Source: Mesostigma viride
Lineage: Eukaryota > Streptophyta > Mesostigmatophyceae > Mesostigmatales > Mesostigmataceae
Assembly (NCBI GenBank): GCA_009746045.1
Contig: RPFO01000819.1
Span: 372,001 to 436,000, forward strand
DNA: 64,000 bases
Reading direction: 5' to 3'
Position 1 is the first letter of the stretch; every line of letters begins with the position of its first letter. Below the pieces are notes generated by a model that saw only the letters and a program-made list of their open reading frames with translations, ran no database searches and had not been told where the DNA came from. Made by a program: the position numbers and the translations under genes. This document shows positions 1 through 64,000 of the stretch, in pieces.

Positions 1-168
1 TATCCATAAGCAAGCGTTGGTTATAATATCGTCCTTTATCTAGTTCCTTATCCATAAGCAAGCGTTGGTTATGATCTCGTCCTTTATGTAGTTCCTTATC
101 CATAAGCAAGCGTTGGTTATTATTTCGTCCTTTATCTAGTTCCTTATCCATAAGCAAGCGTTGGTTAT
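1..168. repeat. 48-bp tandem repeat, about 3.5 copies
   Basis: The words TATCCATAAGCAAGCG start at 1, 49, 97 and 145, giving an exact 48-bp period with a few substitutions between copies. The array may continue to the left of the window. No coding sense was seen in it. Confidence 0.95.
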
Positions 169-766
169 GCCAGCCCGTGCAACGGCCAGGTGCCAAGCTC
201 TTTCACTCGTGTTCTCTCTACGACAGGGCTTGGCATCTGCATCATTGTAGGATGTGAGCTGGCAGCATGCACCTTTCCTGGGGGGGAAACCACAAAGTGC
301 GACAAACTTCAGAGCGCGCTCACAGAAACGCAGTATTTACTAATTGTAGAGGGTGCTCACATGGGCCGGTTGGTTGAATGAAACACGGTCCGGGGCACAT
401 GGCAGCCGCAGTTGCCTAGAAACAGTCACATCAGATCAAGTAATTTTGTTCGGATTATATTCCTCGCATTACCAGGTTTGCAATGCATGTATCACAAACC
501 ACAGCTTGGTACTTCACTAATTTATTTGTCACACATAGGTCTCCTACAGGAAGTGCACGTACCAGCTATGCCACTTGGCAGTGTGCGAGAAATCGACAAG
601 CTCACATTTTTAATGTGGTGCTTGTACAATTGCAAAGCTCACGAATCACCAATGTACTTGTACGTGACAAAGCTCGCTGGTAGAAAGCACGGTCCACCCA
701 ACGTCCCCTGCTTGATTTAACATTGCAACTGCGCTGCTTGTCTCGTTGATACCACTTGTAATCCCT
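169..766. other. No gene recognised
   Basis: Short open frames exist on both strands, but none shows a recognisable protein pattern or splice-site context. It may be intron or 3' sequence of the minus-strand gene that begins at 2730, since that gene has no visible end inside the window. Confidence 0.4.
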
Positions 767-945
767 CCCACCCACCCACCCACCCACCCACCCACCCACC
801 CACCCACCCACCCACCCACCCACCCACCCACCCACCCACCCACCCACCCACCCACCCACCCACCCACCCACCCACCCACCCACCCACCCACCCACCCACC
901 CACCCACCCACCCACCCACCCACCCACCCACCCACCCACCCACCC
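767..945. repeat. (CCCA)n microsatellite, about 44 copies
   Basis: This is an uninterrupted run of CCCA units. On the minus strand, the sense strand of the neighbouring gene, it reads (TGGG)n, so an unspliced transcript would carry a long G-quadruplex-capable tract. All frames are open only because the repeat lacks stops. Confidence 0.97.
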
Positions 946-1150
946 TGCTTACAATCTCGATGCTCTCATATCATACATATCATATCACATATCATGTATC
1001 ACATCGTGTTGATGCCACATTACTCCCCACCAACACACCACCCTTCTCCCCCCCCCCCCCCCCCCCCCCTGCTTACAATCTCAATGCATGCTGTGACCAC
1101 ACCCACCCCTGCCCACCACCACCACACACACACAGCCACCCTACACTCAC
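946..1150 (-). repeat. Duplicated 5' splice-site cassettes in intron 2
   Basis: On the minus strand the real exon end GCATCGAGATT is followed by the donor GTGAGT at 1150. Two further copies follow: GCATTGAGATT then GTAAGCAG near 1070-1090, and GCATCGAGATT then GTAAGCAG near 947-962. Each extra copy is followed by a long G-rich run on the minus strand (poly-G, then TGGG repeats). Confidence 0.75.
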
Positions 1151-2730
1151 AATCTCGATGCGTGCCCTCGTCTCATCCACGTTGAAGTAGATCTTGACGC
1201 CCTTGTCCTCCTTGACCGCCTGCCGGTTGGGGACCGACTGCCCCGAGAACGTGAACACGAGCGAGCAGCCCGCGTGGTACGGTGAGTAGTAAATGCCAGC
1301 CATCGTGTGGGACAGCGCCCGCAGGCCCGCGCGGGAGAGTGGGGTTGGGCGGCCTCGGAAAAACTCCTCCAAAAGCCCCTGGATGGAGGCGATGGTCGTG
1401 TTGGCGGCCGCATACTGCTCGTCGAGGAATCGGACCGAGAAGTCCGGGCCTTGCTTCACGCGCAGGGGGTCACTGTAGCCAGTCTCGATGTCTGTTGTTG
1501 TTGGAGGGGGGGGGACGGAATGGTTGGGCGGGGGGGGGACGGAATGGTTGGGCGGGGGGGGGGGAGGTTGTATTGTCGACCGGGGGGGATTGTTGGGGTG
1601 GGTGGGTGGGTCAAATTGTTGGGGCGGGGGGTGAATTGTGTGTGTGGGGGGGTGAGTTGTTGTGTTGCCCTCCCTGCCAACCCCCCAATAACCTTCCCTG
1701 CCACTCCCCCGTTGGCCCTCCCCGCCACCCCCAGCCACCCACGGGACCGCTTACACACTCTCCTTTACCCACAAGAGTCACGCAGAAAACACAACACAAC
1801 GACTGTGGGGGGAGCTCGCCATGCCTTGCTGGGCGTCAACCCTGCTGCATCACGTCACATGCACGATGTGGATGTAGGGCCCTCACCGTGCACAATCTGG
1901 ATCGGCCCCCGGCAGTCCATCCACTTGCGGTCCGTCGCCTCCCACTGCGCCTCCAATTTTTCCACGTCACGCTCCGCCATTGCGTTACGATACTCCTTCA
2001 GGAATGCCAGCATCGCTGCGGGCTCGTCGCCATGCCCCTGGGGCACTTTCTGCAGGGAGGACAGAGTGGAGATGCAAGCATCAAATGCGTCCAGAACGGG
2101 CTGCAGGACGGCCTCGAAGAAGACAGCATAAGGCTCGCAGTTGAACTCGTACCCTGATTCCGCCTTCCGTACGCGTATCATGGTGTACGCGCTCAGCAGG
2201 TGCGTGCAGGCGTCACGGTTGCGCAGGCTGGGGCCATCGGAGGCGGAATCGGCGACCGCGGCGAGCACCGATGGGTGGCTGGCCGCCCGCATCCAGGCGG
2301 TGTAGTAGGGCCCGTAGGCTTGCGAGATGCGGGTGGCGCCCACGATGAGCGTGCGCTCCCATTCATCGAATCCGCTCGTGGGGCCCAGCTCGGCATCGGC
2401 CAGGGTGGCGCAGATGAGGTCGCGGGAGCGCGAGAACCGTTGCTCCTTGTAATCGAGAAGCTCGTAGAAGAGCTCGGAGTTCTCCTCGATTCCGGACATG
2501 TTCGACTCGAGGACGACCCGCTGGATCTGGGCGCGCTTCGTCGTGTCTAAACCCAGACTGTCGACATGCTTCGTGAAAGATCTCGCTGAAATGGCCGAAA
2601 TCTCTTTTAGCAGGGCCACCCGCTTGGAACCGGATGCAATGGCCACCTTGACCGCCGCAAGCTCATCTTCATGCATTTGCTGCCTCTGGATAGGGGCAAC
2701 GGCAGCTGGTCTTTCGGGTAACAGAGACAT
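1151..2730 (-). CDS. Unrecognised protein, first two exons, incomplete at 3' end
   Basis: Exon 1 is 2730-1887 and starts at an ATG with an in-frame TAG 30 bases upstream. Donor GTGAGG lies at 1886. Exon 2 is 1491-1151, entered after an AACAACAG acceptor and left through donor GTGAGT at 1150. The phase-1 junction rebuilds the smooth stretch IQIVHDIETGYSDPLRVK, which supports the splice. The 395 residues seen are mixed alpha/beta in look, without a signal peptide or membrane segment. Motifs such as YGPYYTAWMRAASH, WMDCRGPIQIVHD and GIYYSPYHAGCSLVFTFSG look well conserved, but I could not assign a family. No metal-binding HExxH motif was seen in this part. Later exons are not visible left of 1150 and may lie outside the window. 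Intron 1 is very C-rich on the sense strand. A divergent promoter shared with the coiled-coil gene at 3698 is likely. Confidence 0.75.
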
Positions 2731-3697
2731 CTTGCAGTCGGAATTTTTAACGCGACCCTAACTGTTTATTGAGATAACTGTTTAAATTGCACCACAGGCA
2801 ACGTGCTCAAACTGTACTGTGGTCGTTTGCTTACCAGATGACCAATTTTTACCGCAGCAACGCGCAGCACGCCAGCAGAGCAGCGAAATGATTTGACTGG
2901 CGCACGTGCTATGAACAGGGCACCACGCACGGGTGCAACACCACATTCTAATCTAGCCTCTCTTAAAAGAAAAATTTCTTGCCGAAATAGAAATAAAAAC
3001 CCCAACGGTCGACTGGCATCAGTGCCATGGCACTTCATGGCAGTGGGGGACTTACCGCAGCGTTTCCGTGCAGTGGGTGACTTTTCCCGCCATCTCTTCC
3101 CTGTAGCGGTCTTCCCGCGCCCACGCCTCCTGGCCGAGACCGGCGCCGGCCCGGCCTTTCGTCCATGGTCCATCGTCCATCGTCCATCGACCATCAGTCA
3201 GTCAGTCAGGATCCGCGACGGTACGAATGATGGTACGTTGTTCTTGGAGCGCCGCGCCGTGCTTGAAGCTGTTTAGTTGTTGTTGTTGTTGTTGTTGTTG
3301 TGTATGTATGTTGTGGTGGTTAGATTTGGACTGCGTTATCGTCGTTGTTGTGGTTGTGTCTTGTCACTCTTGTGTCCCACGCTACGTACATGATGGTACG
3401 TAGCCTCGTCCGTTGTGGCTTCCGTTTGTGAGTATATACGGTTACCACGTGCGTGCGTTTCTGATGCAGCTTGACACACCTTGACACTTTACTGGCGCCA
3501 AAACCTGCTCCGTCGCGCTGCGAGCCATGGCGGATTATCTTCAAGAAAGCTACTGGTTAATGTTAGGTGTCTGGCACTGTTACAGACAGATTTAAATGAC
3601 CGAGATTATCAGGCTGTTTATACGACTGCCTTGAGCTGTTTCAAGAGGCTCTTGCCTCGCAATTTTCCGGTACAGCAGCGAAGTTAGCGTAGGAGCC
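2731..3697. promoter_or_regulatory. Divergent intergenic region with simple repeats
   Basis: This 967-bp region separates two head-to-head genes and should hold both promoters. Visible simple repeats are GTCCATC units (about 3163-3195), TCAG units (about 3193-3207) and a GTT run (about 3276-3300). Sequence around 3330-3430 contains TACGTA-type palindromes. I could not define core promoter elements. Confidence 0.4.
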
Positions 3698-6600
3698 ATG
3701 GAAACGGAGGTCCAGCAGTTGCAGCGAGAATGTGCTATGCTTCGAGAGAGATGCGCGATATGGGAGAAAGAGGTGAGGTCATGCCAGCAGCGGGAGCTGC
3801 GGTTGCAGGCCAAACTGGCTCGGGCAGAAATTGCCTCAGAGATAGTGTCGCCTTCCAAGCGCATCAGCGACGAACACGCCCGCGTGCAGCTGGAAAAAGA
3901 AGTCAGCTCTCTGCAGGCAATGCTGGTCGCGCTACGCCAGGACTCGGACCGGCGGGACGTGCTCCATAAAAAGTTGGAGACCGAGCTCGAGCTGTCTGCG
4001 GAGCGAGAGGCCACGCTGCGCGCGCAGCTGCGTCAGGCGCTCACCAACTGCGCCGAGCGGCGCGCGGAGATCGAGGAGCTGGTGTCACTAAACGCCAGCT
4101 TAGCGGAGGCCGTCAAGGGCGAGCGCCGCGCCAAGGAGGAGGCGCGGGACGAGGTGTCCCGCCTGCACGAGCTGCTGGAGGGCAAGGAGGCCTGCGTGTC
4201 GGCCACGGAGGAGCAGTGCCGAGTGCTGGATGAGACGATCGCGGAGGAGCGCGCGTTCTTGGAAGCGATTGACAAGGACCTGGTCGAGAAAGCGGAGCAG
4301 CTGGACGGCATGCGGGAAGTGATGGCCGAGAAAGAGGCGGAGGACGCGCTGCGTTTGCAAGCCGTCAACCGTGAGCTGGCGTCGCTGACGTCAGCGCTGG
4401 AGGAGCGCGAGAAGGAGGTCGAGATGCTGAACGATGTGCTGGAGGAGCGGGAACTCCACCTGGACGAGCTGCGGCAGGCGCTGCGGGGCCGCGACGAGCT
4501 AGCGGGCAAGCTCAAGCGCCAGCTGGCAGAGATGGAGGCCGAGGTGGAGGAGACCCATGCCGCTTTAAGGGAGCAAGAGGGGGAGATACGGGACTTGCGT
4601 GCAGCAGCAGAAGAGCGAGCGGGAGAGCTCGAGGTGTTGCACCACACGCTAGAGCATCAGGAGCAGGTGGCAGAGGAGGCGGCGGAGGAGGCAGCGCGTG
4701 TGGCAGCAGAGGCAGCGAGGAGGGAGGAGGAGGCGGCTGGGACGGTGCGGCAGCAGCAGTTAGCGCTATCGACGCTGCAAGAGCAGCTGGATGAGGCGAG
4801 GGGGGGGGTGGAGGCGAAAAGGGAGGCGTTGGCGGCTGTGGAGACGCGGTACAGGACGCTCATGGTGGAGGTGAAGGCGCTCGCGGGCGTGTTGCTGCGG
4901 GTGCTAGAAGGAGGGATGCTGGGTGGGCGGGGCGGGAAGAAGGAGCGTGGGGAGGAGGAGGCGGCATGGGCGGGCGTGGGTGGGGCGGAGCAGGGGCAAG
5001 GAGGGGTAAGGGATGCGGTGGGCCCACGGGGGGCTGGGTATGGGGGGCGTGGGCGTGGGCGTGGGGGTGGGGGTGGTCCCGCTACCAACCGTCGAGCCAG
5101 CAGCGTGCGTGCGGTGGCGGGCAGCGTGGAGGGTGACCGGCTGAACGCGTTTGATGTCGATGTGAATGATGACGGCTCAGAGGGTGATGACGGCCACCGC
5201 CCATATGACTGGCATAGTGACCACGAGGACAGTGACCATGATGATGGTGATGACAATCCGGGTGGTCATCGTGTGGATGAGGAGGGAAGTGACGGTGACA
5301 GCCATGAGGAGGGTGAGCATGTTGAGGGGCGCGCGGCGATGGAGCGTGGGATGGGTCAAGGACACGATCTTGGAGAGGAAGACGAGGATGAAGATGGCCA
5401 TCATGATGACGAGGATGATGGTGGTCGTGAGGGGGAGGACGAGGATGACAGGGATGTGCTGGACAGCATCAACGATGCGCAGCTCCAGGAATATCTCCAG
5501 CGGCTCCCCGAGTCCCTGCAGGTGCCCTTCGCGGCGCTCGCCGTGCTGTCAACCAGCGTGTGCGAGGCGCTCCGGTCGGCGCGCGTGCGGGCGGACGTGG
5601 CCCGCGCGCAGGCCGTGGGGCTGGCGGGCGTGCTGGGGGAGCTGGAGCAGCTCGCGGACGCCATGGGGGCGGATGCCAGCGCAGACCACAGTGGGGATTT
5701 TGTCAGCGACGTCGGTGCAGGAGGCTCTATCAGTGGCAGCGGTGCGGGTCGCACGGGGCCGAACCGGTCGTTTGCGGGGGGCAGCAGGGAGGGTGGTCGT
5801 GGGGCGGCGGCACTGTCGGTGTTGGACGGGGCAGATGCCAGCCGTATCCGGCGCATGGTGTCGGCGGTCAAGGAGCACTGCCGGCGACTGGTGGAGGAGC
5901 GGGAGGGACTGTTGGGGTGAGCAATCATAGTTTGTGTACAACGTATAAGATACCACAGCGTGTCTTGGTGCCGTGTTGCTCCCGCATGGTGGATGTGTTG
6001 CATGTCGGTTGCGCTCCGGTGTATTATCTGGGACGTTGAACTCATGGCATGGTTTCCGTACTGTGGTGTGTTTTCTCTTTTGTTTTCCATCACACCACGG
6101 ACGCTTACTTGACCGTCACACCACCCACTCTTACTTGATGGTTACTAGACGGTTTCTCATTGGTGCGGTTTTCCTTGGGTTGTGTGTCATCACATGTTAA
6201 TGGATAATTTAGAGTATTTTAGTCATCACACCGATGCTATTACAACAACAACCCCACAAACACAAGCACAATGCGCTGAAGGCGACCAAAGGCGCTCTGC
6301 ATCTCTGGCACCTGACCACAGGATACATCATCTCGTTCCATGTGTTTCCCACCGGACAGCGCGCTGGAGGCAGCCGAAGATGCGGCGGCGGTGGCGGAAG
6401 ACGACGCGCGCCGCAGCGCCGCGCAGGTGGCAGCGTCGCGACAGGTGGCGGCGCAGGTGGCCGAGCAATCGGTGGACGCGCAGCAGTGGGCGGCAGAGGG
6501 GGCGGACCGGCTGCGGCGACTGGAGGAGCTTCACAGGAGGGCGCTCGCGCGCGCGCAGGACCTGGAGGTGTGATATTGTTGGCTTGGTGCCTCCCATCAA

Positions 6601-9086
6601 TCTTCCTGGTTCCTTCATAGAGTTTATATGGCAGGACCTGGAGGTGATGCTACAGTGGGAGGGATACCCCAGTAGTCGCAGCTTGCTACTATTATTAGGA
6701 CAGGATCTGCCGACTGGTTGGCTGGAGGTTGTGATAGCTTGATAAGATATTATTTTCACAGGATCTTGGGAATTAATCTGTCCCATTTTTCTCTCCTATG
6801 TCATAACAGGGTATGTGGGACCCGGGTGATAGGATTTTGGTTCCCAACCCCACCGTCCTCGCTACTCATCTTTCTCTCCGTGGTTGGAATGCCTCTTGTA
6901 GAAATCCTTTTTTTATATGTTGGAGGCGATTGTTGAGGCAATGCCGGCAGATTTCTGGGATTAGTCCAAATCCCAAAAGGCGAGAGGAGGCATGTCCGCA
7001 GGCATGCTTGTGGGAGTCGCGTTATCGCACCCCGAAAATTTGTTACCTGCAAGGTGGTGAAGGAAGTATTTTCTACCTGTGGGCCACTCCTATGCATTTT
7101 CTGCCTGTGGGCTTCTTCTATGCCCACGTTATGACCCCATCATGATTCGCGCACAAGTCAGCGTGCCTCGTGTTCGGGAACGTCTGTTAGTAACACGCCC
7201 TTGCCTTGGGTTGAGTAGCGCTGCGTTGGCGATTCGTGCCCCCGTTGCCTTGTTCGCTTTTCGTGCCCGGGATGCGTGCTTGCGGCGTCTGCTTCACAGC
7301 TGTGGTTGCTGCTGGCTTGTGGTGCCGTGTTTGCTACCCTGGTGGCGTGCTTGCTGACTAGGGGCGCCGTGTTTGGTACCCGTGTCGTGGATGGCGTGCC
7401 TGCTATCAGAACGTGGTGCTGCGCATGTTCGCTGTCCATGCCTGCCATGCCTCGCCTGCTGCCCATGCTTTCGATGCTGTGTTTGATGCTCGCGTTAATG
7501 ACGCTGAGTTTGCTATTCGTGTCTACACGCTGGGTTTGATGTGGATGCCTGCAGTGCGCATGACATGTGTCTGTCCACGCGTGCAATGTTTAATAATGGT
7601 TTTATTGTTTCGTGTCATCTCTTTGTCTGCCGTGCTGCAAGTCTGCTCATTCTTGCGCAGGTCGAGCTCTATCGTACTCTAATCTCTGGTACTCTAGTAA
7701 TCGTACTCTAGTAATCGTACTCTAGTAATCGTACTCTGCTCCCATGAACACGGGTTGAGCAATCGCGTTGATTGTATCAAGTGCGCTGCATTCCCTATGC
7801 CGTGGATGTGCCTGCGTAGGAGGTGCTGCAGTTTTGAATGTTCACGTCGTTGACACCGGGTGTGGGGAACTAATGCCCACTATGCACTTGGAATGCTGTT
7901 TAATCTTGGACTCTCGTTTGTTCTGGCGCAGGTCGAGCTGCAGCGGTCGCGTGAGCACACGCACGCCCTGCGCCGCGAGCTGCAAGGATGCTACGCGCGC
8001 GAGCTGGCGCAAAAGGAGCAGCAGCGCGAGTGGGCCAAGGCAAGGGAGGGGCTGCTCCACATGCGCAAGGTGGCGGCAGCAAGCAGCGCCGCAGGCACGC
8101 CGCTCACCCAGGTACGATCGTGGTACACCAATCACCATGCATCTTTTTGTTGGCCAACATCCGACATCATGGTGCATAAAGTTCAATGTCTGCACACATG
8201 CCAGTGCATGTTTTTTGTTTTATTGCGATTAGTGCGTGTGTTTTTTTACAGCAAGCACTTTTGGGGAGGGGGGTCCCCGAGATTTTACGCAACATCGGTG
8301 TAGTTTTCGATCATGTATCCTGTATAAACCCTTTCCGTGTTGGTCTTGTCCTCTGTTGTCTGTGGACCCCCCCTGGCTTGATCTCGTCTTCCCTTTTTGT
8401 CTGTGGTTCCTGTTCCCTGTTGCACATCCATCGTCCCACACACCGCCTGTCCCCCATGGCCCCCCATCTTCTGGCATCCGACATGGCCTGCTGCACCGCA
8501 CGGAGTGTTTCCCCATTCCCTTTCTTATATCCTCCCCCCCCCCCCCCCGCTTCCGCTCTCCGGATGTGCGCTGTTTTACCGACACACACGCGTGGTCCCA
8601 CACGCAAATTACATGCTGTGGTGGTTGATGCAGCGGACCAGTGGCACGGCGTCGCGCGATGCGCTCTCCCCCCCGTCACGGTCCCAACTAAACTGCGACG
8701 CACCCGCACCGTCCTCCGCGCCTGTCCACATGCGCCCCCCCGGGCAGTCCCCCATCGACGCGGCCAGGCCCCGCAGCGCGCACTCCTCGCACTCCTCGGT
8801 GACCAGAGCACGGCCCACAAGCGACCGGCCGTCATCCAGGAACAAGTCGATCAGCCCAGTACGGGGCGCGAGCGGGGCCACGCTGCAGCGGCAGGCGTCG
8901 CGAGATGATGGGAGGGAGGAGGTGTCGTTGGATGGGTTTATTGGGAGCCCCGTGAAGCAGCGGCCGGGCGGGCAGCGCCCTCGCACGCCCGAGTATCTGC
9001 GGATGGACGAGAGGAGCGAGTATCGTGGTCAGGGCAGCCGGGCGGTGCGGCCATCGCCGGCTGGGAATAGGAGCCAGCGGCGCTGA
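3698..9086 (+). CDS. Coiled-coil protein with acidic middle, four exons
   Basis: Exons are 3698-5916, 6360-6567, 7932-8111 and 8634-9086; phases 2, 0 and 0 agree at the three junctions and give 1,019 residues. The ATG at 3698 is the first in frame. Residues about 1-400 form a long, Glu/Ala/Leu/Arg-rich coiled coil with heptad character. A Gly/Arg-rich patch lies near 445-455, and a very acidic Asp/Glu/His stretch spans about 488-590. A second helical region follows, and exons 2 and 3 add more coiled coil. The last exon is basic, Ser/Pro-rich and probably disordered. No enzyme motif, signal peptide or membrane segment is seen. A structural or scaffold role (cytoskeletal, centrosomal or flagellar) is a guess from composition only. 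Stopping at the TGA at 5918 would be an alternative, but the GTGAGC there is a good donor and the downstream exons keep helical coding character. Confidence 0.7.
6568..7931 (+). other. Intron 2 of the coiled-coil gene with splice-edge copies
   Basis: The exon 2 end, GCAGGACCTGGAGGTG, recurs in the intron at about 6631-6647. The exon 3 start with its acceptor, TTCTGGCGCAGGTCGAGCT, recurs as TTCTTGCGCAGGTCGAGCT at about 7650-7669. A 15-bp unit containing ACTCTAGTAATCGT is repeated about four times at 7676-7735. Confidence 0.7.
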
Positions 9087-10959
9087 TGGTTGGGCACGTT
9101 ACATCCTCGTCAGGTGGCTCGGTACAGCGTTTGTGTGTACTTCCTTTGAAGCCTGAGCTGCTTTTTTTTGGAAATCTTGTCTAGGATTTCACTTTCCAAT
9201 GTCCAGAGCTGTCGGCGTCCACCTGCCATATCAAGGAGACAACCATGAACCAGCCATACGTTTGGAACTAAACCCCAAAGCCCAGGTCGCTGGTTGGACC
9301 CAGACTTGCACAGGTTAATTTTTTGTCTCAACCTTGCGAGGCCAGACCATATGAACCATCCAGGGGATTTACATTGCCACTGTAGAAGCGAAAGCAGATC
9401 TGTTTGAACATTATGCTATCCGAGGAATGCTGAGCCCACATGGATATGCTACAAATCTAACGATCAGCTACAGTATTCACTTATTCATTCATTTAAATAT
9501 TCATGCATTCACACGCTTCCGTTGGGCGAGTCACGGGGTACCAACTTTTCTAAATCATCAGTGGTGTATAGAAATGCAGAGATCGAGATGGAGATGGAAT
9601 TAAACTACTTACATGACTAGCCCCGAGTGGCCGACAGTTGCGGGCGCCACGGCCCGGCCGGCCCACTGTGCTTGCGAACTCTAGTTACATGCGGTGCCCC
9701 TGTGGGGGTAGTTTCTTTCATGAACTCGTGCCACCGCTCCTTGCGGGTCATCTGCCGCCAAACTACAGATAAGCCTGGCGGGAGCCAAACTACAGATCGA
9801 TGACTGGGGGTGAGCCCAGTCTTCCTAGGATAACACATGTCTACGTCTCGCCTATTACTGATGAGGTCCAGCCGGGGGTGACTGGGACATGCTTGGCCAG
9901 CGGGCTGCCATTAAAAATTAAATTAAATTATAACATGCCTCCGTTGGGAAATCATGTAGCACATATTCCTTGATGGATGGGTGGAGGTGGACGAAGCCGC
10001 GTAAGCGAACTAACCTAACTCTAAGCTATCTAGTCTAGAAAAATCCTAACTACGCTACTCAGCAAAACGCCCCTTCCTCTTGGGGGGAGGTGGCTTGCCC
10101 ACAAGGGCTGGCGTGTGGGCCTGGACAATCTTCTGCCACCTCTAGCTTCTTGTTCTGCATCCATGGCAGTCCAAAGAAGGGAGAGGGAGTGGATGCGGTG
10201 TTCAAACTGGGCTGGGACCACGAAGTCGGCCATGCAGCAACATCTGGATATAGTTCATGGCAGGTTTGCCTAGCTTCCTAGGAATGTCCTTGGGGCCAGG
10301 CCAGGTCAAGATATGCTGCCCTGGTTGGCCAAGCCGGCCGCTGGGGGCCGGCCAGACCAAGGGCGGTGTCGACCAGGCTGGTGCGAGCAAGATGTCCTAC
10401 AGATGCTATCCTACGCTGCCTAATCTCGTCCGAAATATGAGGCGCACCCTGATACAAAGACTCTAATGACCTATGCTTGGAAAGGCTGCCATGTGAGGAC
10501 GTACTATACCGCCCGGGCTAGCTAGCTGCTGCGCGGGCCGGCTTGGCGCCTGCGTGTCGATATCTGAGGTGTCTACCAAATAGGTACGTGCACGGGCCAG
10601 GTGCTCGGCTATAGCTAGGCCTAGCTAAGCGCCCGTGCCTAAGAATGTGGGAAACCAAAGATAAAACTGCGTACAAACTGCGGGAAAATGTGAGCTAGGT
10701 GGGCTGAAGGCGTCCGCTAAATCGCAAGCTGATGGCCACAACGCCCACAAGAATTAAGCCAGAGCTAATCTTTAGCAAATTGTCAGATAACCAGCTGAGC
10801 TAATATGTGCTATTGTCGCATTATATGCTATGCCGAGTGCATGCTGTGATGCCTGATTCCGTGTTGGTTGCAGGCTTGTGTTATGGTCACCATGACTGCG
10901 TGCCGCCTGAGATCGAGGAAGTGGGCCGCTTGCATGGCCCCCGCGGGCCTCTTACCATT
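9087..10959. other. Repeat-rich intergenic DNA, no intact gene
   Basis: Base composition falls compared with the genes on either side. Scattered short frames (for example minus 9838-9617 and minus 10233-10030) look like decayed retroelement sequence but carry no motif I can name. The 3' untranslated region of the coiled-coil gene should lie in the first few hundred bases. Confidence 0.4.
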
Positions 10960-12480
10960 GCTATTGATCTTTGGGAATTGTACATACACCATGCAAGGCA
11001 TTCGAGGTTATATGGGACGCCCTATGGGTGGTCCTCCACCTGTTCCATGTCCCATCGTCCATATTGTTGAGATCACCCGCCGGTTCTATGAAGGGTCACC
11101 AAGCCGGTCCGGATGAGGTCCGTTATCCGTATACCGCTGCATGCCGGCGTCACTCCGGCGTTCCCCCTGCACACAGGGGGGTGGCAGGGCTGTGTCAGTG
11201 CTCTCCCCATATCTGTTCATCATTACTGATTCATTATAGTGGACTATACTATGCATGAGGCGTGCACCAGCCCGCTTTGCCGGGTGCATGGAGGGGTGCC
11301 CGCCGGGGATCGAGATCACGGAGTACGCCAGCTACGAACCGTCGGCGGGGTTGACCCACCCTTAGTAGTTACCGCCTCGGAGCGATCGGATGTACGCCGA
11401 TGACACGACGCTCGTCAGGAGACCCCCGGGAGTCCGCCCAACTCTCTGGCTAGATAGCTTGTCACGGGAAGCGCAGGCGCCGGTGGGGCTTATGATCGGC
11501 TAGCAAGAAAACGGAGGTCATGGCCATCAGCTTCGCCTCTGGGACCACCCCACCCACCCTCCTCAGTGCTGGACGGCAGCCCCGTCCCGGCCCCGTTCGA
11601 CTCGCTTCGATCAAGCTCGATCCTTCCAAGGCAGCTGGCTCCCCTCGATCCACGGCCGACGACATCAACACCCGCATTGGCCAGGCCAGCTGTGGGCGGC
11701 CCTCCGACAGGTTAATTCTGCATTACATGTCAGCTAGGGCGCCCTCCCTCCTCGCTGTGTATATAGGGTTGAAGGTTCCTTTACTCTGTATTGGCACCCA
11801 CGTGCAACGCAGTCACGTGCTTATTAATTAATTAACTAATGTCGCTCGAAGCTAGTGGCTCAGCTTGAGTGATCGAGCGGCGCAAGAGCATTCTGTTAAT
11901 TCCGAAGGCCATTGTCCAGTCACCATCCTTGTTTGATGGCTGCGAGGCGTGGACCCGGCCTGGACCAGACGCTAAGCAAACAGCTTGACGGCACCCGGTC
12001 GAACTAGAATGCTCCGTCACATCCTCGGCGTCCGCTATACCAGTCCAAGAGCGCCGCTCGGACCCGGGCGCCGAGGCTCCGTCTACTGCGAGCTCCTGGC
12101 TCTTGTCACGTCGGCGTACCCGTCCATACGTCCGGCCATCCAACACCGCCGCCTCCTCTTTGCCGGCCATCTTGCCCGCTTGACAGACCAGGTGAATACC
12201 GATGTGGGCCCTGCCGGCGGGCTTAGGACTGGCCATTGGCCAAGTTACCATGCAGGTAGACACCCGATCCTTTTATGGCAGCTGGCGGTCCCCCGCCGTT
12301 GTCCCGTCGCAACCCACTGGCAAACTTGTGCGCGCCCCGCACCGCACGGCCGACGCGGCGCGACCCGGCCGACCTATATATGTGACACAATTGCCAGTGA
12401 GGATGCAGGGCTTCTGGGATTATCTGTACTCCGCGCCCGCATGATAGACTTCAAAGGAGAAATGGGCTGCCATCTGCGAT
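10960..12480 (+). mobile_element. Decayed LINE-type retrotransposon, reverse transcriptase and C-terminal part
   Basis: Reading across several frames gives the reverse-transcriptase signature order. A QGC block is followed by LSPYLFI near 11185-11225, and the catalytic MYADDTTLV lies near 11390-11415. Further on, LRHILGVRY and RRLLFAGHLARL (about 12005-12190) match the typical C-terminal end of non-LTR retrotransposon polyproteins. Frameshifts and stops separate the blocks, so the element is dead. The 5' end is not defined. The C-terminal part (GLLGLSVLRARMID near 12410) is shared with the inverted copy at 14757-15026. Confidence 0.75.
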
Positions 12481-12566
12481 AAGCACCTTCCCATGATCGA
12501 GGGGCATGCTCCTGTTTTCTCCCCACGGGCCCCGCGCCGGCCCATAATTTGCTATCTAGAATGCAG

Positions 12567-12890
12567 GGTAGAAGTCTGCAGGTGGTCAGGTTATTGCCCC
12601 AGAGGATAGCCGCTACAGTGCTACCGCGTCGTCTGCCATTACATGCAGTACTAGTAGAGGAAGTCAGGGTCACTGTCAGCGCTCAGATGAGGATAATATC
12701 CCCCTCTAGTGACTATACATGGTTGGGGCATGATGCAGACGATGTTTAATTTGCATGGAACTTTCGTGTGATTCAGTTTTTTTTCTAATGTCAGATATTA
12801 GCGCATAGATAGTACTCCGTATGGGCATGCCCATGGATGCGCATGACACGCAAGTACTTACTTACTTAGTACTTCAGTACTTGTAATACT
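12567..12890 (+). mobile_element. LINE 3' end, copy 1
   Basis: It continues the relic above. From about 12668 (CAGATGAGGATAATATCCC) to the GCGCATGACACGCAAGTACT block at about 12840 it matches the copies at 14026-14195 and 15315-15500. It ends in ACTTACTTACTTAGTACTT, a degenerate TTAC-type tail. Confidence 0.75.
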
Positions 12891-14016
12891 TACTAAGCTT
12901 TTCCGTTAAATATATTATCGATTGCCCCCATCTACAACTAGCTTGAATGCTCTATCCCGGGGGAGCCCGGGGGCCCGCGCTTCCACAGTCTGTTGTCATG
13001 ACATAAACGGGTCCCCCTCGATCCCGGCATGCAGTACACTTAGGGCTTCTCCGGCTGGTCTTGAGGGTTATGTATAGCTAGGCGGGCCACTGGTCGCCGG
13101 TGCTGCTGCTGCTGGGCTTGCGTCAGGTTGTCGTCGAGCGACCAGGAGGTGGTCACCAGCAGCGGCAAGAGTCTAGGAGGAACCGAACTCGGGCTGCGAT
13201 GTCGCTGCAGGTGAGGACCACTGGTGGGGGCCAGGCCAACCCTTGTCCCGTGGATGGGGCATGCAGGTGGTAGGCCTGCGCCCGGCCTGCAGTGCCTTTC
13301 CTTGCAGCTCCATGCGAGCCAAGGGCTGATTCCTGAGCTGAGTCGTCGAGAAGAGAGTCTGGGGTCTCCCCTTGGCTGCATGTCGAAGCGCCGCCGGAAT
13401 GACCCGGCCGGCAGTGGCGGCGGTCATAATTTGAAAGATACTTACACAAAGTTTAACAAACAGACAATAATAATATATTGATTGAGAATGATAAATTACA
13501 GTCTGAGGTGATGTAACGACTACATAAAAATGATCAATTCAACATCATCCATAGACAGTGTCCAAAATTGAAAGATCTTTACCTGCCAGGGATGCTTTCT
13601 TGAGAATGAAGACTTCACGTATGTATGTATGCCAGAGAAATGTTGAGATGACAGTTCCACGGCTCATGGAATTGGTACCCACGCCCCTTTGCAGACACAA
13701 CTAGACAAGTACTCAATATCCTTGACACCTTCTGTGGAACTGAAAGATGTCAACGACCGAGCAGGGGCCGGGCTTTGAGAATGGACGAATAAAGCTTATT
13801 AACTCTATTAAATACTGAATACCATGACAGAATAGATCACAACCAACTTTCCAACCATGGCGACCCGACGTTCTGATATATATCAACGCGCATGTTGAGC
13901 ATGCTTCTTCAACGTTAGCCTGAAATGTCCAGACCAATCAGGTCACAGAATCACAAAGTAAGATTCCTTCACCACTCTAGCTTAACACACTTAACTAGAC
14001 AGCGCACAAGCCAACC
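12891..14016. other. No gene recognised
   Basis: Open frames at 13040-13450 (-) are Gly/Pro/Arg-rich and look like composition effects. The rest is AT-richer intergenic sequence with no motif seen. Confidence 0.4.
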
Positions 14017-14204
14017 TGGCTGGCAGTAGAGGACAGCTCGGATGAGGATTATATCCCCATCTAGTGCTTAATGGTTGGGGAATGACGCAGGCGATATTTG
14101 TTTTAACTTTTGTGAAATTATTGTTTCTAATGAGATTAGCATAGCACTCCGTGGCATGCCTTTGCGCATGACACGCAAGTACTTACTTACTTACTTGGCT
14201 GGCA
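14017..14204 (+). mobile_element. 5'-truncated LINE 3' end with target-site duplication, copy 2
   Basis: The insert is bounded by the 9-bp direct repeat TGGCTGGCA at 14017-14025 and 14196-14204. It starts abruptly inside the family 3' end (AGAGGACAGCTCGGATGAGG) and finishes with (TTAC)n. Truncation at the 5' end, a short-repeat tail and a flanking duplication are the signature of target-primed reverse transcription. Confidence 0.85.
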
Positions 14205-14756
14205 AACTCCAGATGCAGAGTCACAGAATCTCGGTAAGCTCTGGAGTCCTAAAGGAGTCATTCCTGGAGTCCTAAAGGAGGAGTCATTTAAGACTTGACA
14301 GAATCGACCAACTAAACAACCCCACGTGGATCAGGCCACGACCAATGAGGGTCTGGTCCTAACCAGTCGTCTGACGAAGCTTAGGTCCCAATAGACCTCC
14401 ACGTGGGAAGCCCTATTACTAAATCTCAATACTTGTCCAAAGGACCTCGAATAAAACCCAAACTTCTCACAAAACTCAGGATGTAACAACAAACGACCAG
14501 TTTTGGTTCTTACAGGTGAGAATGGCATGCAACAGAAGGAAATCAATCCCCGAAAAGAAGAACCCTCCAGACAATGAAAAGAATCCGACACGGGCATGCA
14601 AGGATCAAGCCCCAGCTCCCAGCTCGGCAGGCGTGTGATCTCATCGGCGGACAGAAGACGGGCGCGGCATGGGCCAGCAGACTGCCATAGATGGGGAAGG
14701 CCCGCAAGCTCGTCGTATTATATGGTGTGCATCATGCCCCAAACATATAGTACTAG

Positions 14757-15026
14757 TCTGATGGGGATATAATCCTCCTCCGAGCTGTTGATCTACGTCC
14801 TCTGCTGTATAATGGCAGACGAGGCGGTAGTGCAGCAGCTATCCTCAGGGGCAATTACCTCCACCTGCGGACTTCTTCTCTGGCTACTAAATGGGCGTGG
14901 CGGGGACCGTAGAGAGACTAAAGAATCATACACTTCAGGAAGGTGCTTATCGCATATGGCAGCCCATTTCTCCTTGTCAATCATGCGGCCGTGGAGTACT
15001 GATAGTCCCTCAAGCCCGACATCCAC
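14757..15026 (-). mobile_element. Inverted LINE fragment with C-terminal coding sequence
   Basis: On the minus strand this encodes GLEGLSVLHGRMIDKEKWAA and then CDKHLPEVYDSL, followed by the family sequence ending GAGGATTATATCCCCATC. It matches the plus-strand copies around 12400-12690 and 15250-15360, so it forms an inverted pair with the copy to its right. The TTAC tail is missing. Confidence 0.75.
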
Positions 15027-15249
15027 CTAGCAGTCTCATCTGCATGTGGAGCGCCTCAGTGCCTCACCTGTGGTCATCCAGGGCATTACTCACGTGCGCG
15101 ACTGCCCCAAGCCCCTGAACATGCAGTTTCCACCCACGGCTTTCTCCCGTTCAACAGGCCACCGCCTGTTCAACCTGTGCCTGTTGGACATGCATCTCCT
15201 CACGGCGTCCCCACGGCCCATGACTAGAAGTCTAGCCAGTGTAGAAGTC

Positions 15250-15500
15250 CGCAGGTAGAGTTTATTGCCCCTGAGGACAGTCGCTACACTACCGCCTCGT
15301 CTAGCTGCCATTACAGTAGAGGACAGCTCGGATGATGAGGATTACATCCCCATCTAGTACTATGTGGTTAGGGCATGATGCAGACCGGACGATCTTTGTC
15401 TGTTTAATTTGTTTCAACTTTCTTGTAATTATATTTCTGATGAGATTAATTAGCATGTAGTACTCTGTGGCATGCCTATGCGCATGACACGTAAGTACTT
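15250..15500 (+). mobile_element. LINE 3' end, copy 3
   Basis: It begins with a CCGCAGGTAGAGTTTATTGC block, then GGACAGCTCGGATGATGAGG, and ends at CGCATGACACGTAAGTACTT. The order is the same as in copies 1 and 2. The tail is short, and no flanking duplication was found by eye. Confidence 0.7.
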
Positions 15501-16051
15501 GCTTATACCCGACCTACCTCCTGGGGTCACCAAGGGCGACCACGTACCAGATCGATGCAACACACAGGGTTCAGGCCCAGTTTCCAGTCCCAGCTATGTA
15601 CGGCAGACACCAATCCCAGCCCAGATCGAGCCTTCAGCAGGCAGTGATCAGCGCAGGATGGTTGAAACGCTCTGCTGCTGCATAATTACTTATGACACAA
15701 TGCACGCTTGGTTGATACAGCTAGTTTCAGCTGTGCCTTCTGCGCGGACCTTATGTACAGGTTCCAGCCATGGCCAACTAGTTTCAAGTTTCGATACCTA
15801 GTATCAACAAGTGAACAGGTGTATAGTACTCGTACGCACCACACTAACGTAGTGTACCTAGCCAGTTTCCGAATTACTGGCACCACTCTCTGGTAATCAA
15901 TTAATCGATCTGACCCTGGTCATAGACACCGCAGCCTTCTGCAGTTATATGTAATCCTTAAGTCGTGAGTGTTAAGCTTTTGCTCGATTGTCATCAATAA
16001 ATAAATGCCTCGCTACCATGGAAAAGAAATTATGACTGCCCCGTTAATGTA
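15501..16051. other. Intergenic, no gene recognised
   Basis: This is downstream of the stop codon (16052-16054) of the minus-strand gene, so its 3' untranslated region should lie here. ATAAATAAAT at about 15996-16004 is AT-rich, but I cannot tell whether it matters on the minus strand. Confidence 0.35.
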
Positions 16052-19000
16052 CTATTGGATATCCAAACGTACGTCAAATTTGGGAACGGGCCGCCGAAGT
16101 GGCTCTTCCAGGAGCGATGCGGCCATGAGCGCGGCCGCACGTGCTGCCGCTGCCGCCTCAGCCGGGGACCTGCTACCAAGACTTGTCACGCCAAAGCGGT
16201 CTTTGGACAAGGATGGTGGCTGCCCCTGTTGGACTGACGGCTCCTTGATTTTGTCAACTGGAGAGACTTGATCAGGACGGCCCTTGCTGCCAGCGTTGCT
16301 GATACCCAGCAGGTGATCCCGCAGCTCCATGATGGTGGAGAAGGAGGATGCGCTAGTTTGCGACGCGTCCTTGTTGACAACTTGAGTGACAGCAGGCGTA
16401 TCCACGCTCAGGCTTGATGAGACATGCCTTTCCTGGTGAGCACTTGTCGTGACATGATCCTGGAGGTGGAGAGCTTCCTCCGCATGATACCCATGGGACT
16501 TGGAGCCCTGAGGCTCAGTGCTTGCCCGCTCGCCGCCACTACTGATTGCGATCTTTACGTGGCCCATGATGCCATCTGAGATGCCGCTCATTCTGGAATG
16601 GAGGGCCCGCCGGCCATGCTCACTATCCCCACCGGCATGCTCCGGTGCTTGATATGAACCGCCTACTTGCTGCGAATTATGCCATGGCTCCCTCGTTTCG
16701 AACGTGCTGAAGCGCTCATCCAAGGACAGAATGGGACGAGACGTAGCAGCGGTGCCTGGCAAGCTCTGCCAAAGGAACGATGACCGCCAGGATGGCAAGG
16801 CTTCGGCAGATGCCGCTGGGACCCTGGATGACGAGGGACGAGTCTCCGGCAGTCTCCGGTACAAACCTTGCCTGGAGGGGTCCTCTGGCAACGTTGTCTC
16901 TAGTGGCCCATCAGGGGACGAGGCAGGGAGAGAAGATGTAAGCGAAGGTGCAAGCGAGGCTCTTGTTGTCACCTGAGGCATCGAGCTGGCCACAAGGCCC
17001 AAGCGCGTTGCGCCACCACTGCCATCCAAGTGCTTCGTACTCGGTACCAGGCTGCCATCCAGGTGATAGCCATTGACTACCCTGTGCACCCCCTGCTGAT
17101 TCTCCTCCAGGATCGCGTAGGCTTCCTTCATGAACGCGGGGGGAGAGGGGAGCAGCTGGCGATGCGGTTGCGACGACAGCTGCAGATCACCTGCCAGGGA
17201 CTCGACACCCAGGAATGATGGGCCAGGGCTGGCACTAGTCCAGCGGCTGCCTTGCAAAGCAATAGCGCCATCGGAGCGCCCTTGAATCGATGTTGGCGCT
17301 GCCAGCGAGGCATACGGCTGCAGGGATGCACTGGCGGCCGATAGCTCGGGAGGCGGGGGAAGAACGGGGGGTGGAGGAAGCTTGAAGGATGAGGGGCCGA
17401 ACGAGTGCCGCCGAGGAACCACAGGAGTCCCTTCCTGCGAGTCTTGCGTAAACCCGGCTTCTGCTGATGCCCGCATTGATGAGCGCATCCTTGTCTCTCC
17501 GGTAAGTGATAACTTACCAGAACCGCTCGCTGATGCCATCCCTCCGGTACTCGACCTACCTGCTAATGCTGTTCTTGTCACCGTTGCTATACCAGTGCCC
17601 GGTGTTGCCTCTCGCTCTGCCGCTTCGACTGTGGTGGATAATGCCCTAGCAGATGAGTCCGTCGCGGGTGTCCTTGATGATGTCATGCCCAATACGTCTG
17701 CCACCTCCCCTGAAGGGGGGGTAGTCCTTGAGAGGGTCCCCAGCGTTGCCCCCGCCCATGCGGGCCGCGATAAAAAGCTTGAGACCGTGACAGCAGGGGA
17801 TGAGAAGCTGGCGCCCACGACCGCCCTGTCTTGTGACAACGCAGGAGACGATAATGCTGGCACCTTGGATAATGCTGACGGCTTGGAAGTTGGCGCAGGG
17901 GAAGCCGATGCTGCGGGGGAGAACGGCAAGGGTTGCAACGGCGTCTTACGGCTGGATTCTGCTGGTGTCAAAGATGTGGCATAAACAGCCGGTGTGGCAG
18001 CATTAGTGCGCTCGGTAGCACTAGCCGTGGGGCTACAGGCGGTCTCCACGCTGTTTGCAGGTGAGTGCGGATGGGAGGACACCATCGTCGCATCCACAAC
18101 TCCTGGCCCCCCTTCCGCTTCCTTAGTCCCCCCCCAACCCATGGACGTTGCGGCGTGATCTGAGGCGGAAACAGATGTAGAGAAAGCGGGGGAGGAAGAG
18201 GCCGCGGCGACAGTAGCAGCAGCAAGCGAGACTGGTGAAGAGACAAAAGGGGGCGATGTGGCCGCATCAAAGGGGCGATGCGAAAGGAAAGCCGGTGACA
18301 CGGCGGCATTATAGTCAGGAGCAGCGACAATATCATCGTCAGCAGTCGCATGATCATCGGCAGCATGATCAGCAGCGCCATCACAACTGGCACCGTGAAT
18401 GACATCAGAGGCAGCGGCGGCGGCGGCCGCCGCCCTCAGCTCGCTCCCTTTGAGCGCGCGGTCGACGGCCGCAAGCATCTCCGCCAACTTGGACTCGGGG
18501 GGTGACTCGGCCCCAACGATGCCCCCCTTGAGACCAGAGTCAAAAGGCGACTCGGCACCGATGCTTGAACTAGGCAAATAGGGGGGGACACCCTCGCGAA
18601 GGCTAGTAATGCCTGGCATGTGGGGGGGACGGGCCGGGCTGCCATCCCTCGGGCTACTCCCACCCCTTCTGACGCTTGTGCTTATGCTTGCGTTTGCGCT
18701 TGCGCCAGTGACTGGGCTCATGATCGCGCTGGTGCTGGTGCTTGTGGTGCTGGTGCTGGATCTTGTGCTGCTGCTGCCCCCTGTGCTTGTGCTCGTGCTT
18801 GCGGCGGGAGGCAGCTCGCTGCCTGCAACAGGTCGAGGGATGCTGTCATCCTCATCCTCATCCTCCGCCACTACCCCCGCCGCGTGCACCGGCGACCTGG
18901 TACCGGTACCATCACGGGCAGAACCGTGGATATTGCGGGTGGTGCTACAGCTGGCATCTGTCACCACGGCGCCCGCACCACTGACCGCAGCAACACCACG

Positions 19001-22000
19001 GGCCGAGGCCACGCCGTCTAGAGCGAGGGAAGGGGCCGCCCTCGCGAAGCCCAGGTCCATTATCCCAGGGTTTGAGACAAGGGCCACGTCACCACCTCCA
19101 CTAACTGCTGGCACGATGCCACCCTGGGCGGGGGACGGTCGCGCTGTCACCCTCAGCAAGCGCAGTGATGGGGCATCGACCAGAAGCGGTTCCTCGTAAC
19201 TTTGTTGTCCTGTCTGTGGCTGCCCAGGCGTGGAGGCGCCCCGCTGCGCTGCGACGCGCGCGTCCATGTCTTGGTGACCGGGAGAGGCCGGGGCGCGCTG
19301 AAACGGGCCCCATGCAGCGGTGCTTTGCAACGCATCCAATGCAGACGCACGATCCCGCGGGGGGGCCAGTGCGGACGCGTGCTTTGGCTCCACCAACGCA
19401 GAGGCGGACGAGGAAGCCGTGGCACCCAGTGGTTGCCCCTCAGTACGGTACTCACGGCTCCCCCCTGGTGGACCCCCTTCATAAGAATCCATGGACTCGC
19501 CACGCGATGCCCCACGGAACCGGGGCTCCTGTCGCATGGCACTCGGCGGCGCCCCCTCACCATTCGCCCCGCGGGATGGTGCCGGCGGTGGTTCATCATG
19601 AGACAAGGATGCCCCCCCGATCGCATGTCCTGCACGCAAGGGAGCTGCTGGCGTCTGCAAGGGGGAACGAGGGGACCTGTCTGCCCCTGCAACACCAGCT
19701 GCCAGAGGCAGGCGTTCCTCGAGTGGCAAGTCCACATGACCAGCAAGCTGCGGTGCAGGAGTCTGCCGCACTTGTCCTGGGCTCGTCTCCTTGGCTGCGG
19801 TACTAGGCGTCACACTGGCAACAACGCCTGGTCCCGATGCCCCCATGCTCTTGCCCCTCGCAGAGGCAGCATTTGCGGCAGCGCTTGTGGCAACGTTTGC
19901 TGCTGTGCTTGTGGCAACCCTTGCGGAAGTGCTTGTGGCAACGTTTGCTGCGGTGCTTGCGGCCCCCTTGGCCATGTGCGGCGAGCGGGCCGCGCCTCGT
20001 CGATGCTCTCGTGGGGACCTTGTTGGTGAAGACGCTGCCGCTTGCATGAATGGTGCCGCACGATTGTTCTGAGGGGCCACCGCCACTTGCCCTTGAACCG
20101 ACACCACTGCCAGCTCGTGTCTGGACAGTTTCGCCTCTTGCTCGTGGGGAGATGCTGCCGCTTGTGAGGACATTGCCGCTGGCTCGACTTGACTGGACCT
20201 TGTCCCTGCTTCCTCCTCTTCGGGTGGGAAATGTGTAACTGCCTCCCCCCGTCGCCGCAGCTCTTGCGGGAACGTTGCCGCTGGCTCTCCTTGGGGGGTT
20301 GTTGCCTCGCCCTGACCGTGGCGAGGTCGCTGTTGTGGCGATGCTGTCCTGCCCACTTTGTGGCGAAGCGATTCTTGTGGGGATATCTCCGTGCCCCCCT
20401 GGTCGTGGCGAAGCAGCTCATCTGCAATAGCCGCCGCCGTCGCTTGTTGCACCTGGGCAAGATGGCACAGGCAGGGATGAGGGCAGTTGCAAAGGAAGGG
20501 ACAGGAGAAGGGTCACAACAACGACAACCCCAAGGAATCTTGCTCTTTCAAAGGCGATTTCCATGACAACTTGTACCTGGCATCCGTAAACACTTCACAA
20601 CGTTCACACGCAAGCATACAGCCTCTGCATCTCATAGCCTGGACGATGCCATTTAGGACAACCTGGAAGGTGCCGTGTATTTTTTTCATCAGAAATGATG
20701 ATGTTCCCGGTTTGTGGTGGCCCCTGTGAAAGAACCACCCACCACAACCACTGCCGGTTGCCCAGAAACCCACCCTTAACCCTACACCCACCACTCTCCT
20801 CCGTAACCACTGCCACTTCCTTGCTTTATCCCAGCACCCAACAGCAGCCTGTCACCCACATCGTTCCATTTGTCCACGGCCCAGGCAACCCACAGACAAC
20901 CCACCAGCTGCCCTACCCTAGCAACCCACCGCCAACCACCACCCACCTCGTGCACCGCCGCAAGGAACTCGGCCTGGAGCTCCTGCCGCCGCCGCGCAAA
21001 GACGGCCTTGACCTGCTGCAGCTGGCGGTCCTGTTGGGGGCCGGGGTTCAAATGTAGGGTGTGGTGGTTCGAATGTAGGGTGCAGGGTGTGGGGTGTTTA
21101 CCGGGTGGGAAGCGGTCATCAGTGAGCCGGGTGAATGCAACGGGAGGGGTACCAAAAGGCAGTTGGTTGAAATAGGTTGCACTGGCACATATGAGAAAGG
21201 GCATTCCACTGGCTGGCAGGTGGCCAAGCCTTGGCCCACTGCAGCAAGCGTGTGGCCAAGAACTCCCTGCTGGCACACATCTTTAGGGTTTAGAGTTTAG
21301 GGTGAGGCATGGCAGCCTCCCCCAACCAGCACACAGAAGCGCCACGCTGAGTATTTGCAGCAAAACGTGAAACACATCTGACATGCATAGTGTACACGTC
21401 AGTTCACAAAGAAGCGCCACGCCGACTATTTTGCAGCCAAATTGCATCATAACGTGCAGTCAAGGGAGCGAGTTTGCCAAGAGTGAACTATACTGCAACA
21501 GCTCCCTGTTTCCTTTGCTTTTTCTTCTGGTCTCGTGACAGTTGCTGGCAAGGTCAGCACGAGCAGTCGACGGCCTCAACTTCTATTCTAACGGCCAATT
21601 ACAGTCTCCCCAGCTCTAGCATTGTTCCTATCTGCCCTTCATAAACTTCCCAGGCTTTCACCTTCTCCCTAACTGCCGCCCGCCGCCACCCACCTGCTTC
21701 TCCAAGTGGCGCCGCACGATGCGCTGGAGCTGCACCGGTAGCGCGCCACGTGGCACCTTTCCCGAGCCACTGCTCCGGTGCCCGGCTGGCCTGTGTACCT
21801 GCTGCGCGCTGCCACCCGCGGTTGGTGCTGCTGTGTCCCAAGCCACACGATAGGACCCACCGGATGCCGCCTGTGCTTCCCATGAAACATCTCTCCCATC
21901 AACCCCACGGTCCCCATCAGCCAGCTCAGCCCCACCACCCTCGCTCCCACTCTCCAGCCAGGCCTCCTCCCCTTCTCCTTCCCCTGCCAAAACATCACGA

Positions 22001-22168
22001 CCCCGATTGACGAATAGAATACCCCGACGAATAGAATGAGGGCCGCTGTCAACGTGATGGTTGAGACTGTCATAGGGGGATCGCGCCGCCGCCGCGCCCT
22101 CCACGCCCTCCATCCCATCCGCCTCATCGTCCGCTGAAACCCCCTGGCCACCCATCCACCCTGGAGAC

Positions 22169-22203
<35 letters not shown>

Positions 22204-25200
22204 TTGCCTGCCAGCCGCCCCTGCTGTGTGGCTCACGGCACGCATCTTCCCCTTGCCCACCTTGACGCCCACATGCCACCCGGTGCGCGGCGAGGTGGTA
22301 CGGTGGCCAGGTTTAGGGCTGCGGGTGCCTCTGCCAGCGAGCCTTGTGGCCGTTCCCCCATGCCTTTGCCCGGACACTGGGCTGCCCTCCTCCCCAGCAC
22401 GCGCCGCATGCGAATCGCCTCCCATCGCCGCGCCCGGGTAGGGGGGGGGGGGCGCCATCTGCACCGGCACTGCCTGAGATCTGTCAAAGTCGTTCTCGCG
22501 CTGACGTCCGCCACCAATGTTGTTCCCATGGTGCATGTCCGCTCGAGCAGCACCCGTGTCGTGAATCCCTGGCTGGGCAGTGGGTGCCGACTGACCGATG
22601 GATGAAGTATCTGCATGCACCTGGCCAGTGCGGTGGCCAGGTGGCAGCTGCCCCTCGCGTTGCACCGCCGCCTGACCCTGCGGAGCCTCCCTGTCCTCAA
22701 TGCCGCCCGCACTTCCAGCTGTCGCTGTAACTTCCGTGCCAGAGCGGGCCCCCTGTCGTTTGCCTGGATCGCCGCAGACGTAGATCAGCTCGATCCCGAA
22801 ATCCCCCGGCTCCTGCTTCATGGCACCGCCAACATGGACAAGGGAGTCGCAAGTTCAGAGTGCAGATGCACCGCAACGACCGAGGCGGCGGCCAGCAGAG
22901 CCACACGCAAAGGAACAAGGGAGTCGCGGGTAGCGGCCAATTAAGGGGACGCGGCGCGCCGAATTTTTTCCGCGCCAAAAAATTCGCGGTACCAGCCGTA
23001 CCGTGAAAAGTGGGTGCACGGTGCGCGCACCCCTTGCGGAAGTGGCCATGGCGACTGCGTTTAGGCGAAACTAGCAATGTAAGGCTAGAGAAATGCCAAA
23101 AAAATGCTCGAATGTCGAATACGATGATTTAATGATGTTGGTTTGTGGCGGCAAGTAGCTGATTTACAATATCGCTGCTTTCTTTTACTGCCATCGGCAT
23201 GGGGGGTAAACTGCATTTTTTCGTCGCGCGGAATAAAATAGAATTCGTGATAGCGGCAGTAAATTCGCAGTTTTGGGGGGCTTTTTGACCGCGAAGGATG
23301 AATTCGTATCGGTAGCATTGAATTCCAAACCGAACTGGTGCTTTTTGCTACATTTTCGGCCGTTCTCGGTAAGTAATTCTTCAGGCCTCCGCAGTGCATG
23401 TCGGAACCTTCCATGGAAGAACGGCCGTTGTTGCGCGCCTGGGCGAGGGATCTGCGAGGGCAATGTATAGATTTGCCGCGAATGTTCTGTGCTATCAGTT
23501 CTTTCTTCTATTAGCTCATCGTTCGAAGTTTTTTTCGTTCTTTTTGGGCAGTTTCCGCCAGCTAGCTCGCCGTTGCTTGCCGTGGTGTTGTCGAATACCT
23601 GGCAGCTTTAGATTGTTTTCGTTGATGTCGTGGTCAAGGCCGCTTCAGTCGAAGCCTATTGCTTCTCGGAAGGTTTAAGGTATTTCATGAAACGTGTTCT
23701 GGCAAGGATGTTGTGCGTATGGAAGCTTCTAGTTGTGTGAGAGTGACGCACCCTCTCTTCGCAGCGGCATCACAGCGCTCATGCGCTGGAGGCCCGCCAA
23801 TGGTTTCTTTCCATTTTATCGTGCAGGGGAGGAAGTGTTTTATTGACGATCATGTTGGAGATATTGCATTTGTGTGACTGCATGTAGATAGCTGCCACCA
23901 TTGGTTTATTTGAGCTTTCCCTTGATATGATGATGTGAAAAGACTGCAATGTGCTGAGCCAACCATGGTTGACATGGTTGACTGCATGCAAGCTTTGTAT
24001 GCCATGATCTCCTTGGTTCCTTGCCCTCCATCGTTCCAGTTTGTTGCCCATCTCAGGTAGGGCAGTTAAGGAGTCGCTGCAGTGTTGATTAGCTTGGTTG
24101 GCATAAACCTTAACACTCTAACCTGGGAGAAACATAGAAAATGCTGATTAGGCATTTTAGTGCCATCATCATTATTGCTATTCACATGCTTATAAGTCTG
24201 GCCATGCTCGAGGGACGGTGAAGGGGTATGAGGTGTGTGGCCACCCATTTGTATTTCATAACATATTAAGCATGTATTTGATGCATGTTGGATGGCATGC
24301 AAAGTGTAATTGTGTTTACTTGGTTGCTGAGTGGTCCTTAGCGCCTTGTCAGGTGGTCGTCTAGGAAACCCATCAGTGCGTGCCACAGTGACCCCCGACC
24401 TTGAGCATGTGTCGTCATCAGTGAGCAAGAGTTAGAGGTGCTTTTGGTCATAGATTTGCTGAGTTCTTGGCATGAAGTTTACAAGGTAACCTTGGGTTGA
24501 GTATAGTGTATGCTCTCTTGGCATGTATGCCTAGCGATCGTGTTGCTATGCTTGCGCTGGCAAGGTTGGCCATGCCGAGGGCAGGTGAGGGCAGATGAGG
24601 TGCCTAGGCGTTTGCTTATGTTTTGTGATCGAGTAGGGCATGCTTTCAGGCTTTTTGGATGGAAAACATCATGCCTAAGTGGCCTTGTACAAAGAAAAAC
24701 CTTCTTTAGCGGTCGTGCGAGTGGCATCTGCCAAACGCAATAACTTGAGCTAGGGTTGTCCGATTGACCTCAAACTTGGACCGTGGCTTGGAACGCCCGT
24801 GCCGAAATTTAATAGTGCTTTTTGGCTTGATCTGACAAGTTTATGAATTGTTTTATTTTTTTAAGTGAAAAAAATCGCGTTTTTGGCGCCACGGGCTATT
24901 TTTTGAACGGCGGTGTCCATATGCCCCATGTAAGTTGCTGTTTGCGATGTCCCAGGACGTTATTACGTGGCTTGTGCTTTTTGGGTCAAACTGTTTTGTG
25001 GATTGGCTGGGGCATAACCAGCCCTAGTTAGCGTCTTTTGCTATTTATAGCGCATTATTGGCGTATATATGGGGGTAGTACCCCCAAGAAGTGCATGGAC
25101 AACTCACTAGAGATGTTATTTAGTGCCCCCAATCATAACTTAGCATTGTGCAAATGAATTTCAAGTGATATTAGCATATGGCAATTTTAAGGGTTTTGAG

Positions 25201-28200
25201 GTGCCACATCCCCTTAAAGAGAGGCGGGAATTGACTACACAAACAGGAAGGGATGGCAAAGACCCGCTAGATCAGATGCGCCTTTGGCAGGTATCGTGAA
25301 GTGGATGCAATAAACAATCGAAGCAGCAGCACGTCCAGGAACACGCATAATGATGGAGCCCCGATTCCGATGTGCCACGATGAGAAAAAGACTCGCGGCG
25401 CAGCACCAATGGCAGTCATCTCTATTGAATCCGTTTCGACTGTCAAATAGAGAAAGCTGCCAGAGGAAGAGGATGTTAACATGCTCTGGGAGGACTCTAC
25501 GAATCAGAGAGTCGCACGCAGGCATGATACCCTTTGCTTCTAGCCTGGGTAAGATTGGACAAGCAAACAACAGAACACGGGTTGTCAACCGAGGGCATTA
25601 ACAAAAAGGGCAACCAGCCAAGGCAATGACAGAGGGCCATAGCACAAGTCAATAACAGATGGCAATAACAGATGGCAATCACATATGAATCAACCCAGCC
25701 GGTGGGATCCCAGCCTTCTCGTTCACTACGCGGCGCAACACGGGTCTCGACCCCTGTCTCATCCCCCCCCGGTCTCTTGCGCGCTTGCCATCGGTATGCG
25801 GCGCAAAAACGTACCCATCAGAAATCCCCCCTTGCACTCGTATCGGTAGACTCACCGCATCCCTGGCGCGCTTCCTGTGACCCCGCTGCAGCCATAAGTC
25901 GTGCAGCGACACGCGCCGACCGCCATCTGCATGCGTCGCCTCTACATCCCCCCCCTGGGGCGCACCCTTGTGCCCCTGGGCCCCCTCTCCACCCTGGCGA
26001 TTTGACGGCGGACGGATCCCCCTCCCATTCGACTCGCTGGCTGCAACGGCCGCGCTGCTAGCCCCCCTCCCAGAGGCCCTCTTCCGGTTGCCCGCGCCTT
26101 TGTTTGCGCTGACTCGGCCAGTGGACGCAGCTGCCCCCACGAGCCGGATGTCCGCGTTGTTTGTGCTGACTTGACCCCCAGAGACGGCCCCCGTGGGCTG
26201 GACAACTGGCATCCCCGCCAAGCCCCCCTGTCCATGCGCATCATGCCCCTTTGCTAGGGCGACGGTGAGGTGGACGTGTCCACCCTCCCCCCCTTGCTGC
26301 CACGTTCTTCTCCTCCTCTCCTCCTTTCCTTGCGCTGGTGGCAGCACATGGTCATCATGCTCAGGGTCCCCCAAGTGCGGCCGCGCTTTCGCCCCCCCCC
26401 TGCGCCAAGGCGGCTGGTCCCGTTCTTTGGTCGACAGCCGCGCGCCCCGGCCACCACCATGGAACAGCAACCCGGCTGTCCCTTCTGCTCGCTTCTCCGC
26501 CTCCCTTTCCGCATGTCTTTCGACTTCCCCTTCGGCTTCCCTGGCTGCGGCCGAGGGCCCACCGTGGCCCTCATGTCGCCTGCTCATGGCGCCGGCGGAT
26601 AGTGGCCGTCGCCGCGCCCGCCCTCGCTCTGGTGTCGGGCGCCGCGGCTCCAGATGTCGCGTCGCGATCGCCTCGCCCCCGGTATGCTGGACAGCCGTGT
26701 CTAGCGAGGGGCTCGCTGCACCATGGCCTGGTTGTAGGGGTCCACCGGATGGATGACTCGCTGGGTCGTGGCCGGGCTTGGCTGCCACTGCGTCTCCAGT
26801 AGAAACGAGGGTGCCCCGCGAAACGATGGCACCCGACGCAAGGATCGGCCGATCCCCCGACACAACGCCTCGTGAGGTGGCTGGCTCCGCCGCGGCGAGA
26901 TCCCCCCTGCTGACATCATACTGGGGGCCTTGCCCCACCGGTGACATCAGCGTCGCGTCATCCTCCCCGAACACCACCCCTGCCCAGCCGTTGACCATCA
27001 AGGAAGAAGAGGCTAAATTGCCGCCTGCATGGTTGGGGCCATGCGACAACCGGCGCACTTCCCCTGCGGCATGCAACAACCGCAGTACTTCCCTGACTGA
27101 TGGCTGCTGTGCCCCCGTGCCCGCCCCCATCCTCTCGTGGTGGACCGCCATGGTGGCAGCATCCAGGTGTTCACCACCTGTCCCGGTAGCCATGCTGCCA
27201 CCTGTACCCGCACCCTTTGCCCCATCGGCAACAGGTGTCCTTGGTACCCTCACCGCCCACACCTGGGACAGGGCACGGGGAGCCCTGCCATCGCCCTCTC
27301 GCAAAGCACTTTCTTGTAAAAAGCTCTCTGCGGGCGGCTCTCTGTGGGCACTGGTGGTGCCATACGCTGGCATGGAGGACCGTCGGCGCACGCTGCCCGC
27401 AGCAGGGCTGTGGCTGCGAAGTCTTCCGACCGAATGGGCCCGAGGGGGCGAGGCCTGGGCGCTGGCTTGCAAGGGTGATGGGAAACCATGCCCCATCTCA
27501 TGACCGCTGCCTAGACCGATGGTAACCCTCGTCGCGTGCCCCGGGTCAAGCTCAGTTTCAGATCCTGTGCCATGATCGGTGCTATGCCCCTCGTGCCGTG
27601 TGGCAGCTGGGGACACGTGGGGCAAGGGGTGGCCGTCCTCGTGGCTATCATGTATACTTGCATGGCCAAGGTTGTGGGCACTAACAGGAACATGGTTTTG
27701 GTAGATACGAGCATGCTTGTTGACCATACGGGCATGGTTGTGCTCGTCAACAGGAGCGTGGCTGTGCTCATCAACGTGAGTGTCCTGAGTGTCGTCACCA
27801 AGGAGAGCTGCCCTGGGCGTGGTGTGCCCGCTCCAAGCGTCTTCGGAATCCAACGTGCTTCTCTCGGGGGCTCTTGGTCGGGGCCGCAGTCGTGCGGCCA
27901 GGTCCAGGCCTTCTTGCGCTAGAGCTGTGACGGCGATGAATGAAACGGGCAGGTGGTGGCCGTTCGTCATGTGTCAGTGGCAATGCTAAGTGACGCAGAA
28001 ACAAGTAACCCAGAAGCCCAGTCCAACGTAGCAATTAGACTGTCTGTTAGAAAACCTTGATTCTGATAGAGAAACGGAAAACATCACACATTGGGATAAA
28101 GGCAAGCTTGCTACTACTATGTAAATATACTTGCCCTATGCAGTGATAAGGCTGGCTTGGGCATTGGGAAGGGTTTTTCAGTGATTGATATACTACAGGA

Positions 28201-31200
28201 CATTTATTCAGTAATTGATATGATATGTATAGCCCATCTCACACCCGTAATTTATCATTCTCAATGAATATCTACATAGGCAAGCTTGCTGGAATAGAGA
28301 CACTGTGCAATGACAGCGAGATGCCTTGCTCAGCCAATACATAGACGGTGTGCAATGAGTTGCAGAACCTTCGAACCAGAATACATGGAGGCCCCTAAAG
28401 AAAAGAAAAGGACAAGAAAGCTCAAGATTGAGAGGTCGCTAAAAGAAAGGAAAGAAGGAAAGGGATAGAGAGGTCGCTGAAGAAAGGAAAGAAGGAAAGG
28501 GACGAGAGAGAGGTCGCTAAAGAAAGCAAAAGGACCAGATAGAGGGGTCGCTAAAGAAAGGAAAGAAGGAAAGGGATGAGAGAGAGGTCACTAAAGAAAG
28601 CAAAAGGACCAGATAGAGGGGTCGCTACAGAAAGGAAAGAAGGAAAGGGATGAGAGAGAGGTCACTAAAGAAAGCAAAAGGACCAGATAGAGGGGTCGCT
28701 AAAGAAAGGAAAGAAGGAAAGGGATGAGAGAGAGGTCGCTAAAGAAAGCAAAAGGACCAGATAGAGGGGTCGCTAAAGAAAGGAAAGAAGGAAAGGGATG
28801 AGAGAGAGGTCGCTAAAGAAAGCAAAAGGACCAGATAGAGGGGTCGCTAAAGAAAGGAAAGAAGGAATGGGACGAGAGAGAGGTCACTAAAGAAAGCAAA
28901 AGGACCAGATAGAGGGGTCGCTAAAGAAAGGAAAGAAGGAAAGGGATGAGAGAGAGGTCACTAAAGAAAGCAAAAGGACCAGATAGAGGGGTCGCTAAAG
29001 AAAGGAAAGAAGGAAAGGGATGAGAGAGAGGTCGCTAAAGAAAGCAAAAGGACCAGATAGAGGGGTCGCTAAAGAAAGGAAAGAAGGAAAGGGATGAGAG
29101 AGAGGTCGCTAAAGAAAGCAAAAGGACCAGATAGAGGGGTCGCTAAAGAAAGGAAAGAAGGAAAGGGATGAGAGAGAGGTCACTAAAGAAAGCAAAAGGA
29201 CCAGATAGAGGGGTCGCTAAAGAAAGGAAAGAAGGAAAGGGATGAGAGAGAGGTCGCTAACGAAAGCAAAAGGACCAGATAGAGGGGTCGCTAAAGAAAG
29301 GAAAGAAGGAAAGGGATGAGAGAGAGGTCGCTAAAGAAAGCAAAAGGACCAGATAGAGGGGTCGCTAAAGAAAGGAAAGAAGGAATGGGACGAGAGAGAG
29401 GTCACTAAAGAAAGCAAAAGGACCAGATAGAGGGGTCGCTAAAGAAAGGAAAGAAGGAAAGGGACGAGAGATGGGTCACTAAAGAAAGCAAAAGGACCAG
29501 ATAGAGGGGTCGCTAAAGAAAGGAAAGAAGGAAAGGGATGAGAGAGAGGTCGCTAAAGAAAGCAAAAGGACCAGATAGAGGGGTCGCTAAAGAAAGGAAA
29601 GAAGGAAAGGGATGAGAGAGAGGTCGCTAAAGAAAGCAAAAGGACCAGATAGAGGGGTCGCTAAAGAAAGGAAAGAAGGAAAGGGATGAGAGAGAGGTCG
29701 CTAAAGAAAGCAAAAGGACCAGATAGAGGGGTCGCTAAAGAAAGGAAAGAAGGAAAGGGACGAGGAAGAGACGCAGCCCCTACCATCAGCAACTTTTATG
29801 TTGCAAACCGCTATGCTGGCTATACCTTTGATGCTCCTGCAAGGAGGCTCCCACTCTGTAAACGCGGTTAATGAAATTGATGGAGAATGAAACGGGGGCG
29901 TAAGGATAAACCCCAGAGGAAGGCCTTGCCAGCAGTCACAGAGGGATGCCACCGACGTGCATGGAAAAAAGAGCTACCCCGTTTACAAGCAAGGGGGCAT
30001 ATAGTAAAAAAGGCAGGAACTGAGCATGGTTGGTTCAGTCAGCAAGACAACGCACCGCGCATCTACGACCTAGGCTCCGCACGGGCTACCCTGCGCGCCC
30101 CCCCGGTGGACACGGCGTTCGTGGGAGGGTGTGAGTCTAGAACTCAAGCAAGAGCAACTGGGCACGTCTTTCTCTAGCCACCGTCTCCTCTAGCCACCGC
30201 GCCTCCACACCCAACGCACCCCGCACTGTCTGGACCTTGTCATAACGGGCGGTCGTGAGCGCCGCCTCCACGTCACCCTGCAGGGTGTTCCGAGGATGCA
30301 CCAGCAGTCAGTACAATGCAGAAGTCAATACGATGATGACAATACATGCAGGATATTTAAACATGCAACAGCCTGCTGCATGTTTCAAGTTAGATGCAGG
30401 AGCCAGAGGCGGTGGGGACGTGGACATGCGCGGCCGACTATCCATGGCTAGAGAATGCTCCTATGACACCATCATATACTAATATACTATAATATACTAA
30501 AATACTATAGTATACTATAACAAATAAGGTAATATACTATAATATATAAGGTAATGCTACTATGCCACTAAAATTACCCTCTATTACTGTCACCAGCAGG
30601 CTGCAGGAGATCATGGAAGTGAGCTCACCAGGAGAGCCTTGAGTGTGTCCGTGGACGCCATGGCGCTCGGGAATCCGGCAGGAATCTGGGCGCCCTCGCC
30701 GCCAGCTGTAACCACCAGCCCTTCCAGCACATCCCCCGAGTCTCGGATACAGAATGCCACAGCATCGGGCTGGGTGCTCGCATCGGTGACGGATGGAGGC
30801 TCTAGCACGCTAGTCAGCACGGCCGCCTTCATGAGGAGGAGGAGGGTGGACGCCGCATGCTCCCGCGACTGGTGGAAGAGGTGCGGCAGATGGAAAACAG
30901 GCCAGTCGAAATGGGGCCATCCAAACTATACATTCTCTACGTCATGTCCCTCAAAACGTGGTCATAGGTTTTGCACACTGAGCACATGCATGCAACCCTC
31001 TGCGTGCCATGGCTTTATAAAACGAAGGCTGACAGGAAAAAACAGGGGGACATCAGGTTCCCTAGGATCACCCAGACTTGCCTAAAACCCAGAAGAGGTT
31101 TAGCAATAATAACACAAGCTTAGGCCACTACCCAAAGACTTAAGTGGTACTGAAAAAGCCAAACAAACTGAGGGCTCATACACAGATGCTAACATATATA

Positions 31201-31279
31201 AGTGCAATTTTATTATACAGTACTATACTACTATGCTAATATATAGTACAACTATTATGCTAGTAGTAGTAGTAGTAGC

Positions 31280-31372
<93 letters not shown>

Positions 31373-34300
31373 GGTGGTGGTGGTGGTGGTGGTGGTGGTG
31401 GTGGTGGTGGTGGTGGTGGTGGTGGTGGTGGTGGTGGTGGTGGTGGTGTGTAGAAAGCCCACGTACTTGCCACATGACACCGTCCATGCCCACCAGGCAG
31501 TGCGCGACGATCGCTTCCACCGTGTGAGGCTCCAAGGCCTGCAACCGGTACATCCCCAACGGGGGTAGCATGATGCAGAGGAGGGCAGGTGAGGGGTGCG
31601 CCAGTAGGTAGGGGAAAACAGAACTCTCATGGATCTAGATTGAAGAGTTATCTTTATATTTAGACGATTACCCGTGATACGAGGACAAAACCGAGGCGGT
31701 GGTCTAAATAAGCGTACCAAGTTTACACTATTTGTGACAGGGGAGAGGGCGGTGTACGGAACCAATGGAAACAAATTTGAGGTCGCAATTTACATATCTA
31801 AATACAAACGAATGGGAAGCTTGCGCACACACATCCGTGGCAATAGCCAGCTGAGAGCGTGAGACCGATGCGGTAGAACCAAGGGATTCAAGAAAGTTCT
31901 TGCAGCTAACCTCAAGCAGAGGCGTTCTATTTATATCATGTATAGCACCCCACAAGACAGCCAGCATGCAAAATAAGCAGATAAATAAACAAAACCTTGC
32001 AACGCACTTGTGATATACTCTCCCCAAATGACCTGCTGCAAAACGAACACACAAACATACTTCAACGCAGCACGATTATGCCACGCAGGCCGCAGCACCT
32101 CCATTAGTATACGATGTGTGGCGCTGGGCCCAGTTAAAATGGCAAGGGACAATACACGAAGCCCCAGCTACAAGCTGCCCTTGGAGCCTTAACACAACCA
32201 GGTTTCCCTGCGAAGACATCATCCCAACAAAGCACAGCGTCCGTCTAGGATGGCAGCATTACCATGCCGTTGATCATAGAGGTTTAGGAATGTGAAACCC
32301 AATACACGCGCATGCACGTGAGACACACCAGACGTTTCGTAATATGAAACCCAGCACAAGCGGGCGCCGGTGACAAGACGTCCCGCGGCATGACACGCAG
32401 CACAAGCGCGTGGGGGGGAACGCGGCATGACACGCAGCACAAGCGCGTGGGGGGGAACGCGGCATGACACGCAGCACAAGCGCGTGGGGGGGCATGACAC
32501 GCAGCACAAGCGCGTGAGCGTGAAACCCGGCACAAGCGCGGGGGGGCATGAAACCCGGCACAAGCGCGCGCCTGAGACAAGATGACCCGCGACATGAAAC
32601 CCAGCACAAGCGCATGGGGGGAGACACATGAGACGTTTTCGTGATATAAAACCCGGCACAAGCACGCGCACCTGGAAGCCGAGCAGCTCGATCGTGCACT
32701 CCAGGGGGAGGAAGAACTCCCACGTCCGCGAGGGCGATAGGCTGCCTCCGACTGCGGCCGCCCAGCCGCACAGAGTGAACCACAGGGACCATGAACGCCG
32801 TTCATCAACATACGGGATGCGTCAGCACAAGCTGTGAGACCTCCGTGTATCGCGCTTGTTGTTTGTTTCTGCCTATTACATAAGCGATGACAACCTGAAG
32901 CTAGCCCTGAAGGCCGACAAATACAGGCGGTTGAGAAAAAAAAAGGGGGGTGAAAGGCACTCACGCTGGCCGTTCAAAGGACTTGTATCGGACAATTATT
33001 CGAAAGAAGGAAGAAAGAAGCGGGCGGAACGTGGCCATCCCATCTCAATCCAAACATACTTGACCTGTACCAAGCAGGCACGCACCCATCAGCTTGAGGA
33101 AGCGGTCCATGAACAGGCGGGCGGTGGCGGCGCCGATCTCACGGTGGGGTGGGCAGTGCTCCAGCACCTGGAGCCAACGAGCATGAGGCCGGGGAATGGG
33201 GGGTGGGGTGGGGTGGGGGTGGGGATGGGGAGTTGTTTGTAGGGCAAGAGCAAGAAAAGGAAGCACCTCTCGATGATCTCCAGTCAGCAACGGTCCGTAT
33301 GCAATTGAGTTGAAATGAAAAATGCATGTGAGAATGCCAGCGCACTTTCGGCCCGAGGTGAGAGGACAGGCCACTCACCTCGGCAGGAAAACAGTAGGGA
33401 GCTATCATGGAGACAATACAAACAAGAAAAGCCGTAGCCATTAAAAAAATTAAGAAAACAAGCCCAGAAGTAGTTTCATAATCGCTGTCATTGACATTGC
33501 ACCAGCAACCTCGTAAGAGCCTTTCTTACTGCCTGCTATGGGACGGAAGCCCCTTGCCGATCTTCTTCCCTACGGTGACAAGTGTGGGAATGGCAAGCTT
33601 CTCATAGCACACCATAGCATCGCTCCTCTCTCTAGACCCTCCATCTGGCCAGGGAGATATTCACCCTGAACTCAAAACCCTGCACCCTAAGCAGGACCTC
33701 ACCGCGGCGGCGCAGCGGCACCCCGCTCGCTGCACCTGCGCGTTGCCCGACCCGCCAACCGACTTGAGCAGCGGGGCGAGCATGTTCTGGGAGCAACAGC
33801 GAGGGGACGTGGCAGAGTTGTGGGGATGTAAAACAGGATGGAAAAGCAGGATGGATTTGTGGCGGGATTGTGGGCGGCATTATTGGCGGAGTCCGTGGCG
33901 GGATCGCGTTCGAACCAGGTGCGAATCGGAAGTGGTGGTGGTATATGTTGGGATAATAAACACGCATCGACAACTGCAGGTTGGGACAAAGCAGCCGAAG
34001 TTACATGAGGCAAAGCATGAAGCCTGATCTAGGAAAGTGTGCAGCCCTGTCGGGCCATCGATTGGTGTGATGAAGTTCACGGGTGCTTGTTAGCGCTTCC
34101 TTGTGAGGCTGCGTCTTACCTGCCTGAATCCAGTGGAGGCACACAGTAAACTGCACAGTAAGCCTTTGCGCGCCAGTATTTTCATCAAGCAAGAAGCTCA
34201 TTTGTACTCTGCAATTGTAAATGAATAAATAACACTAATGACACACTATTATACTAGTCATTGGTACAAACTGGCAGTGCCGCGTCGGGCTTGAAGCCAG

Positions 34301-37300
34301 CCACTACGGCGCACCTTGAAGATCCAGGATGGTTGGGGGGCGTCCGTTTCCCGATGGGAGGTGCCTGCCGCCATTACCGCGGAAACCGCGACCTGACCCA
34401 ATGTAGCAACACGAGGATTAGGAGGGGAGGCAAAAGTGTGGGGCAGAAGCTAAAAGGGTGGGTCAGAGCAGAGGGCGGGCCAAGCGTGGCTCACAGACAC
34501 TCCACCGAAGGAGCGTGGGGCAGAAGACACAACGATGCGCCCTCGGATCCTTGTCTATCGGAGCACGAGGCGGGCCTACCCAAGGAACAGGGGCATACAA
34601 GGCGGGCCAAGCATGGCTTTAAAGCGATCCTCAGAAAGTGTGGCCTCACCGGCGTGACTGACAGCATAGGAGCTACAGAAACATGACAAAGTGTGCATCT
34701 GATGGGCACGACAACGACTTGAAATATTTGGTTCAGCATGTGCGTCGCGCAGCCGGGTGTTTTATCGGCAAACAGTTGGTCAACCCTGCTCTGACACACA
34801 GTCGCTAAAGATGTGCCCAATGAAATGAGATGTTAAGGGTGAGGTGGTAGTCCTTGCGTGGATCATGGCCATGCCCAGACTTGGCCTCCTGGCCCCGTGC
34901 CCAGGTGCATGCTCCATCTTCCCTTCACACGCGACCACCTTTGACAGCCCAAAGCTCCTTCAAGGCAAGCCAACGACAACCCTTGGTAAGTACACTTACA
35001 TCGTCGTCAGAAAGCAACAAACGTGAAAATGCTAGCTGCCCAAATCTGAGATTCCGCGGAACACAGAAAGTAAGAAAGCCTAGAAGCTACCAGCAAGGAA
35101 TCGAACATAGGACCTTTGGCATGATTTCGCGGCTGTGTGAGTCTCCCGGTCCGAAGGCATCTCACTTAACGTTTCGAAACAGCCCAACTGCGAAAAGCCT
35201 CTTTACCGGAGAGGGGTGCCAATATGTCCGATATTGCTGAATCTATAGAAGATGACTTGGTAAGTACACTTACCGCATAATAAAACTCTATAACCCCTAT
35301 CGCATGATTATAATCACCGCCCTCACATTGGTCATCGTTGCCACCAGCATTACTTTTTCCTCCCCTTGGTCACTATAACCCCAATCGCTTGATTAATATC
35401 TCACCCTCACCTTAATCGTACTCAACACCAGGCACTACCACCACCAGCTCATCCCCTTGGTCACTATAACCCTTACCGCTTCATAATCACCTATAACCCC
35501 CATTGCATAACCATCTCACTCTCACCTTGGTCATCGTCGCCACCAGCGCAACCAGCTCCTCGCTGCAGACCGACGCCGTGTCCGGGAGCTGCTGCACCAC
35601 CGCGCCCATCAGCTAACGCATCAGATGCAGGCCATCATGGCAACCGCGAGGACAGCAGGGAAGTGGGGTGGGGCAAGGTTGACAAAGACGGGAGGGTGGA
35701 GAGGGGAAGATGCGTCAGATATGTGTGTTCAAGGAGGATGGGGGGCGCAGCGGCCCGCACGGTACCACCATGCAGTGCTTCTAACCACTGACAAAAGTCC
35801 ATGCATACTATGAAGGTGGCCCTGACGTCGGGGACCATGATACCACCAGGGCAGAAGGGGTGGAGGAGTGAGGATTGATGCTGCAAGATGCAAGCATCTA
35901 ACAGAACTGCAAGGCATTCTGAAAGGTTGTTCAGCACGGCCAACCAACACGACCTGCCCTTGCGCCCACCTAGGCGCCATGCCACCATTAACACAGGTTC
36001 ATGAATCTTCAGCATCCGCTCCATTGTGCTGCTCCGACAAACTCCTGCGTGCTCACGTGAACCGTTCTCGTTCTCCCGTCCACCCCAATCAGGACCACGC
36101 ACTCACCAGTGTCAGTATCAGAACCGATCCTGTGCCACACCCAATACATCACCGCAAAACACGTCCTTTCCTCCCGGCCACTCACTGTGGCGCACACGAC
36201 TCGAAGCGACGAGAACCCGTGGTAGCGTGCGAGGTAGCCCAGCAGCCGTAGGCGCTCGCGCCGCCCTCGCGGTGAGGCGCTGGCCAGTCCTGCGGGACAA
36301 TAGGTGCGGGACAGGTGGCGCGGGACAGGTGGCGCGGCCGATGAGGGGCACACAAAAGCGAGAGAGACGGGTGTGATCCGCTGGCCACTGTCGAGGGCCT
36401 TCGTCGGTGGCCCCTGCTTGGGTGTGTGCTGGCCAGGGGTGAAACTAGTTTCAGCAGTACTGGCACCCTCGCAGTCGCCGCGGACACACAAAGGAGAGGA
36501 AGGGGGGAAGGGGGAGGGGATAGGGGATGGGGGGGGGGGGGGGGGGCGGAAGGGGGCAGGCGTGGCTCCTGGGTGCTCTCATGGAGGTGTTGGCCAGGCC
36601 CCTGCAGATGTGCGGCTTGGGGCACGCAGATGTCTTTGATTCACTTACTCGATCGCTCGTTCATTGGCTCCCTTGCCGGCGTTGGATGTCAAACTGCTGA
36701 CGATATATCTGAAGCCTCTGCTGACTACGCATGCTTCCACTTCAAATGTGATTCATTACCGGTGCATTAATGCAGCACTAGTTTGCTGTAATACAAGGCA
36801 TCGACGCGTCAAGCATGCCACGCCAGACCCCCCTCTCAATAGGGGATGCCTTCTGTTGAGAGCATCTTTCAGGAATGCACAATTGCATTATCGACCAAAA
36901 AAGAGTAAGGGATAATGGAATCGCCATAGTGCTATGCAGATAATAGATATGAAGCTATATATATTGTTTACTAACGCAGCAACCTGTTCTTCACACATGT
37001 TTAGTAGTCGTGCCTGAGCGGATTGGAGGGAGCCGAAGCAACGGTTGTGTGCACATACCAGCGACGCATTCCCGAACTGCTGCTGGCAGCTGGGAGGCAG
37101 GCAGACACTGTGCGAGGCTCCGCCCTTGTTCAGCGGCTTGTTTCTGGACAAAATGGAGGACACGAACCCGCACAGAACGGACTAAGTGATTTGTTTGCCG
37201 GTACGAGTGCGTGCTGCCGTTCCCTACTCCTTTCCGCTTGCTTGAGGAACATGGTATGGCAATTATGGGAATATTCGGGAACTATTACCGTCAAATCCTT

Positions 37301-37372
37301 GTCTTCAAAATGGCATAAAACATCTCGAAGTTGCAGCCTCAATTGGCAAAGCTCCTTCTGTGAAGGCGGCAT
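16052..37372 (-). CDS. TORTIFOLIA1/SPIRAL2-like HEAT (TOG-type) protein with very long disordered C-terminal part
   Basis: Fourteen exons (5' to 3'): 37372-37289, 37143-37059, 36289-36186, 35612-35526, 33786-33703, 33167-33086, 32751-32672, 31625-31467, 30868-30629, 30277-30220, 27924-25856, 22812-21694, 21030-20947, 20452-16052. All phases agree and give 2,911 residues. Residues 1-355 are HEAT-like helices. Blocks such as KNMLAPLLKSVGGSG, HAASTLLLLMKAAV and ARYDKVQTVRALAQEGL follow the order and spacing of the N-terminal domain of the plant cortical-microtubule proteins TORTIFOLIA1/SPIRAL2. Residues 256-335 carry an insert of about 60 residues. From about 360 onward the chain is His/Gly/Ser/Ala/Pro-rich and probably disordered, with an Arg/Asp repeat (plus strand 22168-22203) and a short coiled coil (VRRHLEKQDRQLQQVKAVFA) around 1405-1445. 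ATG 37372 is the in-frame start nearest the first block; an earlier exon cannot be excluded. Splitting into two genes at 27970 is possible but less likely. The family call rests on the N-terminal part only. Confidence 0.6.
22960..22986. other. Perfect 10-bp inverted repeat, 7-base loop
   Basis: CGAATTTTTT (22960-22969) is followed by a 7-base GC loop and then AAAAAATTCG (22977-22986). It lies in the long intron 25855-22813 of the minus-strand gene. A T or A run on each arm could act as a hairpin in RNA or mark a small element end. Confidence 0.8.
22987..25855 (-). other. Most of a 3-kb intron, no exon seen
   Basis: This stretch is AT-richer than the exons around it. Frames of 60-130 codons are present on both strands but have no protein pattern. 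The phase-0 donor at 25855 and the phase-0 acceptor before 22812 support treating it as one intron. Confidence 0.45.
28391..29768. repeat. Polypurine minisatellite, 74-bp dimeric unit, about 17 copies
   Basis: GGACCAGATAG starts at 28532, 28606, 28680 and so on up to 29716, an exact 74-bp period. Each unit contains two related halves of about 37 bp that both include GGTCGCTAAAGAAAG. The left edge (28391-28530) has undivided monomers. The plus strand is almost all purine; the minus (transcribed-sense) strand is polypyrimidine with TTTAG endings. It sits inside the intron 30219-27925 of the minus-strand gene. Confidence 0.95.
31257..31447. repeat. Trinucleotide array, TAG repeats switching to TGG repeats
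   Basis: About 35 TAG/GTA units (31257-31362) switch sharply to about 28 GTG/TGG units (31363-31447). On the minus strand the array starts about 20 bases after the donor at 31466 of the TORTIFOLIA-like gene, so the pre-mRNA carries ACC then ACU repeats. Confidence 0.97.
32284..32671 (-). repeat. Tandem copies of the donor-proximal intron sequence
   Basis: On the minus strand the intron opens with GTGCGCGTGCTTGTGCCGGG right after the exon end at 32672. About ten variants of GCGCTTGTGCTGGGTTTCAT follow within 390 bp, at spacings of roughly 25-55 bp. Some copies are preceded by CAGGC or CGGGT. Confidence 0.85.
35319..35525 (-). repeat. Two degenerate copies of an exon end plus donor
   Basis: The real junction on the minus strand is CTGGTGGCGACGATGACCAAG split as ...AAG/GTGAGA at 35526/35525. 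Copies occur at 35350-35319 (CTGGTGGCAACGATGACCAA then TGTGAGGG) and at 35449-35402 (GTGGTAGTGCC ... ATTAAGGTGAGGGTGAGAT). The downstream words GGGTTATAG and GTGACCAAGGGGA also repeat, so the unit is roughly 80-120 bp. Confidence 0.8.
36290..36345 (-). repeat. Short repeat feeding into a 3' splice site
   Basis: On the minus strand CACCTGTCCCGCG units lead directly into TATTGTCCCGCAG, the acceptor used for the exon starting at 36289. The splice site looks like the last, altered unit of the repeat. Confidence 0.6.
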
Positions 37373-38121
37373 TCTAGTTCCGTTAGTTGCCTCCAGCAAT
37401 GGAAGGAATATAAAATGCCAGACGTCTCGCGGCCTATTTCAACGACGTAACACGTCTAATTATCCCCGGTACCCCTAGCCCATCCCTTTACGTGGCATAC
37501 ATGTCCTTCACAGGCGAAGCGCTGGTCTATTAGGACTAAAATATACTACTAGAGCAGCGCACGCCCGACAATTTAAAGAAATTGTGCATAGCTTGGAGGC
37601 GCACGATACTGTTCACAATCTCTCATGCGCAAATTACTCATATATTCGACATATTTTTCCCCCTTCGAGGCTTCGACAGATTTCGAGTCCTCTATAAGTA
37701 ATTAGTCCTGTGACTCCTCTGTAGTTTCCTTGCTAGCTGTTACGGTCGTCCCCATTCATAGAATTGTGCCGCGCCCCGCAACTTTTGGCTCGCGAAGTCC
37801 AGTTTGTCCAGTTGCCCGTCGAGCAGTACGAACTGCCTAGTACCCTCTAATGTTTTGCTACCTGTGATATTGCCACGTGTACGATCCATCGCAATGGTAC
37901 GGCGCGGCGCCTCCCTGCCCGCCAGAAAGCATACCCCGCCAAAACTCGCTCCATTTTCCCGCGCCCCGTGCCTTCCCCCGTCGCACCTCACGTGGCTTTC
38001 GCGGGCTAAAAGGCGGAACCACCCACCTTGGCGCTCAAAAGGAGAGCACGTTAGAGGACGCTGTTACTCAGCGCATGGCCGCACATTGCTAGCGACATTA
38101 GGATTACAAGCGTCATTTGAC
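37373..38121. promoter_or_regulatory. Divergent promoter region of the TORTIFOLIA-like gene and MCM4
   Basis: About 750 bp separate the two inferred start codons. The part near 37880-38090 is GC-rich and contains TTTCCCGCGCC and TTTCGCGGGC, which resemble E2F/DP binding sites (TTTSSCGC). Such sites are expected upstream of S-phase genes such as MCM subunits. This is a motif match by eye only. Confidence 0.45.
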
Positions 38122-39173
38122 ATGGCGGGTGCGTAAGATGTTCTCTATTACTGGCTCGCATTCATCCTTCTCTCTGTAAATTGCTAGCTTTCTTTTCCGT
38201 GTACAATCGATGATGGTTTTGCCCGCGCATGCCTGCGTGTGTAACGAATTTTAGCAAGAAATGTGTAGTGCGTAGGCCGCTGTATCACTTTTTCTTGGGG
38301 GATTGCATTCTTTAGAACGGGAGATATTGTCATCAGGGCTGTGTTAGGCCTCCTAACTGCACATCTACTTTTCGTAATTCTTATAACTTGCGTAGCTATT
38401 GGGCGAGGAGGCTTGCCTACGGATGGTTCTCCAACGTGACTAGAAACGCCCGCCCGCCCGCTGAGCTTCGCAATCGCACATGGAATCGTCCACCAACGCA
38501 CGGTATTTCTTTTCTCGGAACGGTAATTTCGCTTGCTGCCACCACATGCTGATGCCTTGCAGACAGTAGCAGCGACCTGCTGGGGAACTATGACTCGCCG
38601 GGGACACCCGCGACCGAGCAGACTCCCCAAACAAATCGACAACGAACGAGGGGCGTGCCGGGCTCAAGCAGCCCGGTCGCCGCCCGTGCTAGAGCTGGGG
38701 CAGCTCCGGGGAGCAGCCAACCAGCGAGTGTCCCCGACACGCCCAACGTGCCCGGGCCTGGGAGCGGCACGGGTTCCCGGCAAGGATTCCGTCCGAGCAT
38801 GGGAACGCCGGTGACCCCCTCTGGGCGGCCCCGGGCGTCCACATCTCCGCTCTCTTCTCGTCAGCGACACCGATTGTATCCTGGAACATAGTGACCTCTT
38901 GCCAAATGGATAACATTTTCATGCTTCATCCTGTCATGTATAGTACTACCAACCGCTTCAGCGACACCAGGGAACGGAAATATTATGCCTCTAGCGTCAT
39001 CGCTGTTCGTGCACGACTTAAGTGTTGCGTTCAGCATACAGCGTATTGGCTGTTGGGACCATGCCCCGAATAATCAACGTGCACCTCTAGCACATGTGCA
39101 CAGGAGTACCGTTAATTTTCACTAGTAGCCCACGTTAGTCCTCCCTTTTTGATGCACTGCTTCGCAAGGCTCT

Positions 39174-39205
<32 letters not shown>

Positions 39206-42200
39206 CACACACACACACGCACACACACCCAGACAGCTGACCAGCCTATCATGGTGCATAAAAAGTCACCCGCTTCATCATTGCCTGGAGATCGTTTCGT
39301 TGCACAAATACGGCAAGTCAACCATGCGTTTCAATTCAGACTATCCTTGACTCCGGCTATGAACCCTCTGGGTGAACCTCCACAATCCCCGATCCTCGTC
39401 CACGCTCTCCAACACCATGCCCAACCCTTGCCCCACCGGCTAACGTTCATATATGTATGAGCAGGAGTGGCAACCGGAACGACCTGCGCAGGGGCAACGG
39501 GGACCGCGTCTATCGGCCAAGGCCGTCCGAGGGTATCCCCCACACTGGAGCGGATACGTCCCCCCCTCCCACCAGCGGTGCGCCCAGCCAAACCGGGGGG
39601 GATGATGACGAGACGCCCGCCGCATTCACGCAGACGTTTGTGTGGGGCACGAATGTAAACGTTGAAGACACGATCCACAAGTTCGAGCTCTTCTTCAACA
39701 ACTTCATGGACAAGACCACGGCTGAACCGCTGTACCCGCTGCTGCTGGAGGAGGTGGGGCATTATTATTTGAAATGAATTTATTATTTGAAATGAATTTA
39801 GAGTTGAGTGCTTTAATTGGAAGGACTGCTTTTGCGTGGCAAATATGGAAGTTGGGCTGCGAGTTCTTGGGAACTCTTGTGAGTGCTTTGAGCCTGTTGC
39901 AACGTAGAACAGTGTAGGGCCTTGAACCACCCTGTGCATCCCTTGGTGCTACGCAAAGGGTCAGGCGCGGGCATGGCGGTACCTGTTCCTCTACAAGGAG
40001 ATGAGGCATAGCCATTTCTGCCCGCCATGCCATGTGTGCGTCCATGGGTGGTCGATGGGACAGTGGTGACGATGATTTGGCTCTTGCTCGCGCGTTAGGT
40101 TCCTTTCTTCCCCCTCGGTCCCCTGGCCCCCTTTCGACTCCCCCAACGTGACCAGCTATATCAGGCACATTGGTTCATGCTCTGCCTGGATATAAACATA
40201 GGTTTCCTTTCCTTCCTCTTTTGGTCCCCCCCCCCCCCCCCCCCCCCCCCCCCAAATCTTAAATCTCCCACCCCGCTGTCGCAGCTGGACGAGACACAGC
40301 GGTCGACCCTCAACCTGGACTGCCGCAACCTGCACGAGTACGACAGCAAGCTGTACGACATGCTCGTCAACTACCCGGTGGAGATCATCCCCTGCATCGA
40401 CGTGGCGGCCAATCGCGTGCTGGAGACCATTTTGCAGAAGGAGCCCACCGCGTCGATCAAGGTGGGTGTTTTACGGCACAGCTTTTATGATGGGGGCCCT
40501 GACAACAACAACACTTTAGTGTAGCCGCAATTGAGACCATTTTTCACAAGCCCGCCACATCCTTCAGGGTAGGTGCGCTGCTGGATTATATTGGTTCAGC
40601 GGCTGGCTATCCGCTATGTTCTTGGCATTATGGTTGTGTCTATCTTCTTGTCATTATGGTTGAAAATTTGTAGCATAGTAGTAGTGGGTCCGTGGAAACT
40701 AAACGCGTGTTGGCAGTGCAATATATCTGGAAAGTGTATGTGCTGATGTGCTCACTCTCGCAGGGTGTCTTCCCGGGATGACCCGTCCTGATGCCTTGCT
40801 TCCCTTGCGCTCACTGCTTGCAACCCTGCAGGTTCACCCCTTCAACCTCATTTCCCCTGTGAACCTGCGAGACCTCAACCCCTCCGGTATGTGGCTGCGT
40901 CACCGTTATTAGTCTCAGTAGTTTATTGTTATTATTATTATTATTGTTGTTATTATTGTTATTGTTGGTCTCCGTGAGGGCCACAACTTGCGTCTCTGCC
41001 CTAGCACTTAGTCTGTGTTAGGTGCAACACGTGGACTTGCCTACTTCTAGCAGTCAGCACCATATATGATTTGCTAGGGGCTGCAAGCATAAACTAGAGT
41101 GGTCTACCTTGACTCCTACTGCACCTTGTCATGGTGACCGCTCTCTGCCATCTACCTTGATTGTGTGTGCCGCATGATGCAGACCATTTTGTCATGCCAT
41201 CGCCCGCCTTGCCACAATCTAGATGCATCTACACCCAGACATCGAGACGCATGTCTGCATCACAACCCCCCCCGACATAGGGCGCTGACTTGCTTTCCAC
41301 AATATGTGTCGTGTCGCCTCCATAATATTTATACTCTGATTTTCTGATTTATGATACGCCTGTCATCCATCCCATTCTGGTCCTCTGGCCCCCAGACATC
41401 GAGAAGTTGGTCTGCATCAAGGGCATGATTATCCGCGCGAGCCCTGTCATCCCGGAGCTGAAGCACGTCGTCTTCCGGTGCAACGTGTGCGGCAAGTGCA
41501 CCGAGCCGGCGCAGGTCGACAATGGTGAGGACTAGTGCTGGGCATGGGAATCTCACTGTGGAAAGGGTATAGTGCGCCGCCGCAGGGGGACAACGGGGAT
41601 GGGACGTGGTGAAGGGAGCGCGGTGGGATGGGACAGCAGGGTTGGTCAACATAGTGATTTTGCCAACCCTAAAGGACAGGAAAGTGTGGGATGGGACAGG
41701 AAAGTGTGGGATGGGACAGGAAAGTGTGGGCGCGGTGGGTGCTGGGGTACAGGCGAGCGCACGGGGCCAGCGCTGGTTGACAATGGGAAGGGGGGGCGCT
41801 GTGAAGGCAAGGGGAAAAGTCGCTGGATAGGACTAGGGAAACGGGGGTTCGAAAATGGGGGGTGTGGGGGAAGTGAAGGCAGAGAGTGAAGGGAACGAGG
41901 TGAGGCAAGACGATGGTGAGCTCACAGGGGTATTCTCTACAAGGCTTTGCTTTCTCCAACTCCAGAAGGATCTCACACCAGGGTGCTTGTCTGCTTAATC
42001 CACTGTTGAGCCCATCGCTTCAGCCGGTTCGGTTTCTGTATCAAACGGATTTTGTTTATCACTCAATATCCGCCCCTTTACTGCCCCTGCGTGTCACCCC
42101 GTCGCCCTTGTGCCGTCCGCCAGGCCAAGTCCACGAGCCGCGCCGGTGCCCTGAGGAGGAGTGCCGCGCGCAGCAGAGCATGGAGCTCATCCACAACTAC

Positions 42201-45200
42201 TGCAAGTTTGCCGACAAGCAGCTGGTGCGCATGCAGGAGCGGCCCGAGTCGATCCCTGACGGGGAGACGCCCCACTCGGTCACCATGTGCGTGTTTGACG
42301 AGCTGGTCGACGGCGCCATGCCAGGCGACCGGGTGGAGGCGACGGGCGTGTTCCGGGCGATGCCCGTTCGTGTCAACCCCAACCAGCGCACGGTCAAGTC
42401 CATCTACAAGGTGGGTGGGTGCTGACGTCCGTCCCTGCTCTCGCACTGGCTCATGCATCGGTGTCACCAGACATACCTGGACGTGGTCTAGGACAGTGTG
42501 TTTTGATGCGGATAAACTGATATGGCCCATTCCTGCTCTCGCACTGGCACATGCATCCGTGTCACTAGACGTACCTGGACGTGGTCCGGGACAGTGTGAT
42601 TTGATGCGGAGTAACTGATATGGCCCATTCCTGCTCTCGCACTGGCTCATGCATCCGTGTCACCAGACATACCTGGACGTGGTCCAGGACAGTGTGGTTT
42701 GATGCGGATAAACTGATATGGCCCATTCCTGCTCTCGCACTGGCTCATGCATCCGTGTCACTAGACGTACCTGGACGTGGTCCACCTCAAGAAGAACGAC
42801 AAGAACCGGTTGATGGCGGAGGATCCTGACATGGCGGCGGCGGAGGGCAACGAGAGCAACGAGTTCTACCCGCGCGTGCGCGACCTGGACACCACCAAGC
42901 GCAACGCCGAGGAGAAGGTGAGTGCCCCCCACGCGCTAGTATCATGTCTTGAGCCTGGCTATCGTTTCGTGTAATGCCATCTAGACGCCACGAAGCGGGA
43001 TGCTGAAGAGAATGTGAATGTTGAGTGTCAGGAAAGCATGTGCGCCAGATCAGAGTTGAGTGTGATTATCCTAGTAGTAAGCGTTTGGCATCATGAACAG
43101 TGCTTACTGTAGCATGTGGCCATGGTCATCGATCATCATGCATCATGCATCTGTGTACGCTTCTATATTCGAGAGCTGTCATAATGACCGCTTTTTTCGC
43201 CTGCAGCTCACCCTGTGGCCCCTCATCCTGTGGTTCCTCTCTCGAACTGGCATCCTTGCTCACGCTGATGCCGCCCTCGCCCGCTTGCAACCCCCCAGGC
43301 GCGTCGCCTCAAGGAGATCTCGCAGCGGCCCAACATCTACGAGGAACTGACAGAGTCGCTGGCGCCCTCCATCTGGGAGCTGACTGACGTCAAGAAGGGG
43401 CTGCTCTGCCAGGTGAGCGCCTGTTGGAGCATGACAGCCGCTAGAGTCAACAGTATCTCAGAGATGTACTCCTTTCTTCGTCGAGAAGGGGCTCCTCTAC
43501 CAGGTAAAGGCATTATAATCAGGCTAAGGAATTGTGACTACAGTGAATGTATTGTTCGGTAATATACCCCTTATGTTGTCATGGACGGGCTCCTCCGCCA
43601 GGTGAGGCCATCGTAAAGCCTAGCTAGTCCTAATGTGATGCACGATATAGTGGCGTGCCCCTTCCCTCATGAAAAAGGGGCTGCTCTTCCTGGGCCCTAA
43701 AGCATCCGTCTCTTGTATTTACTCGGGATAACAGTATACCCCTTACTCCTCGCGATGTCAAGCCGGTGCTGGCTGTATCATGGTTCCATAGTGGCCACTG
43801 TGCCATAGTAATGTCAAGCCGGTGCTGGTTGCATCCAGGTTCCACCACTCACGCACAGTCATGGGCTGGCATCCATTCACGTGATGTAATTACCAGCTTC
43901 ATTCCCGACCCCTCACACCCCACTCCCCCCTGGCTGAAACAACCGCGTGTGAATGTCCGTCATCGGCCCCCATATACTCCCCTCCTCCATCCCCAATCCC
44001 CCCCACCTTCACACCACACTGCAGCTCTTTGGCGGCACCAACAAGGACTTCTCCGGCGTGACAGGTGCTGGCAGCGTGCGCGGCGAGATGAACGTCCTCC
44101 TCTGCGGAGATCCCGGTACCTCCAAGTCCCAACTCCTCCAGTACGTGCACAAGATCAGCCCGAGGGGCATCTACACGAGCGGGCGGGGCAGCTCCGCGGT
44201 GGGCCTCACCGCGTACGTTACCAAGGACCCTGAGACCAAGGAGGCGGTGCTGGAGAGTGGCGCGCTCGTGCTGAGTGACCGCGGCACGTGCTGCATCGAC
44301 GAGTTTGACAAGATGAGCGAGGCGGCGCGCAGCATGCTGCACGAGGTGAGCCCAGTATGCTGGTAGTAGGCCACTAAGCTAGTTGTAGGTTGTATGGGAT
44401 TTAGGAGAGAAAGTTCGTGTCTGGTTTTGCTATGGAGCATGCAATGGGGGACAGCAGGTGGCTCAGTGATGCTGGCAATGCTGTTGTTAATTGGTTAAAT
44501 TAAGTGGCCCAGGTTGACAAGTTCTTGTGGGAGGTTTTTCTGTGCCTTAAAGATGAGGAAAGCCGTGTAACCGGACTTCTATCCGCAAGATTGAGCCCTT
44601 TTTATGCTCGGGCACACGTAATATAAATTACATCGTGCCATGTTAACAACTTTTACTACGGGCTTGGCCCGTCATACTTGTCCCCCTCACCCCTTTATCC
44701 CAGGTCATGGAGCAGCAAACCGTATCGGTCGCCAAGGCAGGCATCATCTGCACACTCAACGCGCGCACGTCGGTGCTGGCGTCCGCCAACCCGGTCGACA
44801 GCCGCTACAACCCACGCCTCTCGGTTGTCGACAACATCAAACTGCCCCCCACGCTCATGTCTCGTTTTGACCTCATCTACCTGGTGCTGGACAAGCCCGA
44901 TGAGGCCAATGACAGGCGGCTGGCGCGCCACTTGGTCTCACTGCATTTCGCGGAGGCCGATGTGAGTGGGTTGATGATAGGCCTCGAGTTGCTGCCCGCC
45001 TATTGTGGCCTATTGTGGCCTATTGTGGCCTATTGTGGCCTATTGTGGCCTATTGTGGCCTATTGTGGCCTATTGTGGCCTATTGTGGCCTATTGTGGCC
45101 TATTGTGGCCTATTGTGGCCTATTGTGGCCTATTGTGGCCAGTTGTGGCCAGTTGTGGCCTATTGTGGCCTATTGTGGCCTATTGTGGCCTATTGTCTCC

Positions 45201-48200
45201 TATTGTCTCCTGTTGTCTCCTATTGTCTCCTATTGTCTCCTATTGTCTCCTATTGTCTCCTATTGTCTCCTATTGTCTCCTGTTGTCTCCTATTGTCTCC
45301 TATTGTCTCCTATTGTCTCCTAATGTCTCCTGTTGTTGCCTAATGTTGCCTAATGTTGCCTATTGTCCTGTTGTTGCCTTTTGTTGCCTGTCGTTGCCTG
45401 TTGTTGCCTGTTGTTGCCTGTTGTTGCCTGTTGTCGCCTATTCTTGCCTAATCTTGCCCATTCTCGCCCATTCTTGCCTATTCTTGCCTATTCTTGCCTA
45501 TTCTTGCCTAATCTTGCCTAATCTTGCCTAATCTTGCCTACTCTTGCCTATTCTTGCCTATTCTTGCCCATTCTTGCCTATTCTTGCCTATTCTTGCCTA
45601 TTCTTGCCTCATCTTATGATGAGTATGTCCATATATGCATGCGTGCGGTCCCCTGCCATTTGCGCCCATTCAAACAGATGGCCAAGCCCCCGATTGACCA
45701 GGCCACGCTGGCGCAGTACATCTCGTACGCGCGAGAGCACGTGCACCCGGTGCTGTCAGACGCCGCTGCCGAGGACCTGGTGATGGCGTATGGGGAGCTG
45801 CGCATGATGGGCAGCCACAAGAAGGTGGGGGGCATGCACAAGCACTGTACTATTCTACAGAGTATTATACTAAAGTGTACTATACTATAGTGACCCCCAC
45901 GCGCGCAGCAGTAGCGCGCACATGCACTGCACCTCGCACCCGTGCCCTTGCCTTGTTAAGTAGCCATCTCATAGTACCGTTTGGTCAGCTGACACCATGA
46001 ATGCATGTACATTGGCATCCGCGCAAAAGCTGGGCTATATATCTCTTATCTGCGTCGCTTTGGCTGGCTCATGATTCTGTACTGCTGTGCATTATACGCA
46101 CTTTGCCAGATCATGTAGTCAAGATTGCCCCTGACTCTAGGCTGCTTGGCTGGCCACAACTACCAGTGCATGTTCATTCGCTCCTGAAATTGACCCGCGG
46201 TGGAATCCAGGTCATCACCGCCACGCCCCACAACATTGTGGTCAACCGATGCCATGCTCATGTGGTTGTTGTCATTGCCAATCTAAATTGACGAGGCGTC
46301 GGCAGGCCACAACTACCCAGTGCATGTGTTTACGTGCTCCTGTGGATGATGTGGCCTATCATCCAGGTAATGTAGTCATCATTCCTAATTCTACATTACT
46401 TTGCTGAACCACAACAACGTAGTGTTTGCATGCTGTCGTGGATGACGTGGCATATACTTCAGGTGATCACCGCCACCCCCCGCCAGCTGGAGAGCCTGAT
46501 CCGGATCTCCGAGGCGCTGGCCAAGATGCGCTTCGCCGACACGGTGGGTGCTCCTGCCATCCCACCATCCCACCATCCCACCATCATGCCATCCCACACC
46601 ACTAGTACTTAATAGTTTGTGCGCTTCGGGGTGTTTGCTGCCATCCGTGGTGGGGTTCTCAGGAGTGTGGGGTTGTGGGTAGCTAGAAAAGTTTAGAAGG
46701 CGGCTGCTGCGGTCACCCCGCTTTGTCCAGCGAGTTGTTGGGAAAGCAACTACTGGGGTGGATGTTATTGTGAGGAAGTCTGCTTCCTGAACAGATATTT
46801 GTGTGTGGCATCAGCCCACCCCCCGTGCATGCCGCAACGTGCACCCATTTCAATGCCATGATGGCTTCCCTCCAATCCCTTGACAAACCGTGACAACGAA
46901 CTGCAATTTCGCCCAAACCTCCCCCCATCGCATCCTCCCCTCCTGCCCTCCCCCCATATCTCCCCCCTCCCCCATTCCCCCCCCCCCCCCCCCCTCCGCA
47001 GGTCGAGCGTGAGGACGTGGCCGAGGCCCTGCGCCTCCTGCGCGCGGCCATGCAGCAATCGGCGACCGACCCCACCACGGGCACCATCGACATGGACGCG
47101 ATCATCACGGGGACGAGTGCCAGCAGCAGGGCGCGGAGGGAGGAGCTCAAGGCGCTGCTGCGGCAGGTGGTCATGGACTTGGCGCCGGGGGCATCGCTTG
47201 GGGTGAACGCGGTACGTGCGCGGAAACACATGTTCACTAATGATGTGGAGTCATCCATGGGGGTGAACGCGGGTGCATGAAAATGGACTTGATGTGGCAT
47301 TATCGGTCTGGATAATCATTACCCAGAGAAAATCCTGCGTGCTTTGCTGTAAAGTGATTGGTATAGTGACTGTGTGCTTGCACATATGATCCCTTTCTAC
47401 TGTATGTGCTCATGGGCCTGTCGTTCATATCTTTTAGCATGTGCTGTGATTAGAGGCCGTTCATGTAAATCTTCCAAAGGAATAGTTCCATAGGTCCTCT
47501 TACTGTCCACACTTGATAGAAACAAGTGAGGGAAAAGGCCTTCAGCTGCATCAGGTGTCCATAGGGCCTCCTTTGAATGGCTTGTGGCTTGGGTGTCGAC
47601 GATAAGGCTACTCTAACACGCTCCAAGGTGATGAAAGCAGATGCATTTTCCTATCCCGCAATTCGAATTCCAGCAACAGGAGATTGAAGACCAATGTCCC
47701 TCACAGAGCAGAGCTTTCACCCTTGCAATGCTGTTGTCCCTGTCGTCATCAGCAGCTTCCTTCCTACGTGTGCAAGAAATAACATTCTTTCTTATGCTCG
47801 TGCTCGGCCCTGTGTGCCCACCGGACTCCTGTACTTGTCACTATACCGTCGGTCACTCTACCATGGGTCACTCTACCTGTGGTGAACAGCTCAAGGAGAG
47901 GCTCAAGGCGGAGCATGGGCAGGAGCCCACCAACAACGAGGTGAGCGGGGCGCCGTGGTTTGGCAAGCAACAGCTGATCCGTAGCCAGCACAAAGCTGTG
48001 GCCAGTGATCGTATTTAGTGATGGTACCACAGTGATCGTATTTAGTGATGGTACCACAGTGATCATATTTAGTGATGGTACCACAGTGATCACATTTAGT
48101 GATGGTACCACAGTGATCACATTTAGTGATGGTACCACAGTGATCACATTTAGTGATGGTACCACAGTGATCACATTTAGTGATGGTACCACAGTGATCA

Positions 48201-50170
48201 CATTTAGTGATGGTACCACAGTGATCACATTTAGTGATGGTACCACAGTGATCACATTTAGTGATGGTACCACAGTGATCATATTTAGTGATGGTACCAC
48301 AGTGATCACATTTAGTGATGGTACCACAGTGATCACATTTAGTGATGGTACCACAGTGATCACATTTAGTGATGGTACCACAGTGATCACATTTAGTGAT
48401 GGTACCACAGTGATCACATTTAGTGATGGTACCACAGTGATCACATTTAGTGATGGTACCACAGTGATCACATTTAGTGATGGTACCACAGTGATCACAT
48501 TTAGTGATGGTACCACAGTGATCACATTTAGTGATGGTACCACAGTGATCACATTTAGTGATGGTACCACAGTGATCACATTTAGTGATGGTACCACAGT
48601 GATCACATTTAGTGATGGTACCACAGTGATCATATTTAGTGATGGTACCACAGTGATCACATTTAGTGATGGTACCACAGTGATCACATTTAGTGATGGT
48701 ACCACAGTGATCATATTTAGTGATGGTACCACAGTGATCACATTTAGTGATGGTACCACAGTGATCACATTTAGTGATGGTACCACAGTGATCACATTTA
48801 GTGATGGTACCACAGTGATCACATTTAGTGATGGTACCACAGTGATCACATTTAGTGATGGTACCACAGTGATCACATTTAGTGATGGTACCACAGTGAT
48901 CATATTTAGTGATGGTACCACAGTGATCACATTTAGTGATGGTACCACAGTGATCACATTTAGTGATGGTACCACAGTGATCACATTTAGTGATGGTACC
49001 ACAGTGATCACATTTAGTGATGGTACCACAGTGATCACATTTAGTGATGGTACCACAGTGATCATATTTAGTGATGGTACCACAGTGATCACATTTAGTG
49101 ATGGTACCACAGTGATCACATTTAGTGATGGTACCACAGTGATCCTATTTAGTGATGGTACCACAGTGATCACATTTAGTGATGGTACCACAGTGATCAC
49201 ATTTAGTGATGGTACCACAGTGATCACATTTAGTGATGGTACCACAGTGATCACATTTAGTGATGGTACCACAGTGATCATATTTAGTGATGGTACCACA
49301 GTGATCACATTTAGTGATGGTACCACAGTGATCATATTTAGTGATGGTACCACAGTGATCACATTTAGTGATGGTACCACAGTGATCACATTTAGTGATG
49401 GTACCACAGTGATCACATTTAGTGATGGTACCACAGTGATCCTATTTAGTGATGGTACCACAGTGATCATATTTAGTGATGGTACCACAGTGATCATATT
49501 TAGTGATGGTACCACAGTGATCACATTTAGTGATGGTACCACAGTGATCACATTTAGTGATGGTACCACATTGATCATATTTAGTGATGGTACCACAGCA
49601 TGGAGATGTGGCAATTTATTCATGGGTCCACACATCCACAGATGGGGGGGTCACTGCCATGGTGTGGGCTCTAGGCTTCATCTCAAGTCAGTACCAGGCC
49701 TGCATGACCCCTTGAAATGTTTTCGAGCCGGCACTGCATCTCTCCTTGATTGCAAGGCATGGACGGCGGCTAGGCGTAGCGGATTGCAAGCAAAAGCTTG
49801 GCAAACAATCCCTGCCCATCAGCTGGTCGCTTAGCAATTTTATATCAAGGAGACAAGCAGCATAGGCATAGCAGCGTTTACTTACTCGTGTCGTTCTTTT
49901 TTGCAGCTGCCAATGTCAGTTTGAGACCCAGAATTTGGGAGTCTGGCCCAACTAATGGGGTTGCATTCGCAAAGCATAGCCGTGTTCCTGGCTCTTCCCA
50001 TACTTCATTCCATGACTCATTCTTTCTTTGCCTGCACGCTCGCGCCTGCATGCTTGTTGTCCCTGGCACACCCCTGCGTGATGACCCACCAGATGTGGGA
50101 GGCGTTGCAGCAGCTGTCCAAGGAGGAGGACGTGCAGTTCTCCCACGGGGAGGTCCGCAAGCGGCTCTAA
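38122..50170 (+). CDS. MCM4: DNA replication licensing factor MCM4, minichromosome maintenance helicase subunit
   Basis: Sixteen exons: 38122-38128, 38563-38875, 39465-39753, 40285-40461, 40832-40886, 41396-41524, 42124-42410, 42765-42917, 43299-43412, 44025-44345, 44704-44961, 45678-45824, 46463-46543, 47002-47211, 47890-47940, 50093-50170. All phases agree and give 889 residues (human MCM4 has 863). MCM4 is part of the MCM2-7 ring that unwinds DNA at replication forks. Residues 1-140 are Ser/Pro/Thr-rich with SPGTP-type sites, as expected for kinase-regulated MCM4 tails. Zinc-binding cysteines include CNVC (309-312) and RCPEEEC (331-337). Walker A is GDPGTSKS (536-543), Walker B CIDEFDKM (598-605), and the arginine finger SRFD (668-671). 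The C-terminal winged-helix part ends [23 protein letters not shown] and PRQLESLIR are typical of MCM4. The 7-base first exon and the junction after exon 2 are the least certain. Confidence 0.95.
39178..39232. repeat. (CA)n microsatellite
   Basis: A CA/AC run with small interruptions lies in the second intron of MCM4. Confidence 0.95.
40226..40253. repeat. Poly-C run of 28 bases
   Basis: It lies about 30 bases upstream of the MCM4 exon 4 acceptor, in place of a usual U-rich tract. Similar C runs precede exon 14 (46979-46994) and lie upstream of exon 4 of the coiled-coil gene (near 8527). Confidence 0.95.
42437..42764 (+). repeat. 98-bp tandem repeat carrying a 3' splice site and start of exon 8
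   Basis: GCTCTCGCACTGG starts at 42437, 42535, 42633 and 42731, an exact 98-bp period. Each unit contains GTGTCAC(C/T)AG followed by AC(A/G)TACCTGGACGTGGTC, the first bases of MCM4 exon 8. Only the fourth continues into exon 8 (from 42765); the first three continue into non-coding sequence. Confidence 0.95.
43480..43695 (+). repeat. Three degenerate copies of the exon 9 end in MCM4 intron 9
   Basis: The real end is AAGAAGGGGCTGCTCTGCCA, then G/GTGAGC at 43412/43413. Copies: GAGAAGGGGCTCCTCTACCA then G/GTAAAG at 43503; GACGGGCTCCTCCGCCAG then GTGAGG at 43601; and GAAAAAGGGGCTGCTCTTCC at about 43671-43690, which has lost its donor. Confidence 0.85.
45001..45610 (+). repeat. 10-bp tandem array, about 60 units, in MCM4 intron 11
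   Basis: The array starts as TATTGTGGCC (to about 45190), becomes TATTGTCTCC (to about 45325), then TGTTGTTGCC-like units, and ends as TATTCTTGCC (to about 45608). Unit sequence changes in blocks along the array. The period of 10 keeps all three plus frames open for long stretches. Confidence 0.97.
48005..49597. repeat. 27-bp minisatellite, 59 copies, in MCM4 intron 15
   Basis: The unit is GTGATCACATTTAGTGATGG followed by TACCACA. The array is 1,593 bp long, exactly 59 units, without a single indel. Variation is almost confined to one or two bases (CACATTT, CATATTT, CCTATTT, CGTATTT). Two palindromes, GTGATCAC and TGGTACCA, sit in every standard unit. The length is a multiple of three and both strands are stop-free in one frame, giving spurious open frames of over 600 codons. 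Confidence 0.98.
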
Positions 50171-50990
50171 GCAGCGGTGGGGGGGCATAAGGAAGAGCGA
50201 TGAGGAAGAGCAATCATGCAGGCTTGTCTAGGCTTCGCGATCGAGGGCACCTCCTTTGGTTCACATTGCGAACGAGTGTTGACTCCAACCACTAGTTGGA
50301 CGGCCCTGATGCGGCCCCATTCGTGTAGGCCTGTCACTCACGTGGGGCCTTATGCCGTGGCATGGATCCTTGAGAATATCAATGAGACAAATATAAGAAT
50401 ATGCCTGCCTGCCTGGCCAGGTGGGGCGTTGCTGTCAGCTCCAGACAACATGGCCATTGATGCATGGGCGCAAGCCATTGACTAGGCCGGGGCCATTCAC
50501 CATGGAGATTACCATGCATGGAAAGATTGCGGCCACAGAGGGGCAGTGCAGTGCCACAGGGGGCGATTCGTCGTCAGTTTCTGAACGGCCACTATCAAGG
50601 CTGCTTGCAGAGGCAGACATGTCAAATTATGGCCTTTGCGTCGCTAAATAGCTTGGCGACAGCTGGCTTGAAATGTCCTGTTGCAGCAGTAGATCGGCGC
50701 CTTTTGTTACACAGGCATCCATGAGACATCGTGCATGTCACGCTGGCAAGTGCATCAAAGTATGCAATCAGAGTGGCAGTGACTGACCACAAAAGAGCTG
50801 CTCAAAACAGGTCGCCCACATGAGGTCTCTTCTCTCGCCAAAATGGATCGCTTGATGTAGGAAGTATCTAATTGGTAGTGCCTGGCACATCACCTCTACC
50901 TACAGTATAGACCGTTTACTTATAAACCTTTTACCGATGATAATGCAATCGTGTACATAGCGATGAGACAACCAGCGCATATCACCCCAA
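50171..50990. other. MCM4 3' flank, no further gene recognised
   Basis: The MCM4 3' untranslated region should begin here. Short frames show no motif. Confidence 0.4.
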
Positions 50991-53330
50991 TTAAGAATAC
51001 AGATTTCTGGCCTGCACTGGTAGTCTCATTGATACACGCCGGCCATGAATTTTCATCATCGGATGGATAAGCAGTGGCACAAATTGCCCACGCCCGTCAC
51101 CTCCTGCACCTCCTTGAACATGTGCCCTCCGTCTTCTGGAGAGATCAGGTGATGTCCTCTTGCACGCTGGCACAGACCGCCACGATGAAGATCGGAGATG
51201 AGGCACAATGGGATAGAAGGCACTATCAACTGCGCTCATGAGTGCAAGCACACAGCCATGCATGCCCTCGCGCGACCGTCGATTGACAGCGCCTCATTAA
51301 ATACCACAATTAGGCTATCGCCAGGCGAAGGTCCAACACGCGCATGCCCACGGGCCCACTAAGCACGTCTGCTGATTTCCGGTCCAGAAGCATCTGCATG
51401 GCATGAATGCATATGTGCCAATAGTGCGCGCAGGCGTGGGCATAAGCGCCAGATGGCTGCCATGCATTCATCCAACGCGAATTCCCAAACTTTGCATATA
51501 AGTCAACTCCAAATGCTCGATCCCACCGCTCACCATTCGCAACAACCGCACACAGCACCACTTCCGTGAATTCCCAATGCATGCGTCCATGAACTGCAGG
51601 CGCCACGTGCAATTCCGGGCCACCGCCCCCATGCTAGCATCGCTCACACCGCCCTCAAACCACCTGAATGTCAGGCGCTCCTGCATGCGGCAGTGCATGC
51701 CCCCCAACCACTTGCAGGCTAGAGTCCGTCACCTATTGCCGCATGGAAAGACTTGCAAGCGGAGCATTGCCGTGCAATGGCAACGGTTCCTTCACCCATC
51801 ACGTGAGCGCTCACAATGCGGACCGAGCTGCTAGTCCACAGTTGGGCCAACCCCGCGCGATGCATGGCACTTACGCCAACATCCGTCAAACTATCACACA
51901 TCGAGAGGTGCAAGTGGCGCAGTTGGGACATCCCCTCGCAAGGGTGCTCATGCCATCATCCGTCACATGTGCGCCACGATCCAGTCTCACATGTTCCAGC
52001 AGCGGGCCGCCACCCGCCAGTGCGGCAAGCCCAGCATCTGTCAGGGCCAGGGCATGGGTGGACAGGTGGCGCAACTCGGGGCGGTGGCCCACTTGCGCCA
52101 GCGCATAAGGGCCGCCTTGCCCTGTTCTTCAGCGGCCCGCGAGCGCCAGCAGGATGCCATCGTGGACCGACCCCATGACCTCATCACGCTCCACCCCCGA
52201 TGCCGCGCTCCACCCAATCATGCTCTACCGTCGCGAGTTGGGCACTGGCTGGCCCTACCCATATACGCGAGTGACCAACTACGGGTGTCTACCCGAAACG
52301 GATCAAGGATCCACGCGTGCGCGCGTGCGAAGTTATGCAGCGGCCGTAACGTATTGCACAGTATTTAATGCCCCGCGATGGCAGCCGTGTGCCGTCGCGC
52401 GCCAAGGGCACACGGTGGTGGTCCGGGACCCGCGGACACTTGTGCACGTGCAGGCCCAGATCGAGGCAGTGCTGTGCGACCACGATGAAGCTGGCATCCG
52501 TGATGTCCCGATCATGACACCATCTGTTATAGCATATCCGTACCATAATCATTGCTACTAAGTACCATCCGTTACTGTGACCGTGATATCCCGACCGGTG
52601 ACGCGACGCTGAGAGATATTCCAATCGCGGGCAGTGCGCCGCCACCGCGACGATGCTGGCGTCAGTAACCGCTGGATCACCCTCATGCTGGATGTCCAGG
52701 CAGCGAAGTTATGGCAGCGCCTGGCGATCGGGGGAATACCCGCACCCGTCACGCTGGTCCCCACAATCACCAGCTGCTCCAGGGGGGCACCCCCCGGTAC
52801 GTGATCTTCTGGAGACTTGCGTCCGTCACTCCTTCTCTCCACTCCCCTACCAAAAGCTCTTTCAACATTTCCGCGATTCAACCTGGGATCCACCGATGGG
52901 GTTGCCTTGCGGAGCTGTAGTTGAGTTTCCGGCAGTACAGGGCCACGACGCGTTAATTATCCGTGACGGCAAATTTGTGGAGGTTCAACCGCCCGGCAGG
53001 TCCCAGCAGGACGCGGCCACAGCGATGAGCACGCTGTCGTTCACGTCAATGCTGCCTTCCTGCAGGGTCAGAGAGCGGAGCCGCCTGCAGTGTCCAAGGC
53101 AACAATGACTGCTTTGCCATCTCTGGGCTGAGAGGTAGTTCTCCCTGTATCGCTGGCTCCAGCTCGTCCCGTGGCAGCTGATGCGCCGCCCGCGGCCAGA
53201 CAGACAACGTCTGCAGTTTGGGACGTCTCAGAAGCAGGTAACCTAACCAAACCGCCCGTCTTTCTGGCCACATCGGCAAGATCTTCGCGGAAAAGCTCGG
53301 GAATTTCTTCCAGGGATCCGTACACGGCGG
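50991..53330 (-). pseudogene. Broken leucine-rich-repeat gene (F-box/AMN1-type LRR)
   Basis: Minus-strand frames show repeats of the cysteine-containing LRR type, in order: LLLRRPKLQTLSVW (about 53240-53200), CRRLRSLTLQEGSIDVNDSV (about 53095-53035), LEQLVIVGTSVTGAGIPPIA (about 52780-52720), VTDASIVAVAAHCPRLEYLS (about 52668-52610), LRHLSTHALALTDAGLAALA (about 52075-52010), LRHLHLSMCDSLTDVGVSAM (about 51925-51865) and GGVSDASMGAVARNC (about 51650-51600). The repeats jump between frames without splice sites, with stops between them, so the gene appears decayed. Such LRRs occur in F-box proteins that pick substrates for ubiquitination; no F-box was found here. A functional gene with many small introns or assembly indels is the alternative. 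Confidence 0.6.
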
Positions 53331-54728
53331 ACGAAAATCACGGCAAGCCCAACGCAGCTAAACACGCTCCAGCAAAGGAATTGCTCCAACAATCTAGACG
53401 CGAATGTCAGGGACGGCCATCACGTAATCGACTGCGGCATACATGCAGGTCGCATGGACCCGTTGGGCTGTCTATAGAGTGAGAATATGAAAACACGGCT
53501 GTAAAAACGGCCAGAAATGCTGTACTGCGCTACCTACCTTGTGCACAAATCGGTACAGATATTCCGAAAAGCATTATCCGCCATAGATAGCCAAGATAGT
53601 CGATCCCAGCACATGACTAAAGTGCGCGATTCTGAGAACTGAATTATGGTAAATTGATGCCAATCGTTACTCAGTGCTAGCGGCAAGCCCACCTTTGGGA
53701 AGTCACTTGTGTGACAACGCCGACAATGTCGGGCTATACCGAAAAAAGTCGGCGCTTTCAAGCCAGCGATGTAATTGTTCAAGGAATGGTGATTCTGAGA
53801 AGCACTGATGACCGGTCCAGCAAGCTACAACTACACACTGCAGTGCGAGGCCTTGACACATTTGAACTACTAATTACGTGACATAGATTGCTGACGGGCG
53901 ACGGCTGCAACGGCGCAATGGGAATCGGAAGAGAGCATGGGATTGGAGCATGGTAGAGATTATAATGAGGCACCATATCATATCACGTGCGATCGCGTGA
54001 TTACCTCAAACACAACACTCGACAGTCGACTGACGCGATCCCTCAAAATGGCAAATGCGATTTGCGAGAGGGGGGTCGCGACTCGACACTCGAAAGGCAA
54101 AAAAAATTCAAAGCTTTTCTGGGTTTCGCCAAGGGTTGACAGGGGGGTGGCCTCGTTTTTTTTTTTCTTCCCGTTTCCGCCATATTTTTCAGACTACTGC
54201 GCTGATGTTGTTGGGTGTTGTTTCCTGTTGAGTTCATGACTCCCACGCCCAGAGCATGACGTCACAACCTGCTACATGTAACTGAGAACCTTCTAGAACG
54301 CCGTCTAGAGCTCCTTGTTAAATCCTACAGCAGAAATCCTACAGGCTACAGTAGAACATCTCTACTGTACAGTAGATGTTCACGGTCGAAGGTGGACCAA
54401 TTCTGACAGCGTTGGCGGACCAGCCAGGCGAACTGCCGCTTCATGACGGCTTTGTAGGCATCAGGCCTCAGGGTCACAGGGTGACTGCATGCAATCGACC
54501 GCGTCCAGAGTTCGTGCCTACAGTACATTTTTTTCTGGGTAAATGGGTATTTTTTATTAACCAATGGGAAGATTGTTACTGTAGGGAAAGGGATATCAAG
54601 TGCCTACAGGACATTGCAGGCGTGGGACACAACAACAACGACAACAACAACAACAACAGTACATTACAGTACCAAGGACGGCGCTGGTGCCTGTCATCCA
54701 TTTTCAATCGTCATTAAGCACCGCGTCA
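53331..54728. promoter_or_regulatory. Intergenic region upstream of the Cys-rich gene
   Basis: No gene is seen. It contains a hairpin at 54354-54381 (GAACAT-CT-CTACTGT facing ACAGTAG-ATGTTC) and an (AAC)n run at about 54628-54658, 70 bases before the inferred start codon. Core promoter elements could not be fixed. Confidence 0.4.
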
Positions 54729-57700
54729 ATGGCATTCAAGGCAATCTGTCTGGGTTTTCTTCTCCTCGCGTCCTCACGTGCGATCGTCCTGCCAGCATCA
54801 GCGAACCAACGCAACCCACGGGAAGGTCTTGGCAGTCTTGCCACTGCCGACACGAACGAGCTCGAGCCTGAGGTAAATTCTTTAGGGCAAATAATTCTTA
54901 AGGTCCGGCTAAAGTTATAGATACGTAGCAACCCTTTCCAAGTCTTACAAGGAATTATTATTGGGGGAAGAGATGAGTGATTTCCTTTACCACCTGTTTT
55001 ACGCGCTCCTGTCGTCCTGTCGCGCCACTTGCACGCGCGGCGCAGTCTGAGATGGAATTATTGCTAAACTTTCTAGCGCGTCATCATATATATATATATA
55101 TTATATACAGCTGCAGCTGCACTAGCTGTCGACGGCCGCTAGCTAGTTTGACACCTGCATGTTTTTACGTGTGGGTGGCAGCTTGCATCTTCGGTCATCC
55201 CACTTCAACGGTACTTTCACCGGTCTAATGCAGGCCCGCTTGGTACTTGATATTATTAGCAAATATTAATGCTGCGATCGACGTGGGACCTGTAAGCTGG
55301 GAGATATATTGCACTTTCCTGTTTTTCCCATTATATTATACTTTTTGCCCGTCATGAGCCGGCCTCTAATTAGCTAGCTTGTCAGATCTCCAATCAACGG
55401 ACGTCAATATTGGTCACGATACGCCTTGAAATCCTCCTTCCCTGCACTAGGATGCAAGTTACCAATATGGCGAGCTGCTTCTGTGTAACAAAACACGGGC
55501 TGGACGAAGGATTACGCACGACAACGACATGCTGCTGGCGGCACCGGCATCTGGACAAGAGGAAACCGGCCGGGAACCTAAAACCAGCTGGCCGGGGGTA
55601 TCGAAAATTGCACCTCAGGTGCATGCTCGCAGGTTGATGGTGTCGCCCGGGGCCGCGGGCTACGAACACGGTAAGAGAGCAAAGCAGCTTTTTAAAACCG
55701 TTACTGGCTGCATGAGCCCAAGCTAGGATCCGGTAGAACCAGCCATTCTAGATCTGCACGACGAAATTGCTGCTTGCAGCCCACGCCCCGTGAGCCAAAC
55801 ACAGTTATGTCCAGCAGTACTTAATTACGGCGGGGTGTGTTGATTTTTTCAGGCGCAAACAGTTTTCAAGGGCTAGGGGCAACTTGCCTCTTGCCCCTTG
55901 GGTAGTGGGGGCAAGTATCTGCTGCTCGCTGATGATCAAGGTAGTTTTTCCATAGCAAGCAGGTACTTTTATGATCATATATAAGCTGTGCCTTATTGTG
56001 TCGCAAGGTCAGCGTATGTGGGTCGCGTTTGGCAGCTAGGCATGACCGTACCTCAGCCGCCTTGCTGGTGCGTGTTAATTTTATTATTTGTTGGTTAGTG
56101 CGGTGTGTGGGCAGTTTTCGATCCGGTTGGGGGGTGATTGAATGGAAGGGGCCAGCCCGTGGGGGGAGGGCGGGGGGAGGGGGATTCAAGTGGGAGTGGG
56201 AGTGAATGATGCAGCGACGTGGTGGGTAAACATTCGCGCCGTGTGGTCTTGTGGAGATGGGTCTTAAAAGGAGGGGTGGTTGATGGGTGGGCAGCAGTCT
56301 GTGAGAAGCAAGCGCGCATATGTAGAAGTGCATGTCCACAGTGAAAGAAAGACAAGCCAAGATCCATGAGAAAACACACCACAGGCCCACAGCTTTGCAC
56401 CCACCTACAGGCAAGCATGCATGCACACAGGCGGCGTGTGCGGCCTTTGTGCCAGGGTATGTCTTACCACGCAATCTGGGGCCCTGACTCAATTCGGTTG
56501 CGACTTGATGGTCTTGCCAGCTCATCATGTCATCCGCGCTGATGACGATCGTACATGAGGTATCATTACATATATCATCATGATATAGTGTACTCATAGT
56601 ATCATTGTATATCATCATAATATATTGTACTACAGTATGGCATTGCCGGTGTGTGCGTCCTCGAACCGTGCAGGGGCACCCTGGGGTGATGGCACCCTGG
56701 GAAGTGGCCACCCTGGCAACCATTCACGCAGGCGGTTGATGGCGGTGCAGACATCCGCCTGCGATTGCCAGGACCAGACCTGCAGGGTTGGGTACTATTT
56801 TTCTGGCACGGACAAGACCGGCTGCCAGCAGTGCTGTGCCGACCGGACGGGCATATGCAGTTGGAGCTTCGAGGGTTATGCCGTGAAGACGCTGTGCGCA
56901 TCATGCCATTCCTCGTGCAGGACGTGCGACGATTACGACCGTGGCAGCTGCACGAGCTGTTACGCGGGGTATTACTTTGACATCGGCACGTTCTCATATG
57001 ATACGTGTGAGGTCTGCACGGCGAATAGTCACTGTGCGTCGGGGCACTACTGCCAGAAATGGTCGAACGCTCCTTACGAATGCCTCTCATGCTACGAGAG
57101 CTGCGCCACCTGTGACGGCGGGGGAAATAACAACTGCAAGACTTGTAAGCCGGGCTTCTACCTCTCCTCGCGCACGCATGGCACGTTCTGCGAGGTCTGC
57201 CTCCAGGACTCCCATTGCGCCAGCTGGCAGTACTGCAGCCGCAGCGTGATGGACCCCAACTCCTGCGCCGGGTGCTACCCCACCTGCAAGACGTGCAACG
57301 GCGGGACGGACGACGCGTGCCTGACGTGCGACCCTGCAGGGACCCACAGGCACCGTTGGACCGGGTACGTGTGGGGCTCTTACTGTGTGCGGTGCCTTGA
57401 GGACAGCCACTGCACGCCACCGCTGGTCTGCGGGGGCACATTCCTGTCCCCCACGGACACCTTTGTTTGTAAGCCTCCCTCAGATTCCTCGTGGTGGTGT
57501 GAGAGTGGCCGGTTGAATGACTACTTTAACGTTGAGTTCACCATGAAGACAAGGGACAAGGACTATGATTTCTATATTGGGTACACGGCGGTTTTCAGCG
57601 GGGACGTGTGCCAGACAAGTTTCGGGCCGTGGGAATTGACCCTGTTCCTGGGGGGCACGGTCGACGACCAGACCGCGTGGGTGGGCATCGAGGGCCCCGA

Positions 57701-58631
57701 ATGGTGCATTTATTTGGGCTGGTTTTCCGCCGGCGACGAGAAGGAGCAATGCAAGAACATTCCTGGGTTCGTCTTCGGGGCCTACGTGGGCTCGTTCAAC
57801 GTGGGCGTCGCGGCCCAACTCTGTGTCTCCTTCAGGGACCTGTCCGTCACCGCGCGCGCGCTATCAGGGTCCCTGTACGGCAAGCTCGGGTTTGTCGTGG
57901 ACATAGGCATATCCGAGCTGTCTTTCTCGGTCGGCCTGGTGGAAAAAAAGCTGATGGAGGTCTTTTTGATCAGGTTGGAGCCGCCACCACCTCCCGTTAG
58001 GCCGCCGCCGCCACCAAGCCCACCGGCAACTTCTGCCTCATTCTTTGACAAGCAACCGCCGCCAAGCCCACCGCCACCAAGCCGACCACGACCAAGCCCA
58101 CCACCACTGTTGACCCCCAGCCAATACGGCTCACTGCCAGACTTGTCGATTTACCCGTCGTACCTACGTGACCGAATCGTAGAGCTCGCCTCACAGGGAT
58201 GCCCCTACCCTGTCACTTGTGCGCAGGTGACGGTGGGCAACTCGATCTGTCTTCCGGAAGCGGAGCCCGTCAGCTGCTTTTCCTGCAATCTCGCCATCTG
58301 TCAGGCATACCTCGAATGGCGCGACCAGATTATTTATGACCTAGGTTCTGGCGACGGGCGTAAAGCGGTTCCTATCGGCATGATTGCTGGCATTGCCGGT
58401 GGGGGGGGCGCCACACTGGTCTTGGCGATAATTCTCGGGGTCGTCCTGTATAGGAAGCGCACGGCCGCAAGGCGTGGAAGAGTAGCTGTGGGTGCCCCCC
58501 CACCAGTTATTACTGCCTGGCCTGCCTCGCCGGGCACAGAAGTAGGGTCGCCGGCGCCCCTTTTGGCACCATCTCGGCCCGTGAAGGTGGCGGAAGATAG
58601 TTATCATGCTTTGCCAGCTGTCGCAAGCTGA
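54729..58631 (+). CDS. Secreted/type I membrane protein with Cys-rich modules and Pro-Ser spacer
   Basis: Exons 54729-54872, 55619-55670 and 56674-58631; phases 0 and 1 agree and give 717 residues. Residues 1-26 are a classical signal peptide (core AICLGFLLLASS). Residues about 95-340 hold three tandem pairs of cysteine modules. Module A is CxxCxxxCxxC...CxxC, like furin/growth-factor-receptor repeats (for example CLSCYESCATCDGG). Module B is CxxCxxxSHCxxxxxC. Residues about 340-500 form a domain rich in aromatic and beta-type residues (WVGIEGPEWCIYLGWF) that I do not recognise. A PPPPSPP-rich spacer follows (about 507-550), as in algal hydroxyproline-rich glycoproteins, then a small Cys-bearing domain, a transmembrane helix (633-658) and a basic start to a 59-residue cytoplasmic tail. 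Together these suggest a cell-surface receptor or wall-linked adhesion protein; this is inference. The long third exon alone, read from an internal ATG, would lack the signal peptide. Confidence 0.8.
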
Positions 58632-60224
58632 ACCATTCCAGGAATACTGCAAGCGACCTCACGAGGGCATGCAGGAATGCGGGTGATTTTGTACGCGATG
58701 CAGGTGGCATGATTGTGGCGAGAGATAGTTGATGCCGCGTGGTATCTCCCGTCATGTGCCGTCTGGGCAGGTGGGACGTGGGAAGCGAATCTGGATGTCA
58801 TCCCTTCACTATTCTAGATTGTTGTATTATGGCGTCACTCTATGATGATTTAGTTGCTGCCTAGCTGGCGGAGGGCATGCACGAGGTGCATGCAGTGTGC
58901 TATTGTTACAGTGCCCAGGTTGCATGTGACTCCAACTCGAATGCGCATTCAGTCTGGACACACCTGGGTTGGGGGGTTGGGAAGAGATGCCCACTGCCCT
59001 TGGTACTTGACTTGGACTTGACTGATCTGCCCAGTGGGGGCCGGGATTTCCGGACATCGAGCATTGCGGACGATGGGATTAGACGGCATCATGTGCTTGA
59101 TGCAGTGTTGAAAGGCATAGGGAATGTAGTCTAGCATGTATATATGCATGTAATAATTTCTAGCCTGACTCCATGTTTTGGGGACTTCTGTACGGAGTAC
59201 CCTTTTGAAGGTCCTTTGACTTACTGATTACTGGCTGATTAACACTTGGGGCCTGTACGGTATGGGACAGTTTCTTGGAATGTATGTGTACTCTGGCTGA
59301 TGTCAGCTAACCCTCGACAGTTAGGAGTGGGAAGGAAGTTTAGAATATAACGTTACCGGTTAATTGGCCTGTATTTTGATTTGCAGAGAACTATAGTAGG
59401 ATTGCATTGGATTAGTCTGCGTTGAAGGAGACAAAGGATCCCTGTTTGCCACCGTTTTTATAAATAACTAATTAAAATTAACGCGTAGACTGTGTCACGC
59501 GAGTATGAATCAACAACGTGATGGAGAGATATAGAGATATAAAGCGGCTCCGCACCTGGGCCGCCGCCGACGTTCTGTGAACGGCAGCGCCGCCCCCGGC
59601 CACCCGCCGCTGCCGCCTGCCTGGCCACCGGCCAGGCCGGCGGCCCAGCCGAGGTAGCTCCGGCCCCGACCAGTCCTCAGCCGCAGACTACTTTGGTCCC
59701 CCCGATCGACCGGCCCGTTTGCCAACCCGGCGGACCTGCCTCCTTTCACCTCCGAGGAGGTTATACGGACGCGGTCTGGACACGGCGTCTTCGCTACGAT
59801 GTGGCCACGGGCTCTGGCGAGATTCCGGCCGCAGTCGTGAAACTTCAGTGCAGCAGCACGTTCGAGGACACAGGACTCCGTAATGCTACTCTTCCGCGAC
59901 CTCGAACAATGCACCTTCTGCTGTCGGCGCAACCGTCCCCTGCCGACCTGGCAACACAGCTCTAGCTAGCTTCAGAACCATGCTAGCTGTATAAATAGAA
60001 AGGGTCGCCTGCTGACCCGGGCAACGTACTATATGAGGGTCTGCATGCATCCAAAGTGCAGCCCTGAAGCTCCTCATGCACGGCTCATCCTGAACGTCGT
60101 CTGCGCACTGCCCTGGACGGACACCTTAGTGAAACCCAGCTATAGTTCGGCTCCCGTCCCGGTCGCAACACAGTACATGCATGCGCTTTTTGCTACTCGA
60201 CGCCTCGTCTGGTGTAGGAAATGC
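58632..60224. other. Intergenic, no gene recognised
   Basis: The 3' untranslated region of the Cys-rich gene lies at the left. A GC-rich patch at 59570-59680 has short inverted GGCCGGC-type repeats. Frames at 59510-60080 have no motif. Confidence 0.4.
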
Positions 60225-60530
60225 GACGCCCCAGGCCTGGTGATCGTCTCCTTTGCACCTTGCGCTGGTGGACTTTATCAAGGCCTTGGACTCGGAGTTC
60301 TGGTCTGCGTTGTGGCACATTCTGGCTCTGTTCCGGATTCCTGCGCCCCTCATGGCGGTCATACACAAACTGTATGGGGTCCAACACCTCGGTGCGCACT
60401 TCGTACAGCTAGGTGCGTCCACGCCCCCATGCCCTTTCCAAAAGGAAGTGTGGCATGCGCAAGCCCTTGCAAGGCTGCGTGCTCTCGCCATACTTGTTCA
60501 TCCTTTGTACGTGGTGAACTACGTGATGAC
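60225..60530 (+). mobile_element. Reverse-transcriptase fragment of a LINE-like element
   Basis: LVDFIKALDSEFWSALWHIL and IPAPLMAVIHKLYGV (60262-60390) match the first conserved reverse-transcriptase blocks (DFxKAFDS...L...GIP...I..LY). After a frameshift, QGCVLSPYLFIL (about 60463-60498) gives the next block. It is broken and short, and probably a different family member from the relic at 10960. Confidence 0.7.
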
Positions 60531-61774
60531 CCTTGGAAGCGCGCAAGAGTTTTGCTCGCGTGAAGCGTCGCACAACGGTCCGAGCCCCGCAAAAAACGAC
60601 CATCTTATTCCGTCACCAAATTGGCGCGAGATCCCGAAAATCTGGTGTGCGGGATGGTGTCGACAAGGCCAAAAGTCACGCAGCACCCATGGCGGCCGTG
60701 AAAATCCTAGTGGCGGTTTTGAGAACACATTAAGGAAAGTGAATGCACTTTAAGCCTTCATGACTCATCTACTGAACGTAGATATTTTTTTATCCTAAAG
60801 AAATCGGCCCATTTTTTCAGGAAAACAGAAAAAGGGCGGGCATTTTCGCGATCGAGGTCGGGTCAGGGCCGCTGCATTTTGCAGTGGACCCCAAAAAAGT
60901 CACACCGGAAACTTATCGAAAACGGCGACAGTGCAGCACGAGGTAAGCCGCTCGCACGATTCTATGACTAATTCAAAAATTTCTGACCGAAAAACTTTTT
61001 GTTAAAACGACTGCCATTGTAAATGCTGCGATACCGCAAATTACCAGGTTGGCCAATACGTCGGTACGTCAAATACGTCGGCCTCAAAATACGAGTATTA
61101 TACGCGGAGCATGGCAGAATACGTCACCAGAATACGTGGCAGTGTGCAGCATGGTTATGAATGGGCCTTTAGGGTTTAGGCCTTAGGGGGAATAGTTATG
61201 CATGGAGATCAGTACATTATGGTGGAAAGCATAATTTAATCTGCACCATTCCTTGCACTTATTCCCCACCAGCCTGCCATAAATTTTTAATGCAATATGT
61301 GCATATTCCTTGCACTTATTCCCTACCAACCTGCCACCATAATTTACCCATTACTGCATGTGCACATTCCTTGCAAGGATTTACTGTGCATGCCAAGTCC
61401 GGGAGCAGTGATCAGCCCTTTGTACTGACTAAGGCCGGCAATCATCGCCTTGAAAGAGCGGCTCTGAGCCGCGTGAAAGGAAATAGCATTCTCAACAAAG
61501 AAATTCACCAACAGGAGATGGCATTCCTCCTCGTCATATGGGGCTCACAAACCTCGTGATTGTCTGCTGGCGAGGATCTCCTGCACCTGCCGACCCCGAA
61601 GCAAGGCCGTGGCCGCTCTCCGCCATTGTCCTGAAGCTAATGTGCTGCTGCTTCCTCGCCTTCAGCCCGGCCTTCTTGCTCCACAACTCCTGGAATTCTA
61701 ACCTCCGTTTCTGCCCAATCTTTGCGTCAGGGCAAGCATCTATGCCCTGCCCTGCGATGCCCGCAAAATGTGCG
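60531..61774. other. Intergenic with small repeats and a coding-like scrap
   Basis: ATTCCTTGCACTTATTCCC occurs at about 61248 and 61304, a 56-bp tandem duplication. On the minus strand at 61770-61545 a stop-free stretch reads QKRRLEFQELWSKKAGLKAR with a downstream stop. It looks like the end of a coding region cut off by the repeat boundary at 61775, but I cannot name it. Confidence 0.4.
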
Positions 61775-62571
61775 TGTCGCGTCCGTGATCTATCACGTCC
61801 GCAATTCAGATTTTAGCGTAATTCTGACGTCCGCAGCCTTGTGCGGGTTGCTATACCGCGGCCCGGTACTGACGCCGCGGATCTCAATTGTACTCACGCG
61901 CCAAGTCCGCTGAATTTGCTGACGGAACTTTTGGGCGGACCTGAATTTCACTGACATTCGTCACAAGGGCAGTTTGCCGAATGCTGGTACGCAGCAAGCC
62001 GGCGAGGCACTGAGCAGATGTGCAATTTCAGGATTTCAACGTGGGACACCAGACACAAATGCAAGGAAGCCCCAGGCGGTGCCTGGCATAGCCGATAGAT
62101 TTGCCCTTGTATATTTGTGTTCGCTTGACAGATAAAGCTTGAAGTTTAGCTTGTCGGAAATTAGACAATGTTATGATTGGCTGATGTCTAAAGTGGCGTA
62201 GTGGCGCCAGCCGCCAGGCTTGAGCTTTGAGCAGTATAGAAGGATGAGCAACGAACCATGGTGGTCGTTGTTCGTCCGTTTCTCTCCCTCACAACTGGTT
62301 TGTTGTCTTCATGGGGTGAAATAGTTCGAGCAGCCCGGAGCAGCCCCCGTGAGTGGTTGCATGCAGTCAGTTGCCATGAGGATGGACTGACGGATATGAC
62401 AATGTATTGGTTTTGTTAAGAATGTGTGTAAGACTGAGAACGAGACAAGGGACAGGGCCTTCGGGCACCCTGGTCGTCGTTGGCAAGAATGCCAGTAGGA
62501 ACTAGGTCGGGAACACACGCGCACTGCCGCCACAAGGGGCCTGCAGTGGCGTCAACCAAGGGACCTCACAG
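61775..62571. repeat. Direct repeat, left copy (about 800 bp)
   Basis: This copy is nearly identical to 63201-64000. The offset is 1426 bases at the start and 1429 after a 3-base TTG insertion in the right copy (in GCAGCCTTGTTGTGCGG); one further substitution was seen by eye (TTGCCGAATG against TTGCCAAATG). It starts TGTCGCGTCC. The right copy is cut by the window end, so the true length is unknown. Confidence 0.95.
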
Positions 62572-63200
62572 CTGCTCTTATAACTACAACATTACAACTC
62601 GACACTCTTTGTAATTCGTCATGTATCTCATTGGAATTGAAATGTCTTTTGGTTGCTTTAATGATAAAGCATGGTCTCAAGAATCGGCTGGTTGGGCCGG
62701 ATTGCCTGTCATGAAGGTGGCGGTGCCATAAAGGACCGCACCTTTCATTCTCATTTTAAACGGACGAACAACCCATGATGGGTTCAGTCCGGCCAGCCTG
62801 GATGTTCCTCCTGCTTCACCCAGGGAAGCACAAGGAAGAGGTTATTGCTTAGCCTTCAAAAGCATCTGAAGAGGTTAGGCTTTTCCCGGTAAAAAGCCAT
62901 TGAAGGGGTTATTGCTAAGCCTTTAAAAGCATGCATGTTAAGGTTGTTGCTGATCCTGGAAAAGCATCTTGGAGCAGCTGGATTTTTTTTTCCTTTTTGC
63001 TGCTGCCTGGAATGACGCCCTCTTTGGGCTTCCTTCTTTAGTGTGAGATGCCTTTCTTTCACTTTTTGCTCTCACGTTGTTGTGAGCTAAATAGTGGGGG
63101 GGAGGTGGCATATCTCACACATGATTACTGCTGATAGTGGATGCATTCCAAGTAGCGGTAATGACCAGTCCAGGATGATATGGCACGCAAACGCGACAGC
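62572..63200. other. Spacer between the direct repeats
   Basis: It contains about two and a half diverged copies of a 70-bp unit with GGTTATTGCT(T/A)AGCCTT and AAAAGCAT at 62839-62975. No coding sense was seen. The right end forms a 16-bp palindrome with the next repeat (63192-63207). Confidence 0.6.
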
Positions 63201-64000
63201 TGTCGCGTCCGTGATCTATCACGTCCGCAATTCAGATTTTAGCGTAATTCTGACGTCCGCAGCCTTGTTGTGCGGGTTGCTATACCGCGGCCCGGTACTG
63301 ACGCCGCGGATCTCAATTGTACTCACGCGCCAAGTCCGCTGAATTTGCTGACGGAACTTTTGGGCGGACCTGAATTTCACTGACATTCGTCACAAGGGCA
63401 GTTTGCCAAATGCTGGTACGCAGCAAGCCGGCGAGGCACTGAGCAGATGTGCAATTTCAGGATTTCAACGTGGGACACCAGACACAAATGCAAGGAAGCC
63501 CCAGGCGGTGCCTGGCATAGCCGATAGATTTGCCCTTGTATATTTGTGTTCGCTTGACAGATAAAGCTTGAAGTTTAGCTTGTCGGAAATTAGACAATGT
63601 TATGATTGGCTGATGTCTAAAGTGGCGTAGTGGCGCCAGCCGCCAGGCTTGAGCTTTGAGCAGTATAGAAGGATGAGCAACGAACCATGGTGGTCGTTGT
63701 TCGTCCGTTTCTCTCCCTCACAACTGGTTTGTTGTCTTCATGGGGTGAAATAGTTCGAGCAGCCCGGAGCAGCCCCCGTGAGTGGTTGCATGCAGTCAGT
63801 TGCCATGAGGATGGACTGACGGATATGACAATGTATTGGTTTTGTTAAGAATGTGTGTAAGACTGAGAACGAGACAAGGGACAGGGCCTTCGGGCACCCT
63901 GGTCGTCGTTGGCAAGAATGCCAGTAGGAACTAGGTCGGGAACACACGCGCACTGCCGCCACAAGGGGCCTGCAGTGGCGTCAACCAAGGGACCTCACAG
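63201..64000. repeat. Direct repeat, right copy, cut by window end
   Basis: It matches 61775-62571 as described there and runs to the last base of the window. Confidence 0.95.

Follow-up and report, generated by a model that had tools for sequence, protein, structure and literature searches.

Worn copies of exon edges and their splice sites in the adjoining introns of MCM4 and other housekeeping genes of Mesostigma viride

Introduction

Tandem duplication is well documented as a source of introns in the accessible parts of two papers (PMC3443670, PMC2891723). In the model of intron gain by tandem genomic duplication (AGGT) treated there, signals resembling splice sites are duplicated and a new intron takes its two ends from the copies. 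Gao and Lynch (2009; cited in PMC3257199 and PMC2809761) treat internal gene duplication with intron creation, which is likewise a local duplication within the gene that may include splice sites and, to judge from the title of that work, concerns the creation of introns. An excerpt of PMC2809761 describes new introns of Drosophila whose splice sites are overlapped by repeats. Direct repeats, 4-30 bp long and located at or close to the borders between introns and exons, have been reported by Rogers and Bendich (2025, PMC11782384); in the available text, the 5' border is compared with the 3' border and the repeats are read as traces of intron insertion. Introners and other transposon-made introns, in the available portion of PMC9860276, rapidly change the intron content of whole genomes.

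In this study, we describe an arrangement in Mesostigma viride that is related to these systems and can be distinguished from each of them. For about a third of the sampled exon ends, the adjoining intron contains a worn copy of the end together with its splice site; such a copy is called an echo below. Splice-site-like signals are duplicated as in the AGGT model, but both copies lie near one end of an existing intron, and the 5' and 3' intron ends do not stem from one duplicated stretch. Whereas the title of Gao and Lynch speaks of intron creation, the introns studied here already exist and acquire worn copies of their own edge, and the protein stays the same. Unlike the border repeats in the available text of PMC11782384, echoes are copies of one border, lie about 40-360 bp away from it, are often repeated and were judged against shuffle and cross controls. 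They share with introners, as presented in the accessible part of PMC9860276, a rapid genome-wide change of intron content, but the echo spacers, searched in 255 kb, gave no common inserted family. Array behaviour of the kind known from minisatellites and intronic tandem repeats is common to introns 7, 9, 11 and 15 of the gene studied here; unlike in minisatellites, the echo unit spans an exon edge and one of its ends would be held by selection.

The mutational process is known; what is unusual is how densely it occurs at exon edges. The original prediction, made for the MCM4 gene, knew of no named genome trait of this kind. The openly licensed literature, in the parts that were accessible, likewise yielded no description of worn copies of one exon edge in the adjoining intron as a frequent trait, the duplication process itself being well known.

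Materials and Methods

The genome assembly has 2243 contigs with a total of 440 Mb, in which the window, namely the whole stretch of 64,000 nucleotides that was analysed, corresponds to C2000:372001-436000. The non-MCM4 gene models in the window were predicted from reading frames and splice consensus. For each MCM4 exon edge, a query made up of 60 exon bases and 10 intron bases was matched against the intron of that edge, and the controls were 300 dinucleotide shuffles, the other edges and the other introns.

MCM-family genes were collected at six further loci on other contigs, and protein matches together with splice rules were used to set the bounds of their introns. Among 27 neighbouring match pairs, 16 introns were kept and 11 pairs were discarded owing to wide gaps, the lack of a junction or weak sites; two of the kept introns (MCM6 13000/13942 and MCM5 13282/16358) are less certain. 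The assignment of each locus to a particular MCM paralogue is putative and based on similarity. The CCT-family sample consisted of two genes (L052 and L054), whose edges are the ends of profile matches, so the junctions are putative. The gene sample as a whole covers housekeeping genes picked by convenience.

A uniform test was applied to all sets, in which an edge was scored as positive when the intron side had, no more than 400 bp away, a copy with a score of at least 27. Tallies of identity along the copied unit cover 28 of 29 echoes, MCM5 16435 being excluded.

Results

The rebuilt MCM4 gene model encodes 889 aa and has 15 introns, all GT-AG, and its protein matched solved MCM4 chains with a best E of 4.8e-221 (Table 1). 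Eight of the 15 introns bear echoes. The original prediction had named introns 4, 5, 7, 9, 12 and 14, and all six echoes were found where it had placed them; its count of at least six introns was exceeded, since introns 6 and 8 added two echoes that had been overlooked. The array in intron 7 occupies nearly the whole intron and stops 20 bases into exon 8, so that it contains three acceptor echoes and the true acceptor. The 22 other MCM4 edges, out of 30, were without an echo at a score of at least 27.

Table 1. The MCM4 gene and the exon-edge echoes of the window (window positions).
Feature	Position	Strand	Match or remark
MCM4 gene	38122..50170	+	16 exons, rebuilt model and match to solved MCM4 chains
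MCM4 exons 1-6	38122-38128, 38563-38875, 39465-39753, 40285-40461, 40832-40886, 41396-41524	+	
MCM4 exons 7-12	42124-42410, 42765-42917, 43299-43412, 44025-44345, 44704-44961, 45678-45824	+	
MCM4 exons 13-16	46463-46543, 47002-47211, 47890-47940, 50093-50170	+	
MCM4 intron 4: copy of exon 4 end and donor	40533..40575	+	34/46 aligned columns, one 3-base gap
MCM4 intron 5: copy of exon 6 acceptor and start	41234..41262	+	25/29
MCM4 intron 6: copy of exon 6 end	41752..41786	+	28/35, GT lost
MCM4 intron 7: tandem array	42434..42784	+	98-bp unit, 3.6 copies
MCM4 intron 8: copy of exon 8 end and donor	42981..43020	+	30/40
MCM4 intron 9: exon 9 end and donor, echo 1	43479..43505	+	
MCM4 intron 9: exon 9 end and donor, echo 2	43578..43606	+	
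MCM4 intron 9: exon 9 end, echo 3	43672..43693	+	GT lost
MCM4 intron 12: exon 13 acceptor and start, echo 1	46208..46229	+	
MCM4 intron 12: exon 13 acceptor, echo 2	46326..46371	+	chiefly intronic side; narrower match at 46342-46371
MCM4 intron 14: copy of exon 14 end	47252..47272	+	18/21, p=0.0066
Gene 2 (coiled-coil), intron 2: donor echo	6631..6646	+	16/16
Gene 2, intron 2: echo of acceptor at 7931/7932	7650..7668	+	18/19
Gene 1 (DUF7897 gene): echo 1 of donor 1151/1150	1072..1091	-	
Gene 1 (DUF7897 gene): echo 2 of donor 1151/1150	948..963	-	

The MCM4 introns have further repetitive content. Intron 11 (44998-45609) consists mostly of a tandem array with a 10-bp unit in 61 copies, and intron 15 (48003-49598) mostly of one with a 27-bp unit in 59 copies; neither includes an exon edge. 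At 41171-41191, intron 5 carries a 21-base sequence that nearly repeats part of exon 4 (score 27); it is the single cross match of that score described below. A search for MCM4 relatives in viral contigs gave eight pattern matches, none of which was confirmed.

The comparison with controls demonstrated that the matches are not accounted for by low complexity alone. Seven of the eight echo-bearing edges scored above every shuffle (p=0.0033, the floor of the test), and the score of 27 at the remaining one, the intron 14 donor, was reached by one shuffle. At a score of at least 27, 8 of 30 MCM4 edges matched their own intron, vs 1 of 420 pairs with other introns, the single cross match being that of the exon 4 end with intron 5; at a score of at least 28, the corresponding values were 7 of 30 and 0 of 420. 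All 12 of the matches between MCM4 exons and flanking introns that scored at least 25 span the junction. Copying from any part of an exon was ruled out, as none of 109 exon-interior windows of MCM4 matched the flanking introns at a score of at least 27 (three reached 24-26).

Echoes were also present in two of the three further genes of the window, the third having none in its two introns. Tandem repeats are abundant in the window, with 72 rows when overlapping rows are counted. At distances of up to about 400 bp, direct repeats amounted to 59 pairs with a score of at least 26 (2846 query windows), vs 2 inverted pairs and 4 and 6 pairs in distant controls; they fall off with distance and have no preferred spacing. 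A preferred unit of about 96 bp, suspected by eye, was rejected because the lag spectrum has no peak and just declines with distance, and template switching with inverted copies was ruled out by the lack of a surplus of inverted pairs.

Several other repeats were observed in the window. A 74-bp tandem array at 28430-29764 (18 copies at 97%) lies outside the modelled genes, and two inverted stretches at 12401-12864 and 14722-15505 are 68-72% similar. Judged by eye, the reading frames near 11976-12482 and at 60244-60753 resemble pieces of a non-LTR reverse transcriptase. Identical 18-bp direct repeats at 34982-34999 and 35256-35273, which are non-exonic, flank a 256-bp spacer that is in part similar (74%) to L006:4667-4769; this pair may be the target-site duplication of a short interspersed element. 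No tRNA genes were found in the window.

The effect recurred at unlinked loci. In the uniform test, a copy was detected at 8/30 edges of MCM4, 3/13 of the other window genes, 11/32 of the MCM paralogues and 7/16 of the two CCT-family genes. Pooled over ten genes or members of gene sets, these are 29 of 91 edges with their own intron, compared with none of 91 for inverted copies and 1 of 1311 for cross-set comparisons. Counted per intron, at least one echo was present in 19 of the 38 introns of MCM4 (8/15), the other window genes (2/7) and the MCM paralogues (9/16). The echoes sit near their own edge, at 40-362 bp from it, rather than at the other intron end. When whole introns were searched, 9 of 32 MCM-paralogue edges reached a score of at least 27, and the cross rate of 6/480 was above that of MCM4. 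Seven of these nine matches have ends that plainly cross the junction, the MCM7 9218 donor being counted apart; its match stops 11 bases short of the junction in the whole-intron comparison and crosses it in another alignment. Among the CCT-family matches, that of the 414 acceptor starts within the exon. The self-alignment of introns with their edges, against shuffled and other-intron controls, thus gave an excess of own matches at MCM4 as well as at the further loci. Because of this recurrence, a similarity no better than in controls, which had been named as the outcome that would speak against the idea, is so far contradicted on the sampled genes. Contig C2011, which has MCM-profile matches, contains a Cpn60-like frame of 554 aa and a proteasome-family frame of 190 aa, both single-exon, and may be bacterial.

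Identity between the copies was tallied on the two sides of the junction. The exon part of the 28 echoes was identical at 550 of 633 bases (0.87), intron bases 7-20 at 256 of 384 (0.67, vs 0.54 in shuffles) and intron bases 21-45 at 421 of 664 (0.63, vs 0.56). A higher identity of the exon part is the expected order, because both intronic copies drift. The intron side reached a z of at least 2 in 19 of the 28 echoes, a z that counts the first six splice-site bases too, and stayed below 2 in nine. Homology over the whole unit was clear (z above 6) in intron 7, MCM6 13000, MCM7 9218 and 10100, and CCT c and e. In introns 4, 5 and 6 and in both gene 2 echoes, intron-side similarity was far below that simulated for equal decay (27-34% divergence), and the equal-decay model was rejected for introns 4, 5 and 6 and gene 2. 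In MCM6 12188, 33 identical bases are followed by 11/25, which simple decay does not predict. The exon parts of the MCM4 echoes are all at most 39 bases long; under uniform breakpoints, the probability that all eight are at most 43 bases is 1e-4 to 6e-3. Among the window's 59 direct pairs, some of which come from long arrays, 51 match across less than 80% of their offset. By eye, homology picks up again past an insertion in MCM7 and past simple repeats in gene 1.

In ten MCM4 echo copies (intron 7 excluded), 13, 9 and 25 bases, each out of 82, were mismatched at codon positions 1, 2 and 3, respectively, and the excess at position 3 over positions 1 and 2 was significant (p=0.0019). This excess fits a neutral copy next to a constrained exon, since position 3 would then change in both copies; it would also fit an echo that was formerly coding.

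Young duplications were found as well. Intron 7 of MCM4 is a plain tandem repeat that includes the junction. At a CCT-family donor in L054, a copy at an offset of 96 bp is identical at 47/49 bases in the best match, with 29/31 in the exon part and 45/45 of the first intron bases at that offset; a second young CCT-family case has a 40-bp unit. Two CCT-family gene copies, L052 (C1641:60501-68500) and L053 (C887:341101-349700), which are compatible with either alleles or a recent duplication, are about 96% identical where aligned. They differ by eight indels of 4-60 bases, five of which copy adjacent sequence at 75% or more, including duplications of 43, 18 and 7 bp (the 43-base one at 42/43); the 4- and 5-base indels lie within C- or G-rich runs. 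Therefore, adjacent duplication is recent or ongoing. One of the two copies has a 3.1-kb stretch that is lacking in the other.

Discussion

Recurrent local tandem duplication across splice junctions probably explains the echo set as a whole. According to this mechanism, short local tandem duplications, with units of about 40-360 bp, would be frequent in the non-coding DNA of this genome, and a duplication over a splice junction would give two copies of the exon edge and its splice site. The inner copy would turn into intron and decay, and the outermost copy would be frozen by selection, because only its use keeps the protein unaltered. Repeated rounds would then result in degenerate arrays, longer introns and leftover decoy splice sites. 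As the frozen copy provides a recognisable reference, echoes would stay visible for longer than duplications lying wholly within an intron.

Several of these elements were observed: the junction-spanning direct copies occur in surplus over the controls at several unlinked loci, and both young full-length tandem cases and tandem insertions that differ between near-identical gene copies are present. We infer that the older, broken cases share this origin, with the intronic half lost to later indels and further duplication, and that the outer copy is retained by selection at the protein level. The proposal that introns lengthen by old and repeated tandem duplication across junctions is therefore supported by the young tandem and the older worn cases together. 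In its simplest form, the duplication model holds for the young cases, which are full units, but not for introns 4, 5 and 6 and gene 2 intron 2, where the intronic half was undetectable. This missing homology may be due in part to later insertion and repeat growth, and in part to insertion with target-site duplication or to re-copying from the frozen exon edge.

The last of these possibilities can be extended to a reading in which exon edges are frozen anchors, where slippage or short unequal exchange restarts between the edge and its echo. We put this forward tentatively, as a conjecture that is rather doubtful at present. Since one copy is functional and invariant, the echo would stay similar for longer than two intronic copies do, and exchange would therefore keep restarting. 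If this is true, exon edges would act as a self-renewing engine that extends introns from their ends and refreshes the echo, as in MCM6 12188, and that keeps up a steady supply of decoy splice sites across the genome.

A different origin, insertion with target-site duplication or the filling of a staggered break, would copy a target of 15-45 bp around an unrelated insert, so that the edge copies merely flank the insert and the tandem unit never existed. The abrupt ends and unrelated spacers in introns 4, 5 and 6, gene 2 and MCM6 12188 agree with it, as does the non-exonic pair at 34982/35256 with its identical copies and a spacer containing a repeat-like stretch; moreover, short direct repeats border 43% of gained Daphnia introns in the accessible part of PMC3443670. 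However, the young cases are full tandem repeats, some intron-side similarity persists in 19/28 echoes, and most echo spacers have no relative in the 255 kb of genome searched (the window plus 191 kb). Matches were obtained for 3 of 18 spacers, namely one in gene 1, that of the non-exonic pair and one in intron 12, the last with its own array, and no shared inserted family was seen among the spacers within these 255 kb. Insertion is thus unlikely as the general origin of the echoes.

The echoes might also be functional and retained by selection; they could, for instance, serve as decoys or regulatory splice sites that lead to unproductive transcripts. A GT or AG in the same register is kept in 10 of 13 MCM4 echoes, and the predicted use of the echo sites would introduce a premature stop in 12 of 13, the exception being intron 14, where it would add 60 bases in frame. 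Additionally, the exon-derived part can be far better kept than the adjacent intron, even between intronic copies (MCM6 12188). Against these points, codon positions 1 and 2 have about 13% mismatch (22/164) and position 3 about twice as much, which fits a neutral echo; the retention of 10/13 dinucleotides is close to our estimate of what decay would leave; and the phenomenon is scattered over unrelated introns. A functional role for the echoes is accordingly improbable.

Chance or low-complexity matching has next to no probability and is refuted for the echo set as a whole, because the 29/91 own matches stand against 1/1311 cross-set and 0/91 inverted ones, and against the shuffles, despite C-, G- and CA-rich introns and the few cross matches of the MCM-paralogue set (6/480); single weak echoes (intron 14, MCM5 16435) could be due to it.

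The echoes call for caution in gene annotation, because spliced aligners and gene predictors will meet near-perfect false exon ends. The lengthening of introns is usually inferred indirectly, and echoes probably show one route by which introns can grow and acquire decoy splice sites. Since a constrained reference adjoins each echo, dated junction-anchored copies allow the duplication rate, the decay and the fate of new decoy sites to be measured.
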